Assembly (NCBI GenBank): GCA_037447655.1
Contig: JBBHKE010001214.1
Coordinates: 32,121-96,120 of the forward strand
Source: Zygnema cylindricum
Lineage: Eukaryota > Streptophyta > Zygnematophyceae > Zygnematales > Zygnemataceae
Length of the DNA: 64,000 nt
Direction: 5' to 3'
This document shows positions 1 to 64,000 of this stretch, one piece after another. The notes under the pieces are model-generated. The model saw nothing but the letters and a program-made list of their open reading frames with translations. It was not told the origin of the DNA and did not search any database. Both the position numbers and the translations under genes were made by a program. Within the stretch, counting starts at the first letter, position 1; every line of letters starts with the position of its first letter.

Positions 1-70
1 AGAGAGAGAGAGAGAGAGGGAGGGGGAGGGGGGAAGGGAGAGGGAGAGGGAGGGAGAGAGAGAGAGAGAC
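1..70. repeat. GA-rich simple repeat
   Basis: Almost pure purine (GA/GGGA) tract at the left edge. It is low-complexity sequence and the window cuts it. Confidence 0.9.
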
Positions 71-1215
71 AAGTTAATCAAGGGGCAATAAAATACACGT
101 TAATTGAGGTGTTGTTTGATCGTCACGTTTAGTGGCAGAGAAGTAACTTAGAGAGTCAATTTTCAAATGACATTCATATCCAAATGTAAAATTGGACTGA
201 ATGTTTCCAGTGGTTGTTAACCCTGAAACTTATAGTAGAACCCGATACTATTATCTACTAGTATCTGATCCAATAAACTGCCCATCACTATTAGGGTTAA
301 ACATTTTTCAGGCAGTTGAAGGCATCTCTTTTTGATCAGCTATTGGATTTCCTTTTTGAGGTAAGCAATTGGAGAGTAACAGCCTTAATTCCTGATCGTC
401 AGTCCAGATTAAAAACTGGAATAATCTGCCGTGGGAAAAAGTACTTTGACTGCCCAAAAAATGTTTAACACGAATAGCAAAGAGCAGTGCAGTACCTGAT
501 TCTGGTAGCTAATCAGGTACTGTGAAGTTTAAAGTGGCATGTGATCAGAATGCCTGCTCTGATTAGAAAAAAAAAAAACACGGCAAAACGGAGACAGGCA
601 GACAACATATCCACAACAAATTTAAATTGAAACAAAAATCCCGGGTACTAATGCATTTTTTCTTCTGAAAACAGCCTTTGAATGGATTGCTGTAACGGAC
701 AGTTAACAGTCGACAAGACATATGTTCTGAATATCATCTGATACATGGTTTTGTTTCAGGTACCTAAGTTAGTGGAAGTCACTGCAAAAAATCTTTCTGA
801 AGAACAGATGGGTCACATCAGTAACTGCAAAACAGCCAACTGAAGGAAATTCAAGTCTACTATTTCTGTGGTCCTATATTCTCCCCTCTTGTGAAGCCAA
901 GCACAGGAAAAGAAACCTAAGATTATCCACACCATTCGTCACCTACGCACTTGACCATGCCCATCCAGGATAGCACTCCATTGACGCTTTAGAACAAGAA
1001 TTGCTCTAAATGACACAGTTGAGCAATTTTGCTAGTCCAGTAAGCAAATTTTCGGAACTGAGCTTCAATGCAGTGCCAGTCTTCGTAAACTTTCCATACT
1101 CTGTCTCACCTGCCACACTTGAAATTGCTCTTTCTTTAAAACTATCCACGCTATTTCCCAGTGACACACTTGACAGTGCCCTTTTCAGTAGTGCCCATTC
1201 AGTAAAATATCAACG
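71..1215. other. No gene recognised; possible MOS1 3' region
   Basis: I see no convincing coding exon. If the MOS1-like gene splices on at 1226 instead of stopping at 1216-1218, its last exons should lie here or left of the window. The segment from about 1095 to 1230 holds three related copies of a short block (minus-strand core GTGTCA..TGAGAAATAGCG) that includes the end of the last readable MOS1 exon. The block looks like a local duplication. Confidence 0.4.
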
Positions 1216-4200
1216 CTATTTCTCACCTGACACATTCGAAGGTGCTGATTCCGGAAATGCCTCTGCATCCGTCGGCAACAACCTTCGTGCCAAATCCATG
1301 TCCGCCGCGGCGTCTCTCTCCTCGTTCCTTGTGCTTCCGACCGATTCATCACTGCTCATGGCTGCCGCAGCAACGGCAGAGGCAGCAGCTTCGGCTTCTG
1401 CGTCAGGATCGAGCATCACTCTCGACTGTCCTCCTCCTCCTCCTGCTCCTCCTCTTCCTCCTCCTGCTCCTCCTCCTCCTCCTCCTAAACGAGCTCGTTT
1501 GAGGCCCGCTTTAGTGTTAAACGGCATCATTTCATCTTCACGGTGCAAACCGACGGAGCCTTCACTCGCACTTGACTCCTGTTGAATGCGATTCTGAGGG
1601 ACAGCTGCAGTTGGGAGTCCGGAGAGAGTCGAAGTGTTGGCTCGGACAGGAAGAGGTAGGGAAGCTGTGACAGCAGTACCTGCAGTGATTAATATTCCTG
1701 TTAGAAGGTCACTTGGGGTGAATTAATGTTTCACTATGCAGAGATGAATGATTCAGTAGAGAAATGGCTTTTTGAAGGTAAAAATTCTCACCAAATTGGA
1801 TTTTGCCATCCGCAAGAAAAGACGAAATAGAGTTTGCCTCGAGCGCAGGAACAGAAGCTGACGAAATGCTGCCTCCCACTGGAGGATGACTGCTACCAGA
1901 AGTTACTCCACTTGAAGTTGCCTGAAGTCTTATTTTTGGTCCAATGCTCTCCTCCATCTGGATTTGTGCTAAGCTCACAACCTGCATTTCCCATTCGGCC
2001 CAATTCAAGGTATATACCTCTGTTGTTATCTTCTGAAACTGACTCAAGTTGCTTTTGCCAAAACCCAAAACCAATAAAAACCAAAAGTCATAAGAAGAGC
2101 TATACATAATTTGCAGATGGATAAATATAGATGGGTGGGTAGATGGGTGGATAGACAGATAGATTTGAAAGATTAGATAGATGTAATAGATTGGATAGAT
2201 TCGATAAATTAGATTAGATAGACTAGATAGATTAGATAGATTAGATGGATTAGATAGATTAGATAGAATAGATAGAATAGATAGGATGCATAGATTGGAT
2301 CGATTAGATAGATAAATAGATTGATAGATAGACAGATGGATAGATAGATAGGTAGGTAGGTAGGTAGGTTGATAGATAGATAGATAGACAGGTAGGTAGA
2401 TGGATAAATATAAAAAGACCTGGATATCGATAGAAATCGCTAGAAATGGATATAGATACAGAAATAGATATAGATAAAGATATAGATATGGATATGGATA
2501 TGGATATAGATATAGATGTAGACATAGACATAGATATAGATACAGATATAGACATAGATATAAAGATATAGATATAGATATCTATATGATATAAATATAG
2601 ATATAGATACAGATATAGTCATAGACATAAATATAGATATAAATATAGAAAAAGAGAAGGAGAAAGAAGAGGGAGAGACAGGGGGACGAGGAGAGAGAGA
2701 GATGTTCAAGTGTGCCTATTATAGTCATAAAGCCATTGCGGGAGAGGAAGAGAGAGACAGAGGAAAACCGAGGGGAATTGCTAGCCCTTGGCCCTTTTTC
2801 ATGCCAACCTCTCTAATAGATTCAGTTTGTCAGACTTACAATGGCTTTCCCATGTGAAGTTGATCCTTCAAAGTTTAATGGGACTACCGTGATCCATAAA
2901 TGATAAAAAAGGTTTGAATAATAGACCCGAATCGCTATCAGCTTTAATAACACAAATTTGATGCCAGTTTTCTTTAATCCCTACATGTTAATATTACGAT
3001 TTCTTTTTCCTCAATGCTAATTTGGTAAATAGTTGAAATTGTCAACGTTGCAAGTACTATAATTAATAAACCCCACGCTACGCTAATAGCGATTCACGGC
3101 GTAAACATAAAAATAACTTCTTACCTGCACAGTGGAATGAGACCTTCCCCAAGCAGATGAAGGCACAGATGCACTCTCTGGAAAGGCCTGGACAGGTGAT
3201 GACCCTCTTGCTTGTCCTCCAGCATTTCCACTGCTTGATCTGCATACGTGACCAGGGGATTCTCAACAATACTCTGTAACCTCTCTTTCCAAAGCTTCAA
3301 AAAGAATGGTGGTGTATAAAGAAGAAAAGAAAAAGAAGTTATAAATAGATTCTCAGATACCTACCTGCCAAGTGTCCCAGAAATATTCGTTGAAGGCTTT
3401 CCAATAGGTGCAAGCACTTGCGGTGTCTCTCCCGAAGATGATGGATTTTGTACTCCAGTATCAGTATTTTCCACTGTCGCTATTTGACCAGGTGATGAGA
3501 ATGACCCAAGCCCACCAAGCTGACCTATTCCATTGTCAAACCCTTCAACACTCCCTCCTGTTTTCGTATTTCCTATCCCTGAATTGCCTCCTCCAGAAGC
3601 ACGGTTCACAACTTTCTGCTTACGCCCAGGCTGTTCTTTCCCAGACTGCATCCACAGACAAACATATATCAGCAATGGACTGAAGCACAACACCAAAGAA
3701 CAAAAAATTAACAGTCAAAAAAAGAAATAGAAAAAGTAAAATAAATAAAAGTAAAGAGCCATTCTCGTCACTCACCAAACACCCGGCGTAATAGCTCCAT
3801 TTAAATTATGAATGGAAAAACATATAAATATGAAAAGAAGACGAGGAAGAGGAAAGAAAAGGAGAGAAAATGACACCTTGAAATCTCTTCCCTTGGCCTT
3901 CAGCTCCTTCTCTCGTTGTTCGCGACGATCATTAAGCATCTGCCGTTTAGACCGCACTTGAATAAAATCATCCGCTTCTTCAGTTGAATCACCTGTTCGA
4001 CGTTCAAACCAAGTAGCCTTGCTCTCCTCATCCCTCTCCCAACTCTGTCCCTTTTCCACTTCTGACCTTTTCCCAGCTCCAGAAAGACTTTCTTTTGGCC
4101 AAGACGTCTCTTTCCCATCCTTCACCTCATCCTTCACCACTTCCTTCTGTCCTTCAGCTCTCTTCACAAAAGATGACTGCCCTACAGAGTCCTCATCTCC

Positions 4201-7200
4201 CTTCGAATTTTCAGGCGTAACTGTTGATGTCGGTGTGGGCAAAAGAGCTGTTCCACTCGTTACTGACTCCCCCCCTCGGCTAGATCGACTACTGAGACTT
4301 GAACCACCATTTCCACTTTCCATCTTTCCATCTCCCGTTTCTCTGACCCATGGCTCAGGCCGTCGCAGTCCTCCCCTTCGAGCCGGTATTCGAGTACGAA
4401 CAACAACTCCATCACTTCCTGTCTCTTGTGTGAACCCTAAACTAGCCCCAAAAGGCCCTCCTGCCTCCACATTTAAACCTTGTCCACCTCCTCTTCCAAT
4501 GTAGCCTCTACCTCTTCCTCGGCCAGTTCCCAAAAGGCCTGGTCCTCGTCCACGGCCTCCATATTGAGACATTCCTTGGGAGGGAGGACCTCTCCATGAA
4601 AAGGACGATTCCCCTTTTCCATTAGTCGCTCCATCAGTAGACCCATTTGTGACTTCCCCTCTCATTCTCTCACTATCCAGGTTCATTCCCGTATTGCTAC
4701 CCGACTCAGTTCCTGAATGCTGCATTTCCCTCTGAACCCCGGCGAAAGGTTTCTGCGAGTGCCCTGATCCAATAGGTTTAAAAAAAGGAGATAAACGAGT
4801 ATTTCCATTTACCACTTCCCTCGACCTCATCCGACGTATGGGCATCCTTCCTCTCGTTCCAGAGATGTTATTACCATCTCTTACCTGCTCATTTCCAAGC
4901 CCTCCTCCAATGGCCCCTCCTTCGTGTGGCGAGGGAGGATGAACCGGCCATTCTTGTCTATTTGAATGCCATTCCCTTGACTCGGTTCCCCTTACCGGTT
5001 GGGATTCTCCAGTCACAGCTCCAATATTCACCGTATAAGAAATCGTTTCAGCAGAAGAAACAGCTAAACAATCATTCATAGCCGTCTCTACTGTACCCTG
5101 TTGAACTTTCTCCAATTCAGAGTTTTCAAGAATCGGTGTTTGCGACGGAATAGAAGGGATTATATTCTGCTGTTGTTGGTGAGTGGGACCTGACTGTTGT
5201 GGGACTGTGATAGGGGCAACGGGAAGAAATGCGGGTTGACCGAGTTGACCGAAGTGTAAAAGAGGCTGAGGTTGGACGTGAAGCTGAGAATGAGGTTGAG
5301 AAAGAGGTTGGGGTTGAGGTTGAGATGGAGTATCAGATTGAGTCAAAGGTGAAGGTATAGAATGCGCCTGAGACTGAGCCTGAGACTGAGACGGAGACAG
5401 AAACTGAGATTGAGACTGAGACGGAGACTGAGACTGGGACTGGGACTGAAACTGAAACTGAGACTGGGTTTGAGGTTGAATTTGAGGTTGAGTCTGAGGC
5501 TTAGGCTGCTCGAAAGTCGTCCCAAGCTGTCCAAACTGCAAAGGCAGCTGAATGGTTCCTATCTGAATGGGCGGTATCGGTCCCTGGAGTATCCCAGGGG
5601 GAAGGATGACAGGCTCCCCAGAGACTGATTTTGTGTTACCATGTACAGTCTCACCTTTCAAATGATCGCTCTGTCCACCTACAGCCGATTGCGGTTCACT
5701 TGTAAAGGCAAGGCCTTCTTCTTTTTCGACTTCCTGCGGAAAATGTCTGAAAGAATGAAGGACCTGGCTCTTTGATGGGCTACTATCTGCTGGGGCTCCA
5801 GAACCTCCCAGATATTGCCCCTCCTGACTCAATTTTTCAGCAACATTGTCTTCCATCGGCTTTCTCATCTCGGGCTCCTTTACCTCCACCTCTTCTGCTT
5901 CCTCCGTCTCTTTTTCCAGCTCAAATGCCCCAAAAACAGGCCCACCTCCCAAATTACCCGAGCCAGAAAGCTCACCAGGCAAAGCATCTGCAGGACCCCA
6001 GGCATCATCGGCACTGCTTACCACCACCTCCCCTTGAGAGCTTTGAAAATGGAAAGATGATGACTCCATGACTTCATGAGAAGAAAGACCAGCCTCCTCC
6101 AGTTTTGAATCATTCCCTACCATCCATTCTGGTGACTGTTTATGTACCAAGGCACTCCTGGACACTTCCCTACTGGCCTCTCCTGCACTCTGATGCCCTT
6201 CTTCCTCTTCCTCACTCTCTTCCCCTTCCTCCCCTTCTGAGGATTCTTGCAGCTCCTCCTTCGTTTGTCCCATAGGTTGGCTCTCCATCACCTCCTCCTC
6301 CATCTCATCACCCCCTTCCCTGTCCGTCTGCTCCAATTGTTTATCCACAAAGAGTGGCTCTTTCTGATCCAGCATTCCATTCGACTTATCCGCAAATGGT
6401 GAGACCTTCCCTCCTTCTGATAGAGAAGGAGAGGGAGAGCGAGGTTGTTTCACCGGAGGTCTCACTTGAACCGCGGCTGGAGGAGGAGGTGGCGGGGCAT
6501 ATAACTGCCTTCTCCTTTCTCCTCGATCCCTCATCCTCCTCCAATCATGTTCTCTCTCTGCGTCCATCGCAAAATCAATTTCCGGTCCATTCCCGCGAAA
6601 ATCTCCTGGGAAACGCCCATAACCTTGTCCTTCCTCCGGGCCCATCCACCTCCTTTCTCGACCGCCTCCCGGCGGTCCAATGGGGCCTCCCACACCCATA
6701 CGCTCTTTTCTCATTTGCATATCCTGACCTCCCCGACCGCCCATACTAATCCTTCCCGAGAACGCAAATTCTCGATCTCCAAATCCTTTCCCCACAAATA
6801 TACGGTCACGCACAGTCGTCGCCTGGAATTCCTCTCTGCCAAACGAAGGCCCAGGAACTGGAAAATCCCCATTTTCAAAAGCTGGAAAAGAAGAATAGGG
6901 AGGGACGTGATGGCTTCCCACCATTGGCCCACCTCCATTCCTCCATGGAGGACCATCCATGAACTGCCTATCCTCCTCTCCTATGTCCGGACGCATTTCG
7001 AAGAACCGATGAGGGTGAGGGTGACTCTCCTCTCGTCTCCCAGGAACAGAAGAAATACGGACGGGATCGGGATTCCATCCTCTCTCCTCAGTCGGACGAG
7101 GGAACATGGGCATGGACGGGCGTCCAGGCCTTCCAGAAGGGAGACCAGTATCCGAAAAAAAACTCGAACCTTTACGCTGTTCTTCCTCATCTCTCTGTCT

Positions 7201-9654
7201 CTCCTCATCCTCCCAAAACTTCATACTTCGTTCATCTTTCCTCCCGTAAGGAGAAACTAAAGGTCTACTGCCTCCCTCCTCCATACTTCTCTCTTCTCTC
7301 CTCTCTTCTCGCTTGTCATCTCGCCTCTCGTCCCTTCCCTGGTTTCCGACCTCATTTGGCTGCTTGCTCTGTGCCTCTCTTCTCGCTATGCGTTCCTCCA
7401 ACTCCAATAATTTCCTCCTGGCATTCTCTTTCCTCCTCTCCTCCTCCTCCGCCAACCTCCTCTTCTCCTCTTGTAGCGCCCTTCTCTCCTCTTCGGCTCT
7501 CATGGCTGCCAATTCGACCTCTCTCGCTGCTCTTTCTGCCAGCTCTCTCGCCTCCCTCTCACTCGCAAGTCTCCTCTCCTCCTCCTCCCTCATCAGCCTC
7601 GCTTTCTCCTCCTGCTCCGCCCTTGCCATTTCCAAGGCTCTCTGCTCCTCCTCCAACTTCCTTTGACGCTCAACCTCCTTCTGTTTCTGAACACGCTCCA
7701 ATTCCGCCTCAAACTTTTCCCTCTCCAAATCTCGAAACTCCAACTCCACCAACTCTTCCTTCCTCCTCCTTGCGAGCTTCATTTCGAGACTCAAAGTGGA
7801 CGGAGGAGGCTCTATTCCCAGACGAGGAAGTGAAGCCAACCCTGAACCTAAAATGTTCCCAAAAGGATCCCCTCTACCTCCTCTAGAAAGAGTATTATTA
7901 TGGGCCCTTCCTGGACCCTGATCCAGACCCTGGGGACCTCTTCCCCACTGCTGAGCCCCTCTTAAACCTCTCCCTCCTTCACTTCCAGAATCCAATGGTC
8001 GAGAATAAGAATCGCCAAAACGGACTCGTCCGAAATCAGATACTTGACTCCTTCTAGGCCCATCCGCCATAGTATATCCACTCTGAGACCCTGACGACGC
8101 CCTTTCCGACAAAAAGGATCCATCCCATCCAGAAGGTCCTGTACCATACCTCTTCTCCTCTGTCCTACCACTGCCTCTCTCCCTGTCTCTCTCCCTGTCT
8201 CTCTCCCTGTCCCTCTCTCTGTCCCTCTCTCTGTCTCTCGCTTCTGGTCTCACTCTCTCCAATGGGAACACTAAATTTTGCGTTGAAGAAGACAGGGCCC
8301 GTTCGTCATCTGCCCAGTTGCGAATAGGACTTTTGGGAGGAGAAATTCGATGAGCTGATGATGATCTCCCGGGAGATAACGGGTGACGTGATGGTTGTCG
8401 CCACCTGTCAGGTGCATCATTGGTCCACCTGTCGTCATTTCTTCGCTGGGAGGAAAAATTCGACGAGGGCAAAGTTCGATCAGAATTAGGGTTTTGGTGG
8501 ACAATAGTAGGAGAAGGTTCTTCTCTTTCGGAAACAACTCGTTTCGGGTCAATTTGATTGATAAGTCTCCGTTCTTTCTCATTATCGTAATCCATTTCTT
8601 TCCTCACTCCCGATTGTCTCTCTTCATTTTCCAGTGACACCTGTCTCTCTCTCTCATCTGCAACTATCTGTATTCGAGAGCCCTCATTTTCCCTCTCCCT
8701 GTCTCTCTCATTGTCCCTCTCCCTTTCCCTCTCCCTTTCCCTTTCCCTTTCCCTCTCCTTATCCTTTTCCCTCTCTTTTTCTCTATCCCTCCCCACTTCC
8801 TGCCCTGCTCTCTTCTCCACCACCTCTTTCTCCCGCTCCCTCTCTCTATCCCGTTGCTTTTGATATTCCTTTTCTCTCTGCCTGGGCAGAGAGGGAGGGA
8901 GGGTGGGCACAGCTTCCTGCAGTGATGGAAAATCCTCCCCTCGGAGAAGCATTGGAGCTGGGGCAGCAACGGCTCCCGCCCTCTCTCTCTCCCTCCCTCT
9001 CCCTCCCATTTCCCCCCTCGCTGCTGGAGGCATATATGCTCTCTTCTTCCCTTCCAAAGGAGTCGCCGCGACAGATTCTCTCTCTCTTTCTGTCTCTCTC
9101 TCTCCCTTCTCCTGACTGACGGCAGGACTCCCCCATCCCGCAACCCTAACCCTAACCCTAAACCCCGGCTGGGTCGGTCCTCCCGCTACCCCTTGCTGCT
9201 TACTTCCAGCAGGGGATTCGGTCTCCTGGACGGAGCCCGGCACTGATTGTACGGACTGTACGGAAGATTGTGCGGATGTCTCTTGAGTTCGCCATCCGCC
9301 AGCTGTCCCTCCTCCCACAAGAAGGACACGTGGATCGTTCCCCCCATGTTCCCTTTTCAGAGAGGGGAGATTCACTGGACGGGGTATTGAAAGTCTAGCG
9401 CCCTTAGTCTGAGTGACAGCTGGCGGCCCACCAGTGGCTGTCCTCCCCAAGACCAGCATCCCTCCGCCATGGCCGGAGGAAGAGGAAGCTCTTGAGGCGC
9501 CATGGCTGAGACTCCTAGAAGCAGAAGCAAGAGAGGAGGATGAAGAGGCAGAAGGAGAGGAGTGTTTGCCGTAGGAGGAATTGAGATTGACTGAGGCATA
9601 CTTGGTTCTGGCCAGCATGGCAAGGGGGGGAGGAGGAGGAGGAGGCTGCGCCAT
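1216..9654 (-). CDS. MOS1: MOS1-like protein with BAT2 N-terminal domain
   Basis: Large, mostly disordered regulator related to Arabidopsis MODIFIER OF SNC1 1 and animal PRRC2/BAT2. MOS1 affects expression of the immune receptor gene SNC1 and of other genes. Exons read on the minus strand are 9654-3877, 3645-3365, 3239-3125, 1981-1792 and 1679-1219, with stop 1216-1218; every junction is GT-AG and the phases agree, giving 2275 codons. The chosen ATG (9654) has a good context (GCCATGG); the frame is open for 51 codons further upstream. Residues 13-125 form the BAT2_N domain ([32 protein letters not shown]). Next come an [10 protein letters not shown] motif, Arg/Glu dipeptide runs, a long charged coiled coil (about 7780-7330) and a Gln/Ser-rich stretch (about 5510-5280). 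The conserved block [20 protein letters not shown] ends exon 1. The last exons hold LADGKIQFG and [19 protein letters not shown], both typical of MOS1. The final stop is uncertain because a strong donor (CAG|GTGAGA) at 1226 would skip it; plant MOS1 usually extends further. Confidence 0.88.
2110..2640. repeat. GATA/ATAG microsatellite in MOS1 intron
   Basis: About 530 bp of degenerate tetra- to hexanucleotide repeats (GATA, TAGATA, GATATA) inside the intron between exons 3239-3125 and 1981-1792. It contributes no coding sequence. Confidence 0.9.
2926..3105. mobile_element. Possible decayed MITE in MOS1 intron
   Basis: The ends are imperfect inverted repeats: CCGAATCGCTATCAGCTTTA on the left and the reverse complement of GCTAATAGCGATTCACGG on the right. 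They resemble the ends of the MITE at 15118-15338. I could not confirm a target duplication. Confidence 0.35.
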
Positions 9655-11053
9655 GGCTCCCCCCTGCGCCCGCCCGCATGGCTGAGCTACAATCGGTACA
9701 AATGTCCGTACGATCCTCGCACGTACGGTCGGAGTCTGAGCAGTGAAAAGAGAATGCCGCCGCGAGAGGCGATGCAGGAACAAGGCAAGAGAGAAGGAAA
9801 GCTTCAAACAGCTCCGTGTACGGTGTTTTAGGGTTGCACCGAATTACCGATTGGCGGAAGAGGAGACGAGGGTACAAAAAGTTACAAGTGAGTCACTGTA
9901 CTTTGCCGTACAATTGTAAACGTACAGCTGTTTGGTCGTACTTCCGGTTACCCTATTCCACGAACTTGGGGTTGCCCGTGTGCGTGATACCATAGAACAG
10001 GTTTTACCAACTGTTTTCATACTTTTATGGTACAGTTCTGGATGTGCTTCAAAATCGTATTTCTTTGTACTTATTTTAATTTACACGATGTCGAAATACA
10101 AATTCTGAACAAAATACGGCACATTACTGTAGACTCTTTAGCTTCCTGTTTCTGGACGGTTGGATTTTGGTCGCTGCGGAGATCGTTACTCTTTAGCCGA
10201 AATTGCAAGAACATAGACGACCGGGAACTTTATGACAGTCGGTATACAGCCCATCGCTGACTTACGGAACTATTGTCGTTAAGAATATTATAATTTCATA
10301 CCATAGTTCAAAAGTAGGCGTTTTTATGGTAGGCCTTTGGTCGGCGCCTTTATCGTAAGTTGTGCTATGGGCTTTTCATGTGATCTTCTTAGATCACTAC
10401 TTTGATCAACGACCGTCCGATTGTTCGAATCTGACGGTGTATATAAAATTTTGTGGTCCGAATGTTTTAATTGATCCGAATAGGTCCGAATACAATATGG
10501 GTCTTAAGGTCATACTGTATGTTTTGCATACAATAGGCATATTGTATGGGCCTACTTTCACCTACTTTTGAACTATGTTTCATACAAAAAATCATGTTTT
10601 GTAGCGTGGCTTTATACTGGCCACTTAGATCAACAATGCTACTTACACTAATTTATGATTTTGGATCAATAAACCTCTCACTCGAACTACAGTAGAGTGA
10701 CCAACTCTAACAGCCATTTAGCATTGCTCGTGGTACGGCGATCGATACGTCCGTCATACATTTCGTATGAAGTCAAAAGTGCGTACAATATACGAAGCTG
10801 TACGATAATCATTTTTGTTTTATTGTTGATCTGCATAAAACAACTACAGTACAGTAATGTACTGTGCAGTACAGAACCGTACGGAACAGAAGCTCCTTTC
10901 ACCTGGGATTATAGACTGGGATTTTAAGCGCGTTTTTCACATTTCAAGCTTATTTTTCTCCCTCTCTCTGTCGTTTTTTTTCCCCTTAGGTTTCTTTCGT
11001 TTCTTCTCCTCCTTGAAACCTCGTGTTGTTTTTGGTGGAGTTCACAACTAGCT
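9655..11053. promoter_or_regulatory. Divergent intergenic region between MOS1-like gene and coatomer zeta gene
   Basis: The two genes face away from each other across about 1.4 kb, so both promoters and both 5' UTRs must lie here. A pyrimidine-rich stretch (about 10957-10985) lies 70-100 bp before the coatomer ATG, where a 5' UTR is expected. A MITE (10302-10577) occupies the middle. No clear TATA box was recognised for either gene. Confidence 0.55.
10302..10577. mobile_element. Non-autonomous hAT-like MITE (CATAGTTC family), short copy
   Basis: The 276-bp element has inverted termini CATAGTTCAAAAGTAGG...CTACTTTTGAACTATG and a perfect 8-bp target duplication TTTCATAC (10294-10301 and 10578-10585). 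Eight-bp duplications are typical of the hAT superfamily. A longer relative lies at 22436-23173 in the opposite orientation, with shared internal blocks (TACAATATG repeats, a CGATCC/GGACG block, AAGATCACATGAAAAGCCCAT). It has no coding capacity. Confidence 0.85.
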
Positions 11054-13675
11054 ATGGAGGTGAGTATGTCATGCATTTGGTCATTTAGATCACATTTGAC
11101 TTTGCTCTTTTCCAACTCCTCCGCTTAGAAATAACTTTGGCTACCTAACAATGACATCACTTCCGTTATTCTGCATATAGTCCGGGAAAATGCGCGGAAT
11201 GGCTAGGATAGCTACATTGGGCAACACTGTGGTTCAAATGATGCTCTTATGCCCTTCTTTTTCTGGTCTCTGTCAATTTAGGTCATTTTTTTACCACATG
11301 AGTCCTATGATGGTCCTTCTATTACAGTTTTAAACTTTCTTTGGTTCTGTTTATGTAATCAGGTCTCTACTCCTCTTGTAAAGAACATTTTACTGCTGGA
11401 TTTGGAAGGAAAGCGAGTCGCAGTGAAATATTTTTCTGACGATTGGCCTACCTTGGCAGCGAAGCTTGGCCATGAAAAGTCAATATTCACCAAAACTAGC
11501 CGTGCTAATGCGCGGACGGAAGGTAAGGTCAGTCGTTTATCCCATTTTTATGTGATTTGTTCTGCATAATTGTTTTTTTCAATAGTATTCTCGTTTGCAT
11601 TGTTGGAACTGACAGGCTGTTGGAAGTAGGGTGTACATATCGTCACAAACACCTTCAGATCTATATGATGAATCAGCACTAGATCAGCAAACCACATGAC
11701 AGACTGCGTGATATTCTGCAGCTTAGTGCTTTTAGTATTTTCCCGCCTTTTCTGTCCTTTTAATTCTCGAACCCTAACTTGCAAGGGTGGTCTGCAATGT
11801 CCAAACATAGTCATTCATCTAATGCACCCAATAACAGCATGAACCCTGTGAGTATAGTTTTTTGAATACAAAGCCAGGCTTCCAGATAAAGAAATTGTGA
11901 AAAGGATAAATAAAGACGTTTCTTAACCACTTCAATTTTCAACCTAAAAAGAGTTTTCGGGTTTGCTGCTAACTTACTCTGATAAGGACTGACATCTGCT
12001 GAAGGCTCTAATACCATCATTCTTCCTTTGGAGACTGTTCTGGGGTGACTTTGTTTTGTTATCTCATTCTCCGTCAATGTTAGTCATCGAAAATAGCTTG
12101 AGAGGAATGGCAGGGAAAGAAATAAATTACACAGAGCATTGTTTTTCTATCTTTGCATTTTTCTTAAGGTTATTCGATAACATTTCGTTACTAGTGCCTG
12201 AGCTACATCAAGTAGGATATGGACTGGACGACAAATACCACATGCCATAGTTGTCAAGATCAATACTACTCAATTTGTGGGCCAGCCTGTTCACTCGTTT
12301 TAGAAGAGCCACAAAATTTTTACAGTGGACACTGATTTTGGTGATCTGAATTTTGAATCATCATCCTTTTCAATGAAATGGCACATTTTGCACGAGCTTC
12401 CAGCTGACATTGTTGTGACGGGATGGAGTGCAGCTGAGATCGGGATGTATGATGGCTATGTTGTGGTATATAAGTTTATCAACGATCTTTACTTTTATGT
12501 AACTGGTGGAGAGGACGAGAATGAGCTTATTTTGAGTACCGTATTGACTGCTTTCTTTGAAGCTGTAAATGACCTTCTAAGGTAATGTGCTCAACCTAAG
12601 CCTTTGGAGACACTTTGTTCGCATGAGGTCTATTACAATCTTAATGCTGCTTGCATTACATTTCAATTAGGCTTGTGATCAAGCGTCTTTTATACTAAGT
12701 AGATATCGTTAAGGTTTTTAATTTGTGAATCTTGGACGGGACAGGGGAAATGTGGACAAGAGGACAGTGCTGGAGAACCTTGACTTAATTCTCCTTTGTC
12801 TGGACGAGATTGTGGATGGCGGGTTTGTTCCTTCCTCCGCAGTATTTTTTGCTCTTGATTCTGGTTAGCAGGGAAGTTAGTGGATGTAATTTGCGTTACA
12901 TTCACCTCAAAGAGCAATGCAGACATCTCGATTGATGTAGGTTGTAGCCTGAACTTGATGATTTACGCTGTTTCTTAACTGGTTTGGTCATTTTCTTCTT
13001 TTTTTGGCTGTGGATTCTTCAGGATCATATTGGAAACAGAGCCCAGTGTGATCGCTGGACGAGTAGCTATGCGTGGTGCTGACTCCGATTTGCCTTTGTC
13101 AGAACAAGTAAGTTTGGAGACCTTTTTTCATTCCGTAGTTGTTTATTCCTTCCATGCCTCATTAGACTTTTTTATTCCAATCCTCATGGAAGCTCTGCAT
13201 TCCTTCATACTGTTTTTGCAGCTTGAAGCTGAATTCCAACTAAGATTACGCACTCATTTATCGACTGGAAAAATGCATTAGAATTTCCCATTTTGCTTCA
13301 AATCTGTTGTCGGTATTTAGAAAGACAAACTATCACTTTCCTGATCTTATGTTTTTACACTTACCCTGTTTGAGCATATCTAGACAACCTCTACCTTCCA
13401 AGTCTGTAAGGACTCCTTCCTGTCTGATAAACTTCAATACCCATCTCTAGAAGAGTTAACCACTCTAATTCGAGTGAGTCTGTTTATGACTCAAATGTAT
13501 TGAAGTGTTAACGATAATACGTCACTAACTCTTATAGCGATGGGCGGTATTATTTCTTAACCCTCATCCTCCCTTAACCATCTATTTCACCTTTGTGTCA
13601 TTTATTGTGGTACAGACCATTTCCCAAGCTTTAGCAACAGCAAAGGAACATCTAGCTCGGTCTCTTCTCAAATAA
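11054..13675 (+). CDS. Coatomer subunit zeta (COPI coat, longin-like small subunit)
   Basis: Zeta-COP pairs with gamma-COP in the F-subcomplex of the COPI coat, which buds retrograde Golgi-to-ER vesicles. Six exons: 11054-11059, 11363-11522, 12434-12581, 12745-12822, 13023-13107, 13616-13675. All introns are GT-AG and the phases close exactly, giving 178 residues, the usual family length (about 175-180). Recognisable blocks are [21 protein letters not shown] and [15 protein letters not shown] (exon 2 into 3), [16 protein letters not shown] (exon 3), [17 protein letters not shown] (exon 4), [11 protein letters not shown] (exon 5) and [19 protein letters not shown] before TAA. The first coding exon is only ATGGAG, followed directly by a strong donor GTGAGT. 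No disabling changes are seen. Orthology is clear; the paralogue number is unknown, so I give no numbered symbol. Confidence 0.96.
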
Positions 13676-15117
13676 GGATGGGCTTGTTCATTTCTTTCAT
13701 TAATGAGCCTAGTAAACATGGAAGTTTTTTCACTTTTCAAGCCGGTAATTTTTTTTTTATTTTCAGTTGTTGGAGTGCTCGAGAGTGCACCTTTTTACGG
13801 TTAGAGGGATGGGGAGGCCAAAAGGGAGAGGGAGAGGGAGAGGGAGAGGGCTGATGGCGCTGATCTTTGAGCTTTTGCAAGTTTGGCAAATCGACTTTGA
13901 GTTAAAATTGTGAAACGATCTGATTTGATTCGACCTTGGTGTCCCATTAGATTGGAAAGCTTAAGGATTATAGGGCTTTAAAAAGAAGTCAAAAAGGAAC
14001 TCAAAAAGAAGTCAAATTGCTGTTGTTAATTTTATTGTAGAAAGTGAGTTAGAGCCTTTCGGAATTAGATCGAGTTTGTCAAGAAAGTTATTGGCAAATT
14101 CGTGTGTTTTTTGCATTTGATCAGTATTCATTCTGTTATCTTCTCACCTGTATGGAAAAAATTGGTTGGGAAAACTTTCAAGTTAGAAAACGGTTGGTAT
14201 TGTTATCAATGTGAATCTCATCATTAGTTTGAAAGGTCCCTCGATTCTCTCGCCAACCCTATTTAGTTTATGGGAACTAGAATGAAAAAGGCGCTCCACT
14301 AATGTTCATGGCTTCATGTTTTGACTAATTAAGAGTAAACCCGATGTTAATTCTTGTAGTGCACACTATATTGTGTTTTTATCGTAATGACAATGCTATG
14401 GTTCGTCTATGAATATAGGATGTCGTGTGCAAATTGTTTATAAAATTGACTGATAAGTAGTTCTTAAATTGTGTGCATGTTGATGAAGTAATATTTGGTA
14501 AAACTTTCGGAGTGTGAGAACTTTCTTTCTAATCTCTCACTAGCTGCACTATCCCTAATATACCCTAAAAACCCTAAAAAACCTCATATTGACTACACTT
14601 CGTGTCTTTACTCTTATGAATGGTTCTCTCTGTGCATGTGTCCAAATTCCGTTTAGAGGAAGCTAAAGAGCATATAAATATCCTACATCGTAAAGAAATT
14701 AACAACACATGGTTCATATTAGTGTTATAAATCGTCTATCGCAGGATATATTAAAATGCACGATTGTAAACCATCTGAGTCCGGGGGTAAAAAAGGGGTG
14801 GCATGGCCGAAACTGAAAAACTACCAGTAGGGGAACAAAATTACAGCACAACAAAAACAACAACAAAAAGAAAACATCAACCAGGAAAATAAAAGCATCC
14901 AAACTCAAAATGAAAAGCACGACAATTGACAAAGCCAGAACTACAACCCCAACCCCAACCTAATTAAATAACTACGGAAAGCAACCCCGTAAGTCCAATT
15001 TCGAATGGCTGGGCTGACTCTGAACTGTTTAAAGAATTAGTGGCAAGGAAAAATGATTAGTGTCAACGATACTATTTTATGTTCGAGGGGTGGAATTTAC
15101 GGGTGCCTATATAGAGC
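13676..15117. other. No gene recognised downstream of coatomer zeta
   Basis: AT-rich sequence that should include the coatomer 3' UTR and polyadenylation region at its start. A short GGGAGA repeat sits at about 13822-13850. I saw no reading frame with protein-like composition on either strand. Confidence 0.5.
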
Positions 15118-15338
15118 ACACCGCGAATCGTTATTAGCGTCAAAGTCACTAATTTGGGTTCTTAAAATTTTGATTATTTTCCGCAATTAGTATACATGAT
15201 TTTCGAAAATAAATTAGCAACGCTATTTAAGGACGTGGACCATAAATCTGCCTCGTCTCTCGCACTAAATTAGAATCAATAACACTAATTTTTTTTTTAC
15301 GCTATTTAAACTTTGACACTAATAACGATCCGCGGTGT
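15118..15338. mobile_element. MITE with ACACCGCG termini
   Basis: 221 bp with long, near-perfect inverted ends: ACACCGCGAATCGTTATTAG on the left, mirrored at the right by CTAATAACGATCCGCGGTGT, followed inward by GTCAAAG/CTTTGAC. It is AT-rich inside and non-coding. A target duplication could not be assigned with confidence. Related ends (ACACCGTG..) occur near 24210 and 23908. Confidence 0.75.
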
Positions 15339-16220
15339 AGTTGATGCCAACAACGATATTTTCCCTCTTACCCTCTCCTTCTCTTGTTCCCCCTCCCTCT
15401 CCTCCTTCCACTCTCCCTCTCTTTTACCTTTCTATCTTAGCTGTCGGATAAATAATTGTGTGCGGGGGAATGACGATTTAAGGTTGGAAAAACATTCACT
15501 ATGGGAAGGACACACAGTGTACTTTGTTACTTTTTTAAAGTTAGCAAATTGTCCTTTGGAACTCCGAATATGAATACAGGAAAATAAATAATTGACTTTG
15601 CCTTATTGCCATGTTGACCACATAAGAAACCCAATCCTCTAATTTGAATATATCTTCAGACACAATTTGAAAATTCCTAATAGGTGACATAAAGAAAATG
15701 ACTAGGTTTTTGTTTTTGAGGCATCAATTCCATTTACACATTTCCTACAAAAATAGTTTTTTTTAATGGACGGAGGAGTAGACCTACAAAAATTAAGTCA
15801 ACCACAAATACGAATTTCATACTGCACAAATTTGGTTTTAGAAATTCTTTCGGTCGTAAATCTTCCTAAAATAAAAATAAATCAAAGTCCTTCAATTCCT
15901 GCAAAATCTAATTATGGTAGTTGAGAAGTAACTGAAACGAATATCATACAAAAAAAAGAAACTAGAGGCAAAGGAACTAAACTACTCTTATCTACTCTAC
16001 ATTTTCTTCACATTTTCTTCACATTAAATAATTAGAGGCTTTTGATTGAGAGGGAAAAAAAAAAAACTTAATTGCTCTGTTATTTGACATGATTCTACAA
16101 AAACTGAAATCTACATGTCCATGCAAAATAATCGAACGAAATAATCGAACGAGATTGTCGAACAAATTAATAATTGGGCGAAAATAATAATCGAGTGTCA
16201 AAATTGGATACAAACCGGGT
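15339..16220. other. No gene recognised
   Basis: AT-rich intergenic sequence with a CT-rich patch at 15360-15430. It lies downstream of the beta-helix gene and should contain that gene's 3' UTR and polyadenylation site. Confidence 0.45.
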
Positions 16221-19200
16221 CTAAAATGCCTGAGGAATATGACCTTGACTTTCTGGTTGCGGCAAAATGTCGTCAAGGTCAGGGTTTTGAGGTGTCAACG
16301 CTAAAACCCAAGCGGGAACGACGGCGTTAAATGACGTCATTTGCGCCACAAGACTTAGGGTTTCCTGGATACCGACTTCGCTTCGCGGACACGATTTAAA
16401 GTTTTTAACGGTCGCGTAGATCGGTGATTGGTAGTTAGAAACGCCGAAATCGAAGTTCTCGAAATCGTCGAAACCGATCGCGTCGCGCGAAATATTAACG
16501 TAACTGAGCGAGTTCAGTTTTTGAGCGTTTGTGATGTTCTCACAGCGTCCGTACAGGGGAGGATTGAATTTCGTGCCGTCGATAAGGATGAATGATACAC
16601 TATTTCCGGTGGGGAGACCGCTGCAGTTTCCGGTAATTGTGGCCGTGGCGTTTTCTGCGGAAGGTGGATTACATTCCACGTTGTTGATCTTCGTTTCGGT
16701 GCAGAGATTGGTGAGATAGGGAGCAACCTGCAGTCACGGTTTACGCACAGAGTTAGGGTTTGTTAGGGTTTTGTAAGGCGCTTCAGGTTTTTTAGGGTTT
16801 CAAGAGTTTTGGAGCAAAGATTAGTGAGATATGGAGCTTCCTGCAAAAAGATGTTCTGTGCACATAATTGTGTGTCTTAATCTTGATCTATCCAAACCGG
16901 AAACAACAAAGCTTTAAAGAAAAGCTATTTACTTCGTGTCGTCCCTTTTTTCAGTCCGGTTTTTGTTTTTTTACATCGATTGTGTATCCATCTTGTTGAC
17001 TCCATGACACTGTTATACTGTGTTGAGATCACACCGAATCACATCATATCACATCAAGTCACGAAAAGTTGTTTCAGGAAAGTAAACTAAGAAAACGACA
17101 AACACGTCTTTTCAAAAAACTACGCTGACAAAACGTGTCTTTTTTGGTAAACAACAAAATAAAGCAATATCTTTCCGGTCAGCTAAAAGAACATTTCAAC
17201 TTACAAAACAAAACATCTGTTTTGTGTAAACTGAAAGAGCAATTCATGTCTTTTCGTTAAACTAAAAAAAACAGAGCATGTTTTAGCGTTGAACCAAAAG
17301 AAAACAAAACATGTTAAAACCAACCTGATGCCAAGCCGGCGTGTTATAGTATTTGTAGTATCCAGCCGCCCATCTGTCTCCTGGAAAGTTCAGGCAGTTG
17401 TTCTGGTAATAAGTCTGGCAACTCAAAATCCCAATCATGTATCCTATATTGTATTGGAGCAAATTCGTGATCACATTGCTGCAAAACGACAAAACAATTT
17501 AAAAGGAAAGGTTAGTATATACAGCTCACCCCTACTAACGTAGGGAGGGAGGGAGGGAGTTGTTGGTCAGTTCTTTCATTTGCAACTTCGTGTTTTCTTT
17601 TATCATCAATCGTCACGCCAATTATAGTAAACATTCTTCCAAGTTAGGTGAGTTGTCCTTCTTTTGTACCAAAGTGTTTTAGAAGTTGAAAATAAAAAGG
17701 CATCAAATGGACACGGTTCGAAGATAGTGTAGTCCACACAAAACATGTATTTCAAAAGAAAAACAATTTATAAAAAGGGAAAAGTCTATTTGTTTAAGGA
17801 GTGAGTGTAGAAGTTTACTCACTTTTTACCGGTATTGATTTTCGTCCCATCCATCATGTTCATACAAATGCCTCCGTCAATTCGAATTCCACTCGAGCAA
17901 TAGTCCAAATAGTAACATCTTCTACCCCCAAATATGTAATTGCAACCGGCATAGTTCCCTGGAAAATTATCACAAAAAAAAGACTCCCCTTTCATATCAA
18001 TAAAGAAGGATGTTCGAGGAGTGGAGTGGGGAGGCGAGGGAGGGAGGGAGAGAGAGAGGAAAGGGAGGGAGGAGTGGGAGGAGAGGAAGGAGAGGGAGAG
18101 AGAGGGAGAGGATCAAAACATTTACAGGAAGGCATTTTTTAACACCAAAAAACAATTGACTAAAAGTTCATTTTCTTACCCGGATTTATCCAATGGGTGT
18201 CGTAATAGATTCCTGACCCATCTTGATCAAATGGAACCCAATCTTCGGTTATAATTAAATTATTTGTTATTGACGTAAACATACAATCCGCCACATTTTG
18301 CACATTTGAACCACATTGTACGGCTGTGAAAGTAAAATTGTGAAAGTAATTGTTTCGAATCGTCACACCAATTGTGGACATTGCGATCCAAACGCCCTCT
18401 CGACCGCCTGCAAATAATTAAGTTAAGAGAATTAAAAGTTAACACAATAATGAGTCAAAACGTTGTACAATTTCCAAGTGCATGTAGTATAAGATCAGAC
18501 AAAGAAAGAAAAGGGAGTGGAGGGGGTGGTTGGATCAAAATGTCTTGTTTGTACAAATACACCACTCATCGCCTAACCATAATAGTGTTTGCATGGACCA
18601 CGTCAAATTCTACAATCTTAGAGGACATTGTAGTCCTTTTGTCTTTTATCTTTTTGTACTTTTGTCCTATGCAGTGCTTCACAATAATTTTTTGTGTGAG
18701 CCTCGACAAACAGGTTTCTACAATTAGTGTGGTCTATGTAAATTATGGTGAGAAGTGGTTATAAGAAAGCAAATGGATCACTGCCGTGGGGTCAAAATCG
18801 ACTAAAACGCAAGTTGAATCAGTACACCGTGCATTTATGCTATTAGCGTTAATGTTTTTTTCGCCACTTAAGCCAACTTTTCTCCGAGCACACGGGTTCG
18901 ATTTTCATTTTGGAGACCGCTATTTGAAGGTAAGAATCTTACCTTCCATAGCAACCATCGGATTAATAATCCAATATTTGTGCACCGAAAAAAGTGAGTT
19001 CAAAAGCCAAAAAAACATCAACGCTAATAGTGATACAGTGCAACAAACCACTTATGTTTCATTAATTGTCGACTTCCTCTCTGAATCGAGCAAATTGAGC
19101 AATTTGTCACCAAAGGACCGTCACCATGTATGGTACTTGGTATTCTTACGTTGTCTCCACTCAATTTTATTTGAATTCTCTTACCTGACATATCGCAATT

Positions 19201-20475
19201 TGAGATGATTATATTTGCCCGAATGAGATTCACTGCATCCCCACTATACATAACTCGAATATTAGCTTGAGTCTTCACTCTTGCCAATGCGGATGTGTTG
19301 GTGTATCTATCCACAGTTGCGATAACAGAATCTATGTGAACTCGCGACGAGTTTATAATATCGATTCGCCCGTTAACACATCCCTGCATGCCGCCAAATC
19401 CAGATTACACCTAGTAAGTTTAAACAGAGTTTAAACAGTAAAAACACTTCAAAGCAGCAAGAAGAACCAGTAACAGTAATAAGTCCAAACTGTATTTAGC
19501 AAATGAATAATTTCGTTTGTCAAGAGAAAAGCATAAAGAAAGGTACTCAGTGGTAAAGCCAAAAGTGATGACTTCTATGCAACAAGCAAAAAAATGCTTC
19601 CATGACCAAAAATACAATGAGACGAGAAAAAAAGAAAAAAATCCAGAAGAAAAAAAATTATAATAAAGGAACCAAGTATTTATTAAACAATTCACACCCA
19701 AACAAACGGAAAAAACCAAAACAAAACCAAACATTTTCTCAACCTGAGGACCGGAAAACCATCAACCGAAGAACCGAAAACCACTATTCCACTAAAAATA
19801 AAGAAAAAAGTGTAAAGACAAACTATAAAGAAAGTAAAAGGACACTAAAATGACAAAAGCATCAAAAACCGAATGATGTCAAAAACCTCACCGCATAAAC
19901 CTTAACTTCATACGCTCTCCAAATATGCAAAGCTCCACACCATACATCCCTCCCATTATATTGCGGCAACTTGGGATATCGGTCCATACAAGGGGGAGAC
20001 TCCACGGAATGGGGAATCCCCACATTGACTCCGTACAAAAACACATTATTAGTGTTCCAAATAAAAACAGCCGGACTCGTATCGCTCGGATAACTAATCG
20101 TATACGTTCGATTTCCACGCGGTCGAATCGAAGTACAAGACCATCCTTGGGACATATTTAAAGGTTGTTCCAAAACAATATCGGCTGCCATATACATAAA
20201 TACTGTGGTACTTTCCGGGTAGTTTAAACGTAGATAAAAGTCACTTTCCATTAAAACGGTGATAGTTTTGACGGATGGGGAACAGATACCGCCATTGTCA
20301 GGGACAGGGGGAGGAGGAGGAGGTCTGGCGGGACTAGGTTTGCGAAAAGGGGGAGGAGGGGGAGCAGGAGGAGGGGGGGGAGAAGGAGGGGGGGGGGAGG
20401 GAGGAGGAGAAGGGCCTTCTCGGAGGAAGGGGAGGTCGATGACGACCTTCTGTTGAGATGTGAGTTTGACAATAT
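16221..20475 (-). CDS. Right-handed parallel beta-helix protein with Pro-rich linker (5' incomplete)
   Basis: Six exons read on the minus strand: 20475-19892, 19383-19185, 18407-18180, 17958-17823, 17478-17325 and 16727-16221. All junctions are GT-AG, phases agree, and the frame is open to the stop (about 602 codons visible). The first visible exon begins inside a codon after acceptor CGCAG, so earlier exons and the signal peptide are missing. It encodes ..IVKLTSQQKVVIDLPF, then a stretch of PPSPPPP type (20420-20300), as in hydroxyproline-rich wall proteins. The Asn/Ile-rich rungs that follow (TIRNNYFHNFTFTAV; LYGVNVGI; RVHIDSVIATV) and DGSGIYYDTHWINPG suggest the pectate-lyase-like beta-helix fold. 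Many Cys residues and N-x-S/T sites point to a secreted protein. The substrate is unknown. The upstream flank is an assembly gap followed by the inverted-repeat element, so the gene may be truncated or split by it. Confidence 0.7.
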
Positions 20476-20582
20476 CTGCGAGAGAGGGAGAGTGGGAAAC
20501 TGAGATTCAGGGAGAGGGAAAGGAGATGGATTTAGTGGAGAGAGAGGAAGGGGTGGGGAGAAGGAGGGAGAGGGAAAGGGGG

Positions 20583-20592
20583 NNNNNNNNNN
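20583..20592. other. Assembly gap (10 N)
   Basis: Ten undetermined bases between GGGAAAGGGGG and CCCCATATCAG. The gap lies at the junction between the 5' part of the beta-helix gene and the foldback element, so distances across it cannot be trusted. Confidence 0.98.
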
Positions 20593-20734
20593 CCCCATAT
20601 CAGTCAGTGTTAGAGAGAGAGATTCTCCATGCAGGATTATTGCCGCTTTAAAATAGCGACAGTTTCCACTTCTCTTGTAGCTTGAGGAAGTTGTGAGAGG
20701 AGCAGTTGCTTCTTGAAGGATTCCATCCATAGGG

Positions 20735-21913
20735 TGAAACTATATGGGGTCTATTCCCCCACTGAAATCGCAGATCCAAAGAAGCTTATCTAGATAGTGC
20801 CGGCTCCAAGTTAATATAAACCCAAATGACTGACACCCTGAAACTAAGAACCCCAATAAAGATTCACCCTTGTGAAAGAAGACTTTTTGTGTGTTCAGTT
20901 TCCCCACAGAATGCAAAGTTAGAAAATGTGTATTTGGACACATTCCCCTACTTTTACTTTCCCTTAGAAATACCGCCACCGTGGCAGGCAAAGATTGTGA
21001 CTGACTATACCCCTGTGTTATGTGAACTCCCTTGAGTATGCAGCAAAAGGAATCTCTGAATTTGTTCCCTTGAGCAGTTAGTTATTGCAGGCCAAAGTTG
21101 ACCTTTAGTACAAAAGCTCTCTCAAAGAGAGACGGCTACCTACTATTTCTCTAAGTCCTAAACCCCTCTCTAAACCCTCTACTACTGAAGTACGGCACCA
21201 ATCCTTGGACTGTACCGTACATAAAAGTACAGGTGCCGGAGAACTTTCTGTACGGCATTTGTACGACATAGCCATACCAGTGACATCTGTCACATCCGGA
21301 TTTGTTATCGTGCGCTCCGAAGATTTTGTAAACCCGTAAGATGTTGCCACTTGTCGTCCGGAGTGGCGGCGTCCAAAAACCGGCAAGGAGGCCATTACGG
21401 AATCTCGGCTCGCACCATGATGGTCGATCAAGGTCGTCTTGTGATACGGACCGTCGAAATAAAAGTCCGTATCATTCATTTCGTACGGTATATAAAGTAC
21501 AGTGGGTTCTATGGTTGAAGATTCTGTTCTAGCAGTTAAATGGAATTTTTGGCCCGTACACATTTAAATATCTATTGTACCCTATGTAGTTCAGCATTGG
21601 TCGTAGTCTTTAGGATAAAGATAACGGCTACGGCTGATTTTACGAACGTTAGGTACCAGGATCAAATCCAAAGTCTGTCAAATCTTTTTTGGTAAATCTA
21701 CCCAGATTTTGTTACCTGTCTCTCTAGACAGCTTAGGCAGCCATGACTCTAGCTCCCTCTCTAACCTTCAATGACTATGGCAAGTGTGGGGGTTAGAGAG
21801 AGGAGTTAGAGGCAGACTGCCTTCGCTTCTTTTCTATTTCAACTTAGAAAAATATCCTAAGAAAACATTATTTTCTACACAATACAGACCTATAAAATAC
21901 ACGTATTTCAACA
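20735..21913 (-). mobile_element. LTR G (solo-LTR-like) in left arm of the foldback
   Basis: 1179 bp, plus-strand ends TGAAACTATATGG...ATTTCAACA. It aligns with LTR F (52533-57389) along its length, and with the A/B/C LTRs in the U3 module and the block around 'AGTATGCAGCAAAAGGAATC'. The homologous right arm of the foldback lacks it, which shows it inserted later. The flanks TAGGG and TAAAG are a possible decayed 5-bp duplication. No internal region is attached. Confidence 0.75.
21606..21838 (+). ncRNA. Antisense U3 tRNA-like plus hairpin module (LTR G)
   Basis: Contains a box-B-like region (GGATCAAATCC, 21659-21669), then the conserved block AGGCAGCCATGACTCTAGC..., whose arm pairs with GAGAGAGGAGTTAGAGGCAG, then TTTT. 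The strand is opposite to the LTR. The tRNA-like part is decayed in this copy. Function is inferred only from the shared layout in other LTRs. Confidence 0.35.
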
Positions 21914-22435
21914 TAAAGAAGAGTGATGAGTGTGCTGCCTGAGTTGGATTTTCATTACGATTCCCTATTGTAGCATGAGACGGATGCCATTTTATTTTAT
22001 TTTGTTTTTTTTTTCTTCTTTGAGTTACTCGTGGTTTCGTTTTGAATTTGTGTTACTATTGTTCATATTTTTGATATTGCGACTATTTGAATACCACATT
22101 AGGGCCAAATATCCGAAATGATTTGAAGTGGTTTGGAACTCTTTTCGGAGTTCTTTATAAAAGAAATCCACACTACCGATAGTGAACTGGCCTATCAACT
22201 TCCCTCCTAAGTTAGGTTGAGACTGGCCGGCAGTGCAAAATTCAGCCGGCAGTTAGAAATGAGTATCTATCTCCATGCAGTCGGGACAAGCGTCACGACG
22301 TTTCTATCTCAAGTCTCTCTAGGACTGTTTTGAATAAGAGCTGTAGCTTTATTTGTAGCTGTACTTTTTTCAAACAATTTAGCAAAGGTCCGTACAGAAG
22401 TGCGGTTCTTGATTTTGCGAGCTTGCACTTGTGAG

Positions 22436-23173
22436 CATAGTTCAAAAGTAGGTGAAAGTAGGCCCATACAATATGCCTATTGTATGTAAAACATACAATA
22501 TGACCTTAAGAGCCATATTGTATGGGTCGCAAAATGAAAAAAAATAGTAACAAGGTTGAGTTGCACCTCGATCAATAAAGAATTAAACGTCATGTCTAAA
22601 TTTTGAAAAATATTGGGACAAATTTATTTATTTTGTGTGTTTTGAGGTATTTTTTATTTAAACCGTCAGATTTGGACGATCCGACGGCTGTTAATCAAAG
22701 TAGCGATCTAAAAAGATCACATGAAAAGCCCATAACACAACTTACGATAGGACTATCTGTCATATTACCGTCTGCAATTTTGAAGGCCACACTAAATAAA
22801 GCCTCAAATTGACCAACCAAGAAGTATGGGACGATAAAAAAAAAAAATTCCACACTGCCAAAAATATTAGCCAAACCTACCCGTTGGTGGCTGGTGGTTC
22901 ATTCACGGTAGAAATTTTGTTTGTCTGCCCCTCCGCGTTTTTTTTTTTTTCCGGGTTTTCTTTCCTGCGGAATGTCATCTTACGCCGTGTCAATTCGCTA
23001 AAAAATCTCGTCCGGCGGCGTGCGCTGTACTATGATCATATGTCAGATTTGAAGTTCGTACAAGAGTGTGCACAACGCACACAGATACAGTATGCCTACT
23101 CTACGCGAGTTTTGTGCCAAGTTTTGTGCGCCTACTAAAGGCCTACCATAAAAAGGCCTACTTTTGAACTATG
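22436..23173. mobile_element. hAT-like MITE (CATAGTTC family), long copy
   Basis: 738 bp with termini CATAGTTCAAAAGTAGG...CTACTTTTGAACTATG and a perfect 8-bp target duplication CTTGTGAG (22428-22435 and 23174-23181). It lies in the left arm of the foldback and is absent from the right arm. Relative to the 276-bp copy at 10302 it keeps roughly 450 bp more internal sequence. No transposase frame was seen. Confidence 0.88.
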
Positions 23174-23819
23174 CTTGTGAGCTAAAAGTTTGCAAAAAAC
23201 TCGCTAAAAAATTAGTGTAGAAAAATAATCGGTATGTGGAAAACCTTGGAGAGGAGAGGAGAATTATTTGCATTTATATGAGATAGGGTGCGGCTCAGAC
23301 GAGTGGGTGAACGAGAGAGAGAGGCAGAGGTAGGGAATGTGAATTGGCGAATAAAAAGAGCGAGGAAGTGGTATTATGGGGGGGAGAACATCACACAATA
23401 ATGCGCAGTCATGGTTCGTGCAAGACCATATTTGCCTGGCTTTGGTAGATGGATTTAGTACTCAACGATACTTGTGCTGACACAACAATTTAATAGATGA
23501 ATGAGCACTCTGCGCATAAGACAACAATCATTGTAGGCCGTTTAAATTAAATTAAGCTAAAGAATCAGCGTTAAGAAATAACAAGTATTGTTATTAGCAT
23601 TATTTTGTGGTCAGAGGGGCAATAAAAACCAACACCAAATTAGTGTGGTTAACGCTAGTACTAGTTGATGTGTCCTACGCTCGAAACTTAAAGCGTCATC
23701 CTAAGTACGGTCCGCAGTTTGCTGCCCGTACAGGACACCACATTACTGTAGCACAAGTTTTGACTGCGGAGAGCTTCAACGAATCGATGGACGGAACAAT
23801 TTCGCGTTAGGTGTATTAG

Positions 23820-24656
23820 CGTTAATTTTTGTTGGCGTTTAGGCCCTGGGACCCGAAATAGAGTTTATAACACTAATTATTTATTAACTCTAGTAGCAAT
23901 GCACGGTGTGGAGGAGAGGAGAGGGACCAAGAGAAAGGAAAGGAAGAGAACGAGGGAAAGCAACACTTAATCCATATTGCAAACGTGCGAAAACGGTTGG
24001 AATCGCTATACGAGGTATATCCGTACTATACGCTTTGTGTAAATACTTTTTAAGTACTATATGCACAAGGAAAGGACAGGTACTGTAGCGTGTCCAAGAT
24101 TTTCGCACATGTGAGCTCTGATTTTATTCGCTTCAGGTGGAATCGGAAATTGGGTACTTTTGTACCTGTTGACCACGCGAGGAGAATCTCAAAAGAAGTC
24201 TAGTACGGTACACCGTGAATCGTAATTAGAGTAAATAACGATAATTCGGTCGCCCTAAATTACGACTATTTAACGTTAAATAGAGTAAATGATTCTAATT
24301 TTTTCATTATGCTATTTAAGGTAAGGTTTAATTAGCGTAAAAAATTATAATATAGGTTCGTTTTAAATAGTGTGGAGTACGGATGACGTCCGACCGTGCA
24401 GAATTGTACTTTTATAAGTAAAAAGGTACAAATAATGATTTAATAGAATCACGCTCGCACATGAAATCGCACTAAACAAAAAATCAATCAAAACGAAAAA
24501 AAAGCCGTTCGCACAACTCTCGATCCGTCGCCAGCATCGTCGTCAGTGTGAACATTAACTGACATTCAGCGCGACAAATAGTTCTAACGTCAAAATGACG
24601 TCAAAACTATACAGACTGACAGATTTTGTACATCTACGTAATTTACACCTTGAATC
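23820..24656. other. Left-arm-only segment of the foldback with MITE-like ends
   Basis: This segment has no counterpart in the right arm. It includes blocks reminiscent of the ACACCG MITE family (AACACTAATTATTTATTAAC... at 23868; ACACCGTGAATCGTAATTAG at 24210). It is either an insertion in the left arm or sequence deleted from the right arm. No gene is visible. Confidence 0.4.
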
Positions 24657-24664
24657 ATTATTAG

Positions 24665-25572
24665 TCGTGTTGTGTATCGGTAAAAAACTTATCGCGATAA
24701 CACCGATACCGATAGTTATCGGTTATCGAACGGTTAACGCTCCCGATATATTTGTAGTTTCTGTACTTTGTGTCCGGGGTGCTTTCTGTCCGGTAAACTG
24801 AACGGTAAATATACGAGAAATGTACGGTTTTTTACGGGAAATGTACGGTTTTTTACGGGAAATGTACGGAATTTGAATAAAAAATACGTTGCACTTTGTA
24901 CTACTTTTTGGGCGGTTAACTGAACAAAAATTTACGGGAACGTACGAAATTGTATCGATAAACTGATTATCATGGAGCGGTAAAAAGAAGGCGGCCACAA
25001 AGTACAACGAATGCAAAATAACATTATGCGTGCCGCCAGAATCGAACCGATGAGTTTCAATGAGAAAATACGAGCGGACGGTCAACGTGAGCTCCAGCAT
25101 CTCGAAATGGTTTTTTTGGCGGCTTTTGCCAAAAAAGTCCACGAATTGACACATGGAAGATTTCCAGTGGATCCCAAAAAAGAAAGGGACAAAGCCAGGT
25201 CGTCGGATGTGAAAGGTACATCGTTTTAACTGGAGCCGTACTAAAGCCGTACATATCTAATGTCGGCTACTGTACTTTCAGCTTGTACAAATGTTCTGGT
25301 TGGTAGGTGGTACCTCAGGGGTTGTGAGTAGTGCGCATTGGGGGAATAAGACGTACAGATGAGTGTACAGGCCGTACATTTATCTGTACGGTCTGTACAG
25401 ATATCGCCAATAGTTATCGTTATCGGCATTATCGCCGATAAGTAGCCGATATTATCGGCTATTTATCGGCGATAAGACCGATAACGATATATCGTACCAA
25501 TATATCGACTATCGGGTCCCCGAAAAAAGGCCATATCGGTTATCGACAAATCCTTACCGATACACAACACTG
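24665..25572. mobile_element. Non-autonomous hAT-like element, copy 1
   Basis: 908 bp with ends (T)CGTGTTGTGTATCGGTAA...TTACCGATACACAACACTG and a perfect 8-bp duplication ATTATTAG (24657-24664 and 25573-25580). The subterminal regions are packed with CGATA/TATCG motifs, as in transposase-binding arrays. Copy 2 (25905-27010) has the same ends. No transposase frame remains. Confidence 0.88.
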
Positions 25573-25904
25573 ATTATTAGACTATGGAAATTATTAGAGT
25601 AAAGAAAAAATTAGCGTCATTAATTCTATTATTTTAATTTAGTTCCAGGATACGTGGCAGATTATGGTCCACGTCCTCAAATAGTGTAACTTATTCTATT
25701 TAAGGTATCAATGTCAAAATTTTGGGGTATATCGACACCCTATGTACGCTATATCGACACCCCAAAATTTTGACATTGATACCTTAAATAGAATAAGTTA
25801 CACTATTTGATGACATGGACCATAATCTACCACGTCTCCTGGCACTATTAGAATGAGTGACGCTAATTTTTTCTTTACTCTAATAATTTCTATAGTCTAA
25901 TAAC
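25573..25904. repeat. Palindromic core of the foldback
   Basis: The arms include 50 bp of perfect complementarity (25679-25728 with 25759-25808) around a 30-nt spacer that carries TATATCGACACC twice. Imperfect pairing continues out to both hAT copies, which abut the core on each side. Confidence 0.9.
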
Positions 25905-27010
25905 TAGTGTTGTGTATCGGTAAAAAACTTATCGCGATAACACCGATACCAATAGTTATCGGTTATCGAACGGTCAGAGGTCCCGATATATCGGTCGGAG
26001 ACCAACAAATTCCATATCGGCAATAACTTAAAAAATATATAGTACGCATACTATAGTACTTTATAATATATTGTTTTACATTATTTACATTATAGAGCGT
26101 GGAATGCCACGTATACCAATCTGTTCCGTATCTATTTTACTAGTAATTATTACGGACAGCGCAGCACGTAAACGTAGACAAATTTAAAATAATACTAAAT
26201 AATTCTAAAATCTAAAACAACACTACTGAAACAAAAAAATTAAAATACATTGTAAATTCGAGAATCAAACTTTTTAAAAAAGAAATTGAACAGACGAATA
26301 GAGCTGACTGAACCGTCGATGTCCAATTCGTACGGACTTAACTTTTTTACGAAAACTACGTAGTATTCGTCTTTTTCATACTTTTTGTAAAATTTGTGTA
26401 AATGTTCAAAAACGTACGAAAAGCGTAATCTCAGAAAATCCTTGAAAATCTTAAAAAGTACAGAAATTTATAAAAAATGTACAAAATTGTGTGAAAGTGT
26501 ACCCAAAAAAACCTAATAGTACGGAATATTTACGGCACCCGTACTAAAGTATAAAGGAACGTACAGCAATGTACCTTGGAAACCCTAAAAAATCCAGTAA
26601 AATAGCCCTAAAATGTACGAACACGGACGGACAATGTGCGTAATTGTAAAAATATTGTACAAGTACAAAGTAAGGTACGCATTTTATTTACTTTTCATCA
26701 TCGTTTGATGCGTAGCGCAGATAGTATTTGTTAGTTTATATCGTGCGTAATATGCGCACGAGACATCTATGGACTGAACACATTTGTCAGACTGCCACCA
26801 TTTACAACCACCATATTTATCTGAACGGTCCGTACAATTATCGCCGATAGTTATCGATATCGGTATTATCGCCGATAATAACCGATAAATATCGGTTATT
26901 TATCGACGATAACACCGATGGCGAAATATCGTACCAATATATCGATTATCAAGTACCCAAAAAAATGTCCATATCGGTTATCATCAAATCCTTACCGATA
27001 CACAACACTA
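25905..27010. mobile_element. Non-autonomous hAT-like element, copy 2
   Basis: 1106 bp with ends TAGTGTTGTGTATCGGTAA...TTACCGATACACAACACTA matching copy 1, and similar CGATA-rich subterminal sequence. The 8-bp flanks (CTAATAAC and TAATATAT) do not match, so the target duplication has decayed or one flank has been rearranged. Confidence 0.8.
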
Positions 27011-27240
27011 TAATATATACGTCCAACGTGATATTGTTCCGTCCACCGATTAGCTGAAGCTCTTTGCAGTGAAACCACCTTGTGCTACAGTGATGGCCAG
27101 ACTGTAGACCGAACTGTACTGATAAGGGCGTATTTAGTTTCGAGCGTATGATACAAAAACACGAATTGATAATAGGTTCAATCACACTAATTTGGTGTTG
27201 GTTTTTCCTGCCCCTCTGACCAAAAAATAACGTTAATAGC

Positions 27241-28051
27241 CTTTGTTGGGTATCTAGGACCTTTTGCCATTATTGGATATATATTGAATTTCAGGTACTC
27301 GATAATCGATGTATCGCCTCGATATATCGAAAAATTAAAATATCGCGATATATCGTATCGTCAACATATCGAGGCATTTAAAAAAAATGAAATTTTCACA
27401 AGTCTCTAAAGTCACGTGCCTTCGGACAAGGTGATTGTAAAATCTTTGCCGAAGAGAAATAAAGTTTTTTTCCTGAAAGTCATGAGAGTGAAGGAGATCT
27501 ATGAGGTACATTGACACGGTACACTTGCGAAGTACACGTACGTAATACGCAAGTACGGAGTTCCATACGAAAATGGTCGGTTCTCAAATCTTTGACGATT
27601 TTAGGAGATTTGATCGTCAATTTACAAGAACCACTCAAATCAAAACACGCATGTAAAAACTTGTTAACAGAAGAAACGCGATGTTAACCGAGACCTCGTT
27701 AATACAAAAGTTTTGCTTTCCATACTTTTACAAAGACCTCCTAATGTAACCATACTCCAAATAATTATTCATATGAATCACATAATTTGTACTTTTTTGT
27801 CGGTTACATTTTGCGGCGTCTACCTTTAAGTCACGGAACGAAAATCACGTCGTACGTGGCGTATCAGACAATTTGTATTTTTCGCAAACATATCATATTA
27901 GAATATATAATATTAAATTTAAAAAAATACCATGTATCGCGATAATTTATGTTGGACTCGGTATGATATATCGAGGAGTCTGCTCGATCGATGTTCGATA
28001 TATCGAACATCGAAATTATCGCGACATGAATTTACCCGATACCCAACAGTA
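27241..28051. mobile_element. Non-autonomous hAT-like element, copy 3 (different family)
   Basis: 811 bp with inverted ends around TGTTGGGTATC/GATACCCAACA. Flanks TTAATAGC (27233-27240) and CTAACAGC (28052-28059) are an 8-bp duplication with two transitions. The empty site survives in the opposite foldback arm (near 23605), which confirms the insertion. The interior is rich in TATCG/CGATA and has no transposase frame. Confidence 0.78.
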
Positions 28052-29121
28052 CTAACAGCAATACTTGTTATTTGTTAACGCTGATTCTTTAGGATTATTT
28101 AATTTAAACTGCCCACAATGATTCTTGTCTTATGCGCAGAGTGCTCATTCTTCTAACAATGTTGCGTCTTGCACGAACTATGGACCATTACTGTTTCATG
28201 TTCTTCACTCTAAAATACCACTTTCCTCACTCTTTTTATTCTCCAATTCACATTCTCTACCTGTGCCTCTCTCTCTTTGTTCCACTCGTCTGAGCCTCAC
28301 CTTATCTCATATAAATGTCAGTCATTCTCCTCTCCGAGGTTTTCCACGCATCAATTATTTTTCTACACTAATTTCCTAGCGAGCTTCTTGCAAACTTTTA
28401 GCTTGCCCTTCTAACAAATGCAAGCTCATAAAATCAAGAACCGTACTTTTGTACGGACCTCTGCTAAAATGTTTGAGCTACAACTCTTATTCATTACAGT
28501 CATAGAGAGACTTGGGAAAGAAACCTCAATGTCGTGACACTTGTCCTAACTGCATGGAGATAGATAGATACTGATTTCTAACTGCCGGCTGAATTTTGCA
28601 CTGCCGGTCAGTCTCAACCCAAACTTAGGAGGGAGGTTGACATGGAAACCAATAGCAGGGCCAGTTCACTGTGGGTAGTGTGGATTTCTTTTGTGTGGAT
28701 TTGGTTTTTTTGTGTGGTTTTTTTTTTTTTTGTCCAAAAAGAGTGCAAAACCATCAGTTATTTGGCCCTCCGGAGTTATTGAAATAGCTGCAGTATCAAA
28801 AATATAAACAATAGTAACACAAAGCCAAAACGAAACCAAAAGTAACTCACACCAAAACAAAAAAAAAACAAACAAAAAAAAAACACATCTGTTTCATGCT
28901 AGTGGATAGTAATAAAAATTTAACTCAAGCAGCACACATGTCTCTCTTCCCTATGGGTGGAGTCCTTCCAGAAGCAACTCTTCTTCTCACAGCTTCCTCC
29001 AGCTACAAGAGAGGTGTGAGCTGTTGCCATTCTAAAGCGACAGTAATCTTGCGCGAGGAAAATCTCTCTCTCATCCGAGGGAAAAACAGACAACAATTTC
29101 ATTACAGACGAATAGTGCATA

Positions 29122-29450
29122 GAGTCTTGCTCGCTTCTTACTAGAATCTTGCTCGCTTCTTAGTAGAGTCTTGCTCGCTACTTACTCAAGTCTTGCTCAC
29201 TTCTTACTAATGTCTTGCTCGCTACTTACTAGAGTCTTGCTCGCTTCTTAGTAGAGTCTTGCTGCTCTTATTAAGTCTTGCTGCTTTTGTTGGTCTTGCA
29301 CGCCTGCTGATCTTGCTAGCCTACTAGGGTTTTGCCCTTCTTTTGACGTCTAGCTCATTTACTAGAGTCTTGCTTTTTTTAGATTCTGCTTGTTTTTTAC
29401 TAGCTTCTTGCTTTACTTTTAAGCTTGCTGCTTCTACTAGAGTCATGTCA
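29122..29450. repeat. Degenerate minisatellite, unit about 22 bp
   Basis: Tandem copies of a unit like AGTCTTGCTCGCTTCTTACT, clear from 29122 to about 29270 and progressively degenerate towards 29450. It ends immediately before the 5' LTR of copia element C. Confidence 0.8.
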
Positions 29451-29453
29451 CTT

Positions 29454-30332
29454 TGTTGAAAAAAGTATTTTCTAGGTCAATTAGATAAAAAGTGAAGAGA
29501 GCGCAAGCAGTCTGTCTCCACCTCTCTCCCTCCATCCCCCATACTACCCCTCTCCCTCCATCCCCCATACTTGTTGTAGTCAATGGAGGAGAGAGAGAGA
29601 GTATTGGAGCCATGGCTACCTCAGCTCCACTTGTGCAAGACTAAAGAGTGACCAAAGTCACTCTCAACAAAAGGTTGAGTCCAACAGGACTCGAACCCCC
29701 GACTGCAGAGTATGGCATAGCCGTCAACTCTAGCTGGTCTCTCGTAGAAGTTCGCTAGAGTATATAGGGTTTGATAGATATTTAAACATTGTTACGGTAG
29801 TTATTCCGCTTAACAGAAATACAGACATAAGTACATGGAGTGGATTAAATACAGTACAAATATGATTCCGCACTAAACAAATGAATCAAACATTTGTTTC
29901 GACGGTTCTGATCAAATGCGAAATTCTATCCGACGGCGCACGTCATCGCCGCGATCCCAGAATGGTCACTTTAACATTTAGTGACGTGGCATAACGTGGC
30001 GCCACGTGGAGAGATAACATTCGGTCGCGGGAATTCTGAGGAACTTACGGACGAGTGAAAAGTGGACAAGCGTCCCATTAATAGCCTTGTCGTACATAAG
30101 CAGTAGGCAGTAGTACTTTTTCGTACGATACACTATTCTAATTGGTCTGTACTTTAGTAAATAGGAGTTATTATAGGGAATCAGGACTTAGAAAGTTTTG
30201 GTAGGCAAACACCTCTCTCTTTGAGAGTTTGTACAAATTGGCATTTTTTACTGCCTCATAACTTATCGCCTGGTTGGGCATTATTAGAGATTCTTTTTCC
30301 TACGAACTCAAGAGAGTCTAAGCTACACAGGG
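29454..30332 (+). repeat. 5' LTR of element C, first part
   Basis: Begins TGTTGAAAA and is homologous to the 3' LTR (51260-52213) and to the solo LTR at 60143-61137. A TATA-like GTATATAGGG at 29759-29768 probably marks the promoter. Element A interrupts it at 30333, and it resumes at 43233. Without A and a later 155-bp duplication it is about 1000 bp, matching the 995-bp solo copy. Confidence 0.9.
29487..29760 (-). ncRNA. Antisense U3 tRNA-like plus hairpin module (C 5' LTR)
   Basis: On the minus strand: a tRNA-like segment from 29760 with canonical box B GGGTTCGAGTCC (29698-29687), then TTTT (29672-29669). The pyrimidine/purine hairpin region follows, and TTTTT at 29491-29487. The T-run directly after the tRNA-like part resembles a Pol III terminator. 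The strand is opposite to element C. Structure is judged by eye; no transcript evidence. Confidence 0.45.
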
Positions 30333-31364
30333 TGTAACTGTGAGATCTTTATAGGTCCTTAGAGTAGGAAGCTCACAAGAAGCCTCTAGGTAAACCCTGA
30401 CCCCTTTGTGTTTCAACAAGAATAACTACCAACCTGGTACACAAAAACTCTGACCACCTTCACCTTTGTGAAGGCAAGACTCCCCTCAGTCGATAGCAAA
30501 AAGAATCTCTAAATTTGCTCCCCTGAGTAGTAAGTTATGTGGGGTCAATGCTGACCTTTTGTACAAAAGCTCTCTAGGAGAGAGGGTCCTATCTATGAAA
30601 TTTTTCTAAGTCCTATCTCTATCTAAAACTCTATCTAATGAAGTACAGCACAAATCATAATACTGTATCATACAGAAAGGTACAAGTGCCGGTGTACTTT
30701 CTATACGGCCATTGTACGACATGACAAATAAGTCGACACATGTTATTTTTGGATTCCAACATGAAATCCTTGGAGATGCCGTATTCCAATATGCTTGTGC
30801 CACGTGTCATTCGATGTGATGTTGACTGTAAACCGCAGAAAAACTATTCCACGATCTCGGCATGCTTCGCAACCGACCGATTAAAACGGATTTCAATCGT
30901 AGCCGTCATAAATACTTGCGCGATTTTTGTTTCGCCTTGTAAACAAAATGCGCGGTATCCGTTTCGCATATTTCGTACGCCGTACATTACAAACTGCTTC
31001 TATGTCCAAATATCTCGTTAAATGAAATAACATGGGTACAGATTTATCTGTTTGTCAAACCCAATATCGTATTACTTTGATTCTAGTTTAATTGGTTAAG
31101 GCTACCGGCTACAGGCAGCTTTGACGGAGGGTAGGTACCAGGGTCAAATCCTGGGTGCGTCAAGTTCTATTTCGGTAAATCTACCAATCTAAAGTCTGTC
31201 CCCGTCTAGATAGCATAGGCGGCCATGGCTCTATCTCCCTCTCCAACTTTAAGTGATTGCGAAAAGTGTGGGAGCTGGAGAGAGGAGTTAGAGGCAGATT
31301 GCCTATGCTCTTTTTTGCCTTTTACAAAACCTAGAAAATACTAAAATAGACTTTAATTTCTAGA
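30333..31364 (-). repeat. 3' LTR of element A
   Basis: Plus-strand ends TGTAACTGTGAG...TTTCTAGA; the terminal CA has become GA. It aligns with the 5' LTR of A after removal of B. Confidence 0.88.
31083..31316 (+). ncRNA. Antisense U3 tRNA-like plus hairpin module (A 3' LTR)
   Basis: Best-preserved structure. Box-A-like TTGGTTAAGGC is at 31092-31102. A T-arm with a perfect 5-bp stem, CCAGG-GTCAAAT-CCTGG, is at 31138-31154. Next comes a hairpin of about 98 nt whose base pairs perfectly (AGCATAGGC 31212-31220 with GCCTATGCT 31301-31309), then TTTTTT at 31311-31316. The order (A box, B box, hairpin, T-run) fits a Pol III unit. It is antisense to element A. Confidence 0.5.
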
Positions 31365-31471
31365 CTCCCCTTATTTTCTAGTCACTCTTTATTTTAAGAC
31401 CACACTTCTCTCGGTAGAGAATTAGTTTAGGAGAAGGCACAAGTTTGATCATCATATCTGCTACCATTTCA

Positions 31472-34400
31472 CTAACTGGTTTTATACTCCAAACTGATTA
31501 CTTTGTTTTCTACTTTCTCTCTAACAAAGCTAAGTCTAATGTCCATGTGTTTGGTTGTAAAGTGATGTTTAGGATTGGCAGAAATGGCAATGGCAGCCTG
31601 ATTATCACAAAACACTTTTTGGACACCACTCTTTAGATGACCAAGCTCACCAAGCAAAGACTTGACCCACTTTAGTTCTTTTACAGCACAGCAAGAAGCC
31701 ATGAACTCAGCCTCCATAGTGGACTGAGCAATGACCATTTGCTGCTTGCTGCTCCAGCAACAATCTCTATCACCCACATACAATACATATCCAGATGTGA
31801 ATCTCCTCATAGGAGCATCCTCGTAGCTGGCATCACTCCAAGTGGTGATGTCAGTATTGTTCCCACCCAAATGTAACCATAGATCCCTAGTTCCTATGAG
31901 ATATCTAAGGACTCTCTTAGCTGCCTCCGAATCTTTCTTAGTGGGAGCATTCAGACTTCTACTTAGTACTCCTACAGCTGCGGCTATGTCCGAACGGGTA
32001 CAATTCATGAAATATATTATGTTGCCCACTACTTGTCTATAAAGGAAGGTCCGCATAATTTTTTTCTCTTCCATGCCTACCTCATCATCTAGCATTATAA
32101 CTCCATCTTCCACACTCCCCTCACATCCCTTCTTTAATTCCATAGGAGTGGTTTAACTGTTAGCCTTGTTCATTTGGAATTTTTCTAACATATTTCCAAT
32201 GGCCTCTTTTTGAGTTAATCTTATTATTTTCCTATCTCTGTCTCTCTCTACTTGAATTCCCAAAATATACCTTCCTTCTCCCATATCTTTCATCTCAAAT
32301 CTTCCTTTTAGATCATTTTTCAACTTGTTTATTTTATCCATAGATTTACTTAAAACAAGCAAATCAGCAACATAAATTGCAATAAAAATAATTCCTTTCC
32401 TCATCCTCAAACAAATAAATTGAGTGATATGAGCTGATCTGAATAAATCCCAAACTTGTAAGAAACTCATCGAGCTTATTGTTCCATTGCCGGGGCGCCT
32501 GTTCAGCCCATACAAAGTTTTGATCAATCGGCATACCTTGCTTTCCTCCCAAATCTCCACAAATCCTTCAGGATGTCGAATAAAAACTTCCCCTTCCAAC
32601 TCTCCATGTAGGAAGGCCATCTTGATTTCCATCTGATGCACTTCCATGTCTTCTGCTGCCGCCATACTGAGAAGTATCCGAACCGAAGGAAACCTGACGA
32701 CCAGAGCAAAAGTCTCCTCGTAGTCAATTCCCTCTTTCTGGGTAAATCCTTTCGCCACTAACCAAGCCTTGTAGCGCTCTATGGTGTTAACCGGGTTATG
32801 TTTCAACTTAAATACCCACTTACACCCAATTGGCTTCCTGTCACGAGGACAATCCATCATTACCCATGTATCAGCAACCATTATTGAGGCCATCTCCTCA
32901 TTAATGGCTGTCTTCCACCGGCTTCTCTCAAGACAAGTCATTGCCTCATTGAAAGTTTGAGGTTCATCGGTGTGAGACAGTTTGGTTACCTTATTGTTGA
33001 CTTGCCTCTCTTGTAGTCTTTTGCTGCTTCTTCTTCCTCCCTCAAACACGGTTTCCAAAATAGATGGCCCTCTTAAATTCTTCCGAACAGTTTCTACTTC
33101 TCCCTTAACTCTTGCTTAGGGTCGTTTTCCACCACGTCTTCCGCTTTGGTTGGAGTTAATACTAGGGGTTTCACATTTGGGTCCTTCACGATTTGATTTG
33201 TGCCTGTAAGAATATCATCTTCTTGAAATCATGGATAGCTAGGAAGCTCAAAGTCATAAGAATTTTTTACTCAAATCTGATTTTGACTGTCTTTGTATGT
33301 TTAAAGGGATATATAGATTTTCCTTCATCCATAACCACTAGATGCTTCACTACGATAATATCCTCTCTTTTGAGATAATAGACTCTATATCCTTTTACAT
33401 CTTTATCATATCCTAGTCTTATCGTGGTTTTCTTTTTGGATCTAACTTCCAGTTTGACCAATCTGTGTCTAGACTGAACACTTGACTACCGAAAACCTTT
33501 AAGTGTGAAACATGTGGTTTTCGGCCTGTCCATCTCTCATAGGGTGTTTGGCCTTTTACTGCTGAAGTAAGAAATCTATTCTTGAGATAATTTGCACAGT
33601 TCATTGCTTCGGCCCAAAACTTCTTTCTTATCTTTTTATCTGACAGAATACTCCTAGCACTATCACTGAGTGTTCTATTTAATCTTTCAGCTACACCATT
33701 CTGCTCAGGATTTTCAAGAATTGTCTTTCGGAGTTGCACTCTATCTTCTCTCACAAAATCCTCAAACTGGTTAAAGGTATACTCTCCACCATTGTCACTC
33801 ATTACTCTCTTGATTGAGGTTTCATGAAATTTTTCACTCCATGCTTTATATTGTTTAAAACATTCCTGAGCCTCTGACTTATTTTTCTAAAAATACACCC
33901 TGGAATATCGAGACCAATCATCGGTGATACTCATCATAAATCTCTTCCCCTTGGGTGATGGCACTTTGGCAAGCCCCCAAATATTTGTGTGTACTGAATC
34001 TAGAATCTTTTCTCTTTTATAGGTGGCAATTTTTGGGAGGGGTAACCTGTGTGCTTTACCTTGAGCACATCCACTGCACTCACTTAGATTCTCACTCTCA
34101 CCAAATTGAATTCCTTCCACTTCTCCCAACTTTTTCAACTCTCTTAACTTATCTAGATTCACATGCCCAAGCCTCTTATGCCACAACATTATATCATGAA
34201 CACCAACATAATAAAGTTTATTCTTTTCATTTCTTAAAATCAGCCTAAACATCCCGTGGTTACCTTTTCAGCAGTAAAATAAACTTACTCCTCAAAACAA
34301 GCAGTAAAGACTCCTTTCCTAGTGCTAATATCAAAACCCTTATCATCTAATACAGATGTAGAGATGAGGTTTTTGTTTAGCTCCGGAATAAACAATACAT

Positions 34401-35704
34401 CGGAGAATGTAACTATGGATGTCTTTCCTTCTACTAACACTTTTAGATCTACCGATCCTACAAGAGTAGTAGTGCCTATCCTCTCATCCCCGTACTCTAT
34501 CTCTACGGTGAGAATCTTTATTATCTTAGTGAAGAGGTGTTTATCGTTACACATGTGCATGGATACACGTGAGTCTACAATCCAGCGTGCCTCACCTTTC
34601 AATCCACCGAAAGCACATTTTTGCTTTCGTGGAATTTTGACCTCGTTTTTCGCTTTCAACTCCTCATCCAATAGAAGTTCACCGTCCTCGGATTCCGCCT
34701 CATATACCTGTGTCACAAGGGCCTTTTTCTTTCCTGTCGGGGGTCCACCGGTCTGCCCCTCTTTTAAATGCAACTCGGTTAACTTAGTGCATTTAGCCAT
34801 TTAGGGCCTGGGTTTTTTACAAAAATGGCACAAACCCTTGGAGTACTTGGTCCGAATTCCTCGGTTTGATTTTTATGCCCCTCCCCTCGATAAGTTCTAA
34901 CATGTTTCTTGGAATCATTGTTCTTCCAATCGGTCCCAGCTACCAAAGCTTGCTTACTCTTTCCTCCCGTTCGAATATTAATCGTATTCCCGCGAACAAG
35001 AATCATCCCTACCACAGAATTCCAAATCCACCTTGAATCCGCCAAGTAATGCACACGGTTGACTATGTTCTCGAACTCATCAGGTAACTTCATCAGTAAA
35101 CATTTAACCTTTTCCTTTTCACTAAATACTTTACCAGCACTCTCTAGTTCCATGATTTGTGTAACAAACTTATTGCAAAAGTCCAACATTTTCCCCCTTT
35201 GTATACATACTCGTTAATTTTATGATCAACCAACTTTTGTTGCTGAATCGTATCACTTCGGTACATCTCTAAGAGAGCCACCCAAAGTTCGGATGCCTTC
35301 TCTACGTGCAAATGGGGAGATGCAAGCCCTTGAGTCAGATGGCGGAGGATGAAGTGCTTATCCGCCATATTGTTGTTATCCCAGGTATCGATATCATTCT
35401 CCTCGTTCCTCGGAATAGGTGACATGAATACGGAACTGGTTGCTATTGGTGTGACCGTCTCCTTCTCTTTTCATTTGTCCACAACCTCCCCTCTCTTTTT
35501 CTCCTCCATTGAAGATGGATCTGCATCTTTAGTGAATATGCCTTCGTAAACCCAAGAGGTATCCCAAGACTTGATGGACGCCTCACCAGTCCACTCATTA
35601 TTCCCCAAAAACGTCTCTCACATAGAGCTCCCGTCATCATACTTTCCCAGTATATAAAACCAGTTCCATTGAATATGGACACCCTAGATGGTGGGCCCAT
35701 AACC
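31472..35704 (-). pseudogene. gag-pol of copia A (degenerate)
   Basis: Domains in order, minus strand: gag from the PBS ATG (IFNGTGFIYWESMMTGAL; RHLTQGLASPHLHVEKASELW); protease with DSGAS changed to DSRVS near 34570; GAG-pre-integrase (WHKRLGHVNLDKL; CSGCAQGKAHRLPLPK); integrase (SDNGGEYTF, ENPEQNGVAERLNRTL); reverse transcriptase (33058-32153), where the YVDD box reads YVAD; and RNase H (TWSDASYEDAPMRRFTSGY; FCDNQAAIAISANPKHH). Several frameshifts and stops separate these parts. It is not functional. Confidence 0.9.
35691..35704 (-). promoter_or_regulatory. Primer-binding site of A, half-tRNAiMet type
   Basis: GGTTATGGGCCCAC on the element strand directly abuts the 5' LTR. It is complementary to the anticodon arm of initiator tRNA-Met (GTGGGCCCATAACC), not to the tRNA 3' end. 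The gag ATG lies within the site. Confidence 0.8.
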
Positions 35705-36171
35705 TGTAATTTTGAAACCTCCATAGGTCCTCAGAGTAGGCAGCTCACACGAAGCCTTTAAGATAACCCTGACCCCTTTGTGTTTCAGCAAGAATAACTA
35801 TCACCCTGGCAAAAATAAATTTTGACCACCTTCACCATTGTGGAGGCAAGACTCCTTTGAGTCGATAGCAAAAAGAATCTTTGAATTTGCTCCCTTGAGT
35901 AGTAAGTTATGAAGGGTCAAAATTGACATTTTGTACAGAAGCTCTCTTGGAGAGAGGGTCCGATCTATTAAATTTTTCTAAGTCCTATCTCTGTCTAAAA
36001 CTCTATCTACTGAAGTACGACACCAATCATAATAGTGTATCATACAGAAAGGTATCGGTGCCGGTGTACTTTCTATACGGCCATTGTACGACATGGCAAA
36101 TAAGTCGACACATGTTATTTTTGGATTCCATCTGAAATCCTTGAAGATGCCGTATTCCTATATGCTTGTGC
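35705..36171 (-). repeat. 5' LTR of element A, part next to the PBS
   Basis: Begins (plus strand) TGTAATTTTGAAACC and matches 30333 onward. Element B interrupts it at 36172, and it resumes at 42661, ending TTTCTACA at 43227. Confidence 0.9.
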
Positions 36172-37241
36172 TGAAACTCTAAGACCTCCATAAGCCCTCA
36201 GAGTGGACAGCTTCGAAAAAGTCTCTAGGATAACCATGACACCTTTGTGTTTCAGCAAGAATAACTACCACCATGGCAAAAAAAACAATGACCACCTTCA
36301 CCTCTGTGAAGGGAAGACTCCACTGATTCGATAGCAAAAAGAATCTCTGAATTTGCTCCCTTGAGCAGTAAGTTATAAAGGGTCAAAGTTGACCTTTTGT
36401 ATAGAAGCTCTTTGGGAGAGAGGGTCCTATCTACCAAGTTTTCCAAGTCCTATCTCTCTCACAAACTTTATCTACTGATGAACGAAACAAATCATATTAC
36501 AGTTCCATACACAAAAGTAAAGCTGCCGGTGTACTTTATGTACGAAAACTGTATGACATGGCGAAAAAGTCGACAGATGTCATATCCGGATTCGAACCTG
36601 TAATCCCCGTGGATGCCGGGATCCAACGTAGTTTTGCCACGTGTCATCCGATTTGGCGATGACCACAAACCATCGAGATTCTCTTCCGCGATCTCGGTTT
36701 TCTTCTCGACAGTCTGATTGAATGCAGATTTCAATCGTAACCGTCATAAATACTTGCGCGGTATTTGTTTCGTTAAAGAAATAAATGCGCGGTACTAATT
36801 TCTTATACATTTCGTAATCCGTACTTTTACATAATTGGATCTATGTATCCCGTAAACAGTTGCAGTTAAATGAATTATCCTACGTAATAATATTTAAATA
36901 AATATCAAACCCTTTATTATGTATCATTAGTCTTAGACTAACGGTAAGACTGCCGGCTATCGGCTATCTAACATTCCGCAGGTACCAGGATCAAATCGTG
37001 GTTCTTATATCTATCCTTTTAGTAAATAAACTACTTATGGGTAAAAAAACTAATCTATTTAACCTAAAAAAAACCTCTAGATAGCCTAGGTAGCCATGGC
37101 TCTGGCTTCCACTCTAACTTCCTAGTGACTACGACAAGTGTAGGAGTTGGAGAGAGAAGTTAGAGATAGACTGCCTCGACTTCTATCTGTATCTTAATTT
37201 AGACTTAGAAATTACTTAAAAAGGAACCATCAATTTCTACA
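36172..37241 (-). repeat. 3' LTR of element B
   Basis: Near-identical by eye to 41589-42655. Contains the U3 module at about 36930-37190, although the T-run after the hairpin is interrupted (TTCTATC). Confidence 0.9.
36925..37195 (+). ncRNA. Antisense U3 tRNA-like plus hairpin module (B 3' LTR)
   Basis: T-arm-like CCAGG-ATCAAAT-CGTGG (one mismatch) at about 36984-37000, then the conserved block TAGCCTAGGTAGCCATGGCT and its partner arm GAGAGAGAAGTTAGAGATAG. It lacks the T-run seen in families A and C, so it is weaker as a transcription unit. Confidence 0.3.
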
Positions 37242-37467
37242 CTCCCCTTATTTTCTAGTCAATCTTTAATTTTAGACCACACTTCACCTGCAGAAAATTA
37301 GCTTTGGGGAAGGCACAGGTTTGGTCATCATATCTGCTACCATCTCACTATCTGGACAGTACCATAAACTAATTATTTGTTTTCTACTTTTTCTTTTACA
37401 AAGGTGAGTCTAATGTCCATGTGTTTGGCTTTAAAATGATGTTTAGGATTGGCAGATATAGCGATTG

Positions 37468-40400
37468 CTACCTGATTATCACAAAAAAATTATGCACACC
37501 ACTCTTAAGGTGACCAAGCTCACCAAGCAAAGACTTGTCCCACATCAATTCTTTTATAGCAAAGCAAAAGGCCATATACTCAGCCACCATGGTGGATTGA
37601 GCAATAACCTTTTGTTGTTTGCTACTCCAACAGCAAGCCCCATCACCCACATATAATACATATCCAGAAGTACATCTCCTCATCAGATCATCACCATAAC
37701 TGGCATCACTCGAAGTAGTGATGTCAGTATTCTCACCACCCAAATGCAACCATAGATCCCTAGTTCCTATCAAATATCTAAGGACTCTCTTAGCTGCCTC
37801 CCAATCCTTCTTAGTGGGAGCATTTAGACTTCTACTCAGTACTTCTACAGCTGCAGCTAAATCCGGCCGGGTACAATTCATAAAATAGATTAGACTTCCC
37901 ACTACTTGCCTGTAAGGAATAGTCTGCATGAACTTCTGTTCTTCATGAGATAATTCCTCGTCTAAGACTACGACTCCTTCTTCCTCACTCCCCTCACTTC
38001 CCCTCTTCAACTCCATTGGAGTTGTACAAATATTAGCTTTATCAATTTGAAAATTTTCAAGCATGTTCCCTATTGCTTCCTTTTGAGTCAGTCTTATAAT
38101 TTTTCTTTTTCGGTCTCTCTCTACTTGAATTCCCAAAATATATTTTGCTTCCCCCATATCTTTCATTTCAAATCTCCCCTTAAGATCGGTTGTCACTTTA
38201 TTAAATTTTTCCATTGTTTTACTTAAAACAAGCAAATCATCAACATAAATTGCAATAAATATAAAACCTTCCTCATCTTCGAAAACATAGATTGAGTGAT
38301 CTGAGCTGATCCGAATATATCCCAAACCGGTAATAAACTCATCAAGCTTCTTATTCCACTATCGAGGCGCCTGTTTCAAACGATAAAGAGATTGAATCAG
38401 TCGGCATACCTTACTCTCCTCTCCTTCCTCCACAAATCCTTCGGGTTGTCGCATGAAGATCTCTTCTTCCAATTCTCCATGCTAATAGGTTGTCTTGATG
38501 TCCATCTGGTGCACCTCCATGTCTTCTGCTGCTGCTAAACTAAGAAGTATGCGGACGGAGGGAAATCTGATGACCGGGGCAAAGGTTTCCTCGTAGTCAA
38601 TTCCCTCTTTTTGTGTGAATCCCTTTGCCACTAATCGGGCCTTGTAATGCTCATTTGTGTTATCTAGGTTCAGTTTTAATTTGAAAACCCACTTACAACT
38701 GATTGGTTTTTGGTTAGGTGGACAATCCACTAGCTCCGAAGTATCGGCCGCCATAATTGAGGCCATCTCCTCATTGATGGTTGTCTTCCACCGGTTTCTT
38801 TCTGGGCAAGTCATCGCCTCTCCATAAGTCTGAGGTTCATCTTGATAAGATAGTTTTGTTACCTTGTTATTAACCTGTGTTTCCTACAATCTTTTCCTAC
38901 TTCTCTTTCCCCCCTCAAAATCTGAGGTCGGAATATATGGTTCTCGTGGGTTCTTTGGAACAATCTCGCCTTCTCCCCTGTCCCTTGATTCCGAATCAGT
39001 TTCCACCACGTCTTCCGCATCGGGTAGAGTTGTCTCTAGAGTTTCCGCAGCCGAGATCTTTTCGGTTTGATTTGAACCTGTAAGAATGTCATCTACTCTA
39101 AAACCTAGATAATTAGGAAGTTCAAAGTCATCGGAATTTTCTGACTCAAATCTGATTGTTACTGACTTTGTATACTTGAAGGGATCCACGGACTTTCCTT
39201 CATCCATAACAACTAGATGCTTTACTAAGATTATATCTTCTCTTTTTAGATCATAAACTCTATATCATTTAACATCCTCATCATATCCTAATAAGTATCT
39301 TGGTTTTCCTTTAGGATCTAGCTTCCAATTAGACCAATCTGTATCTAGACTGAATACTTGACTGCCGAAAACCTTTTAGTGAGATATGTCTGGTTTCCGG
39401 CCTGTCCATCTCTCATAAGGTGTTTGATCTTTTATAGCTGAAGTAAGAACTCTATTTTTGAGGCAATTAGCACAGTTCATTGCTTCGGCCCAAAACCTTT
39501 TTCCTTTCTTCTTATCCGACAACATACTTCTAACACTATCACTTAGTGTCCTATTTAATCTTTCACCTACCCGTTCTGTTCCGGGTTTTCTAAAACTGTC
39601 TTTTGGTGTTGGACAACATATTCCCTCAAAAAATCTTCAAACTGGTTAGAAGTATACTCTTCACCATTGTCACTCCTTACTCTCTTGAATAGGAGTTTCA
39701 TTGAGTTTTTCGCTCCAAGTTTTATATTGTCTAAAACAATTATGAGATTTTGACTTGATTTTCAAAAAATACACCATGGAATACTTAGACCAATTATCAG
39801 TGACAGTCATCATAAATCTCTTCCCCCTCGGTGAGGGCACTTTAGCCAGTCCCCAAATATCTGTGTGTACTAAATCTAGAATTATTTCTCCCATATAAGT
39901 GGATGTTTTGGGAAAGGGTAATTTGTGTGCTTAACCTTGAGCACATCCACTACAATCACTTATATTATAACTCTCACTAAACTGAATCCCTTCCACCACT
40001 CCTTCTTTTCATCTCTCTTAAGTTATCTAGATTCAAATGCCCAAGCCTCTTATGCCACATCATAATATCATGAACACCTGCATAATAAAGTTTCTTCTTT
40101 TCATTACTTAAAACCAGCCTAAACATCCCTTGGTTACCTTTCTCAGCAATGAAATATACCTCTTTCTCAAAACTAGCAGTAAAGACTTTTTCCCAAGTGC
40201 TTGTATAAAAACCCTTATCATCTAATACAGATGTAGAGATGAGGTTTTTGTTCAGCTCCAGAATAAACAATACATCGGAGAATGTTACTATAAATGTCTT
40301 TCCTTCTACTAACACTTTCATTTCTACCGATCCTACAAGAGTAGTAGTGACTATCCTCCCATCCCCGTAATCTATCTCTACTGTGGGAATCTTTCTTATC

Positions 40401-41588
40401 TTAGTGAACAGGTGCTTATCCTTACACATGTGCATGGAGGCACCTGAATCTATAATCCAGCCTGCTTCACCTTTCAATCCACCGTAAGCACATTTTTGCC
40501 TTTGTCGAATTTCGACTTCGTTTTTCGCCTCCAACTCCTCATCCAATAAGAGCTCATCGTCCTTGTCCTCAGATTCCGCCTTATGTACCTATGTTACAAG
40601 GACCTTTTTCTTTTGTCTCGGGGTTCCACTGACCTGTCACTCCTTTAACTGAAGCTCGGTTAGCTTAGTGCACTCTGCCATATAGTGCCGCGATTTCTTA
40701 CAAAAATGACATAAACCATTGGGAGCCCTTGGTCCGAACTCGTCGATCTGATTTTTTTGCTCCCTCCACCCATAGTTTCTGACCGGTTTGCGGGAATCCT
40801 TGCTCCTCCAATCGGTCGCAGCTGCCAAGGCTTGCCCACTCTTTCTTACCCTTCGGATCTCAATCGTATTCTCTCAAACAAGAATCATCCCTACTACTGA
40901 GTTCCATATCCACCTTGAGTCCGGCAAGTCCTGCACACGGTTGACTATGTTCTGGAACTCATTCGGTAACTTCATTAGTAAATAGTTAACCTTTTATTTT
41001 TCACTAAAATCTTTTCCAACACTCTCTAGCTCCATAAAAAGTGTAGCAAGCTCACTGCAAAAATCCAACATCTTCCCCCCTTTGTATACATACTCCTTAA
41101 CTTTCTGATCAACCAACTGTTGTTGCTGAATCGTACCACTTCGGTACATCTCTATGAGAGCCATCCAAAGATTGGATGCTCTTTCTACATGCAAATGAGG
41201 ACATGGAAGTCCTTGAGTAAGATGGCGGAGGATGAAGTGCTTTGCCCCTATATTGTTGAAGTCCCAAATATCAGTATCATTCTCCTCGGTCCTCAAAATA
41301 GGTGACATGAATGTTGAACCAGTTGCTATTGGTGAGGTCGTCTCCTTCACTGTTGCTTTGTCCACCACCTCTCCTTCCCTTGTCTCCTCCGTTGAAGATG
41401 GATCTGCTTTCTTTGTGAATCTGTTTCCTCTAAACCCTGGAGGGATTCCAAGACTTTATGGACGCCCCACTTTGCCATTCACTATCCCCCAAAACCTTTT
41501 CTCGCATAGAGCTCCTATCATCATACTTTCCCAATATATAAAGTCACTTCCATTAAATATGGGTACCTTAGATGGTGGTTCCATAACC
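37468..41588 (-). pseudogene. gag-pol of copia B (degenerate)
   Basis: gag starts in the PBS (ATGGAACCACC) and continues through TDIWDFNNIGAKHFILRHL. Zinc knuckle CHFCKKSRHYMAEC is intact (about 40712-40753). The protease keeps DSGAS (about 40450). GAG-pre-integrase WHKRLGHLNLDNL and integrase LDLVHTDIWGLAKVP follow. Reverse transcriptase keeps YVDD (IAIYVDDLLVLSK, near 38240), and RNase H keeps SSDASYGDDLMRRCTSGY. Frameshifts and stops lie between the gag, integrase and RT blocks. It is better preserved than A, as expected for a later insertion. Confidence 0.9.
41575..41588 (-). promoter_or_regulatory. Primer-binding site of B, diverged half-tRNAiMet type
   Basis: GGTTATGGAACCAC directly follows the LTR. 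It matches the A/D/E site except for the central bases (GGAACC in place of GGGCCC). gag starts at its ATG. Confidence 0.65.
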
Positions 41589-42655
41589 TGAAACTCTGAG
41601 ACCTCCATAAGCCCTCAAAGTGGATAGCTTCCAAGATGTCTCTAAGATAACCTTGACTCCTTTGTGTTTCAGCAAGAATAAGTACCACTATGGCAAACAA
41701 AAACACTGACCACCTTCACCTCTGTGAAGGGAAGACTCCCTTGAGTCGATAGCAAAAAGAATCTATGAATTTGCTCCCTTGAGCAGTAAGTTATGAAGGG
41801 TCAAAGTTGACCTTTTGTACAGAAGCTCTTTGGGAGAGAGGGTCCTATCTACCAATTTTTCCAAGTCCTATCTTTCTCACAAACTCTATCTACCGATGTA
41901 CGGAACCAATCATATTACAATTTCCGTACACAAAAGTAAAGCTGCCAGTGTACTTTATGTAAGGAAACTGTATGACATTGCCAAAAAGTCGACAGATGTC
42001 ATATCCGGGTTCGAAATTGTAATCCGCGGGGATGCCGCGATCCAACGTAGTTTTGCCACGTGTCATCCGACGTGGCGATGACCACAGACTGCCGAGATTC
42101 TCTTCCGCGATCTCGGTTTTCTTCCGGGCCGTCCGATTGAATGCAGATTTCAATCGTAGCCTTCATAAGTACTTGCGCGGTATTTGTTTCGTAAAAGAAA
42201 TAAATGCGCGGTACTAATTTCTTATACATTTCGTAATCCGTACTTTTACAAAACTGGATCTATGTATCCCGTAAACAGTTGCAGTTAAATGAATTATCCT
42301 ACGTAATAATATTTAAAAAAATATCAAACCCTTTATTATGTATCATTAGTCTTAGACAAACGGTAAGACTGCCGGCTATCGGCTATCTAACATTCCGTAG
42401 GTACCAGGATCAAATCGTGGTTCTTATATCTATCCTTTTAGTAAATAAACTACTTATGGGTAAATAAACTAATCTATTTCCCGTAAACCTCTGGATAGCC
42501 TAGGTAGCCATGGCTCTAGCTTCCTCTCTAACTTCCTAGTGATTGTGACAAGTGTGGGAGTTGGAGAGAGAAGTTAGAGATAGACTGCCTCGACTTCTAT
42601 CTAAATTTTAATTTAGACCTAGAAATTACTTTAAAAGGAACCATCAATTTCTACA
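41589..42655 (-). repeat. 5' LTR of element B
   Basis: 1067 bp, plus-strand ends TGAAACTCTGAG...TTTCTACA, followed by target copy TGTGC. It contains the U3 module at about 42335-42605. Confidence 0.9.
42335..42605 (+). ncRNA. Antisense U3 tRNA-like plus hairpin module (B 5' LTR)
   Basis: Same layout as the B 3' LTR copy: GGTACCAGGATCAAATCGTG, then TAGCCTAGGTAGCCATGGCT and its pairing arm. No clear T-run follows. Confidence 0.3.
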
Positions 42656-42660
42656 TGTGC

Positions 42661-43227
42661 CACGTGTCATTCGATGTGACATTTACCGTAAACCGCCGAT
42701 ATACTATACCACGATCTCGGCATGCTTCGCGGCCGTCCGATTAAAACGGATTTCAATCGTAGCCGTCAAAAATACTTGCGCGATATTTGTTTTGCCTTCG
42801 AAACACATTACGCGGTATCCGTTTAACATATTTCGTACGCCGTACATTACAAACTGCTTCTAAGTCCAAATATACTGTTAAATGAAATAAACTACGTGTA
42901 CAAATTTATCTGTTTATCAAACCCTATATCGTATAACTTTGATTCTAGTCTAATTCGTTAAGGCTACCGGCTACAGACATCTTTGACGCACGGTAGGTAC
43001 CAAGTTGAAATCCTGGGTCGGTCAAGTTCAATTTTGGTAAATCTACCAATCTAAGGTCTGTCCCAGTCTCGATAGCATAGACGGCCATGGCTCTATCTCC
43101 CTCTCCAACTTTGAGTGACTGCCACAAGTGTGGGAGCTGGAGAGAGGAGTTAGAGGCTGACTGCCTGTGCTTTTTTTCTGCATTTTACACTACCTAGAAA
43201 ATACTAAAATAACCTTTAATTTCTACA
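42661..43227 (-). repeat. 5' LTR of element A, distal part
   Basis: Resumes A's LTR after element B (CACGTGTCATTCGATGTG) and ends TTTCTACA before the CAGGG target copy. Confidence 0.9.
42944..43177 (+). ncRNA. Antisense U3 tRNA-like plus hairpin module (A 5' LTR)
   Basis: T-arm CCAAG-TTGAAAT-CCTGG (one mismatch), hairpin block ATAGACGGCCATGGCTCTAT with pairing arm, then TTTTTTT at 43171-43177. It keeps the layout of the 3' LTR copy. Confidence 0.45.
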
Positions 43228-43462
43228 CAGGGGTGTTGTCAAATTGTATGCTTGTCTGTTTGGGTTGCACTGGTTGCCATTTAAAGTGGGTTAGTCAATA
43301 AATATTAGAGGCAGACTGCCTGTGCTTCTTTTCTGCATTTTACACAACCTATAAAATACTAAAATAGCCTTTTATTTCTACACAGGGGTGTTGTGAAATT
43401 GTTTGCTTGTCTGCTTAGGTAGAAGTAGTTGCCATTTAAAGTGGGTTAGTCAATAACTATCT
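43153..43462. repeat. 155-bp tandem duplication across the A/C junction
   Basis: Two copies starting at 43153 and 43308 (GAGGCTGACTGCCTG and GAGGCAGACTGCCTG). Each contains the end of A's LTR, the TTTCTACA|CAGGGG junction and the following C LTR sequence (GCCATTTAAAGTGGGTTAGT). The duplication therefore arose after A inserted. Confidence 0.85.
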
Positions 43463-43508
43463 ATAGGCTTCATAAATTCTGTAGTCCATTGGAGGACACA
43501 GAATTGCA
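43233..43508 (+). repeat. 5' LTR of element C, second part
   Basis: Resumes C's LTR after element A and ends GGAGGACACAGAATTGCA immediately before the PBS. The same end occurs in the solo LTR (60143 onward, reverse complement). Confidence 0.88.
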
Positions 43509-43522
43509 GGTTATAGGCCCAC
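43509..43522 (+). promoter_or_regulatory. Primer-binding site of C, half-tRNAiMet type
   Basis: GGTTATAGGCCCAC, one base from the A/D/E site. The change turns the gag ATG into ATA, so C could not start gag at the usual codon. Confidence 0.75.
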
Positions 43523-43531
43523 CCTCTATGG

Positions 43532-44452
43532 TGTTGTCCATAGCCATTTCTAGCCATGGATTCACCCTAGGAAGCACCACAGACTACCCTAAAAACAGCG
43601 TACTTTGGATACACACAGAATTCAACAGAAATAACAAAACTAACTGAAACTACATTTACAGATATTATCTAGGATATAAAATGACCTCACAAAGTTTCAC
43701 ACAAAAATAATAAACAGATTGATCACATCATCTAGTCAAAGTTGCAGAAAAACAGTCTGCCACAACTTTGTCGATCAGACAGGCTAACTTCACAATGAAG
43801 TAAAACACATACCAGGCACACAATAGACCTGAAAATATGTGACAATGTTAAAAATATAAATAGGAACAAACATGCAGAATTTCAGATGATTCCGCTAGCA
43901 GATTTGAGAGTAATCCTCAGATAAAATTACCAAAAATAACCATAAACAGTTTTTGGTCCAAAAAGTTCCTATGTCCTAAAATGACGAAGTCCTACAAATA
44001 TATACAAGAGTTTACTGCTGAATGTACGGAGGCATATCAGCGGTACGCTATCTACCAGCTACCTCTATTAATGTCGGTATACCTGAATACTTCAAGGTAT
44101 GTCAAAGTGAGTAAATCTACACTAATAATTAATTCACAAAAAGACACATCAATGTTCAACCAAATATTTACATCGACGCTTCCGTATAATCCGCGTACTG
44201 AGTATCAACTTGATTAGTCACTTGAGGACAAAACCACGTCATGAACCGACATCACATACGTACGGTCCACTTGATACCACATTATCAAAATACAATCCTT
44301 TAACTTCAATTGTACAATTACTCCCCCAATCCACAAATCCATTCGAACCTCCATTTGTACCACCACAATATTTCCGGTAATAATCTACGCACGAACCGTC
44401 GCGTGCGCACAAAATGTGGCGTAAGTACGAAACTAACATTTCAAAAACAACA
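43532..44452 (-). repeat. 3' LTR of element D
   Basis: 921 bp. It keeps a 34-bp stretch (around AAAGTTGCAGAAAAACAGTC) that is deleted in the other LTR. I found no tRNA-like module in the D/E LTRs. Confidence 0.9.
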
Positions 44453-44769
44453 CTCCCCCGAAATTTTAGTTTCGTGCACCCATAATAAAGTATGCCGCGT
44501 GTCAAATGAAACTGTACCTTTCGTTCAAATATCACCACTGCTTCCGCTGACATCACCACTGCTTCCGCTGACGTCGCCACTGCTCCAACTGCCTGCTGCC
44601 ATGTCTTCCAAAATCCTTCCTTCCTAAACACACCATTGCTTCCACTACCTCTTTCTAGGTCTTCAAAGTTAAAATTTTTTCTTTCTCACACAATTTCAAA
44701 ATTCAAAGTTTTAAATCAGAAATTCATCAAAAAATTATTAAATGTAAAAGATAATTACTTTCCCTAAAA

Positions 44770-46068
44770 TTATTTTCCACGATGCTTTCTTTTGACCATT
44801 TTCTGAACATGTTTTCTTCTACGGTTTATCTTTTTACTTCTACTTATTTTCTTTGTTTTCTTAATAAATTTTGGTATTTTCTCAATTTTTGAACTTTTGT
44901 TTTCTTTTCCAATAATATAAACTTCCTCTCCTACTTCAATTTTTTGAACACTTTTTCTCTTTCCCTCTTTAAGTACAGTAATCTCCTCATGCAAATTTTT
45001 TTCAGTCTCATGCAAATAATTTTCAGTTTCCATTTCTAATTCACCTTCACTCTCTCCAGCTATCCTCACTACATTAACCTCTTCCTCCTGTAAATCTTTA
45101 TCACTCACCAATCTGTCATCGGAAAAATTGACAAAAACCAAATCTTTTTCTGTCACCTCATTCTCCACTCCATTTTCGGTGACAACACATGTTTCCCTTC
45201 CTTCCTCATTTTCCATATTTAGAAAAATAACAGTCGGCAAGTATACAAATTCATCAACGTGAAGTGTAGCCTTTCGTGTAGGGGGTAGAACCCGATAGTC
45301 ATCCCATCCATTTCGAAAATTTCCTGTGATACATGCACTTTTATAAAGTGGACATACTCTAAAAGTATGTCCTAAATCATTACAATAAAAACAATTTTCT
45401 GATTTACCATTTTTTCTATTTTTATGAAATTGTGATCTCACACCCTGAAAATTCCCCCTATTCTTTAAAGCCTCTTTATCATCTTCTTCATCTAAAACAA
45501 ATATGATTGCTAAAGGTAAGCTCCAATCATTTTTATCAACTTGTTTTAATCTATCTAAAGCACACCTATATTCTTTAGGTAATCCTTTCATTAACAAGAG
45601 AACCTTTTGAACATTTGTAAAGTTTCCTCCTGCAATATCATTTTCTGCAAACAATCTTTGCAAACTAAGGCAATATTTCAACATGTTACCTCCAGCATAT
45701 TTATATTCAAATATTTTTGTAGCACTAATCATCCAATGATACATAGAAGTCTTTTGATAAGTGCATTCTAAACACTTCCATAATTCAGCTGCACTCTTCA
45801 CATCAAGGTACATCATTACAAATTCCTTAGTCATAGATAGCTTGATAATCCTCAAGCACTCCAGGTTTTTCTCCTCCCATTCAGTCGATGTTTCGTCACA
45901 TATCCCATCCACCACATCCATAAGCTCCCTCAACTTGAAGTAGCTCTTCATAATACTCCTCCAACAATAATATTCAGTTCCATCAAATATGGGTAAGTAC
46001 GATTCATCCAATATGGGTAGCCATGGGCGTGGGCCCATAACCTGTTGTCCATAGCCATTTCTAGCCAT
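44770..46068 (-). CDS. Gag protein of element D (intact, 432 codons)
   Basis: Open from an ATG 26 nt inside the 5' LTR (46068); a second in-frame ATG lies within the PBS at 46038. Residues 15-200 have the copia gag pattern (LPIFDGTEYYCWRSIMKSYF; AAELWKCLECTYQK; LLLMKGLPKEYRCALDRL). C226-X2-C229-X4-H234-X4-C239 is a complete CCHC zinc knuckle. It is followed by an acidic stretch and a very basic tail (KKINRRRKHVQKMVKRK), which could bind RNA. The protein should form particles that package element RNA. It ends about 300 bp before the polypurine tract. Element E has a sister copy. Whether it is expressed is unknown. Confidence 0.85.
   Translation of the reverse strand: MARNGYGQQVMGPRPWLPILDESYLPIFDGTEYYCWRSIMKSYFKLRELMDVVDGICDETSTEWEEKNLECLRIIKLSMTKEFVMMYLDVKSAAELWKCLECTYQKTSMYHWMISATKIFEYKYAGGNMLKYCLSLQRLFAENDIAGGNFTNVQKVLLLMKGLPKEYRCALDRLKQVDKNDWSLPLAIIFVLDEEDDKEALKNRGNFQGVRSQFHKNRKNGKSENCFYCNDLGHTFRVCPLYKSACITGNFRNGWDDYRVLPPTRKATLHVDEFVYLPTVIFLNMENEEGRETCVVTENGVENEVTEKDLVFVNFSDDRLVSDKDLQEEEVNVVRIAGESEGELEMETENYLHETEKNLHEEITVLKEGKRKSVQKIEVGEEVYIIGKENKSSKIEKIPKFIKKTKKISRSKKINRRRKHVQKMVKRKHRGK
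46029..46042 (-). promoter_or_regulatory. Primer-binding site of D, half-tRNAiMet type
   Basis: GGTTATGGGCCCAC abuts the LTR. All 14 bases are complementary to the initiator tRNA-Met anticodon arm. Confidence 0.82.
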
Positions 46069-46929
46069 GGATTCACCCTAGGAAGCACCACAGACTACCC
46101 TAAAAACAACGTACTTTGGATACACACAGAATTCAACAGAATTAACAAATCAAGCTGAAACTACATTTACAGATATTATCTAGGATATAAAATGACCTCA
46201 CAAAGTTTCAGACAAAAATAATAAACAGATTGATCACATCATCAACTTTGATCAGACAGGCTAACTTCACAATGAAGTAAAACACAGACCAGGCACACAA
46301 TAGACCTGAAAATCTGTGACAATGTTAAAAACATAAATAGGAACAAACATGCAAAATTTCAGATAATTCCGCTAGCAGATCTAAGAGTAATCCTCAGATA
46401 AAATTACCAAAAATAACCATAAACAGTTTTTGGTCCAAAAAGTTCCTATGTCCTAAAATGACGAAGTCCTACAAATATATACAAGAGTTTACTGCTGAAT
46501 GTACGGAGGCATATCAGCGGTACGCTATCTACTAGCTACCTCTATTAATGTCGGTATACCTGAATACTTCAAGGTATGTCAAAGTGAGTAAATCTACACT
46601 AATAATTAATTCACAAAAAGACACATCAATGTTCAACCAAATATTTACATCGACGCTTCCGTAAAATCTGCGTACTGAGTATCAACTTGATTAGTCACTT
46701 GAGGACGAAACCACGTCATGAACCGACATCACATACGTAAGGTCCACTTGATACCACATTATCAAAATACAATCCTTTAACTTCAATTGTACAATTACTC
46801 CCCCAATCCACAAATCCATTCGAACCTCCATTTGTACCACCACAATATTTCCGGTAATAATCTACGCACGAACCGTCGCGTGCGCACAAAATGTGGCGTA
46901 AGTACGAAACTAACATTTCAAAAACAACA
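46043..46929 (-). repeat. 5' LTR of element D
   Basis: 887 bp. It contains the upstream gag ATG (46068-46066) and ends CAACA before target copy TATGG. Confidence 0.9.
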
Positions 46930-49900
46930 TATGGTGCCTATCTTCAATGGATGAGGGTTTATCTATTAGGAAGCCATGATGACAGGGGCTTTGTGTGAAA
47001 AACGATACATGGGAATTGTGAGTGGCCAAGTGAAACGTCCACCTCAAGGAACACAACCGAGATTTGGTGGAATAAAGTTTGCTGAAGCAACATCTGCTGC
47101 AGCAGAGGAGGCAGATGATGGGGTAAGCAGTGTGTTCGAAAAGGGGAAAGAAAAGGAGACACCTCTTACTCCTATTGCTTTTATTCTCACGACACTCGGA
47201 GCGGCGATTGTGAAGACCGTGGAGACCGACACTCAAATGTGGGAAGACACCAACATGGCTGCCAAGAACTTCATTATGAGACACTGCACACAAGCTTTGG
47301 CAACTCCCCACCTTCACGTATACAAGGCCGAGGAATTGTGGATAAGTTTGATAGAGATCTATAGAGCTGGTACAATTTAGGAGCTCCAGTTGGCAGAGCA
47401 AAAGTTGGGATATTATACTTACTAAGGGGGAAAGATGTTAGACTACTGTGATGATCTTTCTTGTTTGTATATGGAGATGGAGAGTGCCGGATGGACAGGT
47501 ACAATGAAGATGTAGTTTAACACTCTGATCATCAAGTTACTCGACGAGAATGAGAATATAGTGTACCAAGTACAGAAGATGACTGATAGTTCATGGAAGT
47601 GGAATACAGTAGTCCGCATGATACTTCTGCAGGATAACACGATTGAAATCAGGAGAGGAGGAAAGTGCATTCAAGTTCTAGCCGCGGGAGGGGACAGGTG
47701 GAGACCGGACCCGAAAAAACCATACAAAGGAGAAAGAGTTCAGCTTGGAGGACCGAGGCCCCCAAAGGGCCTATGTCATTTTTGCCAAAAGCTGGAACAC
47801 TTTATCGCGGATGGTGTAAAACTATCAAAGCTGAGGCGCCAAAAGAACCATGGAGGGGGTTCTTCCGGAGGGAAGAAAAATGCACTTTTGGTCACAATGG
47901 TGACCGGAGAGACCGAAGACGAGTCCTTTGAGGAGGATAAGGAGCTTCTTCTTGATGAGAGTCTAGAGGAGAAGGAGATCCCTTGGAGACAAAAGTGTGC
48001 TCTTGGAGCAATTCGGGAAGCTCCACAGGGAGGTTGGATCATTGACTCAAGTGCATCCATCAATATGTGTCGTGACAAGGACCCTTTCACTAAGCTAAGG
48101 AAAATCCTTACTATAGATATAAAGTATGGGGATGAGAGAGTGGTTACTACAGATCTAGTGGGAGCAGTAGACCTGAAAGTTTTAGTGGAGGGTAATACTT
48201 ATATTCTCACTTTCTCAGATGTGCTCTATATTCCTCAGCTGAGTAAAAATCTTGCCTCTACATCTCTGTTAGATGACAAAGAGTTTAATACCTTCACTAA
48301 AAAGGGAGTCTTTACAGCCAAGTATGCGGATGAAGTTTACTTCACTGCAGATAAGGGTAGCCAAAGAATGTTTAGGCTTAACCTGAGTAATGAAAAGAAG
48401 AATGCTCACTATGTTGGCGTCCCAAAATTGATGATTTGGCTTAAGCGGTTGGGGCATGTGCATTTTGATAGGTTGAGGGAAATGAAGAAGCTTGTTGTAG
48501 TAGAAGGCATTTAGGTTAGAGATAATGAAATGTTGGATGACTGTAGAGCGTGTGACCAAGGTAAGGCTCACAGACTTCCCTTTCCTAAAGCCACCACATA
48601 GAGAGGAGAAAAGGTACTAGATTTGATCCACACATATATCTGGGGACCCGCAAGGGTACCCTCAGTTGGAGGGAAGAGATATATGTTGACAATTATTGTT
48701 GACTTGTCTAGGTACTCTAAAGTTTACTTCTTAAAAACAAAGTCTGAAACACCAACTTACTTTAGAGAATATAAATCCTGGAGTGAGAAGTTGCATGGAA
48801 CCCTCATAATAAGAATAAGGAGTGATAATGGGGGAGAATATACCCTTAACTAGTTTGAGGAAAACTTAAGGGATGAGGGAGTTCAACACCAGAAAACTGT
48901 ACCACATAATCCGGAACAAAATGGGGTAGCAGAGATGTTAAACCGAACACTAGGAGATAGTGTATGCAGTATATTGGCTGCCAAAAAAATAGGAAAGAGA
49001 TTTTGGGCAGAAGCCATGAACTACGCCAACTACATTAAAAATAGAGTCCTTACCTCAGCAATCAAAGGTATGACACCTTATGAGAGATGGGTTGGAAGGA
49101 AACCGGAAATCTCACCTTAAAGTATTTGGTAGCCAAGTTTACAGTCTAGAAACGGATAGGAAAAACTGGAAACTTGATGCTAAGGGAAAACCTGGATATT
49201 TTGTGGGATATGATGAGGATGTAAAAAGATATAGAGTCTATGACTTACCAAAGCAAGATATCAATCTGGTCAAACACCTAGTTGTCATGGATGAAGGAAA
49301 GTCAATTGACCCCTTCAAATATACTAAGAAGATATGAATCAAGTTTGAGTCCGAAAGTGAGGAGAACTTTGTTTTTCCCGAAAAGGACATGAGTAAGACC
49401 GTGATTGCAGATTCAAGGGAGATATAAGAAACAGGAGAGCTTCCAGATTCCCCACATATTCCCATGGACTTCGAGGAGAAAGAAGAGGAGGAACCGGAAC
49501 CATTTTCTATAGATATTGGAGGGAATGAGACAAAAAGGAAAAACCTAAGACTTCCTTCTATTCCAGTTTCAAAATTTGAAGAGGGGAGAAGGAGTTGCAA
49601 AAGTATTCAAGAGAAACAGACTGCTCATAAGGTAACTAAGCTATCTCATCCTGATGACCCTCAGTCATACTTGGAGGCAGTGAACAGCCCAAAAAATGAC
49701 ATATGGATCAGTGCCATAAATGATGAGATGACTTCCATCATGGAAGCAAATACTTGGGAACTAGCGGATTGCCCTCCAAATAGAAAACCTATTGGCTCTA
49801 AATGGGTATTTAAACAAAAACTAGATCCAGATAATACCATTTAAAGATATAAGGCTCGCTTGGTAGCAAATGGGTTCACCCAAAAAGAGGGAATTGACTA

Positions 49901-51199
49901 TTAGGAGACGTTTGCCCTAGTTGTTTGTTTCCCATCAGAAAGGACTCTCCTCAGTCTAGCAGCAGCGGAAGACATGGAAATCCATCAGATGGATATTAAG
50001 ACCGCCTTCCTCAATGGTGAGTTAGAGGAAGAAATCTTCTTGCGGCAACCAGAAGGGTTTGTGGTGGCTGGAGAAGAGAGCAAAGTCTGTAGACTCATAA
50101 AGTCCTTATATGGACTTAAGCAGGCTCTTCGACAGTGGAATAAGAAACTAGATGAGTTTCTCACTGGTCTAGGATGTATTCAGATCAGCTCTGACCATTC
50201 TATCTACATGTTTGAAGATAATGATGGTGTGATCTTTATTGCATTTTATGTGGATGATCTGCTAATGTTAAGTAAGTCTTTGGAAAAGATCAATAAGTTA
50301 AAGAAAGATTTTAGAAGCAGATTTGACACGAAGGATTTAGGGGAGGCAAGATATATTTTGGGAATCCAAATGGAAAAAGATAGGGAGAAAAAGATCATTA
50401 GATTCACTCAGAAGAAGCAATAGGAAATATGCTTGAGAAATTCCAAAAGAAGAAAGCAAATAGTTGTACCACTCGCATAGACTTGAAGAAAGTAAGTGAT
50501 GGGAGTGTAGAAAAAGGAGTGATAATCTTAGATGATCAGAAGAGTCCAGAGGAGAGAGAGTTTATGAAGTCTATTCCTAACAGACAGGTCGTAGGAAGTT
50601 TGATCTACTTTATAAATTGTACAAAATCAAAAATTGCGGCAGTAGTAAGAGTCCTCAGTAGGAGTCTTAACGATAATAGAAAGAGAGATTGGAAGGTAGC
50701 CAAGAGAGTCATGAGATATCTGGAAGGAACCAGAGAGATGTGGTTGCATTTGAGAGGGGAGCACACTGATATCACCACTTGGAGTGATGCCAGTTATGGA
50801 GATGCAAATATGAGAAGATGCACTTCTGGATATGTTTTGTATGTGGGGGAAGGTGCTTGCTGTTGGAGCAGTAAGCAACAAAAGGTGATTGCTCAGTCTA
50901 CTATGGAGGCTGAGAATATGGCCTCTTGTTCTGCTGTAAAAGAATTAATGTGGGTCAAGTCATTATTGCAAGAATTGGGGTATATGAAGGGAGTGCATGA
51001 AGTCTTTTGCGATAATCAAGTTGCAAGTGCAATTGCTGCCAATCCAAAACATCATTTCAAAGCTAAACATATGGACAAAAGATTGACCTTCATAAGAAAA
51101 AAAGTTGAATATAGAATTTTGAATCTTGTGTATAGACCTAATGAAGAAATGGTGGTTGACATGATGACCAAACCTGTGCCCTCTTTTAAACTAAAATAA
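46930..51199 (+). pseudogene. gag-pol of copia C (degenerate)
   Basis: After removing D, gag reads from the PBS region: PPSMVPIFNG, then a stop, then AMMTGALCEKRYMGIVSGQ. The zinc knuckle has lost its last Cys (CHFCQKLEHFIADG, near 47780). The protease has DSSAS in place of DSGAS (near 48040). Integrase blocks are SDNGGEYTLN (stop follows) and NPEQNGVAEMLNRTLGDS; RT keeps IKTAFLNGELEEEIF and YVDD (near 50250); RNase H keeps TTWSDASYGDANMRRCTSGY and FCDNQVASAIAANPKHH to 51199. Stops and frameshifts separate the blocks. Confidence 0.9.
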
Positions 51200-51259
51200 T
51201 GTAGGGAAAAATGCGGGTTAAAAGAAAAATTAAAAAACTAGACTTGAAAATAAAGGGAG

Positions 51260-52213
51260 TGTTGAAAATAAGTCTGTTCTAGGTCTAAATTAGATAAAAA
51301 GTGAAGAGAGCGCAAGCAATTTGTCTCCACCTCTCTCCCTCCATCCCCAATACTTGTAGTAGTCATTGGAGGAGAGAGAGAGAGAGAGAGAGTAGTGGAG
51401 CCGTGGCTACCTCAGCTCCACTTGTGCAGGACTAAAGAGTGACCTAAGTCACTCTCAACAAAAGTTTGAGTTCGGTAAGACTCGAACCCCCGACCGGCAA
51501 GGCATGGCGTAGCCGTTAGCTCTAACTGGTCTGTCATAGAAGTTCGCTAGAGTATATAGGGTTTGATAGATATTTAAACAGCGTTACAATAGTTATTCCG
51601 ATTAACGCAAATACAGACATAATTACATGGAGGGCATTAAATACAGTACCCGACCGGCAAGGCATGGCGTAGCCGTTAGCTCTAACTGGTCTGTCATAGA
51701 AGTTCGCTAGAGTATATAGGGTTTGATATATGTTTAAACTGTGTTACAATAGTTATTCCGATTAACAGAAATACAGAAATAAGGACATGAAGCGCATTAA
51801 ATACAGTTCAAATATGATTACGCACGAAACAAATGAATCAGACATTTGTTTGGACGGTTGAGATCAAATACGAAGTTTTATCCGACGGCGCATGTCATTG
51901 CCGGGATCTCGGAATGGTCAATTTGGCATTTAGTGACGTGGCATGACCTGGCGCCACGTGGAGAGATAACATTCGGTCGCGGGAATTCTGAGGAACGTAC
52001 GGACAAGTGAAAAGTGGACACGCGTCCGTTTAATTGCCTTGTCGTACATAGGCCGTACATAAGGTACACCGACGGTAGTACTTTTTGGTACAGTACAATA
52101 TTTTGATTGGTCCATACTTTAATAGATAGGATTTATTAGAGGGAATAAGAACTTAGAAAGTTTTGGTAGGCATTCACCTCTCTCTTTGAGAATTCGTACA
52201 AATTGGCATTTTG
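51260..52213 (+). repeat. 3' LTR of element C (3'-truncated)
   Basis: Starts TGTTGAAAATAAG directly after polypurine AATAAAGGGAG. A 160-bp tandem duplication (CGACCGGCAA at 51491 and 51651) doubles the tRNA-like/TATA region. Homology to the other C LTRs stops at about 52213, so the last 290 bp or so are missing. Confidence 0.88.
51296..51550 (-). ncRNA. Antisense U3 tRNA-like plus hairpin module (C 3' LTR)
   Basis: Minus strand: tRNA-like part with box B GGGTTCGAGTCT (51489-51478), a TTTT soon after it, the purine/pyrimidine hairpin region, and TTTTT at 51300-51296. The 160-bp duplication gives a second partial tRNA-like copy, without its T-arm, at about 51710-51651. Confidence 0.45.
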
Positions 52214-52532
52214 TACCAGAATAGTGGATTTTGAAAGAATAATTGTTAGACTTTCAACAGACCGTCACAGTAGTGAAACAACTACTGTCTCCTTTGCTTT
52301 AGAGGGGATAAGAGCTTTAGTTTAGAGAACCTCATCTTCTTGGGAGGAGTTAGGGTTCATGTTACCGATAGTCTTACGTTTGTCCATCAGTCATCACTCA
52401 ATGGGAGGGGGAGAAGCTCAGGAAAAAAGGGTTCCGGAAATCGAATCTGAGGAGCAGGGTAGTCATGATATGTTTCCACCAGAGTAACAGTCACAGTTGC
52501 CCGAGGAATCAATCCCCTTTTCCACTCTTTTA
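52214..52532. other. Unassigned sequence between C and LTR F
   Basis: About 320 bp with no match to the LTRs here. Short open stretches look gag/UTR-like but cannot be assigned. It may be the remnant of an internal region belonging to LTR F. Confidence 0.3.
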
Positions 52533-53059
52533 TGAAATTCTATGGGCTCCATTGCCACACAGAATTTGCACAGCCAAAGAAGCTAATCTAGATAGTGCCG
52601 ACTCTAAGTTGATATAAACCCAAATGATTGACCCCTTAACAATCAAAACCCCATTACAGATTCACCCCTGTGAAATAAGACTTTCTGTGTGCTCAGTTTC
52701 ATCGCAGAATGCAAAGTTAGAATATGAGTTTTGGATAACATTCCCCACTTTGACTTTCCCTTAGAAATGCAGCCACCCTGGCAGGCAAAAACTCTTACCA
52801 ACTATACCCCTGTGTAGTTTAGACTCCCTTGAGTCCGCAGCAAAAAGAATCACTGAATTTGCTCACCCGAGCATTAAGTTATCAATGGTCAAAGATGACC
52901 TATTTGTACTGATGCTCTCTGGGAGAGAGGCTGAAACCCAAAAATATTATAAGTCCTAAACTACCTCTCTAAACATACTACAAGTGTACCTATCCAATCA
53001 AGAGACTGTAAGGTACAAGAAGGTACAGGTACCGCTGTACTTCTTGTACGGCCATAGTA

Positions 53060-54112
53060 TGTTGGTTTGAAAGTTAGTTTCGTGCGTACATAATGTTTTG
53101 TGGGTACAGTACGCTACTCTAATGCTATCTTGATTTACTGTGGAGGTTCGAATTGATTTGTGGATTTGGGAGAGTAATGGTACTAATTGTTTTTGGGATA
53201 TACGGAACTAAGTGGGTGGCGTGAACAAGTAAATGAAGAAGTACGGAATATGTAAGTCAAATGTAAGGTGGATCGCGAAGCGATCCGATTTGGAATGTTT
53301 TTGAAGAAGTACGCCGCCGGTACGGACTAATTTGGATGGAGTGATGTCATTTCGCCAAGTGGATTTTGGTGATTATACTTCACGACATAAGGGTTCCGAA
53401 GAAGAGCTACGGACGGAGGCGCCGTCAGTTTGGTGAGGGACGCAAAATCTCGTCCATCACATGATATTTATTTTGGACGGTCCAGATTCGTTTGACTGAA
53501 TTCCTAAGACTTGTAAATATTTAGCAATGTTTTGTCTTGTGTATTTATTATTAGCTTAGATCTTAGGTACACTCACATTAATTGAGGTAGATGATTGATT
53601 ACGTCCGGCTGGTATTCCTCTGTACAGTTAGTAGTAAGCTGTCGTGTATATTTGTAGACCTTAGTCATTTTTAGACTTAGGAACTTTTGGACGGAAACTG
53701 TTTTCTGCTCCTTTGTGGGAATTTCATCTGAGAATTGCTCTCAGTTCTATTGGCAAAATTATCTGAAATTTTGCATGTGTGTTCTTCATTGTATTGGCAA
53801 TATTTTGGCAAATTTGCAGACCTATTGTGAGTCTGGTTTGCTTGGGGCTTCATTGTGAAGTTGGTCAGATTTATCAAAATTCTGGCAGGCTGTTTTTCTG
53901 CAACTTTGACTGAGTGTTGTGATTATTCGGTTTGGTATTGTTATATGAAAATTGGTGGGAATACTAAGTGTCCTAGAAACTATCTGGTTGATTATTTTCA
54001 GCTTGGTTTGGTTATTCTGTAGATTTCTGAGTGGAATTAAAGGAGGCTGTTTTGGGGTAGCCTGTGGTGCTTCCTAGTGTACATTCATGGCTGAAAATGG
54101 CTATGAACAACA
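53060..54112 (+). repeat. 5' LTR of element E
   Basis: Starts TGTTGGTTTGAAAG and ends GCTATGAACAACA. It contains the upstream gag ATG at 54087. Confidence 0.9.
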
Positions 54113-55352
54113 GGTTATGGGCCCACGCCTATGGCTACCCATTTTGGATGAATCAACCCTGCCCATATTTGATGGTTCTGAATATTATTATTGGAGGAGT
54201 ATGATGGAGAGCTACTTCAAGTCAAGGAAGCTAATGGATGTGGTGGATGGTACATATGGTGAATCATCGGTTGGATGGGAGGAGAAAGACGATGAGTGTT
54301 TGTTGATAATCAAGCTATCCTTGAATGAGGAACTTGTAATGACTCACCTTGGTCTTGAAAGTGCAGCTGAATTGTGGAAGAGCTTAGAACGTGTATATCA
54401 AAAGACTTCTGTGTATCATTGGATGAGTAAAATTACAAAAATAGTTGAGTATAAGTATGATGGATGTAGTATGTTGGATTATTGTATTGGCATATAAATA
54501 TTGTTTTCGGAAAATGATATTGCAGGAGGAAACTTTATAAGTACTCAAAAGGCTTACATGTTAATGAAAGGATTACCTAACGAATATAGGTGTGCTTTAG
54601 ATAGATTAAGACAAGTTGATAAAATGGATTGGAACTTACCTTTAGCAATCAGGTGTGTTTTAGATGAAGAGGCTTATAACGAGGCTCTAAAGATTAGGGG
54701 GAATTTTCAAGGGTTTAGATCACAAATTCAAAGAAATAAGAAAAATTGTAAGGTAGAAAACTGTTTTTATTGTAATGATGTTGGACATACTTTCAGGGTA
54801 TGTCCGCTATATAAAAGTGCATGTGTCGCAGGAACTTTCAGGAATGGATGGGATGACAATCGGGTTCGACCCCCTATACGAAGGGTTACACTTCCTGTCA
54901 AAAAATCTGTATACTTGCCGATTGTTGCACTTCGAGATATGGAAAACGAGGAAGGAAAAGGAAAAATTGTTGTTACACGAAATGGAGTGAAGAAAGAGGT
55001 GACAGAAAAAGAGTCAGTTTTTGTCACCAGATTGGTGAGTGATGAAGAAGTGCAAGAGGAAGCGGTTAGTGAAGTACAAATATTAGGAGGAAGTGAAGAG
55101 GATTTGGAAGTTAAAACTGAACATAATTTGCAGGAGAAAATTATTACAATTAGAGAAGGAGAGAGGAAAAGTGTTCAAAAAAATGGAGCACGTGAAGAAG
55201 TTTATAATACGGATGAAGAAAATAAAATTGCGAAAATGGGAAAAACATTAAAATTCAGTAAGAATACGAAGAAAGGAAGTAGAATTCAAAAGATGAATCG
55301 TAGAAGAAAACGTATTCCGAAAGTGGTCAAAAGAAGACAGCGTGAAAAGTGA
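54087..55352 (+). pseudogene. Gag of element E with one premature stop
   Basis: Same frame throughout, about 421 codons, interrupted by a single TAA at 54495-54497. Element D has a Gln codon there, so a CAA-to-TAA change explains it. Features shared with D: start MAENGYEQQVMGP spanning the LTR/PBS border, LPIFDGSEYYYWRSMMESYF, zinc knuckle CFYCNDVGHTFRVC, acidic middle and basic tail (RRRKRIPKVVKRRQREK). No pol domains follow. Confidence 0.87.
54113..54126 (+). promoter_or_regulatory. Primer-binding site of E, half-tRNAiMet type
   Basis: GGTTATGGGCCCAC directly after the LTR, identical to A and D. Confidence 0.82.
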
Positions 55353-55548
55353 TTTTATGGAGGATATTTTTGGAGGAAATGGAAGACATGGCGGAAGGCA
55401 GCTGAGGGAGTGGTGACGCCAGCGGAAGCGGTGGTGACGTTTGAACGAAAGGAAAGAAAGGAGAAATTTGAAGGTACGGAAAGGTACAACGATATTTTAC
55501 ACACGGCATATTTTGTTCCGGATGCACGAAACTAAATTTTCGGGGGAG

Positions 55549-56620
55549 TGTTGGTTTGAAAAGTTAGTTTCGTGCGTGCGTGTTGTTTCGTGCGTACATA
55601 ATGTTTCGTGGGTACAGTACGCTACTCTAATGCTATCTTGATTTACTATGGAGGTTCGAATTGATTTGTGGATTTGGGAGAGTAATGGTACTAATTATTT
55701 TTGGGATATACGGAACTAAGTGGGTGGCGTGAACAAGTAAATGAAGAAGTACGAAATATGTAAGTCAAATGTAAGGTGGATCGCGAAGCGATCCGATCTG
55801 GAATGTTTTTGAAGAAGTACGCCGCCGGTACGGACTAATTTGGATGGAGTGATGTCATTTCGCCAAGTGGATTTTGGTGATTATGCTTCACGACATAAGG
55901 GTACCGAAGAAGAGCTACGGACAGAGGCGCCGTCAGTTTGGTGAGGGACGCGAAATCGCGTCCATCACATGATATTTATTTTGGACGGTCCAGATTCGTT
56001 TGACTGAATTCCTAAGACTTATAAATATTTAGTAATGTTTTGTCTTGTGTATTAATTATTAGTTTAGATCTTAAATACACTCACATTAATTGAGGTAGAT
56101 GATTGATTACGTCCGGCTGGTATTCCTCTGTACAGTTAGTAGTAAGCTGTCGTGTATATTTGTAGAACTTAGTCATTTTTAGACTTAGGAACTTTTGGAC
56201 AGAAACTGTTTTCTGCTCTTTTGTGGGAATTTCATCTGAGAATTGCTCTCGGTTCTATTGGCCAAATTATCTGAAATTTTGCATGTGTGTTCTTCATTGT
56301 ATTGGCAATATTATGGCAAATTTGCAGACCTATTGTGAGTCTGGTTTGCTTGGGGCTTCATTGTGAAGTTGGTCAGATTTATCAAAATTCTGGCAGGCTG
56401 TTTTTCTGCAACTTTGACTGAGTGTTGTGATTATTCAGTTTGGTATTGTTATATGAAAATTGGTGGGAATACTAAGTGGCCTAGAAACTATCTGGTTGAT
56501 TAGTTTCAGCTTGGTTTGGTTATTGTCTAGATTTCTGAGTGGAATTAAAGGAGGCTGTTTTGGGGTAGTCTGTGGTGCTTCCGAGGGTACATTTATGGTT
56601 GAAAAGGGCTATGAACAACA
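55549..56620 (+). repeat. 3' LTR of element E
   Basis: 1072 bp; the size difference from the 5' LTR is mainly a short GTGCGTGTTGTTTC duplication near its start. Confidence 0.9.
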
Positions 56621-56625
56621 TAGTA

Positions 56626-56707
56626 CGGCATGGCCGCTCCGCTGACGCGTGTCACTTCTTGTACGGCCATAGTACGGCATGGCCGCTCCGCTGACGCGTG
56701 TCAGTTC
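56626..56707. repeat. 50-bp tandem duplication in LTR F at E's insertion point
   Basis: CTTCTTGTACGGCCATAGTA and CGGCATGGCCGCTCCGCTGA occur twice in tandem. Element E sits inside the first unit, and the second unit is intact at 56654-56702. Confidence 0.75.
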
Positions 56708-56949
56708 CTGAGCTGAAGTTGCTCCCTCCGCGATACCCGCTGTCCAATCACCCTTCGCCACGTGTCATCCGCCAACATATGCTCAGCAAACGGCCAAATA
56801 TCCCCTCCAGTGCGTCGGCTCCACCGTGAGCCGTCGAATGTTAAAACCGTATCTAATCGTGTCCGTTAAATCCAATGCCGTTTCGTTTCATATGAGTATG
56901 TAGATTTGTACCAAGTTTAAATACGTTTCGATCTACGTTAGTTCATTGT

Positions 56950-57329
56950 TTCGTTAACGCCTAAGTGGATAAGACGTACAACTAACTTATCAGTTGTAGA
57001 TCCTGGTTCAAATCTTCATAATGGCAGTATTTTGGTAGAAAGCCTTCTATTATTATATCTTAGTGTGTACTGTGAATATTTAATTAAATACCGGACCACG
57101 ATTGTTCAGTTTCAATGAGACTTAAGGGATAAGGCGTAAGGCTTTCGATTGTTCAGTTTCAATGAGACTTAAGGGATAAGGCGGAAGGCTTTCCGTACTG
57201 CCTGTACAGTGAGAGACCTTGGTTCAAATCATGTTAGGTCAAATATTTTATTCATCTTTCTTTCTGAATATGGCGGCAGCCATGGCTATCTCTGTCTTCC
57301 AGTGACTACGACAAGTATGGATGACTTTT
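56950..57329 (+). ncRNA. Antisense U3 tRNA-like plus hairpin module (LTR F)
   Basis: Two box-B-like elements: CTGGTTCAAATC near 57003-57014 and TTGGTTCAAATC near 57219-57230. The conserved block GGCGGCAGCCATGGCTATC and TGACTACGACAAGTATGG follow, with TTTT at 57326-57329. The doubling includes a 52-bp tandem repeat (57102-57205). It is antisense to LTR F. Confidence 0.35.
57102..57205. repeat. 52-bp tandem duplication in LTR F
   Basis: GATTGTTCAGTTTCAATGAG followed by ACTTAAGGGATAAGGCG is present twice in a row. Confidence 0.85.
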
Positions 57330-57389
57330 AAAGACCATCTAGCAAACACATAGAATAAATTCAGACCTAAAAAATACCAAATTTTAACA

Positions 57390-58197
57390 GAAACTTGCCT
57401 GCTCAGAGACATGTAAGAATTAGTGTAGCCGTACGGATTAGTGAAAGCATAGGATAAATGCCATTTGGCGAGATATTAACTTTTGCAAATTAAGTACGGG
57501 AATCCAACATTGGAAAGTTGTCGTTTGCTGAGAAGCATTATTCTCGGGATTTGTCGAACTCTACTGTTAAGGTTTCACCTAAATATTTAGTGACAGGCTA
57601 GTTTTTGAGTTAGGGTTTTTCCTTTTTCAGACCCATAGTTTCATACTTGTAATTGTCTCTAGGCTTCTCCTTCTCTTGTACTAAGACCTTACCTAATCTA
57701 CCAGCGCAAGCCAGCCTGCAAGGTTTCCCTCCAAACTGTCTTCTACGTGCTGTGGTTGTTGAATTCCGTTTGTGGACTTGGTGTTTCTTGCTGTCTCAGT
57801 GCTGACTTTGCAGTCTAGCTCCAGTCATGTTTGGCTTTGTGGGAATACCGACTATCTCGTCTCCTTCGTCCAGTTAAAGAAGGGTTCTTGTCTGTTGGTT
57901 GGACTACGTTGGGAATGTTAAAAGACTTCAAAGCCTAGTGGCTACTGTCGCAAAATTCCATCCTTACCTACCTGATCTTGTTTTGTCTTTTATTTCCTTG
58001 CTAAGTCTAGGTGTTCGGAATAATTTGCTTGTTTTTCGGGCAGATTCATTTATTATTTCTTACAGTATATATACTTTGTACTCCGAGTGTAGTCACAATT
58101 ACTATACATATGTAATGGTTATTCATATTTTGGTGTTTATCGCCGACCCACACGGGATGTGATGCATGCCATTCACAGTTGTACTGTCATGCACGAC
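57390..58197. other. Unassigned, possibly LTR/leader of the gypsy element
   Basis: No LTR homology to the copia families and no protein-like frame recognised. Its position upstream of the gypsy gag-like region makes an LTR or untranslated leader possible. Confidence 0.3.
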
Positions 58198-58200
58198 ACC

Positions 58201-58320
58201 GCGCGTGCGTGCGAAATATCGCGCGTGCCTCCGAAATACTGCGCGTGCGTGCATTTTATCGTGCGCGCACGCCGAATATCGCGCGTACGGGCATGATATC
58301 GTGCGCGCGGGCAATCGACA
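58201..58320. repeat. GC-rich minisatellite, six 20-bp units
   Basis: Six tandem, diverged units of the type GCGCGTGCGTGCGAAATATC. They consist largely of alternating purine-pyrimidine steps, a composition that can favour Z-DNA. Confidence 0.85.
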
Positions 58321-60142
58321 CGATGCGGCATGACAGCTGTCGTGCATGAGAGGCAAGCAAGCCAACATGCATCACAACCAACACAGGTATGCTCACAAAC
58401 ATATATACCAACGAAAATAAATATGAAAAGGCAAATATTCTATACACCACGAGAAGGAATAAAGGTGAAAATGAACTAAAGAGAGAAGGGAAAGAGTACT
58501 CCCCTAGGGTGAAGTGGACCCAATAATTCCCCCCCCAGCTCCTTAGCCTGTAGAGGAGTTGGTTAACAAAACTGGGGGCCTCGAACAGGTAAGGAAGCAC
58601 TAATGGTCAGCCAGGTTGAAAGATAATGGACGAGAGAGGCACTCCATGTGGAACCCCTGATCACTACCTGTATATGTATAACACCCTCTGCAAACTCAAC
58701 ATCTCATTAGTATCAATGTTAACCACAGGGAGAATGTGTAAAGGGACATTAGTGTCAGAAGTATCCAAGAGATAACGTGAGTCGATGAGAAGACTGGGCT
58801 CACTAAAAGTTTCCGCCATAGTGAGGTGTCGAAAAGGATCCTTTCGAGAAAAAAAAGTCGTAGTTCTCTTCCCTACGGTCGATACTAGAGAATGCACAGC
58901 CAACAGGTCAAGCAAGACTCGACCTGGAAATAATACTCCAATAACAGAGCCAGCAACTGGCCGCAATTGCTGCAGAAGTGGCAGCCGTGCGATCAAAATC
59001 TCCCTCCAAGACTCTTGTTTTGACGCCTGTTCAAAAACTCCACCGGAGAAAATAAGAGTTACTACAAAAGCTTGCGGAGCTTGAATAAGAAACCGCAGCG
59101 GGCGAAAACGATGACGATGTGATGGGGTGGGACATGGAACCTCATAAGCCCATCACGCACAATCCTTATTTTTTGGAGCTTGGAATGTCTGCATGGGAGA
59201 TAGTCGTAGGCAGCTTCGTAGCTCAACATCCGCGCAGATAACTGACAAGCAAAGACTGGCTCAAGGAGACCACAGCAGAATGACAAGTGGACCTTTGTCC
59301 TTCACCCCCAAGACAGTCATTTTGAACGACAAAATAGGTCTCGAAATCAAACCCACAAACCCGCCTCCTCGAGCCGCAAAGAAATTGCCTCCCGGATTCC
59401 AGAATTACAAAACAATAATTACTCGGAAGATAGAAAAACAATCAAATGAGGAGGAAAAACGAAACAACTAAGACTGGTTTGAAAAATATTTGGCATAACG
59501 TTCGGAAGATACCACACCAAAAACGCCACCAGAATAGGAATCCGAACAAGAAAGTGAGGAAGTACGGGGGGGGGGGGGAGAAGGAAAAACCGGAGGAACC
59601 AGCATATTCCCCCATTTCGTCACCAAAACCTCAACCTTCTTCCTCCAAACCAGCTGTGATGTTAGAAATGCATCTATTGCCCTACGCCCTCACTCACGTG
59701 AAAACACTGGCCTCTTCCCATAACCTGCCAAAAGAAATTCTCATCCAGGCCCTCGGAGAGGAGATTGATTCAGGAGGGGAGAAAATAGACCTAGTAGATC
59801 AAGCCAGATCCGTCTTTTGGTCCACCAACCAAAAGACCCCTATGATGGATAGGGATTATAAGACGTTATTTGTGGGGCTAATCCTCAACCGGATGAGAAA
59901 TTTCAAACTCAACAGATACGATGGATACCAAGATGAAGTGGTCGATACAGGAGCAATCCCAAATCTAATTACCACTTTGGCTCTGCAGCAAATGCCTAAG
60001 GAACTCCGACCGGAAATGCCTAAAGAACTCCGACCGAAAATCTGCTCGGTAACATCTGGCTGAGCACTGTTAGCAATGGGAGCCAACCAGTCCACGGAAT
60101 TTTCAAGGCCATGTTAATCAAGTTCTCCGATGACGCGGGTCA

Positions 60143-61137
60143 TGCAATTCTGTGTCCTCCATTGGACAACATAATACAGGAAGCCTCAAGATAGTTTTTA
60201 ACTAGCCCACTTTAAGCCACAACCACTGCTGCTCAAATTGGCAAACAGACAATTTGACTGCACTCATGTGCAGCATGGACTCCTTTGAGTCCATAGCAAA
60301 AAAAATCACTGAAAACGGCCAACCAGCCGATAAGTTATGAGGCAATAAAAATGCCAATTTGTACAAACTCTCAAAGGGAGAGGTGACTACCTACCAAAAT
60401 TTTCTAAGTCCTGATTCCCTCTAATAACTTCTATCTACTGAAGTACGGACCAATCAGATTACTGTACCGTACCAAAAAGTACTATTGCCGGTGTACCTAT
60501 TGTACGGCCTATGTACAACAAGGCTATTAAGCGGACGCGTGTCCATTTTTCACTCGTCTGTACGTTCCTCGGAATTCCCGCGACCGAATGTTATCTCTCC
60601 ACGTGGCTCCAGGTCATGCCACGTCACAAAACGCCAAAGTAACCTTTCCGGGATCTCAGCGAAGACGAATGCTGTTGGATGTGAACCGGCATTAATTATC
60701 GACCGTCGAAACAAATGTCAGATTCATTTGTTTCGTGCGAGATTCAGGCCGCACTGAATTTGACCCGTTCTATGATGTTACAATTACATTTCCGTTAATC
60801 AGATTAGGTGACGTAACACACTTTAATAATTAATCACACCCTATATACTCTAGCGATCTTCTACGATAGACTGGTTATAGCGGACGGCTACGCCAGGCTC
60901 TACCGGTCAGGGGTTCAAGTCCTACTGGACTTAACCTTTTTGTAGAGAGTGACTTAAAGTCACTCTCTAATCCTGTATATAGAGTGGAGGCAGCAATGGC
61001 TCTATCACTCTCTCTCTCCTTCAATGACTACAAAAAGTATGGGGGTGAGAGAAAAGAGATGAAGGCATGCTACTTGCATGTTTCTTTTCCGCTAATATAT
61101 TAAGACCTAGAAAATACACAAACTATTTATTTCAACA
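60143..61137 (-). mobile_element. Solo LTR of family C
   Basis: 995 bp, plus-strand ends TGCAATTCTG...TTTCAACA, perfect target duplication GGTCA (60138-60142 and 61138-61142). It matches both halves of C's 5' LTR in reverse orientation, which proves that those halves are one LTR. It inserted into the gypsy protease coding sequence. Confidence 0.94.
60862..61088 (+). ncRNA. Antisense U3 tRNA-like plus hairpin module (solo C LTR)
   Basis: Box-A-like CTGGTTATAGCGG (60871-60883), box-B-like GGGGTTCAAGTCC (60910-60922), then TTTTT (60937-60941). The hairpin block GGAGGCAGCAATGGCTCTAT pairs with the downstream purine arm, and TTTT lies at 61085-61088. Next to 29487-29760 this is the most tRNA-like copy. 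Confidence 0.45.
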
Positions 61138-61584
61138 GGTCAAAAGGTTTGAATTCAACTTCCTTTCTTGGTGCTGCAAGGTAAGCAGTTTAAAATTTTG
61201 CTGGGGATGGCCACCTGGACAAGGTTGAATATGGGATTAAGTGTGTGGAAGGAGCAACTTACTGTTCGGGATCTTGAGGATCAGAAAGGGGTCAAGGTGG
61301 TGGTACCCTTGGATCTATGGAATAGGGGGAAAAACAATGCTCCCGTAGCCGGTTGTTATCTTTTTTATGCCACACACACTCCAACAGAGCAGCTCGCCAG
61401 CGCTACCGATATCGTAGACTTGATATAGCAATTCCCTTTTTCTTAGCAGTGGGAAAAGCGATACCAGAGCATATTAACACAGATACCAACACTTCGGCGG
61501 GAAGTGCGCAGCTGTTTTCGCAAAGGAGAAAAAGCCTCTGGCGGAATCTTTTGAGGATCCACCCGAGAATCAAAAAATCCATCG

Positions 61585-62709
61585 ACAAGTGGTGTCATTA
61601 TCAATTCCGGATTCCGGGCTCTGGATGTTATCCATATTCTCTAGAATTAGCACGGACCTAGAGGTTGTATTCAAAGCGGGATATAACGTGGAGTCTTATG
61701 TTTCGGTGGAAATCTCCCCTGATGCTTGGGTAGTTAGTGAACACTAACTGCAATCCGGGCCCCCAGCAACTTCAATATCCATGCAGATCTCACTAAACCG
61801 CCCCAAATGTAGACGTATCCTGAAACCCCATTTAGCTATGCTGGAGCGAGTAGATCTGGTAATAGCAGGATGGCCATGTCAAGAATACTCTCTAGCAGGG
61901 AAAGGCGGGGGACATCAGGACAGCCGAAGTCGAAACTTTCTCCAGATGATCAATTTAATTTCCTGGCTCCAACAGTCCCAAAACACATCAGTGAGGTACG
62001 TTTTGGAAAATGTTCACCCGGGAGATGATAAAAAAGACAGGTCGCCAATAGCTAGAATCAAGTTAAGGAGATTCTAAGAGCTCCCCTCGTTTTTGATGCA
62101 ACGCAATTGGGATCAAGGGCTCACAGAGTTCGAGCTTACTGGACCAATCTGATACCTTTGTCAGTCCTCCACCAGCTCTTACACAACCACAAAACAGATC
62201 CCGAGATTACATTGCAACAAATTCTAGGGCCATGGCGAATGATCACTCCAGTTATCAAGGCTGACCGTCCTCCATTTTTCAAGTGCAACAAACCGGGGAC
62301 ACCACAGCGAGCCCTGCCAACCTTAGTTTCCTTCCCCAACAACCATGCATATCGAAAGGGAGCAGCCGAAATGATATTCGACAACAAAATTGAAGTTTGG
62401 ACAACACCAACGATGGAAGAACAAGAACAAGCAATGAGATTCCAACCTGTCACCACAGCAACACCTGAAATTTTAGACCTCAATAGGTGCAGCCTACTCG
62501 GACAAAGCATAGATCTCAATGAAATTGCTTGGGTAATAAAACATTCTCTTGCCTTTTCCAGCCTACAGTCTCCTAAGTCAAGGGCTAGCTACCTTCAAGC
62601 TCCACAGTCGTTAGCGGTGCAAGCCAAATTGCAGCTTGTGGGGGGAGAGAGGCAAGGAGACAGATTTTATCATCAAAATTTTCCAATCCCAACATTTCAC
62701 CCAAATTAA
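61585..62709 (+). pseudogene. C5 cytosine DNA methyltransferase domain of the gypsy element (broken)
   Basis: Motif I region FSRISTDLEVVFKAGYNVES (usual FSGIGT altered) and VSVEISPDA bind S-adenosylmethionine in the family. A TAA follows at EH*. Motif IV AGWPCQEYS has the catalytic Cys (codon 61877-61879); motif VI is YVLENVHPGDD. A frameshift near 62065 leads to RAPLVFDATQLGSRAHRVRA (motif VIII region). The C-terminal target-recognition part has PTLVSFPNNHAYRKG and EQEQAMRF; motif X is LLGQSIDLNEIAWVI. The enzyme would methylate cytosine at C5 in DNA. With a stop, a frameshift and a damaged motif I this copy should be inactive. Confidence 0.85.
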
Positions 62710-62895
62710 TGGATTCCTCAGTGGGGTGAGCGGAGGCTCGCGAGGGGACTGCTTAGCGGAAATGGTTAGCAGTAGCAATCTGACCGGAGGAGGGGAAGTA
62801 GACCCAAAGGTAGGGTTGGAATTTAATATCTCCCGCTGGGGTAGACCCCCACAGGCTTGAGCAGCGGTGGAACCCGAAAGATGGATTAGACCTTA

Positions 62896-63802
62896 GGGGA
62901 GCTGTTGAACCCTCAGCAAAAGGCCTGGCTCTCTAACCTGTTCGAGAAGAACAAACGGGTGTTCTTCGGTCAGAAAACGGCGTTGACATCTACAAAAGAA
63001 CCCTTTTCGAATCAATTTAATAAACAAGACGGCTACTGTTTGGCAGAAGTAGTACCTGCTCAGCATTAAGGAAAAGGAATTCATCGCGGTAAAGGTACAA
63101 ACCTTGGTGGAAGCAAGATTCGTGCAGGAAAGTACTGGAATCCATGGGTTTGTGTCCCCAACCGTTCTCCCTCCCAAGAAGGACTCGTTTGTGAAAACGG
63201 TAGACTTTCGGACGTGTGGAGACTACAGGATGCTCAACACGGCAACCTTACCTGACCGATACCCAATGTCTACCCCAGAAGAAAATTTCGACTCTCACGC
63301 CGGGGCCACCATTTATTCATGAAGAATGGATGCCACCAGATCGCAATAGAGCCAAAGCACCGAGAAAAGACAGCGTTTTGGGCATGGTCCCGGTTGAATG
63401 AATGCCTCTTCATGCCATTCGGGCTAAAGAATGCACCAGCCAAATACCAACGTGCCATGGATGAGGCGCTTTGTGGAATTGACTGTGCACGATGCTACAT
63501 CGACAATGTTATTATCTTCTCGAAGACCTTCGAGAACACTTGGAGCACATAAAGATTGTACTACGGGCTCTCTAAGCAGCGGGCTTGAAATGTCACCCGT
63601 GTAAGGGAAATTTTGGGGTGCAGAAAACTATTTACCTGGGACATGAAGTTACACTCGGGACAGTGGGTCCCCATATGGTCAAGGTGGCAGCCCTTGATGC
63701 CCTTCCCCCTCCTCAGGACGTCTCTGCACTCTGCATTTTTTTAAGCCTAGCTAACTCCTATCGGGATTCATCCCTGAATTTAGCAGTCACGCTCAGCCTT
63801 TG
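62896..63802 (+). pseudogene. Gypsy reverse transcriptase (broken, 3'-truncated)
   Basis: Pre-RT segment LGELLNPQQKAWLSNLFEKN, then KEKEFIAVKVQTLVEARFVQ and GFVSPTVLPPKKD. RT fingers and palm follow: GDYRMLNTATLPDRYPM, NGCHQIAIEPKHREKTAFW, LFMPFGLKNAPAKYQRAMDE. The catalytic YIDD reads YIDN (Asn codon 63505-63507). The thumb YLGHEVTLGTVGPHMVKVAA and connection (LANSYRDSSLNLAVT) run up to LTR H. Several frame breaks occur (for example after GATIYS near 63320). Confidence 0.88.
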
Positions 63803-64000
63803 TGTTGAAAAGAGGTAATTAATAGTTCACTTCCCTATTTTAGTTTTGTTTTAAAGAAAGAGAGTAAGGATCAAAGGCGCGCCATGGTTGCCGCTATATT
63901 TAGAAAGTGGCAGTTTTTGCAGTTAAGGGTATTTTGGCTAAAATGATGCTTAGGTCTAGATTTGAACCTGTGACCTCTAGACTCTTTAGAGCCTAACGCC
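63803..64000 (+). repeat. LTR H (5' end only, cut by window edge)
   Basis: Starts TGTTGAAAAGAGG like family C. On the minus strand it carries GCGGCAACCATGGC and a box-B-like GGTTCAAATCTAGACC (63968-63953), matching the U3 module in position and orientation. It truncates the gypsy RT. Confidence 0.65.
63870..64000 (-). ncRNA. Antisense U3 tRNA-like module (LTR H, partial)
   Basis: Minus strand: GGCGTTAGGCTC at the window edge, box-B-like GGTTCAAATC, then the conserved GGCAACCATGG block. The 5' part lies outside the window. Confidence 0.3.

Follow-up and report, generated by a model that had tools for sequence, protein, structure and literature searches.

The 64-kb stretch of DNA analysed here (the window) contains nested copia-type elements. 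Eight LTR copies within it, namely two each from elements A and B, the solo LTR E, and C1, C2 and C3, carry a unit, antisense to the element, in which a tRNA-like stretch is followed in most cases by a T-run and then by a hairpin of approximately 100 nt, usually with a second T-run after the hairpin. The positions are collected in Table 1. The elements are identified as LTR retrotransposons by their paired LTRs, by the 5-bp TSD TGTGC that flanks element B (36167-36171 and 42656-42660) and by the PBS of element A, and as copia-type by RVT_2 in A and B and Pol_BBD in B and C1. Matches to gag_pre-integrs in the frames that hold these domains were below the Pfam cut-off, and Retrotran_gag_2 was found in a neighbouring element. 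The Pol-domain frames lie on the minus strand in A and B and on the plus strand in C1, so that the tRNA-like strand is antisense to the element. The 5' LTR of A is interrupted by element B (36172-42655), and C1 is the 3' LTR of a plus-strand element with pol-side frames at 47516-51199. Elsewhere in the window, the frame at 3772-9843 has its best protein matches in the lycophyte Diphasiastrum, at 37% identity.

Table 1. LTRs of the window that carry the antisense unit, and the parts of the unit in the 3' LTR of element A
Feature	Position	Strand	Content or evidence
Element A 3' LTR	30333..31365	- (element sense -)	matches 35704-36171 and 42656-43228; RVT_2 on - at 32153-33115
Box A / D-arm-like stretch, A 3' LTR	31084..31102	+	top A/B pair of scan; G10, G19, T20, A21 kept in 17-18/18
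T-arm, A 3' LTR	31138..31154	+	B box 31141-31151; best conserved stretch in 260 bp upstream of hairpin
First T-run site (TTT) and small hairpin GGTA/TACC, A 3' LTR	31170..31185	+	T4+ in 38/40 A copies
Long hairpin, A 3' LTR	31209..31310	+	folding, covariation, covariance-model match
Second T-run (T6), A 3' LTR	31311..31316	+	read directly; T4+ in 40/40 A copies
Conserved AT-rich island adjoining box A	31056..31073	.	alignments
Element A 5' LTR, part beyond nested B	42656..43228	-	T-arm 43000-43016, hairpin 43066-43174 (+)
Element B 3' LTR	36172..37241	-	unit on +: T-arm 36985-37001, TTTT 37017-37020, hairpin 37075-37184
Element B 5' LTR	41589..42655	-	unit on +: T-arm 42404-42420, TTTT 42436-42439, hairpin 42489-42598
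Solo LTR E	20735..21913	-	unit on +: T-arm 21656-21672, T6 21685-21690, hairpin 21722-21830
LTR C1	51260..52216	+	unit on -: box B 51478-51488, AAAA (T-run) 51460-51463, hairpin 51306-51425
LTR C2	29454..30329	+	unit on -: box B 29687-29697, AAAA (T-run) 29669-29672, hairpin 29497-29634
LTR C3	60267..61126	-	unit on +: box A 60872, box B 60912-60922, T5 60937-60941, hairpin 60975-61083

A first-pass annotation of this DNA had placed such units on the strand opposite to the retroelement, roughly 50-290 bp from the U3 end, in good agreement with the distance found here (about 49-282 bp). The pairing that it described in the 3' LTR of A was also correct: the T-arm is paired 5/5 (31138-31142 with 31150-31154) and the base of the hairpin 9/9 (31212-31220 with 31301-31309), with the T6 next to it. 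It counted ten copies. A hairpin covariance model built from the eight copies matches the same eight and nowhere else in the window, and partial repeats at 51649-51807 and 43305-43383 could supply the rest. In a crude scan of both strands of the 64 kb for A/B-box pairs, three of the top five pairs were units in LTRs (the A 3' LTR, C3 and C2), and the remaining two were located elsewhere.

Several rearrangements were seen in and around these LTRs. Within C1 there is a tandem duplication of about 160 bp (51489-51647 and 51649-51807, 93% alike), whose second copy has the box-A side without box B. A second duplicated stretch (43150-43312 and 43305-43468, approximately 90% alike) runs from the end of the 5' LTR of A into its neighbour, and solo LTR E breaks an older inverted repeat (20613-23816 and 27017-29072). 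The other copia LTR pairs of the window (43532-44452, 46043-46929, 53077-54112 and 55585-56620) gave no match to the hairpin model; two of the model-negative pairs were read, and have the word GGTTCGAAT on the presumed sense strand.

Conservation of the B box and the T-runs

Further copies were taken from the genome to which the window belongs (352.8 Mb in 2689 contigs). For each query the best of 3177-3905 first-look candidates were scored, comprising 40 places each for A, B and C3 and 41 rows for E; since these are the best matches, the within-family figures below are biased toward similarity. Alignment sets, with window copies included, were obtained from 40 of 40 places for A, 39 of 40 for B, 30 of 41 rows for E and 21 of 40 for C, making 130 aligned copies in four families, six of them the window's own. 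Two rows (loci L040 and L058) are a neighbouring copy within the same locus. The hairpin model, run on the window and on 66 of 108 loci (283,446 bases), gave 15 further full-length matches besides the query copies. Two of these were already in the B set, so that 13 units are new, and BLAST with C queries had also found four of the 13; partial matches in three loci (L041, L094 and L001) were excluded. The 15 matches and six window copies make 21, which were reduced by dropping three near-duplicates (two B-like and one C) to a diverged set of 18 copies, five of them from the window.

In the diverged set, identity over 11 consecutive positions upstream of the hairpin (254 such segments) is highest at the T-arm, at 0.77 compared to a median of 0.48. 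A B-box rule scores 0.955 at 31141-31151. Of the 858 positions scored on the two strands (mean 0.38, sd 0.10), the runner-up reaches 0.778, and 17 of the 18 copies fit the rule at 31141-31151 at 10 or more of its 11 positions if A54 and T62 are allowed. Leaving out the five window copies hardly changes the result (0.951, next best 0.769; 12 of 13 fit). In tRNA numbering, G53, T55, purine57, A58 and T60 are present in all 18 copies, C56 in 17 and C61 in 16, and positions 54 and 59 are variable. The T-loops of tRNAs show the same pattern of constraint, fixed and variable at the same positions. The perfect motif GGTTCRANNCC is found in 17/21 C copies and 14/40 A copies, and in none of the B (0/39) or E (0/30) copies, of which 12/39 and 7/30 have it if A is allowed at position 54; the B box in the 3' LTR of A in the window is one change away from the consensus.

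Comparison of families A, B and E gives a similar picture. Net divergence among them is 0.05, 0.06 and -0.00 in the T-arm, compared to 0.12-0.46 in box A, in the middle part, in the segment leading to the T-run and in the spacer. Differences in the T-arm within one family are usual (0.15-0.22), and in combination with the near-zero net divergence this points to selection on active lineages. Other islands are equally conserved among these three families, specifically 30940-30957 and the hairpin loop; the 17-nt T-arm ranks 10th of 451 segments in conservation and the exact 11-nt B box, which has the T/A difference at position 54, ranks 63rd of 457.

Box A and box B are 57 nt apart in A, and the first T-run starts some 14-18 nt past box B. 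A run of at least four T's is present within 32 nt after box B in 106 of 109 copies (A 38/40, B 39/39, E 29/30), compared to TTTT in 24% of random 36-mers from the loci. The 3' LTR of A in the window has TTT alone at this site. In family C the run is found in 18/21 copies, and in the diverged set 15/18 have it no more than 40 nt past box B. The T-run that the first-pass annotation described directly after the tRNA-like part of C is not special to this family. A second run of four or more T's follows the long hairpin in 40/40 A, 33/39 B and 26/30 E copies.

The tRNA-derived SINEs have a tRNA-like head with boxes A and B, a body and a T-run. The unit shares this layout, and it could be a fossil: a tRNA-derived SINE, or a reverse-transcribed tRNA, that entered the U3 of an ancestral LTR and has since been carried without function, which would also fit the fact that no cloverleaf remains. 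The first-pass annotation had likewise compared the order of parts with a Pol III gene or SINE. A tRNA-like module with a B box and an ordered T-run are supported; a cloverleaf (by ARAGORN and Rfam) and a standalone SINE were not found in the window. The units differ from SINEs in lying within U3 and being copied with the LTR, and all eight window hairpins are inside LTRs. A functionless fossil is also hard to reconcile with a B box that in the 18 copies is more conserved than any other part of the region preceding the hairpin and varies mainly at positions where tRNAs permit it; that differs normally within one family, yet is conserved across diverged copies; and with a first T-run that is kept across families despite diverged surroundings. 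We consider this origin without present function to be unlikely.

The long hairpin, its strand, and box A

The hairpin is more stable than its dinucleotide shuffles in all eight window copies (z from -2.0 to -6.3). The tRNA-like part is unremarkable in this respect in seven of them (z from +0.1 to -1.6), and stable in C3 (z -3.6). Covariation was measured over eight hairpin rows, which are not all independent: the paired cells amount to 92.6% compared to 88.4% (sd 0.9) after shuffling, a value reached by 0/500 shuffles; the covariation score is 0.295 compared to 0.217 (0/500); nine pairs are changed on both sides compared to 5.9 (14/500); and there is no excess of further pair types (230/500). 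The compensatory changes for which the first-pass annotation had asked are thus present, and four pairs differ on both sides among A, B and E. We conclude that a tRNA-like module with B box, a T-run and a covarying hairpin are common to several copia-type LTR families, as that annotation had proposed.

Two other readings were discarded. Among miRNA families in Rfam, MIR5185 scores 33.6 bits against a cut-off of 101.7, and a small ORF that the A copy has in its hairpin arm is missing from those B, E and C copies that were read.

The strand on which the hairpin acts was approached by counting G.U against A.C pairs in the antisense reading. In the A, B and E copies the hairpin has 247:130, a ratio driven by a few fixed pairs, and the tRNA-like part 157:223. 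The fixed hairpin differences among A, B and E, which are pairs hand-chosen after the hairpin count, comprise six G.U to one A.C. Over the 18 diverged copies the counts are 48:41 in the hairpin, 23:11 in the T-arm region, 26:18 in the tRNA-like part and 9:16 in the small hairpin. With 48:41 in the hairpin, such counts settle on neither strand. Fold energy was rejected as evidence on this question: the antisense fold is more stable in 37/40 A, 31/39 B and 26/30 E copies, but shuffled letters show a similar bias, so that this preference is explained by composition.

These results bear on a second explanation, in which the element's own RNA uses both the hairpin and the stem that resembles a T-arm, for 3' end formation, dimerisation or packaging, and the likeness to promoter boxes is incidental. 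Sense transcripts contain U3 at their 3' end, the hairpin covaries, and a function in sense is compatible with the counts for the hairpin (over the 18 copies), for the small hairpin and, in A, B and E, for the tRNA-like part. The fixed hairpin differences lean to the antisense. In addition, a sense RNA leaves several features without an account: G53, T55, C56, purine57, A58 and C61 at tRNA spacing, a T-run past box B that is an A-run in sense, and the resemblance of family C to tRNAs on the antisense strand only (see below). We find a role in the sense RNA improbable.

Box A is less well kept than box B, and matches its rule weakly. In the diverged copies, positions of the D-arm are conserved (G10 17/18, G19 18/18, A21 17/18, C25 15/18), but taken as a whole the box-A rule comes third in the region, at 0.789 with a best of 0.796, because position 11 is a purine in 16/18 copies. 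The pattern TRGYNNARNNGG fits 24/40 A copies and no B (0/39) or E (0/30) copy. Compared with other positions of the region, box B stands out, in favour of the first-pass annotation, and box A does not. Between the boxes there is a word CGGCTA (31106-31111 and its counterparts), in which the final TA never varies and the other four letters are present in 13-16 of 18 copies. A use at the level of DNA, with the B box as a TFIIIC site of the extra-TFIIIC type that forms a boundary, or an upstream element for Pol II transcription in sense, and makes no RNA, would suit a B box kept far better than box A. It would also suit the position of the B box, which in element sense precedes the conserved AT-rich island, the presumed TATA region, by some 70 bp. 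DNA binding would, however, require neither the conserved T-run nor the covariation of the hairpin, and we regard this as the least probable of the explanations.

Resemblance to tRNAs and a candidate Pol III promoter in U3

On the window, ARAGORN called no tRNA cloverleaf, and Rfam, with the limit relaxed to E 10, found no tRNA in the window, in C3 or in the 12 C copies run out of 20 retrieved. Lowering the ARAGORN thresholds produced 154-331 tRNA calls in 64 kb and was of no use. Tools that require a cloverleaf find no tRNA, and the unit is therefore not filed as a tRNA gene. Against a panel of 20 distinct tRNA sequences from the window's own genome, in which initiator Met is absent, the mean score of C copies is 32.4 in the direction of the unit and falls to 20.3 on the reverse strand, with Lys(CTT) as best match in 11/21. 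With the same panel, again without initiator Met, A, B and E are hardly above the reverse strand (25.5/23.9, 23.8/21.7 and 22.6/20.2 respectively).

A comparison with 23 plant tRNA sequences gave initiator Met as the top match for 36/39 B, 27/30 E and 18/40 A copies. The mean best scores against this second panel are 31.6 for B, 26.2 for E and 26.4 for A, with 19-22 for the reverse strand and for an upstream control. In the 3' LTR of B, 27 of 34 positions match nt 39-72 of the initiator tRNA. The PBS of element A at 35689-35704 (plus as primer strand) matches nt 24-39 of plant initiator tRNA-Met at 16/16 positions. PBS-like stretches at 35689-35704, 41573-41588, 46029-46042 and 54113-54126 (minus) match its anticodon region at 16/16, 14/16, 14/14 and 14/14 positions. 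A half-tRNA primer site is known for Drosophila copia. Given that initiator Met both resembles the T-arm and fits the PBS of A, the unit may have been captured from the primer.

We propose that the U3 of these copia-type LTRs holds a tRNA-derived type-2 Pol III promoter, antisense to the element, which is kept by selection and faces away from the Pol II promoter that the element is presumed to have. We put the probability of this reading at roughly 0.6. It is built on what can be read in the DNA: the order and spacing of the parts, the tRNA-like constraint on the B box, the likeness of family C to host tRNAs, which is confined to the unit strand, and the covariation of the hairpin. Under this proposal TFIIIC would bind the B box and Pol III would start just upstream of box A, producing an RNA of about 95 nt that ends at the first T-run, or of about 240 nt including the hairpin if there is read-through. 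Each LTR may then double as a putative small RNA gene. The unit would lie directly upstream of the site where Pol II presumably starts on the element, facing away from it, and so may keep the Pol II promoter open or insulated. Some 10 bp from box A there is the AT-rich island at 31056-31073, which read on the minus strand is a possible TATA region for Pol II; being suited to a sense TATA, it would place the two promoters back to back. Selection on active element lineages would maintain the unit.

A more elaborate version is that these elements form a copia clan with a divergent LTR promoter, in which a Pol II promoter in sense is combined with a captured antisense tRNA promoter that yields an RNA with a tRNA-like part and a hairpin, arranged as in a TMER. 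The lineages would need this RNA or promoter as antisense regulator or chromatin opener, and the likeness of the T-arm (in B, E and some A copies) to initiator tRNA-Met, the primer of the element, suggests capture from the primer. We offer this version tentatively, and consider it appreciably less likely than the promoter proposal itself.

A comparable plant case is provided by the LTRs of Cassandra TRIM elements, which are described as carrying 5S RNA with Pol III promoter boxes and a terminator, in a role to be established (PMC7215508). In that description, as here, a unit resembling a Pol III gene, with promoter boxes and terminator, is located within each LTR of a plant element. Cassandra is presented there as non-autonomous with 5S-derived boxes A and C, in contrast to the tRNA-type A and B boxes, antisense orientation, copia pol domains and covarying hairpin of the units here. 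Unlike Cassandra LTRs, the window has no Rfam match to 5S rRNA, and unlike the non-coding internal domain of Cassandra, the internal domains of A and B carry pol domains. In layout the units also resemble the TMERs of MHV68, Pol III RNAs of 200-250 nt in which a tRNA-like element is followed by two pre-miRNA hairpins (PMC4838037); as described there, TMERs are viral genes outside LTRs with two such hairpins. Pol III-directed small RNAs (microRNA) from a retroelement are described in foamy viruses, LTR-encoded in one simian virus; these are animal retroviruses, and a tRNA-derived head is absent from the descriptions that we compared. A pattern scan of viral contigs gave 0 matches, and in the literature searched, as judged at the level of search results, a tRNA-derived antisense unit in LTRs was not found.

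If the units are transcribed, Pol III units in plant LTRs would be recurrent and not a peculiarity of the 5S RNA in Cassandra, in this case tRNA-derived, antisense and in pol-bearing elements. The candidates in the genome are many: the first-look sets counted above overlap between queries, and the best 40 of each were scored. Transcribed units would also make it possible to ask directly if LTR promoters escape silencing with the help of TFIIIC sites, and would point to a source of structured antisense RNA against U3. A separate long hairpin in the window, at 25669-25818, resembles Rfam MIR4371 on both strands at a score below the cut-off, and may be a MITE.
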